Source of the DNA: a virus | IMG/VR virus record: IMGVR_UViG_3300030329_002110 | Location: 1 to 43,381 of that record | DNA: 43,381 nucleotides | Reading direction: 5' to 3' (one strand) | In this document: positions 1 through 43,381 of the stretch, in pieces | How positions within the stretch are numbered: the stretch's first letter is position 1 | How the letters are laid out: every line of letters starts with the position of its first letter | The notes under the pieces: generated by a model | The model's database searches: none | What the model saw: only the letters and a program-made list of their open reading frames with translations | Told to the model about the DNA's origin: nothing | Program-made: the position numbers and the translations under genes

Positions 1-2
1 CT

Positions 3-3000
3 GGTACAATCATGGCGGTATTAGATCGTTTTGGTGCTGGTAAAGTCATTCCAAAAGATGAATTACTATCCATAACTGGTAAACAACTTATCAAAAGACT
101 TGGAGAAGCTGGTAAAGTTAGTGCCGCAAGAGAGATAGGAAAGCGTATTGGTAAGTCTGTTGCTTTTGAGGGTGCTACAGAAGGACTTCAAGAAGGCGTG
201 GTTATGGGATCAACTGCCTTAACTGGTGGTGAATATACGGGTGAGCAGATTGCAGATAGATTATTAGAGGGTGTTGTGCTTGGTGGCACGATGGGTGGTG
301 GAGTAACCACGGGCATTGAAACATTAAGACAAGCACCTGGAGTCGTGGATCTCGTAGGGGATATTTTTAAAAACGGCGGTATGAATCCTTCTCAACAATT
401 CGCAATTCAATTAGCAGGTAACTTATCTAATCTTCCTATGAAAGTGGACGATGTACCACCAACCAGTGCTGAAATTTTAATGAACGAAATAAAAGGTGGA
501 GGAACTGGTGGCGGTGATCCTCGTACATTTGCAGAAAAAGTAGAAGATAATCAAGATGTTGTATCTGAGGATGATACTAATTTAGATGAAGATCAGTTCT
601 TCTTTAGTCCAGAACTTACAGGTCCATCTGTTGGAAATGAGTTAGCTCAAAAAGAAGCAGATGATGAGAAAGAAGAAATAAAACAAAAAGCCATGAGAGA
701 CACAGACGAGGTTTTGGCTAAAGACGATGGGTACATAGGAAGTGATCTCGAAAAACAAAAAGGTATAATGCCTGACAATATCAGTTCGTCTGTAGGTCCT
801 AGAGAAATGGTGATGGAAGGTTACTTAAAAAAAGGGTTAAAAGTTGCAAAAAACAAAGAAAGAAATAGAGGGGATGCAAACGTAGTTGTTTCTCCGTTAA
901 GAATTAAACTTGTTAAGTTTGCCAACAAAGTTGGCATAAAAACTCCCATCAAGGTATCAGATTTATACGAAGATTTATTGGCTCAAGATTCTCAAAGAGA
1001 CGGATCTGTTGGTTTTTTAGCTAGACCTACAGTTGATTTTGTAGAAGCAAAAGAAATAAGATACAAACCAAAAGATGATTTAACTCCAGAACAAAAGAAA
1101 CAATTTGGTGATTTGGTTAGAAATGCACCTAAAAAGAAGATTCCTGTATTGGATGAAAAGGGTAAACCAATACTAGATAAAAAAGGTAATGCCAAAATTA
1201 GAGAGACACCAGATTATGAGAAGATTCCAGAGATAAAGAAAATAGGTATTAAATTTGAAGTGCCTACAAAAATAAGAAAAGTAGAAGCTAAATTTGATAA
1301 CGAAGCTCAAAGTTTAGAAAGAATTACTCACAACAAAGGTGGTGAGGCGTTCATGTCTGGCTTGGAAGAGTATCTTGCAAGAAACTATAATGAAAAGAAA
1401 ACAATGCAAGAGATTCTCTATGACTTTGATAAGATGCGACCTACTGTTACATTTGAAGTTAGAAGTGATCTTAATAGAACTGTACAGCCCCCACCCTTTA
1501 CAGTTTCACCTTTAACACAAGGTGAGATTATGGCTAACCCTGGATTAGCTCAAGGTTTAGTTACACCAGAAATGCAGAATACATTACAGACCACACAAAG
1601 AATTTTTAATTCTTTTGCAACGCCAAATGGAGATCCTTTGTATCCTGAAAATGATCGGTCTGTTTTAAATAACGCAGGCAGATCACCCGCGGCTGGTATG
1701 CCAACTGGCAAAGATGCAATAATAGATAGCATTGCTATCGTGGCTAAAAATCCAGATCAAGACCGAATTAACTCTGGTGCATTAACAAATAGTCCGATTA
1801 TAAAAGCGTACAGTCAAAGAACAGATGTAGGTTCAGGTAACAAAACAATAGAAGAAAAAAGAAATGCCTTGACAAGTCCAGAGTTAAATTTACCTCACGA
1901 CTATTATAATAAAGGTTTTGCGTATACCAGAGCTATGGTTGTTGAGGGATTAGATGATAAACTTTATGCCATTTTAGAAGAAACACAGACAGATGTGACA
2001 AGAACTATGGAAAACTTACTGGATTTTTCTAAACCAGAGTATGATATAGCTTTACCACTTGGTGGTGTGCCAAAATTATTATCTGGTGCAATCGACTCAG
2101 CACTTGACGGAAACGATCCTTATCTTACAAAAAAAGCAGCGTTGCTAGGTGGAACTTCTTTTTCTGATAAAAGACCAGTTAAAAATCTTAGGCGAACAAG
2201 AGACTCTTTAGAAAGACACAATTTTCTATCGCCAAGTGAAAAAAACAAGATACATGTGTTAGATCAAATGGATGCTGACATGCCAGATAAAGATGCTCCT
2301 TCTCAATTTGGAACAGACATCGAAGCCAAAAGAAAAAAGATGGAAGAAGCAAAACAAACAATGGATGATGTTGATACAGAAATAAGAGGTATAAATAAGC
2401 AAATTCAAAACTTTAAATTAAGCACAGTTGCACCACAAGAAGCAACGAAGTTTGCAAGCATGGGACTTAAAGACTTAAAGACTTTTCAAAAGTTTATAGT
2501 GCCTCGTATGGAAAAAGTATTTAAAACTTTAAGAAAAAAAGAGCAGAGTTTTGTCGGTACACTTGCACCTGGTTCGAGAACTAGACCAAGACAATTTAGC
2601 TTTCGTCAACAGATAGATCCAGATCAAAAATTATTTGCATTTGATGAAATGGTTGAAAGAACTTTGTGGTCAGATGCAGATTATGGAGCTTTTGCAACCG
2701 AGATGGCAGAGGCAATTCAAAAAACGGTAGAAGATAGAACTGGAGAAGGATATTTTGATCCAGATGACGCATTTGAGGAAGGCACAATAACGGATGCCGA
2801 GAGATTTGTTTTAAAAAGATATGATGAACCTTATCGTTTAGCTCAAAAATCAAGAGTGGGCGCTCTTGGAGACATGGGTTTTCCCGTAGATGGTGTGCCG
2901 AGAGATTTTTTTGGAAGAGAAATCATACGAGAGTTTTATGCTACTGCAAATAATACCGCAGGGGAGCTAGGAAATGCTACTAACGATGGTGGTGTATCTG

Positions 3001-5132
3001 ATGTAAAATTTATAGATCGATACAGAATGTTAGATCCTGGTCCTAAAAGCACTCAAATATTTACAGGCCAAGGAGTTGTGCAATTAAAAAAGTTTTTATC
3101 TGGAAGTAAAATGTTAGACAAACTTAATGAGATGGGTTTTAAAAGTCAGAATGACCATCAACAGAGAATGAACACAATTAGTGCTCCAGACGACATACAC
3201 CTATACGAAAGAAACAAAGATGTTTTTGGTTTAATTATGAAACACATGCCGTTTGCATCAAAAGACGCATTTGATTTATCAAATTCAGGAGTACCAGGTT
3301 TAAACGAAACTAGACAATATACAGCTCGCTCAAAAACATATACTCATGGTCGGACTGAAAAAGAACTTCTTATGACAAACTTTTATAGTCCAGGTGAAGC
3401 ATTTGATACAGACCCAGTTGACAGAATAAGAGAAGATGCAATGAGCATACTAAAATACATGACAGACGGAAGCAGACCAGGTGTTCGTCCAGAGGACGCT
3501 AGAAAGTATGAAAAATATGATCTTAAGAAGGGTTTTGGTGGTTTGTATAGTATTGATGAAAGTCGCAGAAGAAGTTTTTACGGTGACGTTTATCCACAAG
3601 ACATAGATAAAGCAAGAGATGCTTTTGAAATGGCTTTTAATCTAGCTGTTAAAGATGCCATGCACGAGGCTATAAATGAAAAAGCAATGGATTTTGTTAA
3701 ACATAAAGTTGCTTCTGAGTTAGTAAGAAAACATAAAAAAGCATTAGAAAGAATAAATACTGCATATATCATAGCAGACAATGTTGATGAGTCTGGTTTA
3801 GATGATTTGACTTCTCTTTATAATAAAGATGTAGGTCCATTTAGTAGCACTTCTTATCCAATAAAAGCAAGTCCATCTTCAGTTTTCTTTGAAAAAGTCA
3901 CACAACAAATAAAAGACAGTATGCCTGTAAGTGTGTTAAAAGACGCAGAAAAATTTCTGTCAGATGCCATTGATGAAGTAACAGATGAAATAGGCTTTGT
4001 GCCAGAAGATGGTTCGTACAGAGAATACATGGATCAGTTGGCGAGAGACACTAGACACGAAATTGGAAAAGTGGTGCTAGAAAAATACAAAAAACAACTT
4101 GGAATAGATAATCCAGATAAACTTAAGAAAAAGCTATTAATGGATTCTATATTAAATAGACAAAAACAAGGAGGGATGCGTATAGCTTCATTAAAGTTTG
4201 ATCTTAAAGCAGAAATAATGAAGAATCTTTCTCCGTTAGAAAAGTTTAAATACAATAATGATGCGACTGCTAGACGATTTTTTACCATAAGAGAACGATT
4301 AAGATCTGAGCCGTTTGAAGATGGAGATCACATCTCTTCAACGAATACTGATCCAACATTAGGTAATTTTTTTCAACTTTTTACAACTCAAGCCTATCGA
4401 GGATACATGGAAGGAGATAAAGAAAGAGCAGATAACTTGCAAAAGCAAGCAGATCAACTTGTTTATAAAAGAGGCGAGGCTAAAAAAATATTTGAAGAGA
4501 ACGAAGTCGGAGAGGATCACAATAAAGAGATAGAAAGAAGATTTAAAAAGCTCAATGAATTTATAGAGGATCATGCAAAAGATTATAATTACTCTCCAGA
4601 AGAATTAAAAGAAGCTGCACAAAGACTTATTAATCATCTTATTTCATCAACACAAGGTGGTTATGACGTATACACGAGATACCCACATACTGGCACAATG
4701 ACACAAGCAGCTAGAGGAATGATGCACGGTCTAATACATAATCTTACAGATCCTAGATTTGAGAGGTTATATGGCAAACCAATATCAGGTATTATATTCC
4801 CTCATAGACTAGATTTATATCATCCTAGATTTTTAGAGGATGGAAGTTTGCGTAATGAATCCACCAAGAGAACTTTTGGCATGGGAACATACGGCACAGT
4901 GCTACAAGATATAATGGAAAGATTTGAAAGGGCTGGTGCAAATGTTGACAGAGATAGAGTTTTGAATTTTAAAAATTTTAATAATACAAACTTCAATACA
5001 CTATCTCTAAGAAGACCAGCACAAGGAATTATTGATTTATCACCAGGCTCTGTTGGAAGAAGACTAGCAGAAGGAAAGTTTACTTTTAGAGCAAAAGGTG
5101 GTTATATAGACCTTAGAAGAAAGGCAGGCTAA
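3..5132 (+). CDS. Giant virion-associated protein, 5' end outside window
   Basis: At least 1706 residues remain. The reading frame is open to the window edge and the first ATG (position 12) has no Shine-Dalgarno sequence, so the true start is probably upstream. Near the N-terminus is a Gly/Ala-rich, membrane-insertion-like stretch (about residues 45-105, around EGATEGLQEG). This is followed by acidic and lysine-rich low-complexity regions (about 160-270), a long mostly helical body, and a C-terminus ending GGYIDLRRKAG. No enzymatic motif was recognised. Size, a Gly-rich amphipathic segment and position just before the portal fit the large internal/ejection or polyvalent-type proteins of marine podoviruses. 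The stop overlaps the portal start (TAATG), so the two are probably coupled. Function is inferred, not shown by a motif. Confidence 0.7.
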   Translation, partial: GTIMAVLDRFGAGKVIPKDELLSITGKQLIKRLGEAGKVSAAREIGKRIGKSVAFEGATEGLQEGVVMGSTALTGGEYTGEQIADRLLEGVVLGGTMGGGVTTGIETLRQAPGVVDLVGDIFKNGGMNPSQQFAIQLAGNLSNLPMKVDDVPPTSAEILMNEIKGGGTGGGDPRTFAEKVEDNQDVVSEDDTNLDEDQFFFSPELTGPSVGNELAQKEADDEKEEIKQKAMRDTDEVLAKDDGYIGSDLEKQKGIMPDNISSSVGPREMVMEGYLKKGLKVAKNKERNRGDANVVVSPLRIKLVKFANKVGIKTPIKVSDLYEDLLAQDSQRDGSVGFLARPTVDFVEAKEIRYKPKDDLTPEQKKQFGDLVRNAPKKKIPVLDEKGKPILDKKGNAKIRETPDYEKIPEIKKIGIKFEVPTKIRKVEAKFDNEAQSLERITHNKGGEAFMSGLEEYLARNYNEKKTMQEILYDFDKMRPTVTFEVRSDLNRTVQPPPFTVSPLTQGEIMANPGLAQGLVTPEMQNTLQTTQRIFNSFATPNGDPLYPENDRSVLNNAGRSPAAGMPTGKDAIIDSIAIVAKNPDQDRINSGALTNSPIIKAYSQRTDVGSGNKTIEEKRNALTSPELNLPHDYYNKGFAYTRAMVVEGLDDKLYAILEETQTDVTRTMENLLDFSKPEYDIALPLGGVPKLLSGAIDSALDGNDPYLTKKAALLGGTSFSDKRPVKNLRRTRDSLERHNFLSPSEKNKIHVLDQMDADMPDKDAPSQFGTDIEAKRKKMEEAKQTMDDVDTEIRGINKQIQNFKLSTVAPQEATKFASMGLKDLKTFQKFIVPRMEKVFKTLRKKEQSFVGTLAPGSRTRPRQFSFRQQIDPDQKLFAFDEMVERTLWSDADYGAFATEMAEAIQKTVEDRTGEGYFDPDDAFEEGTITDAERFVLKRYDEPYRLAQKSRVGALGDMGFPVDGVPRDFFGREIIREFYATANNTAGELGNATNDGGVSDVKFIDRYRMLDPGPKSTQIFTGQGVVQLKKFLSGSKMLDKLNEMGFKSQNDHQQRMNTISAPDDIHLYERNKDVFGLIMKHMPFASKDAFDLSNSGVPGLNETRQYTARSKTYTHGRTEKELLMTNFYSPGEAFDTDPVDRIREDAMSILKYMTDGSRPGVRPEDARKYEKYDLKKGFGGLYSIDESRRRSFYGDVYPQDIDKARDAFEMAFNLAVKDAMHEAINEKAMDFVKHKVASELVRKHKKALERINTAYIIADNVDESGLDDLTSLYNKDVGPFSSTSYPIKASPSSVFFEKVTQQIKDSMPVSVLKDAEKFLSDAIDEVTDEIGFVPEDGSYREYMDQLARDTRHEIGKVVLEKYKKQLGIDNPDKLKKKLLMDSILNRQKQGGMRIASLKFDLKAEIMKNLSPLEKFKYNNDATARRFFTIRERLRSEPFEDGDHISSTNTDPTLGNFFQLFTTQAYRGYMEGDKERADNLQKQADQLVYKRGEAKKIFEENEVGEDHNKEIERRFKKLNEFIEDHAKDYNYSPEELKEAAQRLINHLISSTQGGYDVYTRYPHTGTMTQAARGMMHGLIHNLTDPRFERLYGKPISGIIFPHRLDLYHPRFLEDGSLRNESTKRTFGMGTYGTVLQDIMERFERAGANVDRDRVLNFKNFNNTNFNTLSLRRPAQGIIDLSPGSVGRRLAEGKFTFRAKGGYIDLRRKAG

Positions 5133-7525
5133 TGGCAGAAGAAACTAGAGATTTACCACAAATGGTAGAAAAAGCTGCAGGAGCAGGTGGAGCACCTAGA
5201 ACAATAGAAGAAGAACTTGCTTTAGAAATACAAGATGACATAGAGGAACTACCAGAGGGTGTAGAACTTGACACTGGAGAAGAACCAGTTATCGAACCAG
5301 AGGTCTACAATCATGGAGCTAACCTTGCAGAAGTTATAGATGAAGGTGAATTAGCGTCTCTTGCTTCTGAGTTACAAGCCAAGGTTAAAGAAGATTTAGA
5401 CTCAAGGTCAGATTGGGAAGAAGCGATAGCCAAAGGACTTAACTTACTTGGTATAAACTATGAAGATAGAAGTGATCCTTTTCTTGGTGCAAGTGGTGTA
5501 ACACATCCGTTGTTGTCAGAAGCCACAACACAGTTTCAAGCACAAGCCTATAAAGAAATGTTACCAGCTGGTGGCCCAGTAAAAACACAAATACTAGGTG
5601 TGCCAACAAAACAAACAGAAGATCAAGCACAGAGAATAAAAGATTACATGAACTTTCAAGTTATGGAAGTTATGGAAGAGTACGACCAAGACACAGATCA
5701 AATGTTATTTTATTTGCCTTTGACTGGTTCTACATTTAAGAAAGTTTACTTTGATCCAACTAAACAGAGAGCTGTATCAAAGTTCGTACCAGCCGAAGAT
5801 TTGATTGTGCCTTATTCTGCCTCTGACATAAGAACAGCAGAAAGAGTGACACACATGGTGCGAATGAGTTACAATGAAATTCGTAAACTACAAGTCGCTG
5901 GAGTGTATAAAGATGTGGAGTTATCTGCTACAGATTCTGGAGAAGATGAAGGATCTATCCAAGAAACAACTAATGAACTTCAAGGATTATATCCAAATTA
6001 TTCAGATGATAGTTACACCTTACTTGAAATCCATGTGGACTTGGATTTGGAAGGTTTTGAAGATAGGGATTCTCAAGGGCAGCCTTCGGGTGTTATGCTC
6101 CCTTATATTGTTACCCTTGATCAAACTTCTGGCAAAGTTTTATCAGTGGTTAGAAACTTTAGAGAGCAAGATCCGTTAAAACGTAAGAGACAATACTTCG
6201 TACATTTTAAATTTTTACCAGGTTTTGGCTTTTATGGTTTCGGTTTATTACACACAATCGGTGGTTTGTCTCGTGCAGCCACATCAATATTAAGGCAGTT
6301 AATCGATGCAGGTACTTTATCAAATCTTCCAGCTGGTTTCAAAGCGAGAGGTGTTCGTATTCGTAATGATGACGATCCTCTTAATCCTGGTGAGTTCAGA
6401 GATATCGATGTCCCAGGTGGAGATCTCAAAAATTCAATCATTCCATTGCCATACAAAGAGCCATCAGCTACATTAGCACAACTTTTAGGTGTAATTGTTG
6501 ACTCTGGTAGACGTTTTGCACAAGTTGCAGACGCAAAAATTAGCGATGTAAACTCACAAGCACCCGTTGGAACGACTGTTGCGTTGATTGAACAAGGTTC
6601 AAAGATTATTTCAAGCATACACAAGCGTTTACACTACGGACAAAAACAAGAATTTAGGATGTTAGCAGAGATTTTTGCAGAAAATCCAATGCCTTATCCG
6701 TATTTTGTAGGTAATGTAGCACCACAAATCATGGCAAATGACTTTGATGGTCGTATAGATGTGCTTCCAGTTAGTGATCCAAGCATTTTTTCTATGGCAC
6801 AACGTCTATCTTTGGCACAAACACAACTACAACTAGCACAAGCTGCACCAACTTTACATAATCAGTATGAAGCGTACCGAAGAATGTACGATGCACTTGA
6901 TGTTAAGAACATAGATGGCATCTTACCACCACCACAACCACCACAACCAGTGGATCCAGCTACAGAAAATGCTAATTCTATCAAAGGGATGCCTTTACAA
7001 GCGTTCCCACAACAAGATCACGAGGCACATTTGAGAGCACATGCCGTATTTTTATCGAATTTAGCGGCACAAACCAATCCTCAAGGTTATGCCTTGCTTC
7101 AATCTCATGTTCAAGAGCATGTTGGACTGTTAGCAAGAGATCAAGTGACTAAATTTTTTCAACTTGCGATGCAAGAGGCTATGGCAAAAGGTGAACAAGC
7201 CATACCACCTGCTCCAGAAGCTGTTGAAGCTGCAATATCACAACAAATTGGTGAGATATTGAGAGAAGTTATGCCTGTTATTGAACCAGCACAGAAACCA
7301 GACCCACTTGTGGCGATTAGAGAGAAAGAATTGGAGAACGATACGGTAGAAATACAAAGGAAAGCCGTAAACGACATGATGAACTTCCAAATAGACCAAG
7401 CAAAATTAGCGCAAGCGTTTGAATTAGCACAACAAAGAAAAGAAACGCAAGAACAGATAGCAGAAGACCGTAATGATGTTAATATTTATAGGATAAATAC
7501 ACAGGCTTCTCTGAAAGGAAAGTAA
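5132..7525 (+). CDS. Portal protein, P22-like
   Basis: 797 residues. Portal proteins form the dodecameric ring at the capsid vertex through which DNA is packaged and ejected. The acidic N-terminus leads into a portal-type core (about residues 85-480) with segments such as FLGASGVTHPLL, FYLPLTGSTFKKVYFDP and VPAEDLIVPYSA, which I recognise from the P22-type portal family. The C-terminal third is Gln/Ala-rich and helical (about 560-797), as expected for a crown or barrel extension; 797 residues is close to the P22 portal (725). It is coupled by TAATG to both the giant gene upstream and the small membrane gene downstream. No terminase is adjacent in the window. Confidence 0.92.
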   Translation: MAEETRDLPQMVEKAAGAGGAPRTIEEELALEIQDDIEELPEGVELDTGEEPVIEPEVYNHGANLAEVIDEGELASLASELQAKVKEDLDSRSDWEEAIAKGLNLLGINYEDRSDPFLGASGVTHPLLSEATTQFQAQAYKEMLPAGGPVKTQILGVPTKQTEDQAQRIKDYMNFQVMEVMEEYDQDTDQMLFYLPLTGSTFKKVYFDPTKQRAVSKFVPAEDLIVPYSASDIRTAERVTHMVRMSYNEIRKLQVAGVYKDVELSATDSGEDEGSIQETTNELQGLYPNYSDDSYTLLEIHVDLDLEGFEDRDSQGQPSGVMLPYIVTLDQTSGKVLSVVRNFREQDPLKRKRQYFVHFKFLPGFGFYGFGLLHTIGGLSRAATSILRQLIDAGTLSNLPAGFKARGVRIRNDDDPLNPGEFRDIDVPGGDLKNSIIPLPYKEPSATLAQLLGVIVDSGRRFAQVADAKISDVNSQAPVGTTVALIEQGSKIISSIHKRLHYGQKQEFRMLAEIFAENPMPYPYFVGNVAPQIMANDFDGRIDVLPVSDPSIFSMAQRLSLAQTQLQLAQAAPTLHNQYEAYRRMYDALDVKNIDGILPPPQPPQPVDPATENANSIKGMPLQAFPQQDHEAHLRAHAVFLSNLAAQTNPQGYALLQSHVQEHVGLLARDQVTKFFQLAMQEAMAKGEQAIPPAPEAVEAAISQQIGEILREVMPVIEPAQKPDPLVAIREKELENDTVEIQRKAVNDMMNFQIDQAKLAQAFELAQQRKETQEQIAEDRNDVNIYRINTQASLKGK

Positions 7526-8010
7526 TGCTCGATCCTGCCTCAATCGGTGTAGCAATCACAGCAGCAAATACGGCATTTAACGCAATCAAAAAAGGATTTG
7601 CCGCGGGTCGTGAAATTGAGTCTATGGGAAAAGATCTTTCCCGCTGGATGGGAGCGGTTTCAGACGTAGAAAACACTGAAAAGTCCGCGAAGAATGTGTC
7701 ACCACTTATAAAATTATTTAAAGGCAAAGAAATAGAAGCATCTGCTATAGAAGCTTTTACTGCAAAAAAGAAATTAGAGGCACAGAGACAAGAACTTAAA
7801 TCATTTCTAAATTTTCACTACGGCCCTCAATCATGGAATGAGATTTTGGCTATGGAAGCCGAGATAAGAAAAAAACGAAGGGACGAAATTTATGCCAAAC
7901 AGGAGCTTATTAGAAAAATCTGGGAATATGTTGGTTGGACTGTCTTGTTTATTACAGTTATTGGATTTATAATATTTCTTGCATGGCTTTATAAGGAGAA
8001 AAAAGGATGA
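7525..8010 (+). CDS. Small C-terminally membrane-anchored protein
   Basis: 161 residues, family unrecognised. The first two thirds are soluble and charged, with a likely helical coiled segment (about 85-130). One clear transmembrane helix follows at about residues 133-154 (VGWTVLFITVIGFIIFLAWL) with a short basic tail. It sits between the portal and the holin, overlapping its neighbours by TAATG and ATGA. The single C-terminal anchor and position next to a holin would suit a lysis accessory or spanin-like role, but no spanin lipobox or signal peptide is visible, so that is only a possibility. Confidence 0.75.
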   Translation: MLDPASIGVAITAANTAFNAIKKGFAAGREIESMGKDLSRWMGAVSDVENTEKSAKNVSPLIKLFKGKEIEASAIEAFTAKKKLEAQRQELKSFLNFHYGPQSWNEILAMEAEIRKKRRDEIYAKQELIRKIWEYVGWTVLFITVIGFIIFLAWLYKEKKG

Positions 8011-8207
8011 ATGAAAAGCCTTTAAAACTTAAAATTGATGAAAACAGTTTTGAGCTATCGTTAAGAATACTCGGTAATGAGTTTGTTGCTATCAAAATAG
8101 GGTCAACTAATTTTAGTGGAAAACTTATTGCAGGCGGTGTTCTTTTATTATTTTTTACATTAATCTTATTAGAAGGTTTTGGTTTAAACGAAATTTTGTT
8201 AAAATAA
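8007..8207 (+). CDS. Small single-pass membrane protein
   Basis: 66 residues: a short polar N-terminal domain, then one hydrophobic helix at about residues 39-58 (FSGKLIAGGVLLLFFTLILL). The ATG overlaps the stop of the preceding gene (ATGA). It lies just ahead of the holin, so it may belong to the same lysis cluster, for example as an antiholin-like or accessory membrane protein. No family was recognised and the role is inferred from context only. Confidence 0.7.
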   Translation: MNEKPLKLKIDENSFELSLRILGNEFVAIKIGSTNFSGKLIAGGVLLLFFTLILLEGFGLNEILLK

Positions 8208-8222
8208 AAATGGAGTTAGATA

Positions 8223-8630
8223 ATGTTAACAGCTTTAATAGGTCCAGTCAGTAAACTGGTTGGAAAATTTATAGAGGATAAAGATCAAAAGAACAAATTG
8301 GCACATGACTTAGCCACACTTGCCACCCGTCATGCTCACGATTTGGCAAAAGGTCAGATAGCAGCTAATACAGAACAGGCGAAGCACCCCTCACTATTTG
8401 TTGCAGGAGCCCGCCCCGCCATAATGTGGATCTGTGCTCTAGGGTTATTAACGCAATTTTTTATCATGCCGCTTGCTGAATGGGTAACAGCGATATGGAT
8501 GCCAGATGTAACTTTGCCGAGTTTAGCCACGGGTGAACTTATGACGTTAACCCTTTCGTTACTAGGACTCGGAGGAATGAGATCCTATGAGAAGTCAAAA
8601 GGCGTAGCCAGAGAGAACATGAAGAAATGA
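8223..8630 (+). CDS. Holin, 3-TM GTA-type
   Basis: 135 residues. Holins form inner-membrane lesions that release the endolysin. The layout matches the 'holin of 3TMs, for gene-transfer release' family known from gene transfer agents: a soluble N-terminal helix rich in Lys/Asp/His, a conserved Pro-Ser-X-Phe-V-A-GARPAIMW turn at about 57-70, and hydrophobic segments at about 67-85 and 100-120 with a charged basic C-terminus. The start has a usable ribosome site (TGGAG about 8 bases upstream). The endolysin is 29 kb away (37804), so the lysis genes are split in this genome. Confidence 0.82.
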   Translation: MLTALIGPVSKLVGKFIEDKDQKNKLAHDLATLATRHAHDLAKGQIAANTEQAKHPSLFVAGARPAIMWICALGLLTQFFIMPLAEWVTAIWMPDVTLPSLATGELMTLTLSLLGLGGMRSYEKSKGVARENMKK

Positions 8631-8905
8631 GAAAGGATCCTAAAGTTGGAACAGGTAAAAAACCCAAAGGTTCTGGAAGAAGGTTATACACGGATGAGAA
8701 CCCTAAAGACACGGTTAGTATTAAATTTGCTACAGAAGCGGACGCAAGAAAGACGGTTGCAAAAGTTAAAAAAATCAATAAACCTTTTGCACGAAAAATA
8801 CAAATCCTTACAGTTGGAGAGCAAAGAGCAAAGGTAATGGGGAAGTCAAAAGTAGCCAGTATTTTTAAAAAAGGTAAAGAATCAATAAGGAGAGCAAGAG
8901 CATGA
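8627..8905 (+). CDS. Small basic conserved phage protein
   Basis: 92 residues, strongly basic, overlapping the holin stop by ATGA and the next gene by ATGA. The N-terminal segment around KVGTGKKPKGSGRRLYTDEN and the core KPFARKIQILTVGEQRAKVMG look like a conserved module I have seen in marine phage and algal-virus proteins of unknown function (DUF-type). The charge suggests nucleic-acid binding, perhaps with packaged DNA, but no structural motif proves it. An overlapping 63-codon frame at 8646-8837 is most likely a shadow of this gene. Confidence 0.8.
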   Translation: MRKDPKVGTGKKPKGSGRRLYTDENPKDTVSIKFATEADARKTVAKVKKINKPFARKIQILTVGEQRAKVMGKSKVASIFKKGKESIRRARA

Positions 8906-9522
8906 CACGAATTAAACAATTTGCAAATGATATGGGTTTATCATACAATGAAGCCAAGAAGTTGGTTAACAAAGGAAGACGTTTAAAAGACGGTGGTTCC
9001 ACAACATTGGAGAAGTTTATGCCAGTTAAAGCAAAAAACGGTAAAGTTACTAGAATCAGAAAAGAAGACTCTATGAGGGCAAAGTCTGGTCAATTTAAAA
9101 ATATTGTAAATGACTCTGTTTCTGGAAAGATTTCTCCAGAAGAGGCTCAGAAAATGGTAAGAAAATTAGTTGTAAGTAAAAGTGACGGTGGCACTAATAA
9201 AGTTAAAAACATGCCAAAGAAACACAAATTAGAGAAATACTTAACGAAAGAAGAGATTAAAAAAATAGGTCCAATGGGAACAGAGTTACTACTTAAAGTG
9301 CAGGAGGGTGTAATGAAAGGTCGTGGTAAAAAAGATGGTGGTGTTTTAAAAGAACTACCTTCAGCATCAGAAAACCCAGGTTTAAGAAAGCTACCTACAG
9401 AAGTCAGAAACAAAATGGGTTACAAGAAAAAAGGTGGGACCATGAAGATGATGAGTGGCGGTGGTGTAGCCAGAGGAACTGGTGCAGCTGTCAAGGGAAC
9501 TGGATTTAAAGGTGTATATTAG
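8902..9522 (+). CDS. Lys/Gly-rich basic protein with GGGVARG...FKGVY tail
   Basis: 206 residues, highly basic. The N-terminal segment (about 1-32, MGLSYNEAKKLVNKGRRLKDGG) resembles the small helical N-domain of translation initiation factor IF-2; this is a weak similarity. The body contains several K-x-D/K-G-G elements (near 33, 96, 146 and 175) and ends in a glycine/arginine peptide, GGGVARGTGAAVKGTGFKGVY with the first G dropped to 20 residues: GGVARGTGAAVKGTGFKGVY. A close version of that tail ends the unrelated protein at 17474-17746. Likely virion-associated or DNA-interacting; function unknown. Its stop overlaps the next GTG start (TAGTG). Confidence 0.8.
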   Translation: MTRIKQFANDMGLSYNEAKKLVNKGRRLKDGGSTTLEKFMPVKAKNGKVTRIRKEDSMRAKSGQFKNIVNDSVSGKISPEEAQKMVRKLVVSKSDGGTNKVKNMPKKHKLEKYLTKEEIKKIGPMGTELLLKVQEGVMKGRGKKDGGVLKELPSASENPGLRKLPTEVRNKMGYKKKGGTMKMMSGGGVARGTGAAVKGTGFKGVY

Positions 9523-10757
9523 TGGATGAAGATTTCGATACCGCCTCGTTTGACGAAGCCTACGACATAAGTGACTTCGGTGATGATCAAGCCTTTAGCA
9601 CAGCCGACATGGCTCCAGTTACAACTACGTTTGGTGGAGGCAACTTTGTTGATACAGGTGCTGGCGGTGGTGACAGTATAGCATCAATTCTAAACCCAGC
9701 TTTAGGTGGTGGAAATCGTACTAACATCACGAATGTAGGAGCAGGCTCTAATTTAGTGTATGATCCAGCTTTTGCAGCAGCTTTGGACATATCACAAGGA
9801 CTAGACCCCACTCTTAATTTAGGTGGTACGGGTGGAGTAATGGTTCCAGCTTCTTTACGACCACAAATACCAGGTCAGTTTATGACTGCCGATCTTGGCG
9901 AGGCTGACATGGTTAGACCCATGTTCAATTCTCAACTAGAAAGAATCTTACAACAAACTATACCAGAAGCTATTAAAGAAGGACCTGTTGGAAGAATAGC
10001 TACAGGCATAGGTAATTTTTTTGGAGATCTATTTTCAGAAGGTAAAGAGTTCGCTAAAGACCCAGCAGCAGGTATTAAACTTCCTAGTTTAAACGAAATA
10101 AGCGAAGGGTTTAAAAACTTTATGAACAGATTTAAACCTGTAGATAGAGATACACAAACAGGTAGACCTATTGAGCCAAGAGGCACAGAATTAGGTGACA
10201 TGACCACGACTAATGCTTTTATACCAGATGCTAGAGTGGTAGTAGATAATTTTAATAGACCTTTAGCAAGAACAGTTGCACCAATATTTCCATCAGACAT
10301 GAATCAAGTGCCTATGTTAGGTGTTGGGAATACTGGTGGCATCACTACAACTCGACCAAACATGGCACAAGAAGCAGATATGGAAGTTGCAGATGCTTTA
10401 CAGTTAGTGCCTTCAGAATTTCAAGATACTCCTACTGATTTAGGTTCTGGTATACGAATAGTTCCAGGTTCTGGTGCAAATAGATTTAAATTTACGACAT
10501 CAACGGGTGCTAACTTACCAGGTCTTAATCTACTAGGAAATGTTTTTGATATAATAGATGCTAGAAATCTTGAAAAAGAGGTGGGTAGATTAACTGACGA
10601 AGAAAGAGAGTTTTTAGCAGGTAGAAGAAACAGAATTGTTGGCACTCCACCTAGGTTTGTAACAACAACTCCTAATTTCTCAGTGCCTGGTTTTAGATCT
10701 AGATCCATGTCAGAAAAAGAAGCAGAAGAAATAAAAAGAAGACTAGGCGTTTCTTAG
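9522..10757 (+). CDS. Possible structural protein, GTG start
   Basis: 411 residues, family not recognised. The GTG at 9522 is one base inside the preceding stop (TAGTG); no in-frame ATG lies close by, and the same junction type recurs at 10757 and 15770, supporting this start. The first 100 residues are acidic and Gly/Asn/Thr-rich. Residues about 145-200 contain amphipathic, membrane-like segments (VGRIATGIGNFFGDLF), and the C-terminus is basic. Its place between the lysis/portal genes and the co-chaperonin/capsid genes suggests a minor virion protein, but no motif settles this. Confidence 0.75.
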   Translation: MDEDFDTASFDEAYDISDFGDDQAFSTADMAPVTTTFGGGNFVDTGAGGGDSIASILNPALGGGNRTNITNVGAGSNLVYDPAFAAALDISQGLDPTLNLGGTGGVMVPASLRPQIPGQFMTADLGEADMVRPMFNSQLERILQQTIPEAIKEGPVGRIATGIGNFFGDLFSEGKEFAKDPAAGIKLPSLNEISEGFKNFMNRFKPVDRDTQTGRPIEPRGTELGDMTTTNAFIPDARVVVDNFNRPLARTVAPIFPSDMNQVPMLGVGNTGGITTTRPNMAQEADMEVADALQLVPSEFQDTPTDLGSGIRIVPGSGANRFKFTTSTGANLPGLNLLGNVFDIIDARNLEKEVGRLTDEEREFLAGRRNRIVGTPPRFVTTTPNFSVPGFRSRSMSEKEAEEIKRRLGVS

Positions 10758-10960
10758 TGAAAGTCACAGATTTTTTACATAAATATAAAAAAGCCTTGAA
10801 TACTCGTATTGAAGACATTAGTATTGCTTTAACAAGCGGTAATGCTTCTGATATGGAAGCATACAAAGCAATGGTAGGTGAAATCCAGGGTCTAACCTAC
10901 GCAAAAGAGCAATTAAGAACCCTGCTGGAGAAGACAGACGATGACATTAATAGTGCCTGA
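10757..10960 (+). CDS. Small helical conserved phage protein, GTG start
   Basis: 67 residues, predicted mostly helical (DMEAYKAMVGEIQGLTYAKE). GTG start in the TAGTG junction with the previous gene; its 3' end overlaps the next gene by 20 bases. Short proteins of this kind near portal/capsid genes are common in marine phages, but I cannot assign a function. The helix-rich composition would fit a small oligomeric assembly factor. Confidence 0.7.
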   Translation: MKVTDFLHKYKKALNTRIEDISIALTSGNASDMEAYKAMVGEIQGLTYAKEQLRTLLEKTDDDINSA

Positions 10961-11366
10961 ATATGTTCTTAGACAAAAAGAAGCTAAGAAAAAAGCAGAC
11001 GAAGAAGCAAAAAAATTATCATTAAAAGACAGAGTGCCACAACCAACTGGTTGGAGGTTACTTGTTATGCCTTATATGGGTAAAGAAACAACAGAGGGTG
11101 GTATTCATGTGCCAGACTCTGTAAGAGACAAAGAAGCTAGAGCTACAGTTGTAGCATATGTGGTTAAAGTAGGTCCACTGGCATATAAAGATTTAGACAA
11201 ATTTGGAGAAGACGGAGCATGGTGTAAGGAGGGCGACTGGATATGTATTGGTCGTTACGCTGGTTCTAGATTCCAGATAGAGGGTGGAGAGGTGCGAATT
11301 ATCAATGACGATGAAGTCATTGCAACCATTGTCAATCCCGATGACATCAAATCATACGGAGCTTAA
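10941..11366 (+). CDS. GroES-like co-chaperonin (Cpn10)
   Basis: 141 residues. GroES caps the GroEL folding chamber. A charged helical extension (about 1-32) precedes a Cpn10 domain: PTGWRLLVMP at about 35-44, a mobile loop at about 46-66 containing GGIHVPDSVRDKEA, then VVKVGPLAYKDLDKFGEDGAW, CKEGDWICIGRYAGSRF and a C-terminal EVIATIVNPDDI strand. The GroEL-binding tripeptide, usually I-V/I-L, is IHV here. GTG at 10953 is an alternative start that would shorten the overlap with the upstream gene. Lying just ahead of the scaffold and capsid genes, it probably helps host GroEL fold capsid subunits, as phage T4 gp31 does. Marine phage GroES genes are known. Confidence 0.9.
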   Translation: MTLIVPEYVLRQKEAKKKADEEAKKLSLKDRVPQPTGWRLLVMPYMGKETTEGGIHVPDSVRDKEARATVVAYVVKVGPLAYKDLDKFGEDGAWCKEGDWICIGRYAGSRFQIEGGEVRIINDDEVIATIVNPDDIKSYGA

Positions 11367-11369
11367 TGT

Positions 11370-12269
11370 ATGCAACAACAAAAACAAGAAGAACTATTTG
11401 AAGAAGTGGAGGTAGTAGATGGCCCAGAAGAAGAGGGGAAGACCCCCCAAGAAACAACCCAAGTTGTCGGAGATACCGAAGGCACAACCCAAGGTGAAGA
11501 AGTCACTGGTGACGAGGATCTTTCAGAGTATTCTGAAACCGTTAAAAAGCGTATATCAAAACTTACGAACCGTTTTCGGGAAGAAGAACGACAGAAACAA
11601 TCTGCAATCACTTATGCAGAATCTATCAAAAAACAGAACGAAGAACTCAAAGCAAGACTAGATAAGCTAGACACTAACTATGTCGGAGAGTTTGACAATA
11701 GAGTAACTGCTCAAGCAGCTGCAGCAAAAGAGGCGTATAAAAAAGCCTTAGAAGCTGGAGATGCAGACGCTTTGTACGAGGCACAACAAAACGTAGCTAG
11801 AATAGCTATGGAGGAAGCCAACCTTAAAAAAATGAAAGCACAAAGAGAAGCGCAAGCAGAAAAACAAAAAACTGCTCCTACTCCTCAAACTCAAGCTCAA
11901 GCTCAACCTCAAAAACCAGACCCTAGAGCCGAAAAATGGGCGCAAGATAATGAATGGTTTGGTCAAGATCAGACTATGACTTATGCTGCTTTTGGTGTAC
12001 ATAAAACATTAATTGAGCAAGAAGGGTTTGACCCGAACAGTGAAGACTACTATACTGAACTTGATAGAAGGATGAGAACAGAATTTCCACATAAGTTCTC
12101 GGATACGAGAACGCAGTCTTCTACTCCTAGAGTTGCATCTGCTGGAGCAACAGCTTCAAGATCAGCTACAAGAGGTAAAAGGACAGTCAAGCTAACGCCA
12201 TCACAGATAGCGATAGCAAAAAGATTAGGTGTCCCATTAGAAGAATATGCAAAGCATGTGAAGGAGTAA
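11370..12269 (+). CDS. Capsid scaffolding protein
   Basis: 299 residues. The acidic Gln/Glu-rich N-terminus (about 1-60), a long coiled-coil-forming middle (about 55-185, with runs such as EELKARLDKL and ALEAGDADALYEAQQ), a Gln/Ala/Pro linker and a basic C-terminus (about 255-299, RSATRGKRTVKLTPS) are the classic layout of a scaffold that nucleates prohead assembly and binds the shell through its basic tail. Position two genes before the major capsid protein supports this. GGAG lies 8 bases before the start. Codons in the first 60 residues are unusually G/C-ending (runs GGGG and CCCCCC), coinciding with an overlapping frame at 11419. Confidence 0.8.
   Translation: MQQQKQEELFEEVEVVDGPEEEGKTPQETTQVVGDTEGTTQGEEVTGDEDLSEYSETVKKRISKLTNRFREEERQKQSAITYAESIKKQNEELKARLDKLDTNYVGEFDNRVTAQAAAAKEAYKKALEAGDADALYEAQQNVARIAMEEANLKKMKAQREAQAEKQKTAPTPQTQAQAQPQKPDPRAEKWAQDNEWFGQDQTMTYAAFGVHKTLIEQEGFDPNSEDYYTELDRRMRTEFPHKFSDTRTQSSTPRVASAGATASRSATRGKRTVKLTPSQIAIAKRLGVPLEEYAKHVKE
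11419..11661 (+). CDS. Possible nested basic AT-hook protein (overlapping frame)
   Basis: 80 residues in a different frame inside the scaffold gene. Its ATG is preceded by GGAGG at 11408-11412 with a 6-base spacer, an excellent ribosome site. The N-terminus MAQKKRGRPPKKQP contains an AT-hook-like GRPP core, and the product is strongly basic throughout, as in other small basic proteins of this phage. The host frame shows atypical codons exactly here, consistent with two-frame constraint. Against it: the GGAGG also encodes scaffold residues (VEVV), and a chance basic frame opposite Glu-rich codons is expected (GAA-GAA read as AAG-AAG). Confidence 0.35.
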   Translation: MAQKKRGRPPKKQPKLSEIPKAQPKVKKSLVTRIFQSILKPLKSVYQNLRTVFGKKNDRNNLQSLMQNLSKNRTKNSKQD

Positions 12270-12271
12270 TT

Positions 12272-12754
12272 ATGACTACAAACAGAATTTCACGAGAAGC
12301 CACAAATCGTGCTAATAATACAAGGAGAAAACCTTGGCAACCTCCAGCAAAGTTGGATGCACCTCCTCCTCCAGAGGGGTTTGAACATAGATGGATCAGA
12401 ACCGCCCTTCGTGGTGAAGATGATAAATCTAATGTTTTTTCCAGAATGAGAGAAGGATGGGAACCAGTTAGGGCAGACGAATACGGAGCCGAAGCTGCAA
12501 AGTATCCAGTTATTGAAGAGGGTAAAAACAAAGGGATAATAGGTGTCGGTGGTTTAATGTTGGCACGAATACCCACAGAAACGGTACAAGAGAGAACTGA
12601 ATATTTTCGGGAGCAGACCCGCAATCAAATGACAGCCGTGGATGAAAACTTGATGAGGGAGCAACATCCCTCTATGCCTATCCATAAACCAGATAGGCAA
12701 AGTCGTGTAACCTTCGGTAAAGGAAGCAAAATGAACGCTTCTAATACCGAGTAA
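12272..12754 (+). CDS. Conserved head-module protein
   Basis: 160 residues. Segments RRKPWQPPAKLDAPPPPEGF, HRWIRTALRGEDD, REGWEPVRADEY and GGLMLARIPTETVQERTEYF form a pattern I associate with an uncharacterised protein placed between scaffold and capsid genes in many marine phages. It is Pro-rich at the N-terminus and helical at the C-terminus with a conserved QHPSMPI element. The location suggests a minor head or assembly protein; no enzymatic motif was seen. It starts two bases after the scaffold stop. Confidence 0.8.
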   Translation: MTTNRISREATNRANNTRRKPWQPPAKLDAPPPPEGFEHRWIRTALRGEDDKSNVFSRMREGWEPVRADEYGAEAAKYPVIEEGKNKGIIGVGGLMLARIPTETVQERTEYFREQTRNQMTAVDENLMREQHPSMPIHKPDRQSRVTFGKGSKMNASNTE

Positions 12755-12770
12755 CTTAAAGGAGCTAAAG

Positions 12771-13391
12771 ATGGCAAATGCCAATGTATCTTTTGGTCTA
12801 AAACCAGTTGGAAAACATGGTTCTAGTCCAGCGACTCAAGGTACGAGTCAATACTTTATTGCAAGTGATGCTTCCGCGATTTTTCAAGGTTCACCAGTCA
12901 GAGCAGAATTAACTGGTGGCACGATTCAGATCGCTACGGCTACTTGTGATGGGGTTCAGCTATTAGGTGTATTCGCAGGCTGTGAGTATGTGGATGCAAC
13001 TACTGGCAAGTTAAAGTTTAGCAATACCTGGCCTGGAAGTGGGTCAGCTAATACTAGCTTTGACATCAAAGGGTTTGTGTATGATGATCCAGCACAGAGA
13101 TTTATTATCGCAAGTGATGGCACAAACACTGACAGAGCAACAGCAAAAGCTGACATTTTTAAGACAGCTGAAATCGAGGGTGGCACTGGTGGAAACACCA
13201 CTACTGGTATTTCTACTGCACAGATAGATATATCTACCGCAGAAGATACAGATACCTCAAACCCATTAATGATTTTAGGTATCCACGAAGATGTAACTAA
13301 TGCTGACCATAGTGCTGCTGGTGTTTCATACATAGTTAAAATTAACAACCATGCGTTAAACTCTTCGGATGTTGACGCTACTGCATCTTAA
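12771..13391 (+). CDS. Probable head decoration protein
   Basis: 206 residues, beta-rich and Thr/Ala/Gly-rich, without charged coiled regions. The opening MANANVSFGLKPVGKHGSSP is typical of proteins encoded directly ahead of the major capsid protein in marine podovirus-type genomes. A strong ribosome site (AAAGGAG) precedes the ATG, as for the capsid gene next to it, consistent with high expression. The decoration role is inferred from position, composition and expression signals. Confidence 0.72.
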   Translation: MANANVSFGLKPVGKHGSSPATQGTSQYFIASDASAIFQGSPVRAELTGGTIQIATATCDGVQLLGVFAGCEYVDATTGKLKFSNTWPGSGSANTSFDIKGFVYDDPAQRFIIASDGTNTDRATAKADIFKTAEIEGGTGGNTTTGISTAQIDISTAEDTDTSNPLMILGIHEDVTNADHSAAGVSYIVKINNHALNSSDVDATAS

Positions 13392-13403
13392 GGAGGGTGT
13401 AAT

Positions 13404-14315
13404 ATGGCTATTTCAAGAGCACAACTCGCCAAAGAATTAGAGCCTGGTTTAAACGCCCTCTTTGGTATGGAGTATAATAGGTATGAAGGTCAACATGCAG
13501 AAATCTTCGACACAGAGGCATCAGATAGAGCCTTTGAAGAAGAGGTCATGTTAAGTGGTTTCGGAGCAGCGCCTACTAAGCAAGAAGGTTCTGGTGTCAC
13601 ATTTGATGATGCAAACGAAGCCTACACTTCAAGATATAACCATGAGACTGTGGCAATGGCTTTCTCAATAACAGAAGAGGCTGTAGAGGATAACCTTTAC
13701 GACAAGCTATCTGCTCGTTATACGAGAGCACTTGCAAGGTCAATGGCACATACAAAGCAAGTGAAAGCTGCAAACGTATTAAATAATGCGTTTACTGCTG
13801 GAGCAACTGCTGGTGGTGATGGTAAAGCATTACTAGCAACAGACCACCCATTAACAAATGGTGGGACTTTTGCTAACGAGCCAACTGTTGCAGCAGACTT
13901 AAACGAAACATCTTTAGAAGATGCTTTGATTAAGATTGCAGGCTTTGTAGATGAGAGAGGTTTAATTATCGCTCTAAGAGGTATGAAGTTAATCATTCCT
14001 AGACAACTACAGTTTGTCGCAGAGAGATTACTTAACTCTCAGTTAAGACCTGGAACAGCAGATAATGATGCTAACGCTATTAGAAACATGGGAATGTTAC
14101 CTAATGGCTATGTCATCAACGATTATTTGACTGACACAGATGCGTTTTTCATTAAGACAGACGCACCTAATGGTCTTAAGCATTTCGAAAGGATGCCAAT
14201 GGCAACAGCAATGGATCCAGATTTTGATACTGGGAACATGAGATATAAAGCAAGAGAGAGATATTCTTTCGGCTTCTCAGATCCTCGTTCACTATTCGGT
14301 TCACCTGGAGCATAA
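13404..14315 (+). CDS. Major capsid protein
   Basis: 303 residues, of HK97-fold type judging by size, context and segments. The helical N-arm (about 1-25, AQLAKELEPGLNALFG) is followed by an E-loop-like stretch (FDTEASDRAFEEEVMLSGFG), a helical spine (about 90-130, YTRALARSMAHTKQVKAANV) and A-domain-like sequence near RGMKLIIPRQLQFVAERLL, ending YSFGFSDPRSLFGSPGA. AAGGAGG upstream is the strongest ribosome site in the region. A strong intrinsic terminator follows 20 bases after the stop. It shows some similarity in kind to Mu gpT-like head subunits. The order scaffold, decoration, capsid, terminator supports the call. Confidence 0.88.
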   Translation: MAISRAQLAKELEPGLNALFGMEYNRYEGQHAEIFDTEASDRAFEEEVMLSGFGAAPTKQEGSGVTFDDANEAYTSRYNHETVAMAFSITEEAVEDNLYDKLSARYTRALARSMAHTKQVKAANVLNNAFTAGATAGGDGKALLATDHPLTNGGTFANEPTVAADLNETSLEDALIKIAGFVDERGLIIALRGMKLIIPRQLQFVAERLLNSQLRPGTADNDANAIRNMGMLPNGYVINDYLTDTDAFFIKTDAPNGLKHFERMPMATAMDPDFDTGNMRYKARERYSFGFSDPRSLFGSPGA

Positions 14316-14334
14316 AAAATTTAAATATTTTTTT

Positions 14335-14364
14335 AGGGCGACTATTTGCAGTCGCCCTTTTTTT
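14335..14364 (+). terminator. Rho-independent terminator after capsid gene
   Basis: A perfect 9-bp stem, AGGGCGACT (14335-14343) with AGTCGCCCT (14350-14358), closes a 6-base loop and runs into seven T residues. An A/T-rich tract (AAATATTTTTTT) precedes it. It lies 20 bases after the capsid stop and would cap the portal-to-capsid transcript. It is the only strong intrinsic terminator I see on the + strand. Confidence 0.93.
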
Positions 14365-14373
14365 ATGTATAAT
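14345..14373 (+). promoter_or_regulatory. Possible promoter overlapping the terminator
   Basis: A perfect -10 hexamer TATAAT (14368-14373) lies 17 bases after TTTGCA (14345-14350), which matches the -35 consensus at four of six positions and sits in the terminator loop. It would restart transcription for the decoration-like genes from 14429. A small inverted repeat CGAAG-AATTAA-CTTCG (14387-14402) follows in the leader. Weak -35 and AT-rich background keep confidence moderate. Confidence 0.4.
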
Positions 14374-14428
14374 AAAACTACCTTGACGAAGAATTAACTT
14401 CGACAACAGCCAAGACAAGGAGACATAC

Positions 14429-14935
14429 ATGGCTAATACAACATTCTCAGGTCCTATTAGATCTGAAAGCACAATTAAAACAATCAGTAAAGATGCAACT
14501 AGCGGAACCATTACAGAGGTAACAACTCTTGGTGGAGCACCAGTTAGCTTATCTGATGGTGACGTAACTCTTACAAATGCTACTCATAGTGGTAGAGTTT
14601 TACTTGTACCAGATGGATCACAAGACAATACATACACACTTCCAGCACCTATAGCTGGATCAATGTTTAGATTTGTTTATGCAGGTGGAGCAGCAGATGC
14701 AACAGATGCTCTTATAATTACACCAGGTAATACGAACTTTTACATTGGTCAAGTTGTTCATTTAGATACAAACGCAGATAACTTAACTGTGTTTTCAAAT
14801 GGTAGCTCAAACAGTAGTGTGCAGTTAAATGTGCCACAAGCATTTGATATTACGATTATGGGACTAAACACAACCAATTATCAAATTTTTGGCACTGTTA
14901 CATCAACTACAGTTCCTGCTTTTGCTGACCAATAA
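14429..14935 (+). CDS. Beta-rich structural protein, decoration- or fibre-like
   Basis: 168 residues, Ser/Thr/Ala/Gly-rich and almost free of long helices, with a strong AAGGAGA ribosome site 8 bases before ATG. Segments such as RVLLVPDGSQDNTYTLPAP and GSMFRFVYAGGAADATDALI suggest a beta-sandwich. The first gene after the capsid terminator, it probably encodes an abundant capsid-surface or minor head protein. No family was recognised with certainty. Confidence 0.7.
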   Translation: MANTTFSGPIRSESTIKTISKDATSGTITEVTTLGGAPVSLSDGDVTLTNATHSGRVLLVPDGSQDNTYTLPAPIAGSMFRFVYAGGAADATDALIITPGNTNFYIGQVVHLDTNADNLTVFSNGSSNSSVQLNVPQAFDITIMGLNTTNYQIFGTVTSTTVPAFADQ

Positions 14936-14947
14936 TAGGAGATATAA

Positions 14948-15235
14948 ATGGCTGGAACAAGATCTGACGTAAAAGCCTTTAATGTGAATCAAGGAGATGC
15001 TGCTGCTTTGATAGGACCTGCAAGGTCAAGAATAAGACAGATAGTTATCTTTGCAGATGCAGCTGGAGCTTTGACCATAACAGATGGTAATGGTGGAGCT
15101 ACATTAATAGCACAAAGTTATCCAACTGGGTTGCATACTCTCAATATTCCAGACAATGGTATATTAGCGGAGAGTGGTGCATACCTATCTGCATTTACTG
15201 GTAGTAGCAATAAGCTCACTATTTTCTTATCGTAA
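14948..15235 (+). CDS. Small beta-rich virion protein
   Basis: 95 residues, beta-rich (RQIVIFADAAGALTITDGNG), following the previous gene by 12 bases with a GGAG ribosome site. Composition resembles its upstream neighbour, so both may be surface or decoration proteins. The stop overlaps the next start (TAATG). Function not established. Confidence 0.7.
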   Translation: MAGTRSDVKAFNVNQGDAAALIGPARSRIRQIVIFADAAGALTITDGNGGATLIAQSYPTGLHTLNIPDNGILAESGAYLSAFTGSSNKLTIFLS

Positions 15236-15519
15236 TGGCTAGAACAAGAGACAAGCAACCTCCTAAGACCAAAAAGTATTTTCGCTCTACTAAGTCTGGG
15301 GCGGGAATGACAAAGGCTGGGGTTGCTCGTTATCGAAGAGAAAATCCAGGCAGTAAATTAAAAACTGCTGTTACTGGTAAAGTTAAAGCTGGGAGTAAAG
15401 CTGCGAAGAGAAGAAAGTCATTTTGTGCAAGAAGTGCAGGTCAGATGAAAAAGTTTCCTAAAGCAGCCAAGAATCCTAATAGTAGGTTAAGACAAGCAAG
15501 AAGAAGATGGAAATGTTAA
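15235..15519 (+). CDS. Highly basic conserved mini-protein (SFCARSAGQM family)
   Basis: 94 residues, about a third Lys/Arg. The core GAGMTKAGVARYRRENPGSK, the KAGSKAAKRRKSFCARSAGQ block and the C-terminal SRLRQARRRWKC form a conserved pattern shared, as far as I recall, by phages and algal large DNA viruses (a DUF6321-like family; accession unverified). Two Cys residues lie near the C-terminus. Charge suggests binding to packaged DNA or RNA. It is the first of a run of basic mini-genes reaching 17746. Confidence 0.8.
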   Translation: MARTRDKQPPKTKKYFRSTKSGAGMTKAGVARYRRENPGSKLKTAVTGKVKAGSKAAKRRKSFCARSAGQMKKFPKAAKNPNSRLRQARRRWKC

Positions 15520-15770
15520 ATATAAAACAAATAATTACAGGTGTTATTGTGACTTCAGCAACTGGAGCCATAGCATGGATATGCTTAACATTGATTAATG
15601 TAGACAAAAGAACTGCAATTACTGAAATAAAAGTCAAAGAAAACAACGAAATGATAACAGTATTGTGGGCAGATTTTATGAAAAGAAAGGGTGAGGATGG
15701 CAATCTCGCGGGGATCGATGTCAAAACAGATCACAAAGTCTCCTGGAAAACGCTCCTCAAAGTGGAGTAG
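15507..15770 (+). CDS. Small N-terminally membrane-anchored protein
   Basis: 87 residues with an N-terminal transmembrane helix (about 8-30, ITGVIVTSATGAIAWICLTL), then a helical charged stalk (about 33-63) and a basic C-terminus. It overlaps the previous gene by 13 bases and its stop forms a TAGTG junction with the next frame. The design (anchor plus coiled stalk) resembles small accessory lysis or inner-membrane proteins, but no family is clear. Confidence 0.65.
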   Translation: MEMLNIKQIITGVIVTSATGAIAWICLTLINVDKRTAITEIKVKENNEMITVLWADFMKRKGEDGNLAGIDVKTDHKVSWKTLLKVE

Positions 15771-15864
15771 TGCTAGGAAGAGGCGGATCGATTGTAAACG
15801 ACCTAAAGGGTTTTCTGAAAGAGCACATTGTGCCTCTAAAAAAAGGAGAGGTCGTAAGGGGTGA
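15697..15864 (+). CDS. Basic mini-protein, DCKRPKGFSERAHC motif, overlapping frame
   Basis: 55 residues (ATG 15697, stop TGA 15862), overlapping the end of the membrane-protein gene and most of the next gene in other frames. The second half carries IDCKRPKGFSERAHCASKKR, a Cys/His-bearing basic motif that I recognise as recurrent in phage and algal-virus mini-proteins. AAGG sits about 6 bases before the ATG; ATG 15718 is an alternative start. Being preserved in a third frame between two other plausible genes makes it notable. Confidence 0.6.
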   Translation: MAISRGSMSKQITKSPGKRSSKWSSARKRRIDCKRPKGFSERAHCASKKRRGRKG

Positions 15865-15949
15865 ACCACTTAAAGTATGCAACAAATGTAAAAAAAGAGA
15901 GTTCTTTTGCACTTGTTGGAAGATAATGAAAGGAAGATATTATGCCTAA
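15770..15949 (+). CDS. Mini-protein with four-Cys zinc-ribbon-like end, GTG start
   Basis: 59 residues from GTG 15770, which overlaps the preceding TAG by one base as at 9522 and 10757. The C-terminal half has Cys37-x2-Cys40-x6-Cys47-x-Cys49 (VCNKCKKREFFCTCW), a plausible zinc-binding knuckle, ending GRYYA. GTG 15830 is a possible later start. It overlaps the 55-residue gene in another frame and the next gene by 8 bases. Function unknown; a small nucleic-acid- or protein-binding module is likely if zinc is bound. Confidence 0.5.
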   Translation: MLGRGGSIVNDLKGFLKEHIVPLKKGEVVRGEPLKVCNKCKKREFFCTCWKIMKGRYYA

Positions 15950-16250
15950 AGACGCATGTTACCACAAAGTAAAAGCCAGATATAAGGTTTTTCCATCAGC
16001 GTATGCCTCAGGTGCTATCGCTAAATGTAGAAAAGTTGGTGCAGCCAACTACGGAACTGGTGGTAAAAAGAAGAAAAAAGCAGACGGCGGTCTCATGGCT
16101 GCCATCAAAAAGGTAGACAGAGAGCAATCAATGAAAGCTAAAGAGGGTGTAGCCGTCAGAAGAACTAAACGAAAGTCTAGTAATCCTAACATAGCCAGAG
16201 GTTGTGGAGCTATAATGTCAAATAGAAGAAAGAAAACAAAGTATTCGTAA
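15942..16250 (+). CDS. Basic mini-protein (CYHKVKARYKVFPSAYASGA family)
   Basis: 102 residues, very basic. The N-terminal block CYHKVKARYKVFPSAYASGA followed by AKCRKVGAANYG is a conserved signature in marine phage proteins and some large DNA viruses, always with unknown function. The middle has a KKKKKADGG element like those in the proteins at 8902 and 16531. The C-terminus is Arg/Lys-rich with an ARGCGAIM segment. GAAAGGAAG precedes the ATG. Probably virion- or DNA-associated. Confidence 0.8.
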   Translation: MPKDACYHKVKARYKVFPSAYASGAIAKCRKVGAANYGTGGKKKKKADGGLMAAIKKVDREQSMKAKEGVAVRRTKRKSSNPNIARGCGAIMSNRRKKTKYS

Positions 16251-16531
16251 TGGCAGTTCGAAAGACAAAAAAGGGTCTAGCACTTAAAAGGTGGTTTAAA
16301 GAAGATTGGAAAGATGTCAAGACTGGCAAACCATGTGGTCGTCAAAAAGGTGAAAAGCGTGGGACTCCGTATTGTAGACCAAGTAAAAGAATTAGTTCTA
16401 AGACTCCAAAGACTACTAAGGAGATGACAGCTAAAGAAAAAAGAAGTAGAATAAATCAAAAGAATCGGTTAGGGCAACCTGCTGGTAAACCAAGAAGAGT
16501 GAAATCATTAAGAAGAAAAAGGAGTAAATAA
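16250..16531 (+). CDS. Basic mini-protein (RWFKEDWKDVKTGKPCGR family)
   Basis: 93 residues, around 40% Lys/Arg. The core LKRWFKEDWKDVKTGKPCGR, then RGTPYCRPSKRISSKTPKT, carries two spaced Cys residues and conserved Trp residues, a pattern recalled from marine phage and algal-virus basic proteins (DUF-type). TAATG junctions tie it to both neighbours. DNA binding or capsid-interior packing is a reasonable guess; no enzyme motif. Confidence 0.8.
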   Translation: MAVRKTKKGLALKRWFKEDWKDVKTGKPCGRQKGEKRGTPYCRPSKRISSKTPKTTKEMTAKEKRSRINQKNRLGQPAGKPRRVKSLRRKRSK

Positions 16532-16809
16532 TGCCAAATAAAAAGAAAGACCCAAAAGTCAAAAACCCTTTCAAGGGCATAAAGAAAAAACCAGCGCCAA
16601 TGGGCAAAGGTATATCCTTAAAAGCTGGATTTAAAAAGTTAATGGGTGGTGGAACCGCAAGAAAGCCAATGATGGCTAAAAGTGGTAAGTCCATAAAAAT
16701 AAAAGGCTTAACACCTGCACAAAAAGGCAGCTTAAAAGCTGGTAAAGGTAAAAAAGGCGTGTCTTTAAAAGCTGGATTTAAAAAGTTAAGAAGAGGTGGT
16801 AAAGCCTAA
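16531..16809 (+). CDS. Basic mini-protein with internal duplication
   Basis: 92 residues, Lys/Gly-rich. An internal repeat is obvious: GISLKAGFKKLMGGG (about 28-42) and GVSLKAGFKKLRRGG (about 76-90), encoded by a 25-base perfect direct repeat. The linker has a TPAQKGSLKAGKGKK run. The protein is linked by TAATG junctions on both sides. Function unknown; histone-like composition. Confidence 0.75.
   Translation: MPNKKKDPKVKNPFKGIKKKPAPMGKGISLKAGFKKLMGGGTARKPMMAKSGKSIKIKGLTPAQKGSLKAGKGKKGVSLKAGFKKLRRGGKA
16618..16789 (+). repeat. 25-bp perfect direct repeat pair inside 16531-16809 gene
   Basis: Two identical 25-base copies at 16618-16642 and 16765-16789 (each begins TTAAAAGCTGG and ends AAAAGTTAA), 147 bases apart and in frame. 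They encode SLKAGFKKL twice. Identity at the third codon positions implies a recent or gene-converted duplication. Confidence 0.95.
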
Positions 16810-17474
16810 TGGCGACTTCAAACTCAAGAGATTTTGATTTAGATGTAGCAGAGCTTATCGAAGAAGCCTACGAAAGATGTGGGTTAGAGTTAAGAACTGG
16901 CTATGATGCTAGAACAGCTAGACGTTCTTTGAATCTTATGTTTGCTGATTGGGCAAATAGAGGTCTTAACTTATGGACTGTAACACAAGAAACAAAGGCA
17001 GTCACATCTGGCACAGCAGTTTATACATTAGATAGTGAGTTTGTAGATTTACTAGAAGTTGTACTACGAAATAGCTCTGGTACAGATTTTACTCTTACAC
17101 AGATGAGTCGTGGTGAGTATTTAAGAATACCAAACAAAGATAATAGTGGACAACCAAGTCAGTATTTCTTTGATAGACAGATCACTCCCACGATTACATT
17201 GTGGTCAACACCAGATACTTCTTACACATTGGTGTACTATTATGTAAGAAGAATCCAAGATGCAGATACTTTAGTCAATACAACTGATGCACCATTTAGG
17301 TTTTTACCATGTATGGCAGCTGGTCTGGCGTATTATATATCTATGAAAAAAGCACCAGATAGAATACAGATACTAAAGGCAGTCTATGAAGAGGAGTTTC
17401 AAAGAGCAGCTTCTGAAGATGCTAACAGTACACCACTTAAACTAACACCGAATATATCTTACTTGAGGTACTAA
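16809..17474 (+). CDS. Head-tail adaptor, P22 gp4-like
   Basis: 221 residues. Adaptors of this kind close the portal after packaging and connect it to the tail. The helical N-terminus FDLDVAELIEEAYERCGLEL, the TARRSLNLMFADWANRGLNL segment and a beta-rich middle (VVLRNSSGTDFTLTQMSRGE, LWSTPDTSYTLVYYYVRRI) followed by a C-terminal helical region are the layout of P22 gp4/T7 gp11-type adaptors in marine podoviruses. A second adaptor-like gene is at 18060. The chosen ATG makes a TAATG overlap. Confidence 0.78.
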   Translation: MATSNSRDFDLDVAELIEEAYERCGLELRTGYDARTARRSLNLMFADWANRGLNLWTVTQETKAVTSGTAVYTLDSEFVDLLEVVLRNSSGTDFTLTQMSRGEYLRIPNKDNSGQPSQYFFDRQITPTITLWSTPDTSYTLVYYYVRRIQDADTLVNTTDAPFRFLPCMAAGLAYYISMKKAPDRIQILKAVYEEEFQRAASEDANSTPLKLTPNISYLRY

Positions 17475-17746
17475 TGGCTGATTATAAAAAAGAAGTAAAA
17501 AAAATAAAAAAGAAAAATAAGCCTTTGTCTATAACGGGTGCAGGGTTTTCTCCACAACGAATGATAGCGAGAGCTATAGAAAACAAAAGAAGAAAAAAAC
17601 AAAGTAAGAAAGAAATAGACGCTTTACCTATGAAAGTAGATGATTTTCAAGAAGACCACGAAATAAGAAAAATTAAGAAAAGATTAAACCTTGCTAAAGG
17701 TGGAGTTGCTCGTGGAAGAGGTGGAACATTTAAAGGATTGTACTAA
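17474..17746 (+). CDS. Basic mini-protein ending GGVARGRGGTFKGLY
   Basis: 90 residues, strongly basic N-terminus (KKEVKKIKKKNKPLSITGAG) with an acidic break (about 54-65, PMKVDDFQEDHE). The C-terminal 15 residues GGVARGRGGTFKGLY closely match the end of the protein at 8902-9522. It lies between the two adaptor genes with TAATG junctions on both sides. Function unknown; the shared tail suggests a common partner or location. Confidence 0.78.
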   Translation: MADYKKEVKKIKKKNKPLSITGAGFSPQRMIARAIENKRRKKQSKKEIDALPMKVDDFQEDHEIRKIKKRLNLAKGGVARGRGGTFKGLY

Positions 17747-18063
17747 TGGCTAGGTACGCAAGTGGTAGAAAAGCATGGGGTTATTCAGATCGCTCTGGCT
17801 TTCGTTATCGCCTTCGTGAGATGAGAAAAGAATGGAATGGTCTTAAAGTGGGACCAGACGAGTATGAAGCTAAACACCCACAGTTAGAACCTAATTATCC
17901 AGGCCCAGATCCAACAGCATTATACGAACCAAGACCAAATCAAGATACAGACTTGGTTTCATTTGTAGTATACACCAATGCTGGAGATGGTATAATAGGA
18001 AAGAAGTTAACAAATTTTACGGCTACAACTAGCCTTGGAACAGTGACAGTGAGTACAACATGA
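17746..18063 (+). CDS. Conserved neck-region protein
   Basis: 105 residues. The N-terminal half, GRKAWGYSDRSGFRYRLREM then GPDEYEAKHPQLEP, is a conserved signature in marine phage genomes at this site; function is unknown. The C-terminal end FTATTSLGTVTVSTT resembles one unit of the 22-residue repeat found in the tail protein at 20207. It overlaps both neighbours (TAATG, ATGA), so is probably coexpressed with the adaptors as a connector accessory. Confidence 0.75.
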   Translation: MARYASGRKAWGYSDRSGFRYRLREMRKEWNGLKVGPDEYEAKHPQLEPNYPGPDPTALYEPRPNQDTDLVSFVVYTNAGDGIIGKKLTNFTATTSLGTVTVSTT

Positions 18064-18707
18064 GCTTTACATTAACCACATTAACAGCATCAATAAAAGA
18101 ATGGACTGAAAATGACGAGTCCACTTTTGTAGCAGAGATACCTTTCTTCATTACAAATGCAGAGGAGAGAATATTTAAATCTGTAGATTTAGATTATTTT
18201 AGAAAAAATGTTACTGGAACTATGACAAGTGGTAATAAATTTTTACAGAAACCCTCTGACTATTTAGCTACTCACTCTTTATCTTTTGTAAACGCTAGCA
18301 CTGAAAATGTTTTTTTATTACAAAAAGACGTAAATTTTATTCAAGAATATACCGCTAATCCAGCCACGACTGGATTACCCATTTACTACGCACAATTTGA
18401 TGTAGACAATTTTATTGTTGCACCAACACCAAATGCTAATTTTGCAGTTGAGTTACATTACTACTACAGACCAGCGTCTTTAAACACAGATGGTTCTGGA
18501 ACTACATGGATTAGTACAAATGCACCAGATGCTCTTTTGTATGCTTGTCTTGTAGAGGCTTATACCTTTATGAAAGGTGAGCCAGATCTTATACAGTTAT
18601 ATCAAACAAGGTATGCAGAAGCCTTAAGCAGACTTAAAACTTATGCAGAAGGTAGAAACTATTCTGACTCTTATAGAGATGGTTTGGTAAGAGTTCCTAA
18701 GTCTTGA
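18060..18707 (+). CDS. Second head-tail adaptor-like protein
   Basis: 215 residues. Helical N-terminus (MSFTLTTLTASIKEWTENDE, FITNAEERIFKSVDLDYFR), a beta-rich core (DYLATHSLSF, NFAVELHYYYRPASLN) and a C-terminal helix (DALLYACLVEAYTFMKGEPD) ending YSDSYRDGLVRVPKS. The fold pattern parallels the 16809 protein and phage adaptor proteins annotated DUF6682-like, as I recall. Its last codons contain the -35 element of the following promoter. Confidence 0.75.
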   Translation: MSFTLTTLTASIKEWTENDESTFVAEIPFFITNAEERIFKSVDLDYFRKNVTGTMTSGNKFLQKPSDYLATHSLSFVNASTENVFLLQKDVNFIQEYTANPATTGLPIYYAQFDVDNFIVAPTPNANFAVELHYYYRPASLNTDGSGTTWISTNAPDALLYACLVEAYTFMKGEPDLIQLYQTRYAEALSRLKTYAEGRNYSDSYRDGLVRVPKS

Positions 18708-18731
18708 CATTTATAAGATAAAATTTATAGT
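18704..18731 (+). promoter_or_regulatory. Sigma70-type promoter for the MptE-like gene
   Basis: Perfect -35 TTGACA (18704-18709, sharing its TGA with the upstream stop codon), a 16-base spacer, and -10 TATAGT (18726-18731). The start ATG is at 18739, seven bases after the -10, so transcription would begin at or next to the start codon. No Shine-Dalgarno sequence exists in between, so a leaderless message is predicted. Confidence 0.65.
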
Positions 18732-18739
18732 ATCTTATA
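18712..18739. promoter_or_regulatory. 9-bp inverted repeat over promoter -10 and start codon
   Basis: TATAAGATA (18712-18720) and TATCTTATA (18731-18739) are perfect inverted copies separated by 10 bases. The right arm runs from the last base of the -10 to the A of the ATG, and the left arm lies in the spacer. It could be an operator for a dimeric regulator; the arms are A/T-rich. Confidence 0.6.
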
Positions 18740-19458
18740 TGAATAAAAAAAGTATAGCGATAGTTGCTTTAGGCAATAGTTTTAATGAATACATTTTAGC
18801 AAAAATTAGAAGTGAAAAGTTTGATGAAGTATACACTATTAATTCGATGTCTGGTGTAATTTATCACGATAAGTGTTTTATGATGGATCCACCATCAAGA
18901 TTTCTTGATACGCCTAATGCTGGTAAACAAACAGATATCATGCAAGAAAGATTAACAAAAAAAATGGATATACCTATCTATTCTTGTACTTTAGATAAAA
19001 GATGTCCAGACGTAATAGAGTATCCTTTACAAGAAGTTATACATAAAAGTGGTTACGCTTATTTTAACAATACTGTAGCTTACGCCATTGCTTATGCACT
19101 TATACAAGATATTACAGATTTACATTTATATGGAATAGACTTTACACACAAAGATGTTGCTTTTGCAGAAGCTGGTAGAGCTTGTTGTGAGTTTTGGTTA
19201 GCTATAGCTATATCAAAAAAAATTAAAGTACATATAGCTCATAGCTCTTCTTTGTTAGACATGAATGTGCCAGATGATCAAAAACTGTATGGATATCATA
19301 GATTAGATGATCCACTTGTATCCACTGCAACAAATGGAAATATGTTGATAACTAAAAAATCAAAACTAGAACCACCAGAACCCTTAGATTCAAAGCCTAA
19401 TTTAATAGGTAGAGAAGATATACCTGGTATTAGCTATGAGGAGATAAAAGATGTTTAA
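18739..19458 (+). CDS. Rossmann-like MptE/DUF115-type protein (accessory gene)
   Basis: 239 residues. The N-terminus IAIVALGNSFNEYI is a Rossmann-type first strand and glycine loop; VYTINSMSGVIYHDKCFMMD follows the nucleotide-binding pattern of DUF115/MptE-like or GT42-type proteins. The signature LHLYGIDFTHKDVAFAEAGR and ACCEFWLAIAISKKIKVHIA are recalled from marine phage and bacterial proteins of this group. MptE-like enzymes transfer pyrophosphate and the DUF115 group is linked to surface glycans, so sugar-nucleotide work is possible; no substrate can be assigned. It has its own promoter, no ribosome site and a palindrome over its start, unlike its coupled neighbours. Confidence 0.7.
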   Translation: MNKKSIAIVALGNSFNEYILAKIRSEKFDEVYTINSMSGVIYHDKCFMMDPPSRFLDTPNAGKQTDIMQERLTKKMDIPIYSCTLDKRCPDVIEYPLQEVIHKSGYAYFNNTVAYAIAYALIQDITDLHLYGIDFTHKDVAFAEAGRACCEFWLAIAISKKIKVHIAHSSSLLDMNVPDDQKLYGYHRLDDPLVSTATNGNMLITKKSKLEPPEPLDSKPNLIGREDIPGISYEEIKDV

Positions 19459-19738
19459 TGTCAATGTATCACAATTAGGAAGTGTAGTTGTAAAAACCTC
19501 AGAACAAGGCGGTTTAAGCAATGAACAAATAGCCGATCTTGCCGTTGATAAGATTGCAAGTGTATCAGAAGAAGCACCTCCACATTTAAAAGAGCAAGCC
19601 AAACTATTTAAAGAACAACTTAAAGGAATAATCCATCATTATCTTCTCTTGGCAAGAAAAGAGGAACGTGCTAGTATTATTCAAGCCTTGCGATCAAGTG
19701 GTCAAAAGGAAACGGCTGAATATATAAGGAGACTCTAA
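19451..19738 (+). CDS. Small helical conserved phage protein
   Basis: 95 residues: a beta-like N-terminus (VNVSQLGSVVVKTSEQGG), then helices (LSNEQIADLAVDKIASVSEE, LKEQAKLFKEQLKGIIHHYL, RASIIQALRSSGQKETAEYI). It begins inside the 3' end of the previous gene (8-base overlap). It is reminiscent of small helical proteins at this location in marine phage genomes, with unknown function. Confidence 0.75.
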   Translation: MFNVNVSQLGSVVVKTSEQGGLSNEQIADLAVDKIASVSEEAPPHLKEQAKLFKEQLKGIIHHYLLLARKEERASIIQALRSSGQKETAEYIRRL

Positions 19739-19739
19739 T

Positions 19740-20192
19740 ATGGCTATAACACAAGCAATGTGTACTTCCTTTAAACAAGAGTTAATGTTAGGTACACACA
19801 ATTTTGCCACTAACGGCAATGCGTTTAAACTTGCACTCTATGCAGAAGGTGGTGGTGGAAAGTCATCAACAACTGCAACATTAGGTGCGACAACAACTGC
19901 TTTTACAACAACTGGCGAAATAGCAAATAGTGGTTCATACACATCTGGTGGTGGAGCTTTGACAAAAGTTGCTCCAACAACATCTGGTACAACTGCTTTT
20001 ACAGATTTTGCTGATTTAAGTTTTACAACTGCGTCAATTACTGCAATGGGTGCATTAATTTATAATGACACTAACAGTGATAAAGCAGTGTGTGTGTTAG
20101 ATTTTACATCTAATAAAACATCAACAGCAGGCACATTTACAATACAATTTCCAACAGCAGACGCATCAAACGCTATTATTAGAATAGCCTAA
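19740..20192 (+). CDS. Beta-rich tail/structural protein
   Basis: 150 residues, Thr/Ala/Gly/Ser-rich, with N-terminal MCTSFKQELMLGTHNFATNG and core AFKLALYAEGG recalled from marine phage structural proteins. The beta-rich C-terminus (SDKAVCVLDFTSNKTSTAGT) suggests a sandwich domain. It is one base after the previous stop and shortly before the repeat tail protein, so a tail-tip or fibre-attachment protein is likely. Confidence 0.72.
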   Translation: MAITQAMCTSFKQELMLGTHNFATNGNAFKLALYAEGGGGKSSTTATLGATTTAFTTTGEIANSGSYTSGGGALTKVAPTTSGTTAFTDFADLSFTTASITAMGALIYNDTNSDKAVCVLDFTSNKTSTAGTFTIQFPTADASNAIIRIA

Positions 20193-20206
20193 CAAAAGGC
20201 TAACCA

Positions 20207-22210
20207 ATGGCGAACATTACTGGTTGGGGTCGAGGCACATGGGGTCAAGGAGCGTGGAACGCTCCTATTCCTGTTGTTGTATCTGGAATTGAGCAAGTTA
20301 CCAATGGAGACTTTGACTCTGATACTACTGGTTGGTCAACTACTTCTAATTCTAGTGCCTCTGTCAGTGATGGTATTGTTACGATTACTGCAAATCAATA
20401 CCACACTTTTAGTCAAAATTTAACTTTAGACGCTGGCAGAAGTTACACAATATCAGTTTTAACAACGGCTAAATCGGGCAATTTTTATGTTGCTATTCAC
20501 GATGGGTCTAGTGTAACAGATTTTACAAATGTGACTGTTGGAACAACTACTCTTACTTTCACGGCAAACAGTGGTACAAATCAACTTAGATTATACCCTT
20601 ATTCATCTGGCACTGGTCACACTTTATCAGTTGATTCAATTTCTGTTAAAGGTGCTGTTGAAACTGAGGGTACAGCTTCTGTAGGAACCGCAACTGTACT
20701 TCCTTCAATTTCAGTTGCAGTAACTGGTGTTGCTGGTACTACTGCTGTTGGTAGTGAATCTGTTTCGGCTGGAGCTACTGTTGTAGAAACTGGCGTTGCT
20801 GGAACCACATCTTTAGGCAGTGAATCTGTTACTGCTGGAGCTACTGTTGTAGAAACTGGACTAGCAGGCACTGGAGCAGTAGGAAATACAGTTGAAACTG
20901 GCACATCAGTTGTTGGTGCTAGTGGTAATCAAGGCTCTGGACAAATCGGTGATGAGGTTACAAGACCTCAAGGTATATTTGGCGTAACTGGAACACAAGG
21001 TTCAACTGCATTAGGAACAGTTGTTGCTGCTCCACAAAGTATTATTAGTGTTACAGGTGTTGCTGGAACTGGTCAAGCAGGCACTATAACTGAAAGTGGA
21101 ACAGCTTTAGTCGCACCAACTGGTGTTGAAGGGACTGGTCAACTTGGTAACGAAGTTGCTTTTTCTAATGTAACAGTTATTGAAACTGGATTGGCTGGAA
21201 CCACTGGATTAGGAAGTGTAAGTGTTTTACCTTCAATCACTATTGCAGAAACTGGATTTGCTGGAACTACTGGACTAGGAACTGTAACTGTTCTGCCTTC
21301 AATCACTATTGCAGAAACTGGATTTGTAGGCACTACATCATTAGGAACTGCAACAGCCTTACCTTCAATAGAATTTGCAGCCACTGGATTTGCAGCCACT
21401 GGTTCAGTTGGTGATGTATTAGCTGCTGGTGGAGCTAAAGTAGTTGAAGATGCTGTAACGGGTAGTGTTAATTTAGGTGACGAAGCCGTAAAAGGTGACG
21501 CTAATTTGTCTGTAACTGGCGTGTCTTCAACTGGAGGCATAGGTAATACGGATACTGGAACTATTACTTTTACCATTACAGTAGCCTCTAAATCATCATA
21601 TGATTCAGGTAGTTCTAATGCGTATTATATAAACGGAGTTGAACGTCCAGTCTTGACATTGATTGAAGGTAAAACTTATAGATTTGATCAAAGTGATTCT
21701 TCAAATGGTTTAGGCGGAGGACACCCTTTTCGTTTTTCCACAACTCCAAATGGGTCACACGCAAGTGGTTCAGAATATACAACTGGAGTAACAACTAATG
21801 GAACACCTGGAAGTGCTGGTGCTTATACAGAAATTACTGTGGCTAGTGACGCTCCTACCTTATATTACTATTGTACCAATCATAGTAATATGGGAAACAC
21901 TGCCTTTACTTCTGATTCGATCTTTAACGTAACAGGTGGCTCAACAATTACTCCAAGTGCTGCTACAAGTACAAGTGCAGTGGGAACAGTTACTGTTCTT
22001 CCGTCTATTGAAGTAAATGTAACAACAGTTGTTGGAACAACGTCTTTGGGCAATGAATCTGTTTTAGCAATCAACAACATCAGTATAACTGGAGTTGAGG
22101 CAACTGGAGCAGTAGGAATTATAAATTTATACGGACTTATTGAAAATAATGTTAGTGTAAGTTATACTGAGGTAACTCCGTCACAGAACGCTAATTATGA
22201 GGCGGCTTAA
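20207..22210 (+). CDS. Repeat-rich tail protein with carbohydrate-binding-like and cupredoxin-like domains
   Basis: 667 residues. Order: a Trp-Gly motif (GWGRGTWGQGAWN, 6-18); a lectin/CBM-like beta-sandwich (about 28-150, VTNGDFDSDTTGW to LSVDSISVKG); about ten degenerate 22-residue repeats (about 153-440, type TGVAGTTxLGSxxVxPS); a cupredoxin-like domain (about 455-575); and two or three further repeats (about 580-640). The cupredoxin segment keeps His506 (GGGHPFRFS) and Cys556-x2-His559-x2-Met562 (YYYCTNHSNMGN), the spacing of the amicyanin copper loop. Probably a host-surface-binding fibre or tail-tip protein. Copper binding and receptor are untested. Confidence 0.78.
   Translation: MANITGWGRGTWGQGAWNAPIPVVVSGIEQVTNGDFDSDTTGWSTTSNSSASVSDGIVTITANQYHTFSQNLTLDAGRSYTISVLTTAKSGNFYVAIHDGSSVTDFTNVTVGTTTLTFTANSGTNQLRLYPYSSGTGHTLSVDSISVKGAVETEGTASVGTATVLPSISVAVTGVAGTTAVGSESVSAGATVVETGVAGTTSLGSESVTAGATVVETGLAGTGAVGNTVETGTSVVGASGNQGSGQIGDEVTRPQGIFGVTGTQGSTALGTVVAAPQSIISVTGVAGTGQAGTITESGTALVAPTGVEGTGQLGNEVAFSNVTVIETGLAGTTGLGSVSVLPSITIAETGFAGTTGLGTVTVLPSITIAETGFVGTTSLGTATALPSIEFAATGFAATGSVGDVLAAGGAKVVEDAVTGSVNLGDEAVKGDANLSVTGVSSTGGIGNTDTGTITFTITVASKSSYDSGSSNAYYINGVERPVLTLIEGKTYRFDQSDSSNGLGGGHPFRFSTTPNGSHASGSEYTTGVTTNGTPGSAGAYTEITVASDAPTLYYYCTNHSNMGNTAFTSDSIFNVTGGSTITPSAATSTSAVGTVTVLPSIEVNVTTVVGTTSLGNESVLAINNISITGVEATGAVGIINLYGLIENNVSVSYTEVTPSQNANYEAA
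20680..21445 (+). repeat. 66-bp tandem repeat array in tail gene
   Basis: The 22-codon unit recurs in register. Exact copies include a 31-base block at 21230-21260 repeated at 21296-21326 and a 26-base block at 20768-20793 repeated at 20834-20859, each 66 bases apart. Other units are diverged, and some differ in length. The array resumes after the cupredoxin-like domain at about 21950-22120. It is coding sequence, not a CRISPR or satellite. Confidence 0.88.
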
Positions 22211-22225
22211 CAAAAGGAAAGTAAT

Positions 22226-23257
22226 ATGGCTAGTACATTTGTAAATAATTTAAGACTTGAGGAAATGGCGACTGGAGAGCAGTCGGGTAACTGGGGTACA
22301 AAAACAAATACAAACTTAGAACTTATAGGTGAGGCACTAGGATTTGGAACAGAAGCCATAACAACAAATGCTAATACTCACACGACAACCATAGCAGATG
22401 GTGCATCTGACGCTGGAAGAGCTTTGTTCTTAAAATATACAGGTGCTTTAGATTCTGATTGCACAATTACAATCGGTCCTAACACTATGAAGAGAGTTCA
22501 CATTATAGAAAACGCTACTACAGATAGTGGCAGTTCAGGTCCTTATAATATTATTATATCACAAGGATCTGGTGCAAACATAACTATAGGTAATGGTGAT
22601 ACAAAAGTTGTTTATCTCGATGGTGCAGGATCTGGTGCAGCCGTTGTGGATGCTTTTGTAGATTTAGACTTATCTGGTGGATCTGTAAATGTTAGCACAG
22701 TTAAAACTAATTCTGGTGATATGACTTTTGATTCTGCTGGAGATATTATTCTTGATGCAGATGGTGCAGATGTTGTGTTTAAAGATGGTGGAACTACAAT
22801 CGCAAAGTTCATAAATTCTTCAAGTGATTTTGTTATAGCTACGGATGTTGATGACAAAGACTTTATAATAAAAGGACAAGATTCAACAAGTGAGATAACT
22901 GCATTGACTATTGATATGTCTGCTGCTGGAGCCGCTACATTTAACAATGATGTAACTGCTTTCTCTGATGAAAGACTGAAAGAAGATATACAACCAATTA
23001 CTAATGGTCTTGAAAAAGTTATGCAACTACAAGGTGTAACTTATAAAAGAAATGATGTCACAAATGCAAAAACTCAAATAGGTGTAATTGCACAACAAGT
23101 TGAGCCTATCTTACCAGAAGTTGTTTTAACTGCTGATGATGAAATGCAAACTAAGTCAGTTGATTACGCTAAGATGACTGCTGTGTTGATAGAGGCAGTC
23201 AAGGAACTAAAACAAGAAATTACACAATTAAAACAACAAATTATTAATGGAGGCTAA
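22226..23257 (+). CDS. Tail fibre with self-cleaving S74 chaperone domain
   Basis: 343 residues. The N-terminus (FVNNLRLEEMATGEQSGNWG) is a common fibre-attachment segment of marine phages; the middle (about 50-240) is beta-helix-like and Gly/Asp-rich. The C-terminal 97 residues form an intramolecular chaperone (peptidase S74): the catalytic dyad Ser247 and Lys252 in FSDERLKEDIQPI, then IGVIAQQVEPILPEVV, and the trimeric coiled-coil end VLIEAVKELKQEITQLKQQI. Such domains drive trimer folding and then release themselves just before the Ser. The released fibre would be about 246 residues. Confidence 0.9.
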   Translation: MASTFVNNLRLEEMATGEQSGNWGTKTNTNLELIGEALGFGTEAITTNANTHTTTIADGASDAGRALFLKYTGALDSDCTITIGPNTMKRVHIIENATTDSGSSGPYNIIISQGSGANITIGNGDTKVVYLDGAGSGAAVVDAFVDLDLSGGSVNVSTVKTNSGDMTFDSAGDIILDADGADVVFKDGGTTIAKFINSSSDFVIATDVDDKDFIIKGQDSTSEITALTIDMSAAGAATFNNDVTAFSDERLKEDIQPITNGLEKVMQLQGVTYKRNDVTNAKTQIGVIAQQVEPILPEVVLTADDEMQTKSVDYAKMTAVLIEAVKELKQEITQLKQQIINGG

Positions 23258-23260
23258 TTA

Positions 23261-24565
23261 GTGGCAATACCAAGCTCTGGACAATCTTTATCTTTATCTG
23301 CTCTTAGAACTGAGTTTGTTGGAGGTTCTAGTGCTATTAGTTTGGGTGACCTTTACAGAGGTGGTACAAACATTAAGAAAAAAGCAGGAGATAATCAAGG
23401 TACTAATCTTGCCGCAAGTGTTGCAACTTCTGGTGCGATAGACGTTAGTGATTATTATGATCAAGCTAAAGGTTTTACTTTTACTTATTCAACAACAGGA
23501 TTAAGCGGGGCATCTGGCACAGACCAAGATGTGTCTACTTTGTTTGGTGATGATTATGATTTAGATTATCCAAAAAATGTTGTCATTCCATCAGCCATAA
23601 CATTAGGAACAAACAATACATCAGAGTTCGCTTTAGAGGTAGATTCAGGTGGTGCTGGTACAATAACTATTACAAACAATGGTACAATTATCGGTGCTGG
23701 TGGTGCTGGAGGTTCGGCTGGATCAGCAGGATCTGCTGGTGCTGGAGGCGATGGTGGAGATGGTGCTGCTGGTGGAGATGCTATAAAAGTAGAAACCGAC
23801 TGCACTATTATTAATAACGGAAGTATTTTCGCTGGTGGCGGTGGTGGTGCTGGAGGAGCTGGAGGTGGTCTTGGTGGCAATCTTGAGCAACAACAACAAA
23901 CAACAGTACAACAAGGACCTAGTTATATACATACTCCAAGTAATGTTACAAGATGGACTTATATCGGTAATCCTTATTATTCACTTTTTATAGGTTTTGG
24001 ACCCCTAGGTGGTTCAGTGCATGGTGCGGCTCCACCTGGTGGAAGTAATGTCACTGGTAATACAGGTACTCCTGGAAGTGCAAGTCAAACTTCATATACC
24101 AAAGGTATTTATACTTATACTAGAGGACAATCTTACGCACTTAATGTTCCTAACCTACCAGAAAATCCTCAGTTTTATTATAATTATTACTATATTAGTG
24201 TAAGTTACCCTCAACAATCACAAAATCAAGTTAGTGGTCACTCTGGTGGTGCTGGTGCAGCAGGTGGGTTAGGCAGAGGATTTAACAATCAACCTGGTGG
24301 CGATTCTGGAGCTTCTGGAGCTTCTGGATCAACTGGCGATGCGGGTAATGGTGGCAACGGAGGTGATGGTGGCGATGGTGGTGGCTATGGTCAAGCTGGA
24401 GCCGCAGGTCAAGCAGGTCAAGCAGGAACAAACTCAACTACCAATGGTGCTGCTGGTGGAAGTGCTGGTAGTGCAGGTGCTGCTGGGTTAGCCGTAGAGA
24501 AAGATGGTCCAATATCATTAACTTTTACAAACAACGGAACTGTAACTGGGACTGTGCAATCATAA
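23261..24565 (+). CDS. Glycine-rich receptor-binding adhesin (polyglycine-helix type), GTG start
   Basis: 434 residues, GTG start preceded by GGAGG with a 7-base spacer. The N-terminus IPSSGQSLSLSALRTEF plus SAISLGDLYRGG is a recurrent marine phage fibre head. Three TNNGTI/NNGSI strand motifs (about 138, 185, 423) flank glycine-rich blocks at 144-172, 191-206 and 327-410 (GGNGGDGGDGGGYGQ). This pattern recalls the polyglycine-II sandwich of phage S16 gp38 adhesins, where variable loops bind receptors. The Tyr/Gln/Asn-rich insert at about 208-326 (PQFYYNYYYISVSY) would be the specificity region. No collagen Gly-Pro pattern is seen. Confidence 0.75.
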   Translation: MAIPSSGQSLSLSALRTEFVGGSSAISLGDLYRGGTNIKKKAGDNQGTNLAASVATSGAIDVSDYYDQAKGFTFTYSTTGLSGASGTDQDVSTLFGDDYDLDYPKNVVIPSAITLGTNNTSEFALEVDSGGAGTITITNNGTIIGAGGAGGSAGSAGSAGAGGDGGDGAAGGDAIKVETDCTIINNGSIFAGGGGGAGGAGGGLGGNLEQQQQTTVQQGPSYIHTPSNVTRWTYIGNPYYSLFIGFGPLGGSVHGAAPPGGSNVTGNTGTPGSASQTSYTKGIYTYTRGQSYALNVPNLPENPQFYYNYYYISVSYPQQSQNQVSGHSGGAGAAGGLGRGFNNQPGGDSGASGASGSTGDAGNGGNGGDGGDGGGYGQAGAAGQAGQAGTNSTTNGAAGGSAGSAGAAGLAVEKDGPISLTFTNNGTVTGTVQS

Positions 24566-24574
24566 GGAGCAAAT

Positions 24575-24955
24575 ATGGCAAATACATACACATGGTCAAT
24601 AACAAAATTATACACTAAAAACATAACTGTTGACGGCACAACTTATAATGATGTTGTCAAAAGAGTAGAAGGTAGGTTAACAGCGACAAGCGGATCCGAT
24701 TCAAGTATTAGTACAGTTCATGGTTATGATATTGATTTAAGTAATCCTTCTGACTGGTCTAGTTTTACTGCATACAATTCTTTATCAGAATCAAAAGTAC
24801 AAGCATGGGCTGAAGCAAAATTAACTGCTGACACAATCGCTCAAGTTAAGCATCACTTAGACGCAGGTATTGCTTTTGAAGAGGCTGTAAGCGGAGCTAC
24901 TGCTAAAGGATCAGGCACTGGCGATGATTTTGTTGCAAGTTTTCCTTGGAGTTAA
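24575..24955 (+). CDS. Small tail-associated protein (MANTYTW family)
   Basis: 126 residues. The opening MANTYTWSITKLYTKNITVD and the ALSESKVQAW-like helix (SLSESKVQAWAEAKL) match an uncharacterised family (DUF7936-like, unverified) usually encoded just after fibre genes in marine phages. AAGGAGC lies 5 bases before the ATG. Likely a fibre accessory or assembly factor. Confidence 0.7.
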   Translation: MANTYTWSITKLYTKNITVDGTTYNDVVKRVEGRLTATSGSDSSISTVHGYDIDLSNPSDWSSFTAYNSLSESKVQAWAEAKLTADTIAQVKHHLDAGIAFEEAVSGATAKGSGTGDDFVASFPWS

Positions 24956-24962
24956 TGAGATA

Positions 24963-24993
24963 ATATGCTACAACTCTTATAAAGGTAGCATAT
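24963..24993. promoter_or_regulatory. 9-bp inverted repeat over start of oxygenase cassette
   Basis: ATATGCTAC (24963-24971) and GTAGCATAT (24985-24993) are perfect inverted copies with a 13-base loop; the right arm covers the AT of the start codon at 24992. TATAAA (24978-24983) in the loop may be a -10 with a poor -35 (ATGAGA, 17-base spacer). As RNA it could hide the start codon and AAAGG ribosome site; as DNA it could be an operator. Confidence 0.6.
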
Positions 24994-25516
24994 GAAAAAT
25001 TCTGTATTTGTTCTTCCAGAACATCTTTTGTATTATTTAAGATTACATAGTAGAGTAGTAAATCAAACAAATCGTAAAGAGCAGGGTGATGATAATATTT
25101 CAATATACTCAGACCCTGTCTTTGAAACTTTATTACTGCATTTACATCCTACTTTACAAGAATTAACTAAACAAAAATTAATTCCAACTTACTCTTATTT
25201 TAGAACTTATAAAAAAGGTAATAATTTAAAAAATCATACTGATAGAGAATCTTGTGAATACAGTACTACTATTTTACTAGATTGCTCTGAGCCAAATACT
25301 TCTTGGGAGATTTTTGTAGATAAGAAACCATTTGCGTTAAAATTAGGTCAAGGTGTGATTTATAAAGGCATTGAACAAGAACATTACAGAAATGCTTGTC
25401 CTATGGAATATAGTTCTCATGTGTTTTTGCATTATGTAGATGCTAATGGACCTTATAAAGATTTTGCATTTGATAAAAGACCAAATACACATTTAGTTAG
25501 TCAAGGCACAAGATGA
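24992..25516 (+). CDS. 2OG-Fe(II) oxygenase-like protein, first of three
   Basis: 174 residues. The family hydroxylates proteins, nucleic acids or small molecules using Fe(II) and 2-oxoglutarate. A double-stranded beta-helix pattern is visible: YSYFRTYKKGNNLKNHTDRE with His82-x-Asp84, a TTILLD strand, GQGVIYKGIEQEHYRN with distal His131, and SSHVFLHYVDANGPY. The usual 2OG-binding Arg about ten residues after the distal His is not obvious (Ser/His there), so cosubstrate use may differ. AAAGG precedes the start by 6 bases. It overlaps the next oxygenase by ATGA. Confidence 0.78.
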   Translation: MKNSVFVLPEHLLYYLRLHSRVVNQTNRKEQGDDNISIYSDPVFETLLLHLHPTLQELTKQKLIPTYSYFRTYKKGNNLKNHTDRESCEYSTTILLDCSEPNTSWEIFVDKKPFALKLGQGVIYKGIEQEHYRNACPMEYSSHVFLHYVDANGPYKDFAFDKRPNTHLVSQGTR

Positions 25517-26073
25517 AAAGAAATATAGTTATAGCAAAAAAAGCAATCTCGGCTGATTTGTGTAATACAATTATTGAAAGAACCAAAAAAGATTTTCAAG
25601 TCGCAACTACTGCTAATGGCAATGTCCCAGACGTGCGTAAAAGTCAAGTTAGTTGGTTACAAGGATCAGTCAAACACTACGATATATACCAACCAATAAT
25701 TAATTTAATTAAAAAAATTAACAATGAAGTATATAACTTTGAGTTATTTGATCCAGAGCCTTTTCAAATAACTCAATACGATGAAAAAAATCAAGGTTTT
25801 TATAAACCTCACATGGATGGTAATTACGATCATGTGCCACATGATCATCCAGTTAGAAAACTTTCTCTTTCGATTCAACTTACACCACCAAATTATTACG
25901 AAGGAGGTGTTTTTGAATTTCCAGACGATAAAGAAAAATTTGTAGTTGAAGATTCTATGGATCAAGGGACTGCTATTTTTTTTCCTTCTTATATGAAACA
26001 TGGCGTACAGCCAGTAACAAAAGGCACCAGATATAGTTTAGTTTGTTGGGTTATCGGACCTAACTTTAAATAG
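25513..26073 (+). CDS. 2OG-Fe(II) oxygenase, prolyl-4-hydroxylase/PKHD-like
   Basis: 186 residues with a complete, canonical active site: GFYKPHMDGNYD gives His100-x-Asp102, LSLSIQLTPPNYYEGGVFEF is the central jelly-roll strand pair, FFPSYMKHGVQPVTKGTRYS gives distal His163 and 2OG-binding Arg173. Size and pattern fit the P4Hc/PKHD-hydroxylase group common in marine phages. Substrate is unknown: a virion protein, host protein or metabolite are all possible. Overlaps the previous gene by ATGA. Confidence 0.9.
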   Translation: MKRNIVIAKKAISADLCNTIIERTKKDFQVATTANGNVPDVRKSQVSWLQGSVKHYDIYQPIINLIKKINNEVYNFELFDPEPFQITQYDEKNQGFYKPHMDGNYDHVPHDHPVRKLSLSIQLTPPNYYEGGVFEFPDDKEKFVVEDSMDQGTAIFFPSYMKHGVQPVTKGTRYSLVCWVIGPNFK

Positions 26074-26084
26074 GAGAGAAAAAA

Positions 26085-26723
26085 ATGTATTATATTGTTT
26101 ATGATAATTTTTTACCACAAAATGAATTTGGAATTTTAAAAGAATATCTTTTAAATGGATTTCCTTGGCAATTTAGTAGAAGAATAAATAGCCATGATGA
26201 AAAAAATGACGATTGTTATTTTGCTTCTACAGTATTTCACTCTCATCGCCCTCCACGAGAGCAATGGCAACAAGGTGTAAATTTAGATCCCTTTTTTTTC
26301 ATAACTTCAAAACTTCATATAGAAGGCTTTCAAAGAATAAAAGCTAATTTGTATCTTCCAAGCAGAGGCAAAGAAGTCTATCATCATGCTAAACACAGAG
26401 ATGGTGTGTTTAAACATCAAGGAGCCTTGTTTTATCTTACAAATTGTGATGCTCCGACAACAATGGATGATGGCTATGAGGTTCAATCAGTTGAAAATAG
26501 GCTTTTACTTTTTGATGCAACCTCTCCTCATTCAAGCTCATCTCCCACAAATTCTTCTCATAGAGTTACGATAAATTTTAATTATTGGGGAGCAGGAGTT
26601 AGAATGGAATGGCGACATAATATGCCAAACCCAAATCCTATTATATCTAAAAACATGGAAGTTTTAGAAAAAAGTCATTTTTTACCCATTGCTAACCAGG
26701 CAATGACTGAATGGGGTATTTGA
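26085..26723 (+). CDS. 2OG-Fe(II) oxygenase-like protein, third of three
   Basis: 212 residues with AGGAGAG ribosome site. The facial triad appears as His104-x-Asp106 (HHAKHRDGVF) and distal His149 (FDATSPHSSS), with Arg160 (SSHRVTINFNYWG) eleven residues on as the 2OG ligand. RIKANLYLPSRG precedes the site as the first jelly-roll strand. It differs clearly in sequence from its two neighbours, so the cassette is not a simple tandem duplication. Substrate unknown. Confidence 0.85.
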   Translation: MYYIVYDNFLPQNEFGILKEYLLNGFPWQFSRRINSHDEKNDDCYFASTVFHSHRPPREQWQQGVNLDPFFFITSKLHIEGFQRIKANLYLPSRGKEVYHHAKHRDGVFKHQGALFYLTNCDAPTTMDDGYEVQSVENRLLLFDATSPHSSSSPTNSSHRVTINFNYWGAGVRMEWRHNMPNPNPIISKNMEVLEKSHFLPIANQAMTEWGI

Positions 26724-26733
26724 TTTCTCATTC

Positions 26734-26762
26734 TTGCCAATTATCAAACATAATGATAATAT
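26734..26762 (+). promoter_or_regulatory. Possible promoter restarting the tail operon
   Basis: TTGCCA (26734-26739), a 17-base spacer and TAATAT (26757-26762). The ATG at 26768 is five bases after the -10 and lacks a ribosome site, so a leaderless message is again suggested. The spacer contains an inverted repeat, ATTATCA-N7-TGATAAT (26740-26760). Low complexity and the weak -10 limit confidence. Confidence 0.45.
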
Positions 26763-26767
26763 AAGCT

Positions 26768-27334
26768 ATGCCTATTACTTCTTTAAAATTTAGACCAGGT
26801 ATCAACAAGGAAACAACGTCTTACTCCAACAAAGGTGGCTGGAACGATTGTGATTTAATTAGGTTTCGTTTTGGGTTCCCAGAAAAACTTGGTGGATGGG
26901 AAAAATATTCAACAAATACTTTTCTTGGCACATCACGATCTCTCCATGCTTGGGCAAATCTTGAGGGTAATAAGTATTTAGGAGTTGGGACAGAGATAAA
27001 ATTTTACATTGAGGAGTCAGAAGCCTTTAAAGATATAACACCTTTAAGAAGAAAGGTGCGAGATGGTAAGGTTATATTTGATATTAATGGAAACACAGTT
27101 GCTTTTGATGTGACTGGTGTAGCAGGAACCACGGGTCTTGGAACAGTTGCAATTAACGCACAATCAAACGATACATTAGCTCCAGCTTTCCCAACTGGTG
27201 TCAGTGCAACTGGTTCAGTTGGTACTGTAACATTTAATTTAGAGAATCCTGCAATGGTAGCATCAGTAGGAGATGTTGAAGTTCCAACAACTAATGGGAA
27301 TGTAACTGTAACCGATTTTAGGAATGAAGGTTAA
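26768..27334 (+). CDS. P22 gp10-like tail/DNA-stabilisation protein, N-terminal part
   Basis: 188 residues. The start, ITSLKFRPGINKETTSYSNK then GGWNDCDLIRFRFGFPEKLG and GTSRSLHAWANLEGNKYLGV, is the N-terminus of the large gp10-like tail protein of marine podoviruses, normally one long gene. Here, after KDITPLRR (about residue 97), the sequence changes into repeat units TGVAGTTGLGTVAI and TGVSATGSVGTVTF like those in the 20207 tail gene, then stops. The following ORF carries the remainder. The TAATG overlap suggests both halves are made in register and may assemble together. Confidence 0.78.
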   Translation: MPITSLKFRPGINKETTSYSNKGGWNDCDLIRFRFGFPEKLGGWEKYSTNTFLGTSRSLHAWANLEGNKYLGVGTEIKFYIEESEAFKDITPLRRKVRDGKVIFDINGNTVAFDVTGVAGTTGLGTVAINAQSNDTLAPAFPTGVSATGSVGTVTFNLENPAMVASVGDVEVPTTNGNVTVTDFRNEG

Positions 27335-29385
27335 TGGCACTAACTTTTATAACTGCAACTGATAGCACAACTGCAACTGTAAATGATGAGTCTCATGGTG
27401 CGTTAGTTGGAGATTTTGTTACATTTGCAAATGCCGATACAAGTAACACGACTTTAAATGCACAATTAAACAAAGAGTTTGAAATACAAAGTGTCCCTAC
27501 AAGAAATACTTACACAATAACTTTAGAGTCAAATGCTGCTGCCGCACTGTCTAGTGCAGGTTCAGCCAATGCAGACTATCAATTAAACATAGGTATTAAT
27601 ACAGTTGTGCCAGGTAGTGGTTGGGGTGCAGGACCTTGGAATGGTGAATTAAATACAACAACTTTAGAAACAACTTTAGCGGAAGAAGTAGAGAAAGATG
27701 AAACAGCAATAGATGTTGCGTCCGCTACTGGAATTGCAATTAATGATGTCATTCAAGTCAGAGGAGAGCTTATGCTTGTAACTAATGTAAGCAGTAATAC
27801 TTTGACTGTCACAAGAGGTCATGGAGTTACAACTCAAGTCAATGATGAGGCAGGTGTTGGAACTCCTGCAACTATTACACCTAATACAGTTCGTTTAGCT
27901 ATAGGTAATGCTAGTGCAAGTGATGATTATGTCACTTTAATTAATGGCAGTGATTTAGCGTCAAACACTTCAGCTACAACAGTAACTGTTGATTCAACAG
28001 CATCATTTGAATCAAGTGGTTTTTTAAAAATAGAAGATGAAATAATACAATATACAGGCAAAACAAGCACAACTTTTACTGGTTTAATTAGAGGTAGTGC
28101 GGGTACAACAGCTGCAACTCATGCCGATAATGTTGCAGTTTTTGAGGCTAGTGGTGGAATAGGCATAGAGGCAACTGAGACAGCAGGCACGGGTGGTACT
28201 TTACGTTTATGGTCACAAGATAATTTTGGTGAAGATTTAATATTTAATGAACGAGATGGTGGTGTTTTTTATTGGGACAAAACATTGGGGGTCACTTCAA
28301 GAGCTCAAAATTTAATAGAACTGTCTGACCAAGCACCAATAAAATCAAGAAAAGTTATAGTGTCTGAAAGAGATCGTCATGTCATTTGTTTTGGCGCAAA
28401 TCCAATAGGGCAAACAGAACAAGACAGATTGTTAATTAGATTTAGCTCACAAGAAAACCCTTTTTTATGGACACCTGCTGCAACGAACACGGCAGGTGAT
28501 TTAAGAGTTGGTTCTGGGTCAGAAATCATTACAGCGGTAAAAACAAGAAGAGAGATGATTGTTTTGACAGATACATCTGTGTTTAGTATGCAATTCATTG
28601 GAGCACCTTTTACATTTGGTATTAATCAACTTGCAAGTAACATAACTGTTCGTGGATTTAACAGTGCAGTTGCCGTAGGTGATGCAGTATTTTGGATGGG
28701 GTATGATCGTTTTTACGTTTATGATGGTCGTGTCCAAGTTATACCTTGTTCTGTAAGAGATCATGTGTTTAAAGATTTTAATGAAACACAAACTGATAAA
28801 ATATATGCAGGTGTAAACTCAGCTTTTGGAGAGGTGTTTTGGTTCTATCCATCACAAACAAATGCTCTTTCAAATAATGGAACTGGTGAAAATGACAAAT
28901 ATGTTGTTTATAATTACGATCAAAAGATATGGTACGTTGGTAGCCTTGCAAGAAGTTCTTGGATAGACAGAGGGGTTTATCAATATCCAATGGCAACTGA
29001 TTCCAATCTTGTATACAATCACGAAAAAGGCAATGACAATGACGGCACAGCATTTACGTCTTTTATTGAATCAAGTCCAATAGACATACAAGATGGTGAT
29101 CAATTTGTCTTTTTAAGACGCATGATACCAGATATTAGCTTTGATAACAGTGATGCTAATTTAAGTAACGATAATAAACAAACTGTGTTTTCTTTGAAAG
29201 CACAACGTAGTCCAGGTGGTGGATTTATTAAAACATCCACGAATACTGTATCATCAACCACGGAACTTAATCATTTAAGGTTGCGTGGAAGATCATTTGG
29301 TCTTAGAGTAGAAAGCACAACTCAAGGTGTAAACTGGAGACTTGGTACACCAAGAGTAGATTTAAGAGCGGATGGAGATAGATGA
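27334..29385 (+). CDS. P22 gp10-like tail/DNA-stabilisation protein, C-terminal part
   Basis: 683 residues. It opens with a strand-rich segment (STTATVNDESHGALVGDFVT) that in recalled homologues follows directly on the N-terminal part. A WGAGPWN motif occurs near 99-105. An insert (about 113-290) contains two related beta domains ending TRGHGV and IRGSAGTTAATHADNVAVF. The core resumes with GTLRLWSQDNFGEDLIFNER, VSERDRHVICFGANPIGQ, LLIRFSSQENPFLWTP and MIVLTDTSVFSMQFIGAPFT, typical of the gp10-like tail hub, ending LRLRGRSFGLRVESTTQGVN. A stop at 27325 closes the frame upstream of the ATG. Confidence 0.85.
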   Translation: MALTFITATDSTTATVNDESHGALVGDFVTFANADTSNTTLNAQLNKEFEIQSVPTRNTYTITLESNAAAALSSAGSANADYQLNIGINTVVPGSGWGAGPWNGELNTTTLETTLAEEVEKDETAIDVASATGIAINDVIQVRGELMLVTNVSSNTLTVTRGHGVTTQVNDEAGVGTPATITPNTVRLAIGNASASDDYVTLINGSDLASNTSATTVTVDSTASFESSGFLKIEDEIIQYTGKTSTTFTGLIRGSAGTTAATHADNVAVFEASGGIGIEATETAGTGGTLRLWSQDNFGEDLIFNERDGGVFYWDKTLGVTSRAQNLIELSDQAPIKSRKVIVSERDRHVICFGANPIGQTEQDRLLIRFSSQENPFLWTPAATNTAGDLRVGSGSEIITAVKTRREMIVLTDTSVFSMQFIGAPFTFGINQLASNITVRGFNSAVAVGDAVFWMGYDRFYVYDGRVQVIPCSVRDHVFKDFNETQTDKIYAGVNSAFGEVFWFYPSQTNALSNNGTGENDKYVVYNYDQKIWYVGSLARSSWIDRGVYQYPMATDSNLVYNHEKGNDNDGTAFTSFIESSPIDIQDGDQFVFLRRMIPDISFDNSDANLSNDNKQTVFSLKAQRSPGGGFIKTSTNTVSSTTELNHLRLRGRSFGLRVESTTQGVNWRLGTPRVDLRADGDR

Positions 29386-29609
29386 GTAGACAATTAGTAC
29401 CACCAACCTTTTCGTTGCCACCAGAAGAGTATGATGCACAGTATTTTAGTGATATGGTAAGAAGTTTAGGTCAGTTAGTAAATCAACTTCAAAATCCTGG
29501 TGAACTTAGAGGTACGAAAATTACTTTGACAGAGCTACCAACCAGTTCAGAAGGACTAGAGTCTGGATCTTTATTTAATGATAATGGTACTGTTAAAGTT
29601 GTAACATAA
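29382..29609 (+). CDS. Small conserved tail protein
   Basis: 75 residues, ATGA overlap with the gp10-like gene. The pattern MSRQLVPPTFSLPPEEYDAQ, FSDMVRSLGQLVNQLQNPG and SGSLFNDNGTVKVV is a recurrent small protein next to this tail gene in marine phages. The short helix plus Gly-Ser-Leu-Phe end would fit a trimeric fibre or plug adaptor, but function is not known. Confidence 0.75.
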   Translation: MSRQLVPPTFSLPPEEYDAQYFSDMVRSLGQLVNQLQNPGELRGTKITLTELPTSSEGLESGSLFNDNGTVKVVT

Positions 29610-29626
29610 GTGATATAGTAAGAAAC

Positions 29627-30394
29627 ATGGGAATATTTAAAAGTTTTACAAAAATTTTAAAAAAAGCAGCACCAATCATAGGTGGTGCAATAGGCTTTTC
29701 GTTTGGCTCTCCTTTTCTTGGTACTGCTTTAGGAACTGGTATAGGCACTTTAGTTGCAGGTGGTGATACAGAGGATGCTTTGAAGGCTGGATTAATGGGT
29801 GGTATTGCTGGATACGCAGGCAGTAAATTTTTTGGACCTGCCGCCACATCTACTTCTGGAACGGCAGGCGTGACTGGTTCTGCTGCAAATATTAGTGGAC
29901 CTGAATTTTTTGATGCTCCAAGTATAACAGCAGTAAAATCAGCAGGCGCTCCAAGTGGAATTATGAGCACACTAAAAGATTTTGCTACCCATCCAGTTGG
30001 GATTGCTACTTTAGGTGCTACTGGATTGGCTGCTTTGAGTGGTGGATTAGAAGAAGAACCTCAGATGGAAACAGTGACTCAAAAACCTTATCCAGTAGGA
30101 ACAACTAGATTAGGCACTGGTCTTATTGATGGAAAGACATTTAATTTAGACGATGAAGAAGAAAGAGCAGAGTATTTTAAAACTTTAAGAGAAAGACAAA
30201 GTGCAGAAACACTAGCAGATGGTGGTGAGGTCGAAGGACCTGGAACTGGAACAAGCGATTCTGTTCCAGCAATGTTATCTGATGGTGAGTTTGTGCTTAC
30301 TGCCAAAGCAGTAAGAGGTGCTGGCGGTGGAGATAGAGATGTTGGAGCCGCTAGAATGTATGATATGATGTCAGAATTAGAGAGGGTAGCGTAA
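29627..30394 (+). CDS. Internal virion protein with SDGEFV motif
   Basis: 255 residues. Amphipathic/hydrophobic Gly-rich N-terminus (about 14-75, IIGGAIGFSFGSPFLGTALG) suited to membrane interaction, then an acidic middle, and a C-terminal signature GPGTGTSDSVPAMLSDGEFV with TAKAVRGAGGGDRDVGAARM. That signature is widespread in phage internal/tail-associated proteins. Placed before Gln-rich and giant ejection-type proteins, it probably enters the cell with DNA. Coupled to the next gene by TAATG. Confidence 0.78.
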   Translation: MGIFKSFTKILKKAAPIIGGAIGFSFGSPFLGTALGTGIGTLVAGGDTEDALKAGLMGGIAGYAGSKFFGPAATSTSGTAGVTGSAANISGPEFFDAPSITAVKSAGAPSGIMSTLKDFATHPVGIATLGATGLAALSGGLEEEPQMETVTQKPYPVGTTRLGTGLIDGKTFNLDDEEERAEYFKTLRERQSAETLADGGEVEGPGTGTSDSVPAMLSDGEFVLTAKAVRGAGGGDRDVGAARMYDMMSELERVA

Positions 30395-31317
30395 TGGCAA
30401 CACAAACAGTAGATCAAACCCAAACCGTAAGACTCGCACCATTTCAAGAAGAATTTTTAGCGGATATATTTGCGAGTGCTAAAGCCTTAACTGGTGAAGG
30501 CTCAATGATGCCTTTTGCACCACAACAATTAGCAGGACTTTCAGAAGGTCAAAGAGCTGCTATTTCAAATGCGTTGGGTGGAGTTGGAGCGTTTCAACCT
30601 TTTTTACGACAAGGTAGTGGAGCCGTGCAATCTGGTATAATGGGAGCTTTGGGAGCAAATTACACACCTACCTCTTTTAGAGATTTCATGGATCCTTTTC
30701 AAGAAGATGTTATTCAACAACAATATGACGATATTGCAGAACAAGGAAGAGCACAGCTCTCTGACTTTGGACAAAGAGCTGCAGGTGCAGGTGCCTTTGG
30801 TGGATCAAGACAAGGAATTGCAGAAAGTGAGATCGTAAGAAATGTTCTTGATCAACAAGCAAGAACTGGTTCACAGTTGAGGTCTCAAGGATTTCAAGCA
30901 GCACAACAAGCAGCACAACAAGCAGCGAATCAACAATTAAGACAAGCACAGTTAACTGGACAGTTAGGTGTATCTCAAGCAGGACTCGGACAACTGGGAC
31001 AACAAATGGCTGTTCAAGATGTTAACACTTTACTTGGAATAGGTGGATTGCAACAACAACAAGGACAGAAAGAACTTGATGTTGCAAGATCAAACCTACT
31101 TGCAGCACAAGCATTGCCTTTTCAACAAGTCGGATTCATGTCTGATATTTTCAGAGGAGTTCCAGCATTGCAACAGACAACTTCTCAAACACGCACACCA
31201 GGTCCAAGCAGAGGATCGCAGATGCTTGGTCTAGGGATCGCGGGTCTTGGAGCAATAGGATCTGCTGGAGGGTTTGGTAACTTCTTTAACTTTGGTTCAC
31301 CAATAGGAAGAGCATAA
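30394..31317 (+). CDS. Gln/Ala-rich internal (ejection-type) protein
   Basis: 307 residues. Regions: FQEEFLADIFASAKAL near the N-terminus, MDPFQEDVIQQQYDDI, a Gly-rich GAGAFGGSRQGIAESE turn, a long Gln/Ala helical repeat (about 165-200, AAQQAAQQAANQQLRQ) and a hydrophobic C-terminal tail (MLGLGIAGLGAIGSAGG). This architecture is recalled from podovirus internal proteins that form or line the DNA-translocation channel. TAATG junctions on both sides. Confidence 0.75.
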   Translation: MATQTVDQTQTVRLAPFQEEFLADIFASAKALTGEGSMMPFAPQQLAGLSEGQRAAISNALGGVGAFQPFLRQGSGAVQSGIMGALGANYTPTSFRDFMDPFQEDVIQQQYDDIAEQGRAQLSDFGQRAAGAGAFGGSRQGIAESEIVRNVLDQQARTGSQLRSQGFQAAQQAAQQAANQQLRQAQLTGQLGVSQAGLGQLGQQMAVQDVNTLLGIGGLQQQQGQKELDVARSNLLAAQALPFQQVGFMSDIFRGVPALQQTTSQTRTPGPSRGSQMLGLGIAGLGAIGSAGGFGNFFNFGSPIGRA

Positions 31318-33011
31318 TGAGCGTATTTAATAGACCTATGTTTAGAATACCTGGTATGGGTAACAACCAACCTGGTGGTATCATGGCTAGTGGACCTAAT
31401 ATAATCAGAGCTAGTGTTCCAGGTAATGTTAGTAATCGCAATCAAATTACCTCTAACTTTACTATTCCTGCTAATTTATATGGAGGACAAACAAAAAAGA
31501 CAGTAGATCGAGGAGCGGGTGCAGGTGGTGTTGATACATCAGGTGAAAAAACTTTAGAAGAAAAAAAGAAAGAAAGTCTTTTAGAAAAATTTAAAAGAGA
31601 CGCACAGAAAAATTTAAACATTAGAACAGGTTCTTTAATGGTTGATGATCCTAATCCAGTAACAGGTTTTATGTCTCAACAAACGGATACCACTGATGAA
31701 GTAGGTGGAGACGTAGATACTGAGGAGTCTTTTTCTGGTGGGGATATTTCTTTAAAAGACGCTCCCTTATCAGACGAGGGAACTGCTAATGCAGGCATAG
31801 GAGATAATACACAAGAATCTGATGTAAATATTTTAAAAGGTTTTCAAAGTAATCAAAAACAATTATCTGACAAAGTACAAGCAGCGATTACAAATGTGGC
31901 GGCTGGTGTTGCAGATGCAAACGCTATAAAGATTGGTGGTAAAACATTAAGTGAAAATGCAGATGCACTGTATGCTAAAATGAGCGAAGAAGGTAAAGAG
32001 CCTACTCTTGCAGATATACAAGACGATGCTATACAATTATTAGGGTTTGATCCTAAAGAACTTCAAGGTGAGTTTGAAGAGGATCGAAAAGCATCTATCT
32101 TTTTGAACATGATGAAAGCTGGTCTTGCGATAGCAGCTGGTGAAAGTCCTAATGCTTTAACAAACGTAGCAAAAGGTTTTGCTGTGGGGTTACAAGGTTA
32201 CGGACAAGATGTAGATAAACTTACCACTCGATTACGAGAAGATCAAAGAGAAGCTAGATCGACTATGTATAATTTGTTAAAAGATAAAAAATCAGAAGAG
32301 ATTGCTAAAAGAGCTTTAGAGATACAAAAAATGAATGGCATCGTAAATCTACAAAGAACTCTTGTGGGTGATAAAAAAGATGATGCGATTCAACAATTTA
32401 ATCAACAAATGGCTGGTTACAAATGGAACTTAGATTTATTGTCCACTGCTGCTGACTTACAATTTAAAGAAAAGTCACTTGCGGTAACAAAAGATAATGC
32501 CGACAAAGTGTTTAAAGCTGCTCTTATAAAAGCAGAACCAGATGTTATTAAGATTTTAAAAAGAATGGGACACATTGGTGAGGACGGAACTCCTACTGAT
32601 ACAGGTAACGAGTTTCTAAAGAAATACCTTGATGAAGTTACCAAAGGCACTAGCACTCTGAAAGACAGTGAGTTTAATGTGAATAGAAGTATTATTGCAA
32701 GAGATGGTGTCATACCTAATACTTATATTAAAAAACCAGCGAATTATAATGACTTAACTAAAAGTCAAAAAGAATCATTTGGAGTTGCAGGTGTTGGTCT
32801 CGATGAGAAACTAACAAAAATTACTGGTCAACCTATACAACAGTTCAACGAACAAGTGAAGTTTATAAGATCAATGAAAAGTACAATTCCTAACTTAACT
32901 ATAAGCATACAAGATCTACCGAATGAGGTTCTTAGATACATAAACAAAAAAACTAAAGGTGTAAAACTTGTTGATACGTTACAACAACAAGGAATACTGA
33001 GTGGTAACTAA
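31317..33011 (+). CDS. Internal virion protein, helical
   Basis: 564 residues. Unstructured Asn/Gly/Pro N-terminus, Lys/Glu-rich linker (about 78-100), then a long helical body (about 165-430) with a hydrophobic patch NMMKAGLAIAAGESPNALTN and a QGYGQDVDKLTTRLREDQRE coiled-coil. A globular C-terminal part starts near KRMGHIGEDG. It lies between two ejection-type genes and is coupled to both (TAATGA, TAATG), supporting an internal-core role. No enzyme motif seen. Confidence 0.75.
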   Translation: MSVFNRPMFRIPGMGNNQPGGIMASGPNIIRASVPGNVSNRNQITSNFTIPANLYGGQTKKTVDRGAGAGGVDTSGEKTLEEKKKESLLEKFKRDAQKNLNIRTGSLMVDDPNPVTGFMSQQTDTTDEVGGDVDTEESFSGGDISLKDAPLSDEGTANAGIGDNTQESDVNILKGFQSNQKQLSDKVQAAITNVAAGVADANAIKIGGKTLSENADALYAKMSEEGKEPTLADIQDDAIQLLGFDPKELQGEFEEDRKASIFLNMMKAGLAIAAGESPNALTNVAKGFAVGLQGYGQDVDKLTTRLREDQREARSTMYNLLKDKKSEEIAKRALEIQKMNGIVNLQRTLVGDKKDDAIQQFNQQMAGYKWNLDLLSTAADLQFKEKSLAVTKDNADKVFKAALIKAEPDVIKILKRMGHIGEDGTPTDTGNEFLKKYLDEVTKGTSTLKDSEFNVNRSIIARDGVIPNTYIKKPANYNDLTKSQKESFGVAGVGLDEKLTKITGQPIQQFNEQVKFIRSMKSTIPNLTISIQDLPNEVLRYINKKTKGVKLVDTLQQQGILSGN

Positions 33012-36000
33012 TGCCGAACTATATAGTAGATGGTAAAAGCTATTTCTTCGCAAATGAAATTAGTCAAGATGAAGCAGAAGAGATTGTAAAAAAATATTTT
33101 GGAAATGATAATCAAGCCTTGGCAGAAGAGGGCGAACCAGAATTTAGTGATTATCAAGATCCACAAGATGAAGGTGCTTTACAAGAAATAGGCGAGGGTT
33201 TTATTTCTGGTGCTATTGGTATACCACAAGGTATAGCAGAAACTATTTCAAGTGTTATTGATCTTGGTGCAGGCACAGATTATACGAGTGCTATAACTCA
33301 ATCATTTAATAATTTTAGAAATAGACACGGCATAGATCCAGCAGGTGCCGCTGGTAAAATTACAGAAGGATTAGTTCAGTTTGGTGTGCCAGGCATTGGT
33401 GCCGCTATGGCAGTTTCTAAGTTCAGTAAACTTGGCAGAATGGCAAGAGGCACAGATAAGATGAGAGCCGATAGAGGTTCTCTAAAGACAATGAAGATTA
33501 CAAAACAGCCTTTAGATCCAAAACCGTTAACTCGTAGCCAAAAATTTGGATTAGCTGTTCATCAAATCGCGGCGGCTGGTGCGGCAGATGCAGTTGTGGC
33601 TACAGATGGAACGCAGACTCTTGGTGATTTTTTTGAGGGTGGATACGGTCCTTTTTTTGCTACAAAAGATGTTCTAGGTTTTGAGGGTAGAGAAAGAGCC
33701 GCCGCTAGAATATATAACAAAGTATTAGCTCATGGTCTTACTGGCTCTATTATGGCTGGAACTTTACCTCCAGTGATTGGTGCTGGAATTAATTTTTCTG
33801 CAAAAATAGGTGCAGCCACATCAAGAGAGGTTGGTCTTGCCGTCCCAGGTGCAGCGATAGGTGCTGCCGTTGGAGCGTTTGATGAAGCGGCACAAGGAAA
33901 AGAATTAAAAGATTTTGATTTTGGAAAGATTGGAACCAGTGCGGCATATGGTGCAGGACTTGGTGCTGGTGCTGGTGTTGGATCACGAGTCTTAAGAGGT
34001 GTATCTCAAAAGGCTGGAGAAGCGATTGTAAAACAAGAGGACAAGTACATAAGAAGAGAGTTCGCTGAGCCAGGTGTAATCAACACATTACAAAGAGCAG
34101 TTGGGATAACTTTGTCAGCTTTTAGATCAAGAGGATTTTTACCAGAACCTGTAGCAAGAGTTAAGTCTCTAGTAAATCCAGCCATCGAAGGTGACATAAA
34201 AATAGCAGAAAAAGCGTTAAAAGAAGTAGATAAAAAAATAGACGAAGTTTTAAAAGGCACTACTGAAGAGTTTGCAGATTATAGAAAACTACCAGATATA
34301 ACAAAACAAAAATTAATTAACAATTTTATGGATGTTCTTGAAGGAGCTGACATAAGCACTCTTCGAATACCACAAGCGTTATACGATCAATATGTAAAAG
34401 CTAAAGAGATTATTGATGATTTATCTAGAAGAGTCATGGAAACTGGTGCAGCCAAAAGTTTACCAGAGACATCTGTTTCTGGTATAATGTCTAGAGACGA
34501 ATTTAGAAATCAAGTCATAGAAAATATAAACAAAGGCGGATACTTATCTAGAAACTACCAGATATTTAACGATAATAATTTTAAACTTTCTAGGAAGATG
34601 AGAGAAGAGTTAGTTAAACAAATCGTTGATGGTAGAGGTGTAGATATAAAACATGTTCAAAAGTTTTTAAAAGATGAACCAGAAAGTTTAAGATTTGATA
34701 ATGAATTTGTTGATAGATTTAGAGAAGGATTAAGAACAAGAGATCCAGCTAGAGCTAAACTCAGTGCGGCACAAGCTGAAAGATATATAGATAATGTTAC
34801 AAACCACTATCAAAACTTGAAAAACTCTACAATTAAAGGTAATTCGATAGCTTCTTTTGATGTTCCAGTTGTAAGAATGAATCCAGCTGTTTTAAATAAA
34901 TCAAAAGTAGACAATGAAATACTTAGAACAATATTAGGTGAAGTAAGAAATCCAAAAGAGGCGTACATGCACACCGTTGCAGAGCTATCTAATTTTATTT
35001 CAGCAGACGCTTTTTACTCTAGCTTTAAACAATTCGTAGACGATGCGATTGCTAAGACAGGTCCTGATGAAATTCCTTTGTATATCGACACAAATAAATT
35101 GATCGCTTCTAAACTCAGTGAGATAAACGCAGCTAGAGCACAACAAAATTTACCACTTGTATCGAGATTAAGTGAATTGGAAAGATTTGATCCTGCGGCA
35201 ACAAAAAAAATCTTAAACGAAATAAGACAAGATCTCAACTCAAGAGGTGGAAACATGGCGTATTCTATCTTAGGACGTAACGGTGATTTAGATCCAGGTA
35301 CTTTTTCTGCGAATAGTGTGTTTGGTGAAATGTATGGATACGCTATTCCTAAACCCATGTACGAAGCATTGACCAATGTCATCAACGAAAGAACAAGTGT
35401 ATTTGGAGACATATTCAGAGCTATCTATTATCCAATGATAAAATTAAAAGGTATCTCTCAGTATGCTAAAACTATTTTATCACCGATCACGCAAGTTAGA
35501 AACGTCACATCTGCCTCTTTGTTTGCACTAGCAAATGGTAATGTTGGTAAAAACGCTAGTTTGTTTGAGTCTGTTGATATAGTTCTTAGAGATTTAATTG
35601 ATAAAGAACTCACAATAAAAGGTGGTGGCACGATTAAAAAAGCCACAAGAGATCGTTTTGATTTTTCTTTAAATGATGAAGTTCTAGACTTTTTAGTAGA
35701 TCTTCAAAGAAGAGGTGTGATTGGTAGTTCGGCACAACTTAGAGAGATACAAGCAAACTTAAGACAGAACTTAGGTTACAAGGGTGTAAATGATCCAACA
35801 GAGGTGGCTGCTCAAAGAGCACCTCAAGGTTCGGAATTAGACGATGTTAGCGTTGTATCTGATTTTGAAATAGCAAGAGGTGCTGCAAGAAACAGAAATG
35901 TAGAAGACTCGTTGAACAGACAAGGCGAAAGATTAGAATTTCCAAAAGATCCTACTGGATTAAAAGGTATGGGTAAAACTGTATTGAAGGGATCTATGAA

Positions 36001-37807
36001 TTTAGGTAAGCGTTTTCTTGATAAATCAGAGGGTTTGTATAAAGGTGGTGACGACATTTGGAAAATATATAGCTATGCTTTTGAACTACAGAAGTTAAGA
36101 AATGCCAAGGCTAAAATAGGAACTGACTTCGCGGACAACGCTTCATTAAGAAGACAACAGTTAATAGAATTTGGTAAACACATAGGCAAAAGAAAAGGTG
36201 AAGGCATCGATGAAGCCATGAGAAGAACTGCCGCCGACACAGTTCGTAACACAGTTCCGAACTATGAACTTGTGCCAGAGTTTATCAAAGGTTTAAGAGG
36301 CATACCTCTTGGAAACTTTATAGCGTTCCCAGCAGAAATTTTAAGAACTGGTTTTAATGTTTTAGATGTAGCAGCCAAAGAATTAGAAAGTCCTATACAA
36401 TCAATTAGAGAAATAGGAATGAAAAGATTGATGGGTGGCATAGCTGCTTTTAGCATAGTTGGGCCTGGACTTCAAAAGTTGGCACAGACATTGACCGATA
36501 CAACTGACGAAGAGATATCAGCTGCAAATAGACTTGCAGCAAGTTGGCAGAGAAACTCTTTGTTGATACCAGTAGGCAGAGATGATAATGATAACTTTGA
36601 GTTTATTGATTTTAGTCATACCAATCCATATGATTTATTGTCTAGAGGGTATAGAACCGTTTTAAATTCTTATAAAGAAGCAGATGCACAGAGTGCAGAT
36701 TTTAAAGGTAAAGTTACGAGAGTCATGTTTGACAGTTTGAGTGAATACATGGTTCCTTTTTTAGATTACTCGATGGTTTTTTCTGCACTTCAAGATTCTT
36801 TACCTACAGCAATGGGTGGTCGTGGAGGCAGAACAAGATCTGGTGCAAAAGTATACAGACCTCAAGATTCAAGACCCGTGGCATTTGAAAAGTCTATGTT
36901 GCATATGTTCAATACAATATTACCAGGTGCTATACCCGTGAGAATACCAGTCGGTGCAGACACTGGTGCGGCTGCTTACCTTTTTGGGTCAGGCGATTTT
37001 CAACCTGTTAAAGCTATAGAAAAATCTAGATTTTTAAGAGGTGTGTTTGGTCCAGACGGTGAACCAGAGCCTACCACTGGTAAGACTTATAAACAAGGAG
37101 CAGAATTATTTAGAGCATTTACTGGTTTAAATAGTCAAACTCTAGATCTCCCTAGACTTTTAGAATTTAAATCACAAGAATTTAAACAGAAAAGATCTGG
37201 CACTGCTACACTATTCAACGAAGTTTTAAGAATTGAAGACGCTTCTCCAGAACAAATCATAGAAGCATACAAAAGAGCAGATGACGCTAGACTCAAAGTA
37301 TTTAGAGAAATGGCTGTATCTGTGGACGATTTAGAAACTTTAGGATTGGGTGTAGGAGAAATTAGAAAAATAATGAAAGATGCTCAGTTAGGTAAAGAAG
37401 AAATTAATTCTATTCTTAACGACATTTACATCCCTTTCAAACCAAGCCGAGAAAAATTAATAGATGCTCAAAACAAAAAGGGTCTTTACATTCCGTTTGG
37501 AGAACTAAATATAATGAGGTCTATGAGAAGAGGGGACTCTTTGAGAAAAGAAGAGGAACCAGAAACAGATCCAGTCAGTAATTTATTTGGCATTACTCCT
37601 AATCAAACTCCTACAAACCTTCCAAATTTTGGTGGAGCACCCACAAATGTGGCAGAAGCTGAACCACAACAATCAGAGCCTTTCTTTGGTAATGTGCAGA
37701 CTGCAAGTGTTCAACCAAGTGCTGGAGTTAGAACAACTCCTTCTTTTCTTGGAAGTAACCCAGAAGAAATTTTGAAAAATTTAGATATAGCTAGGAGAAC
37801 TGGATGA
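33011..37807 (+). CDS. Giant internal/ejection protein, polyvalent-type
   Basis: 1598 residues, complete. N-terminus MPNYIVDGKSYFFANEISQD is a small conserved entry domain. Gly/Ala-rich amphipathic stretches follow (about 55-140 and 240-330, including GAAIGAAVGAFDEAAQGKE), then a long helical body. A conserved block near ISQYAKTILSPITQVRNVTS (about 815-835) is typical of marine phage large internal proteins. The C-terminus ends PSFLGSNPEEILKNLDIARR. No lytic transglycosylase motif was identified, unlike T7 gp16. Probably ejected with DNA. Overlaps the endolysin start by ATGA. Confidence 0.78.
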   Translation: MPNYIVDGKSYFFANEISQDEAEEIVKKYFGNDNQALAEEGEPEFSDYQDPQDEGALQEIGEGFISGAIGIPQGIAETISSVIDLGAGTDYTSAITQSFNNFRNRHGIDPAGAAGKITEGLVQFGVPGIGAAMAVSKFSKLGRMARGTDKMRADRGSLKTMKITKQPLDPKPLTRSQKFGLAVHQIAAAGAADAVVATDGTQTLGDFFEGGYGPFFATKDVLGFEGRERAAARIYNKVLAHGLTGSIMAGTLPPVIGAGINFSAKIGAATSREVGLAVPGAAIGAAVGAFDEAAQGKELKDFDFGKIGTSAAYGAGLGAGAGVGSRVLRGVSQKAGEAIVKQEDKYIRREFAEPGVINTLQRAVGITLSAFRSRGFLPEPVARVKSLVNPAIEGDIKIAEKALKEVDKKIDEVLKGTTEEFADYRKLPDITKQKLINNFMDVLEGADISTLRIPQALYDQYVKAKEIIDDLSRRVMETGAAKSLPETSVSGIMSRDEFRNQVIENINKGGYLSRNYQIFNDNNFKLSRKMREELVKQIVDGRGVDIKHVQKFLKDEPESLRFDNEFVDRFREGLRTRDPARAKLSAAQAERYIDNVTNHYQNLKNSTIKGNSIASFDVPVVRMNPAVLNKSKVDNEILRTILGEVRNPKEAYMHTVAELSNFISADAFYSSFKQFVDDAIAKTGPDEIPLYIDTNKLIASKLSEINAARAQQNLPLVSRLSELERFDPAATKKILNEIRQDLNSRGGNMAYSILGRNGDLDPGTFSANSVFGEMYGYAIPKPMYEALTNVINERTSVFGDIFRAIYYPMIKLKGISQYAKTILSPITQVRNVTSASLFALANGNVGKNASLFESVDIVLRDLIDKELTIKGGGTIKKATRDRFDFSLNDEVLDFLVDLQRRGVIGSSAQLREIQANLRQNLGYKGVNDPTEVAAQRAPQGSELDDVSVVSDFEIARGAARNRNVEDSLNRQGERLEFPKDPTGLKGMGKTVLKGSMNLGKRFLDKSEGLYKGGDDIWKIYSYAFELQKLRNAKAKIGTDFADNASLRRQQLIEFGKHIGKRKGEGIDEAMRRTAADTVRNTVPNYELVPEFIKGLRGIPLGNFIAFPAEILRTGFNVLDVAAKELESPIQSIREIGMKRLMGGIAAFSIVGPGLQKLAQTLTDTTDEEISAANRLAASWQRNSLLIPVGRDDNDNFEFIDFSHTNPYDLLSRGYRTVLNSYKEADAQSADFKGKVTRVMFDSLSEYMVPFLDYSMVFSALQDSLPTAMGGRGGRTRSGAKVYRPQDSRPVAFEKSMLHMFNTILPGAIPVRIPVGADTGAAAYLFGSGDFQPVKAIEKSRFLRGVFGPDGEPEPTTGKTYKQGAELFRAFTGLNSQTLDLPRLLEFKSQEFKQKRSGTATLFNEVLRIEDASPEQIIEAYKRADDARLKVFREMAVSVDDLETLGLGVGEIRKIMKDAQLGKEEINSILNDIYIPFKPSREKLIDAQNKKGLYIPFGELNIMRSMRRGDSLRKEEEPETDPVSNLFGITPNQTPTNLPNFGGAPTNVAEAEPQQSEPFFGNVQTASVQPSAGVRTTPSFLGSNPEEILKNLDIARRTG

Positions 37808-38265
37808 GACTATCACCACACTTTACATTAAGTGAGTTTACAAAATCACAAACAGCAGAACGAAAAGGTATCGACAATACACCAGAGCCAATACATATTA
37901 AGTGCATGGAAACACTCTGTATAAATGTGTTAGAGCCTATCAGAGAACATTTTAACAAACCCATGACAATAAATTCTGGGTATCGCAGTGTGGATTTGTG
38001 TGAGGCGATTGGCTCAAAAGCAACCAGTCAACATGCAAAAGGAGAAGCGGCGGATATAGAAATAGCAGGCATAAGCAACGCAGACCTTGCTGTGTTTATC
38101 AAAGATAATCTTTCTTTCGATCAACTTATTTTAGAATGTTACGATCAAGCAAAAGGTCCCAGCTCTGGTTGGGTGCATGTGTCTTTTGTAGGGCAACCAG
38201 AAAACAGATTAGATGTGTTAACTTACGATAGGTCAAATGGATATAGGAAGGGTTTGATTTTCTAA
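37804..38265 (+). CDS. Endolysin, peptidase M15 (D-Ala-D-Ala carboxypeptidase-like)
   Basis: 153 residues, no signal peptide. A zinc peptidase that cuts peptidoglycan stem peptides. Metal ligands are visible: His77 and Asp84 in SQHAKGEAADIEI and His125 in GWVHVSF; INSGYRSVDLCEAIG precedes them as in the M15_3 subfamily, and LILEC supplies a likely catalytic Glu111. The start overlaps the giant protein stop (ATGA). It acts with the holin at 8223, far away in the same direction. Confidence 0.9.
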   Translation: MRLSPHFTLSEFTKSQTAERKGIDNTPEPIHIKCMETLCINVLEPIREHFNKPMTINSGYRSVDLCEAIGSKATSQHAKGEAADIEIAGISNADLAVFIKDNLSFDQLILECYDQAKGPSSGWVHVSFVGQPENRLDVLTYDRSNGYRKGLIF

Positions 38266-38268
38266 CAG

Positions 38269-38910
38269 ATGGCTACGTTAGTTGTGAACCTACCCTCAAT
38301 AGATGTATGGGTACGAAAAGAATATTTAAGAGATGGCGAAGACGGACATGGTGAGTTTGTCAAAGGCATTTGGGTTACTGCGAAATCTATTCCAAGTCGA
38401 GCTTTCTATTTTGAAACTTACCTTCCAGACTATGGTGCTCTTTATGATAAACTACCTATTAGTGCTTTTACTGTTAAACCACAAACCCCGACTCCAGATA
38501 TGGATCTTTATAATCTCCAGTTTTGGAATTGCATGGACTATGGCGTGGTGGCAATCAGTAAACAATTTATAGGCTCGATGGACTTCGAAGTCTATACAAG
38601 AGATCATGGTATCCTCAAAGGATCGTATGTCTGCACTCTTGATAATTATCACGAGAACATAGACAATATTGATTATTCAACAAGTGAGAAACCAGCAGAG
38701 CATAAGTCACACAATTTATTAGAGTTAGAGAACGGACAGTTCTGTTTGTATCCAAACAACAGAATGAGAGTATACGACAATTCGCTCACACCAGACGAAC
38801 CATTACAACCAGATTTCAAAGTTAGTACAGAAATATATCAAGTAGAGAATGGACAAAAGTTTAGACTCGGAGATACAGATGAATATTTTTGGAAAGCAAA
38901 GGATGAATGA
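38269..38910 (+). CDS. Conserved marine phage protein of unknown function
   Basis: 213 residues, no recognised domain. Conserved-looking segments are VNLPSIDVWVRKEYLRDGED, HGEFVKGIWVTAKSIPSRAF and ETYLPDYGALYDKLPISAF, which I recall in marine phage genomes without a known role. It is beta-rich, acidic and Tyr/Asp-rich at the C-terminus. It starts three bases after the endolysin. No strong clue to function. Confidence 0.75.
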   Translation: MATLVVNLPSIDVWVRKEYLRDGEDGHGEFVKGIWVTAKSIPSRAFYFETYLPDYGALYDKLPISAFTVKPQTPTPDMDLYNLQFWNCMDYGVVAISKQFIGSMDFEVYTRDHGILKGSYVCTLDNYHENIDNIDYSTSEKPAEHKSHNLLELENGQFCLYPNNRMRVYDNSLTPDEPLQPDFKVSTEIYQVENGQKFRLGDTDEYFWKAKDE

Positions 38911-39089
38911 TTGAGTTCTTGTTGATCTTTATGATAGACGAAAAAGTCGTAGATAGGACACAAAGATTTCAAAGCGTAGACAGATGTTTGTATTTTGCTG
39001 AAAGATTAACGGCTCAACCAAACGTCCCTAACGAAGATGGAAAACCTGGTAAAATCATAGCATATTGTAAGCCTGTTCGAAAAAATTAA
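38907..39089 (+). CDS. Small protein with hydrophobic N-terminus
   Basis: 60 residues. A short hydrophobic start (MIEFLLIFMIDEKVVDRTQR) then a polar domain with two Cys (about 27 and 54). It overlaps its neighbour by ATGA and is the last gene of the rightward module. Short proteins with an N-terminal hydrophobic patch and a C-terminal YCKPV-like end are recalled from marine phages; function is unknown. Confidence 0.7.
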   Translation: MIEFLLIFMIDEKVVDRTQRFQSVDRCLYFAERLTAQPNVPNEDGKPGKIIAYCKPVRKN

Positions 39090-39183
39090 GCTCTCAGACG
39101 CTCATAGAGAGGCGAAACGATACCCCTCTAGTATGATTCTACCTTGGAAAAGACTCTTCTTTTGTAGCTTTTTGTAATCGCTA
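39090..39183. other. Convergent intergenic region
   Basis: Ninety-four bases between the rightward late module and the leftward replication module. It holds an imperfect AGAGG/CCTCT pairing (about 39112-39128) and a 6-bp A/T stem AAAAGA-CTCT-TCTTTT (39148-39163) followed by CTTTTTG. A weak bidirectional terminator is possible but no classic G/C-rich stem with a T-run is present. Confidence 0.4.
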
Positions 39184-41094
39184 CTATCCAACTTCCCCCC
39201 AATTTTGACCCATTTCAACGTCTACTTCGAAGGGTATTTTAAGTTCTGGTATACAATTACACATGATGTCTTTAATTTGCTCCACTTGCTTGTGGTTTTC
39301 AATATTAAAACATAGTTCATCATGCACAGTTAACATTGGAGATAGTCCAGCTTCGTAACAATCGACCATTGCTTTCTTAGTTTGATCGGCACTCGACCCT
39401 TGAATCAATCTATTCAGCGCCTTGTATGTAAAAGCTCTTCTGATTCTACCCTTGCCACCATATTCATCAATAGCTTCTTTCATGGGTAGCGCTTTATTAT
39501 ATGTATACGAGATAGGTTCATACATATTAAACCTACATTTACGACCCAACCAAGTTCTGATCACTCCACTATCAGCAGCTCTTCGCATGGCTTTATCAGA
39601 GACTGATTTTAGAAAAGGAACTTTATCATTGTATTTATCAAGAAGACTTGTTGCCTCTTCCATTGACAGATCAAGTATGTTCGCCAGCTTGCCTTTACCC
39701 ATGCCATACATCAAACCAAGGTTAACTGTCTTCGCTTGTTTTCTCGGTATACCAGCAATATCTGCAACGATCTGATGAAAGTCAGCCTCTCCTTTTTTAT
39801 ACAAAGCTACAACATCATCTATCTGTGGATGTCTGTCTATGCCTGTCAATGTGGCACAATAATGCACAAGCCATCTTGGTTCTTGTGAAGCATAGTCAAA
39901 TGATCCCCACTTACAATCTGCCTCTGGAATAAACAAACCTCTAATTATTTTTTTAATATACGGATCTCGTGCAGGTATCTGTTGCAAATTAGGATTGCTT
40001 GAGCTAAATCTACCAGTAACAGTGCCTCCACCATCAGAACGTAAAGGATGAAAGTCACAATGTATACGACCATTATGAGAGTGTTCAAGAATTGTATCGA
40101 TAAAAGTCGTATTGGCTTTATTGACCTCCCTTATCTTTATAATTTTTTTCGCAATCGGGTGACTATGATTTGCAAGAAACTGTTTTGTAAAGGCGGGGGC
40201 CCTGGACTTCTCTGTGCGAGAATACGAAAGTCCTACCGCATCAAAGACCTTTGCTACAGATGTGGCGACCCACGGTTCCAACGCAACTTTTGTTTCCGCG
40301 GCTATCTCATCAAGTAGTTTCTTCTCCAAAGTTATCAATTCTTTTTTAACTTGTTCTGCCCTTACGAGATCAACTCGTACACCTTTTGTTTTCATATCAA
40401 GAAGCAAAGGTGTGAGTCTTGTCTCCAAATCAAAGATACCACTACATTCTTCTTTTGTTATTTGTTTTCGAAGTTCATTCCACAATCTCAAAGTTATTGA
40501 AGCGTCATGCTCTGCATATGCACCAACATAACGAGGTGGTAATCTCCACATGCCAGACTTCGGATCTACACCAAACTCTTCAGCAGCACTCTTGAGCATC
40601 TTCTCATCTTTGTATGTACTTAAGTAGTCTCCAGCAAGAGAGTTAAGATTATAGTATCTTCTATTCTCATTGAGTAAAGGTGCAGCCACCATCGTATCTC
40701 TGATCTTGCCCTTGACTTCTATGCCCTCTGCTCGAAGCCAACCAAGATCGTACAACGCATTGTGGAACACGAAAGTTTTAGTTGTATCTTTACATAACTC
40801 TGTAAGCCATTGATATATAACTCTTTTTGGCATGTTGCCAACTGTATGTGCCACTGGGAAATACCAAGCACTATCTCCAGCTGCAACTGCTATACCTATA
40901 ATATGTCCGTCTTTTCTACACCAACCAGGTCCTAACTTTAAAAGGTTCTCATCTCTTGTCTCCAAGTCTATGGCTATCGTATCATACTGCGATAGATCTG
41001 GTATTGTTTCTGGTGGAGTCCAATCAGAATCCACATTACCCCATGCTACATCTTTTATATCTTGTTCAAGTAGATGATATTGATCACTTGTCAT
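39184..41094 (-). CDS. polA: Family A DNA polymerase with 3'-5' exonuclease (PolA), Leu at position 762
   Basis: 636 residues, no 5' nuclease domain. Exonuclease motifs: AIDLETRD (Asp43, Glu45), FHNALYDLGWL (Asp116), YAEHD (Tyr193, Asp197). Polymerase motifs: A is FDYASQEPRWL (Asp400) in place of the usual DYSQIELR; B is RKQAKTVNLGLMYGMG (Arg451, Lys455, Tyr463) with Leu459 at the Escherichia coli Phe762 position; C is VHDELCF (Asp592, Glu593). All catalytic carboxylates are intact, so it should be active and proofreading. Phage Leu762 polymerases have been linked to slower synthesis and higher fidelity. ATGA overlap with the upstream gene. Confidence 0.95.
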   Translation of the reverse strand: MTSDQYHLLEQDIKDVAWGNVDSDWTPPETIPDLSQYDTIAIDLETRDENLLKLGPGWCRKDGHIIGIAVAAGDSAWYFPVAHTVGNMPKRVIYQWLTELCKDTTKTFVFHNALYDLGWLRAEGIEVKGKIRDTMVAAPLLNENRRYYNLNSLAGDYLSTYKDEKMLKSAAEEFGVDPKSGMWRLPPRYVGAYAEHDASITLRLWNELRKQITKEECSGIFDLETRLTPLLLDMKTKGVRVDLVRAEQVKKELITLEKKLLDEIAAETKVALEPWVATSVAKVFDAVGLSYSRTEKSRAPAFTKQFLANHSHPIAKKIIKIREVNKANTTFIDTILEHSHNGRIHCDFHPLRSDGGGTVTGRFSSSNPNLQQIPARDPYIKKIIRGLFIPEADCKWGSFDYASQEPRWLVHYCATLTGIDRHPQIDDVVALYKKGEADFHQIVADIAGIPRKQAKTVNLGLMYGMGKGKLANILDLSMEEATSLLDKYNDKVPFLKSVSDKAMRRAADSGVIRTWLGRKCRFNMYEPISYTYNKALPMKEAIDEYGGKGRIRRAFTYKALNRLIQGSSADQTKKAMVDCYEAGLSPMLTVHDELCFNIENHKQVEQIKDIMCNCIPELKIPFEVDVEMGQNWGEVG

Positions 41095-41387
41095 TTTTTT
41101 CCCATTAGTTTTTTAACACACTCTAAATAGGTTATTGCATAACCTATAATGTCTTTTACGCTATCCATATGTGTTGGAGTTGTAAGCAATCTTACAATCT
41201 TTACCCAAATCATTATAAGTGCAAAATGATAATTAGAAACTTTACCGTTCTTTTTAATGGCATACTCGGTTATAGCATTAATACCAACTGCACACAAATC
41301 ATGGTTCTCTTCAATATCGCCATAATTTTTACCACGCTGGTTTATAATATTAACAGCATCTTTTGTTATTTCTTCACCTATTTTCAT
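41091..41387 (-). CDS. DUF6378-like protein
   Basis: 98 residues, all helical. The segments RGKNYGDIEENHDLCA, FALIMIWVKIVRLLTTPTHM and DSVKDIIGYAITYLECVKKL follow the pattern of the DUF6378 family, which resembles the all-alpha MazG-type nucleotide pyrophosphohydrolase fold, although metal-binding Glu clusters are not clearly complete. It is between a small protein gene and the polymerase gene, overlapping both, so a role in nucleotide supply for replication is plausible but unproven. Confidence 0.78.
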   Translation of the reverse strand: MKIGEEITKDAVNIINQRGKNYGDIEENHDLCAVGINAITEYAIKKNGKVSNYHFALIMIWVKIVRLLTTPTHMDSVKDIIGYAITYLECVKKLMGKK

Positions 41388-41535
41388 TGTCTAACTCCAA
41401 AATTTCTTGTTTTAATTCTTCTATTACAGTCTTAAAATAATTTGGACGCTCTATCTTTTTTAAAAATTTTTGATGCTTAGTGTGTAGCATCCCATAGTAC
41501 AAAAGTGATTGTCTTAATTGTTCTCTTTTATTCAT
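41374..41535 (-). CDS. Small helical protein between helicase and DUF6378-like genes
   Basis: 53 residues (ATG at 41535, TGA at 41374). The start overlaps the helicase stop (ATGA) and the end overlaps the next gene by 14 bases, the same coupling used by its neighbours. Sequence is charged and helical (REQLRQSLLYYGMLHTKHQK, then IEELKQEILEL), suggesting a coiled-coil oligomer or protein-partner. No family recognised. Confidence 0.65.
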   Translation of the reverse strand: MNKREQLRQSLLYYGMLHTKHQKFLKKIERPNYFKTVIEELKQEILELDNENR

Positions 41536-43052
41536 AAATCAAACCCATACCTTCCTGATTTTAATATTATATGTAATTCTTTTTTTGCTCTTGTCATACC
41601 AACATACCATACTCTTCTCTCGGCATCTTGATCTTCACTCTCGACACATGCTTTTGTCGAATCCATAAGTATTGCTACATTATCTGCTTCTCCACCTTTT
41701 GCTCTATGTATTGTCGATACACGGATTCTAGGATCTTGCGACAAAATTTTCTCTCCTCGCCTTCTGGTGGAAACTATGTATGCAACAACTTGTTCTGATA
41801 GTTTCAGAACCTTTTGCCAACCCATAAAATTATGTGCTTTAAATCCACACAAATTTTTCAAGTGATCTAAATTATATTCTAAATCATCAACAAGATTACC
41901 CATAGCTTTTCTACCAGCTCTTGTAATCAAAGAGGGGTCTATAAATTTAGCAAAAACTTTTAACAATTTTGGTTCAACTGCTCTACCTTTTTGTAAAGAT
42001 ATCCATACCTCTATCGCTAACAATATATTAAGAGAAACAGACCAACCCTCGCCCTCTCTCCAAAAGATGTAACCTTCTTCTCTAAGTTTGTGACATACTT
42101 TATTAGCTATATAATTTGTTCTTGTGAGTATCAACCACTCGCCCTCTCGCATATCAACATCAAGAATATCATTATGCCATGTAACCATGCCCTTCTCTTC
42201 AGTTGGAACCCATTCTTTTTTTTCTCTTATTGCTATTTGCTCTGTAATATTTTCTGCCCATGCGTGAATGTGATTTGGAACTCTGTGTGACTTTTCTAAT
42301 AAAATCTTTTGGGGACTTGCCTGTAAAAAATGTTTTACATCTACACCCATCCAAGAGTATATCGCCTGGTCATCATCTCCAGCATAGTATACATGCTCTG
42401 AATTAGGGACGAGAACGTCCTTGACCATCTTCCATTGTATTGGTGCTAAGTCTTGAGCTTCGTCTATGATAAGCATATGAAACTTAGGAGAAGTGCCACC
42501 TTTGATAAATCTTTCTATCATATCAATAAAATCAATCTTGCCTTTTCTTTCCTTAAAATCTTTATAAGCCTTGTCCAACACCGACAACTGTTGCCAACTC
42601 ATGTTCATAAAATTTAAACCTCTGTGAAATTCATCTTGCAAATCAGTTTGTTTGACTCTTGCATACTGTATTAATGACATATAACTATCTCCACCAGCAC
42701 CTATAGAAAACAAAGGTCCCTCTTCCATATTAAGTGTCTGTGTGCTTCTGAAATCTAAACCAACCAATGCTCCCAACTCGTTGTAGTCACGACCAGACAT
42801 AACTTCAGCCGTGCTCAAGCCAAGCCAACTAAAAGCAAGGGAGTGCAAAGTTCTAAAATAAATCATGTCTTTTGGATCTAAGTCAAGATCTCTCAAAGCT
42901 CTGGTCTTTGCCTCTGTGGCTGCCTTTTTACTAAATGACATAAAAGCAATGTTCCTCGGTGTGACACCACCAATCAAGTGATCCTTAACTAGATCTATTA
43001 AATATGTGGTCTTACCTGTACCAGGTGGACCGAATATAGTAGTCTCTTTCAA
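41532..43052 (-). CDS. SF1A helicase, UvrD/PcrA/Rep-like
   Basis: 506 residues. All core motifs are visible in order: Walker A GPPGTGKTTY (8-17), Ia FMSFSKKAATEAK, II LIIDEAQDLAP, III YAGDDDQAIYSWMG, IV around SHRVPNHIH, V VSTIHRAKGGEADN and VI RVWYVGMTRAKKELH. It is shorter than cellular UvrD (about 720), with reduced 1B/2B subdomains. It translocates 3'-5' on ssDNA in known relatives and would serve phage replication or repair. Overlaps the gene upstream by ATGA and the small gene downstream by ATGA. Confidence 0.93.
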   Translation of the reverse strand: MKETTIFGPPGTGKTTYLIDLVKDHLIGGVTPRNIAFMSFSKKAATEAKTRALRDLDLDPKDMIYFRTLHSLAFSWLGLSTAEVMSGRDYNELGALVGLDFRSTQTLNMEEGPLFSIGAGGDSYMSLIQYARVKQTDLQDEFHRGLNFMNMSWQQLSVLDKAYKDFKERKGKIDFIDMIERFIKGGTSPKFHMLIIDEAQDLAPIQWKMVKDVLVPNSEHVYYAGDDDQAIYSWMGVDVKHFLQASPQKILLEKSHRVPNHIHAWAENITEQIAIREKKEWVPTEEKGMVTWHNDILDVDMREGEWLILTRTNYIANKVCHKLREEGYIFWREGEGWSVSLNILLAIEVWISLQKGRAVEPKLLKVFAKFIDPSLITRAGRKAMGNLVDDLEYNLDHLKNLCGFKAHNFMGWQKVLKLSEQVVAYIVSTRRRGEKILSQDPRIRVSTIHRAKGGEADNVAILMDSTKACVESEDQDAERRVWYVGMTRAKKELHIILKSGRYGFDL

Positions 43053-43381
43053 AACGGAACCTCATCTGTTTCTATTGTTATTGGTTTTATTTCTATCTCT
43101 CCACCAAACTCTGGTATCCACCAAACTCTAACGGACTTCCACTTGCCTTGTGAGTTCTGAAATTTTTTAACAAGCGAACTGTCTCCATTGTTTATCTCTT
43201 TGAGTCGCTCTTGTACTTGTGCTCTTGTATAGTTATCAAACTTTCTATTTCGTAGAAACTCCATCAAAGAATCTATCTTAAAATAAGTTCTTGCTTCCTC
43301 TCCGTCTGTGTATGGCTTACCAAGAACAACCTCTTCAAAACTTTGTGCTTGTACTCTGCCCGTGCAAAACAATTCAAGGTA
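43049..43381 (-). CDS. C-terminal part of a replication-type protein (winged-helix-like), truncated by window edge
   Basis: About 110 residues; the frame is open to the window end, the first in-frame start is only a TTG at 43372, so the gene begins outside. Segment DSLMEFLRNRKFDNYTRAQV followed by RLKEINNGDSS and VRVWWIPEFGG looks like a winged-helix DNA-binding end, similar to C-termini of primase- or helicase-associated proteins in marine phages. It is coupled to the helicase by ATGA. Identity cannot be fixed from this fragment. Confidence 0.6.
   Translation of the reverse strand, partial: YLELFCTGRVQAQSFEEVVLGKPYTDGEEARTYFKIDSLMEFLRNRKFDNYTRAQVQERLKEINNGDSSLVKKFQNSQGKWKSVRVWWIPEFGGEIEIKPITIETDEVPF

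Follow-up and report, generated by a model that had tools for sequence, protein, structure and literature searches.

A cassette of three consecutive genes, ox1, ox2 and ox3, each encoding a different putative 2OG-Fe(II) oxygenase, was found directly behind a glycine-rich fibre gene and its DUF7936 neighbour in a marine phage genome, and the cassette genes are inherited with the Gly-rich fibre as one unit. The function that we favour for this unit, and hold to be rather probable, is fibre maturation, in which ox1-3 would act before assembly by hydroxylating the Gly-rich adhesin or the DUF7936 protein. The window, that is, the whole stretch of DNA analysed here, comprises 43,381 bp, corresponds to an IMG/VR virus record and has a podovirus-like gene layout. 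The features used in the argument are given below; the unit lies in a slot bordered by fibre genes on the left and virion structural genes on the right.

5132-7525, portal (phrog_1216)
20207-22210, fibre protein with many VxGxxGTxxLGxxxV-type repeats
22226-23257, plus strand, fibre with a C-terminal Peptidase_S74 intramolecular chaperone (PF13884, E 3.7e-20), left border of the slot
23261-24565, plus strand, Gly-rich fibre/adhesin-like protein of 434 aa, the candidate substrate (phrog_10745, 6e-23; phrog_11439 tail fibre, 8e-9)
24575-24955, plus strand, DUF7936 protein of 126 aa (PF25590, E 1.2e-11)
24963-24993, plus strand, hairpin upstream of ox1, with perfect 9-bp arms and a 13-nt loop
24992-25516, plus strand, ox1, 174 aa, predicted 2OG-Fe(II) oxygenase fold (PHROG 2954, 1e-40; AF2 model; Foldseek)
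25513-26073, plus strand, ox2, 186 aa, 2OG-FeII_Oxy_3 (PF13640, E 9.2e-15; phrog_61, 1e-31)
26085-26723, plus strand, ox3, 212 aa, predicted 2OG-Fe(II) oxygenase fold (phrog_274, 8e-35; AF2 model; Foldseek)
26768-27334, plus strand, 'stub', virion structural protein at the right border of the slot (phrog_3287, 7e-11)
27334-29385, plus strand, 'struct', virion structural protein at the right border of the slot (phrog_3287, 1.8e-57)
33011-37807, internal virion protein with endolysin-type similarity

Genes for an endolysin, a DNA polymerase and a helicase are also present in the window, and a protein of phrog_3704, a family labelled as ferredoxin, is encoded at 38269-38910 (E 4e-107), immediately following the endolysin gene. 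Variants of the VxGxxGTxxLGxxxV-repeat fibre protein were present in most of the related loci. Within the cassette, the stop codon of ox1 and the start codon of ox2 share a 4-bp ATGA overlap, and ox2 and ox3 are separated by 11 bp. The same close packing, by ATGA overlap or with near-abutting genes, was observed in most relatives, and this recurrent tight spacing fits a translationally coupled operon. All three genes are under purifying selection, with dN/dS of 0.13-0.21 against close relatives.

The initial annotation of this region had recognised the three genes by an HxD...H iron triad in each. Such a triad arose by chance in 22-36% of shuffled ox1-3 sequences, so the motif alone is weak evidence, and the family and fold matches carry the weight. 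For ox2, the Pfam family match makes the assignment as a 2OG-Fe(II) oxygenase clear: PF13640 scored 55.8 bits against a curated cut-off of 27, and the triad H100/D102/H163 together with the 2OG-binding Arg173 was invariant in 22 of 22 aligned sequences. The PF13640 sub-family labels obtained from iterative searches (ox2, Oxy3b, M60 and others) overlap, and the layout names used here for these genes are approximate. Zero Pfam families matched ox1 at E up to 0.1, ox3 matched PF13640 below threshold (0.004), and searches of PDB sequences with ox1 and ox3, singly and as profiles, returned zero relatives. The AlphaFold (AF2) models of both proteins were prolyl-hydroxylase-type jelly rolls predicted with confidence (pLDDT 93.5 for ox1 and 91.8 for ox3). 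Through its model, ox1 matched the uncharacterised 2rg4 (Z 16.6, rmsd 2.4 Å over 146 residues) and the HIF prolyl hydroxylase PHD2 (Z about 15), and Foldseek placed it with 2OG oxygenases at 4.1e-7, with 501 matches at E <= 0.001. The ox3 model matched 6n1f, a Burkholderia 2OG oxygenase (Z 14.9), and PHD2 (Z 14.0), and Foldseek gave 1.3e-6 to prolyl hydroxylases. The 2OG-oxygenase fold of ox1 and ox3 is thus established by prediction, and Fe(II)/2OG-dependent catalysis by ox1-3 is the activity that we infer from it and from the family match.

The ox1 triad H82/D84/H131 was invariant in 92 aligned sequences of 31-91% identity, and the ox3 triad H104/D106/H149 with Arg160 was invariant in 33 sequences and at least 90% conserved in 72. 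Thus, the triads named earlier in three consecutive genes and the 2OG-binding Arg noticed in ox2 and ox3 were confirmed as invariant or nearly so among relatives. The earlier view that the three genes are not a simple duplication also stood, since they belong to three separate, non-orthologous families, which rules out ox1-3 as simple duplicates of one oxygenase. In ox1, the usual site of the 2OG Arg in the last strand is without Arg, and Ser141 replaces Arg383 of PHD2 in a hand alignment; the earlier remark that ox1 lacks an obvious 2OG Arg was right. R71, R85, R133 and H147 of ox1 were invariant in the 92 sequences, and one of these residues may hold the 2OG C5 carboxylate instead.

The names given to two of these families in PHROG, 'ferrochelatase' for that of ox1 (PHROG 2954) and 'DNA endonuclease V' for that of ox3 (PHROG 274), both look wrong. 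If ox1 were a true ferrochelatase, it would be a heme enzyme giving iron or heme to the adjacent oxygenases, as the annotation of PHROG 2954 and PHROG 3531 and the published reading of pelagiphages (PMC9599517, PMC11561400) would have it. The pelagiphage 'ferrochelatase', which is of the same family as ox1, has been described as always adjoining a 2OG oxygenase (PMC9599517), and phrog2954 'ferrochelatase', again the ox1 family, is enriched in seasonal viruses and was reported as a marker of them (PMC11561400). The confident jelly-roll model argues against a heme enzyme, as its fold differs from that of a chelatase along the entire length; the listed fold matches of ox1 are all 2OG-type oxygenases, with no chelatase fold among the matches listed. 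The HxD...H triad invariant in 92 ox1 relatives and the lack of a Pfam match, including PF00762, at E up to 0.1 point the same way. The assignment of ox1 as ferrochelatase was rejected on these grounds, and a heme enzyme at this position is hardly credible.

The endonuclease name of phrog_274 would agree with a role of the cassette in nucleic acid modification or repair, in which DNA or RNA bases are hydroxylated in an AlkB- or TET-like manner and the position of the genes is incidental. For the 2OG genes that cyanophages carry near uvsX/Y/W, a function in repair has been suggested, as quoted in PMC9146016. The structures matched by ox1 and ox3 are mainly enzymes that hydroxylate proteins or peptides (PHD2, P4H) or act on small molecules, entries of the AlkB and TET type (ABH8, NgTET1) come only lower in the list and for ox1, and the slot is without any DNA gene; this makes action on nucleic acids very unlikely. 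The assignment of ox3 as endonuclease V was rejected on both sequence and fold, and ox3 showed no endonuclease match in Pfam, NCBIfam or PDB sequences.

In PHROG 3531, another family named 'ferrochelatase', the N-terminal half corresponds to ox1 and the C-terminal half to ox2, and this split pointed to fused proteins. Among the fetched loci, ox1-ox2 fusions were found at six (L070, L072, L077, L093, L108 and L109), and the C-terminal half of the L109 fusion matches PF13640 at 8e-17. These fusions suggest that ox1 and ox2 probably act as a pair, which lends plausibility to the earlier idea that ox1 may need a partner. In L168 (3227-4297) and L175 (1051-2127), ox1 carries an N-terminal extension of ~210 aa that gave no match to the oxygenase profiles used. 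Another family name deserves caution as well: PHROG 1644 (DUF6445; for example L221 gp46 and gp52) is labelled 'minor coat protein', yet it is an array gene in these phages with an H...D/H pattern and an oxygenase-like look, and the label may be wrong.

The cassette was also thought to be headed by a palindrome and followed by a promoter-like site, and only the first of these signals held. The palindrome is real, with arms at 24963-24971 and 24985-24993, and its 3' arm, as RNA, covers the stretch just before the ox1 start and enters the start codon. It is kept with G-U changes in the close relatives L005, L007 and L141, and other relatives have different hairpins over the ribosome site or start codon of ox1. 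In L035, a consensus-like sigma70 promoter of the TTGACA-17-TATAAT type occupies the same gap instead of a hairpin. The hairpin could be a translational control element of ox1, and it is plausible that the cassette is controlled at its head. A promoter-like site does occur at 26734, but 26 such matches were counted in the surrounding 7.5 kb against 26.0 expected by chance, and at this chance-level frequency it was rejected as an end signal of the cassette.

The linkage of these genes was monitored from two sides. When viral contigs were searched with ox2 alone, 50 loci were obtained; ox1 lay upstream in all 50, and ox3 lay downstream wherever the contig extended that far. The order in these loci was fibA, S74 fibre, Gly-rich fibre, DUF7936, ox1, ox2, ox3 and structural genes, and the order ox1-ox2-ox3 was constant across a wide range of identity. 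Because the ox2 query is biased, the search was repeated with the downstream structural protein as query, and counts were made for the 63 loci whose slot is complete from the S74 fibre to the structural genes. The Gly-rich fibre, DUF7936, ox1, ox2 and ox3 were all present in 22 of the 63 slots, whereas 36 had none of the five cassette genes and no oxygenase, with other genes in their place, and 5 had other oxygenases; neither the Gly-rich fibre nor DUF7936 was found in 41. Most of the 36 oxygenase-free slots contain a protein of ~850 aa (DUF7483 in L143) and one of ~190 aa, and this pair resembles another kind of adhesin accompanied by an accessory gene. Scored per slot, a Gly-rich ORF and any oxygenase occurred together in 23, were both absent in 36, and an oxygenase without a Gly-rich ORF was seen in 4, with no slot having a Gly-rich ORF only (Fisher 1.9e-13, uncorrected for kinship).

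A single phage lineage accounts for most of the 63 loci. When the presence of the cassette was mapped onto a tree of the structural protein, about 11 changes of state were counted, of which at least 3 fall on supported branches. Only 3 independent pairs could be drawn on such branches; all point in the expected direction, without reaching significance. Tree-corrected co-occurrence of the cassette genes is hence suggestive only, and the linkage of fibre and oxygenases is strong by pattern and under-tested by kinship. The three genes travel together, and independent occurrence without linkage was not observed in these searches; the all-or-none pattern of the slot supports the view of the initial annotation that they form a dedicated cassette linked with the adhesin genes.

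The same counts bear on the possibility that the slot behind the fibre genes simply gathers foreign genes and that the oxygenases are metabolic cargo without action on the fibre. The contents of the slot are frequently exchanged, a QueC-like ATPase and a Cys/Met PLP enzyme occur in some arrays, the regions of Syn9, HTVC008M and Mosig include tryptophan halogenase, heme oxygenase and PcyA, and phage 2OG genes are treated as metabolic in the literature (PMC9602691, PMC9146016, PMC4164917). However, free cargo should sometimes be absent or pair with the other type of adhesin, and in the 63 slots there was no Gly-rich fibre without oxygenases and no oxygenase in any slot with the ~850-aa adhesin. 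The order ox1-ox2-ox3, fixed over a broad identity range, also speaks against free cargo, which we consider unlikely.

The slot comparison also bears on the substrate. The S74 fibre is retained whether or not the slot contains the cassette, and the stub and struct proteins are found in every slot type; as these proteins persist without oxygenases, they are less likely substrates. In complete slots, the Gly-rich and DUF7936 proteins were always accompanied by oxygenases. The Gly-rich family has ~23% Gly, and conservation along its length (39 sequences) is 0.78, 0.34 and 0.77, with a hypervariable middle at residues 222-318; conserved arms around such a middle are the pattern expected of a receptor-binding tip. 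The DUF7936 protein, an obligate neighbour of the Gly-rich fibre, is a candidate accessory or assembly factor or a second substrate.

Linkage to a receptor-binding gene would also fit enzymes that modify the host surface or receptor, acting on envelope proteins or polysaccharide, for example in superinfection exclusion, with the common receptor as their tie to the fibre. A glycosyltransferase lies a few genes on in the corresponding region of Pelagibacter phage HTVC023P. The position of the enzymes inside the virion structural block, with stub and struct next to them and not among early host-takeover genes, makes this quite improbable, and no obvious secretion signal was seen at their N-termini in a non-systematic look.

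Fibre maturation remains the reading that we prefer. In it, ox1-ox2-ox3 would move as one unit with the tip-variable Gly-rich fibre and its DUF7936 neighbour and be expressed together with the late virion genes. Before assembly, the enzymes would add hydroxyl groups to side chains of the Gly-rich adhesin or of its DUF7936 neighbour, and hydroxylation would alter the folding, stability or receptor binding of the fibre. Which protein is modified, at which residue, and how this affects infection are points that we infer. The 4 slots with oxygenases and no Gly-rich ORF count against this reading, as do the distant loci described below that lack a nearby Gly-rich ORF and the ox1 genes that stand apart from other oxygenases in S-RIM32 and in bacteria.

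The window has the minimal set of three oxygenases, and larger arrays were observed in relatives. Some have a DUF6445 gene inserted between ox1 and ox2, some have Oxy_5, Oxy_3, PHROG 2696 or second PHROG 274 genes 3' of ox3, and the run in L048 comprises seven oxygenase-type genes. A QueC-like ATP-PPase and a Cys/Met-metabolism PLP enzyme were noticed between oxygenases (L034:7244-7942, L039:5590-6735, L189-L196). There were at least 597 confirmed matches, and the distant ox1 loci were drawn from the best 80 of these. In this sample, 64 of the 77 ox1 loci outside the clade lie in runs of two or more oxygenases, and at 5 of the other 13 ox1 is fused to ox2. A Gly-rich ORF was present within five genes upstream at 32 of the 54 testable distant loci of the same sample and absent from that distance at 22; the share of background 5-gene windows with such an ORF is 7%. 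Furthermore, a conserved protein of ~250 aa, weakly DUF6065-like (E 0.1), lies between fibre or chaperone genes and oxygenases in other lineages (L066:4084-4869, L078:4629-5363, L114:5515-6255) and could be a cassette enzyme.

Among named phages, ox1 adjoins two 2OG genes amid structural and fibre genes in HTVC033P and HTVC023P, and the HTVC033P array stands behind annotated tail-fibre genes. In Mosig, a 2OG gene, ox1, an ox3-type gene and three further 2OG genes directly follow the tail-fibre genes; the P-RSM4 array is in the region behind a fiber gene, and Syn9 and HTVC008M have long oxygenase arrays. Tryptophan halogenase, or heme oxygenase with PcyA, was seen in or beside the arrays of L221 (Syn9), L220 (Mosig) and L224 (HTVC008M). 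The ox1 gene of S-RIM32 is located away from other oxygenases, among small early-type genes. In bacterial chromosomes, ox1-family genes are solitary, for example in Lysobacter beside mutS, and so the family is not fibre-specific everywhere. The chromosomal Lysobacter relatives are L265, L279 and L288, and the L265 gene is flanked by katG- and mutS-like genes. A wider proposal, which we put forward tentatively and which could well prove too broad, is that a modular line of 3-7 non-orthologous 2OG oxygenases, including the 'ferrochelatase', matures the Gly-rich fibre and is swapped with it, the combination of enzymes being part of host-range evolution.

Few unexplained genes are as common in marine phages as those for 2OG oxygenases, which are usually assigned to host metabolism. 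Their occurrence in these phages and their co-location with a 'ferrochelatase' are already known. Judged against the open-access literature, three points seem to be new: the identity of the 'ferrochelatase' as a 2OG oxygenase, the union of the set with a tip-variable Gly-rich fibre within one exchange slot, and the presence of arrays of these oxygenase families in unrelated phages, often near fibre genes. A search of that literature for tail-fibre hydroxylation by phage enzymes gave nothing relevant, and we know of no report of a phage hydroxylating its own fibres. Should ox1 prove to be a 2OG oxygenase and the array to belong with the fibre, these genes would shift from host metabolism to virion maturation. 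The same phage backbone occurs naturally with and without the cassette, so an old question becomes directly testable.

The best structural matches of ox1 and ox3 are enzymes such as HIF PHD2/EGLN, the P4H of bacteria and Chlorella viruses and the PiuC/PKHD type, with which they share the double-stranded beta-helix and HxD...H; the phage proteins differ from prolyl-hydroxylase-type enzymes in that identity is 9-18%, ox1 is without the last-strand Arg, and three different enzymes stand in one phage operon. ox2 and phage members of phrog_61 have been described as EGLN-like (PMC12774648). The HTVC023P-type pelagiphages (Wittmers et al. 2022, PMC9599517) resemble the window in having an ox1-family gene beside a 2OG oxygenase and several non-orthologous 2OG genes per genome. 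In those phages a heme function was assigned to the ox1 family and a role in host metabolism to the pair, whereas here ox1 itself is a predicted oxygenase and the group is linked to the slot of a Gly-rich fibre. Arrays of ox1-, ox3-, DUF6445- and Oxy_3/Oxy_5-type genes are likewise found in T4-like cyanophages and pelagimyophages (Syn9, P-RSM4, S-SCSM1, HTVC008M and Mosig), with 24 2OG-oxygenase genes in S-SCSM1, and those of Mosig and P-RSM4 are downstream of fibre genes as in the window. These are, however, large myophages whose arrays are mixed with halogenase, heme oxygenase and other genes, and their 2OG genes were published as metabolic genes and not as a fibre cassette. The exchange slot itself is like the adhesin with cognate chaperone of the Alteromonas schitovirus A5 (PMC10579305), where a host-recognition block by the fibre genes is swapped between phages; blocks of the A5 type carry a chaperone, and the block described here also carries three or more oxygenases.
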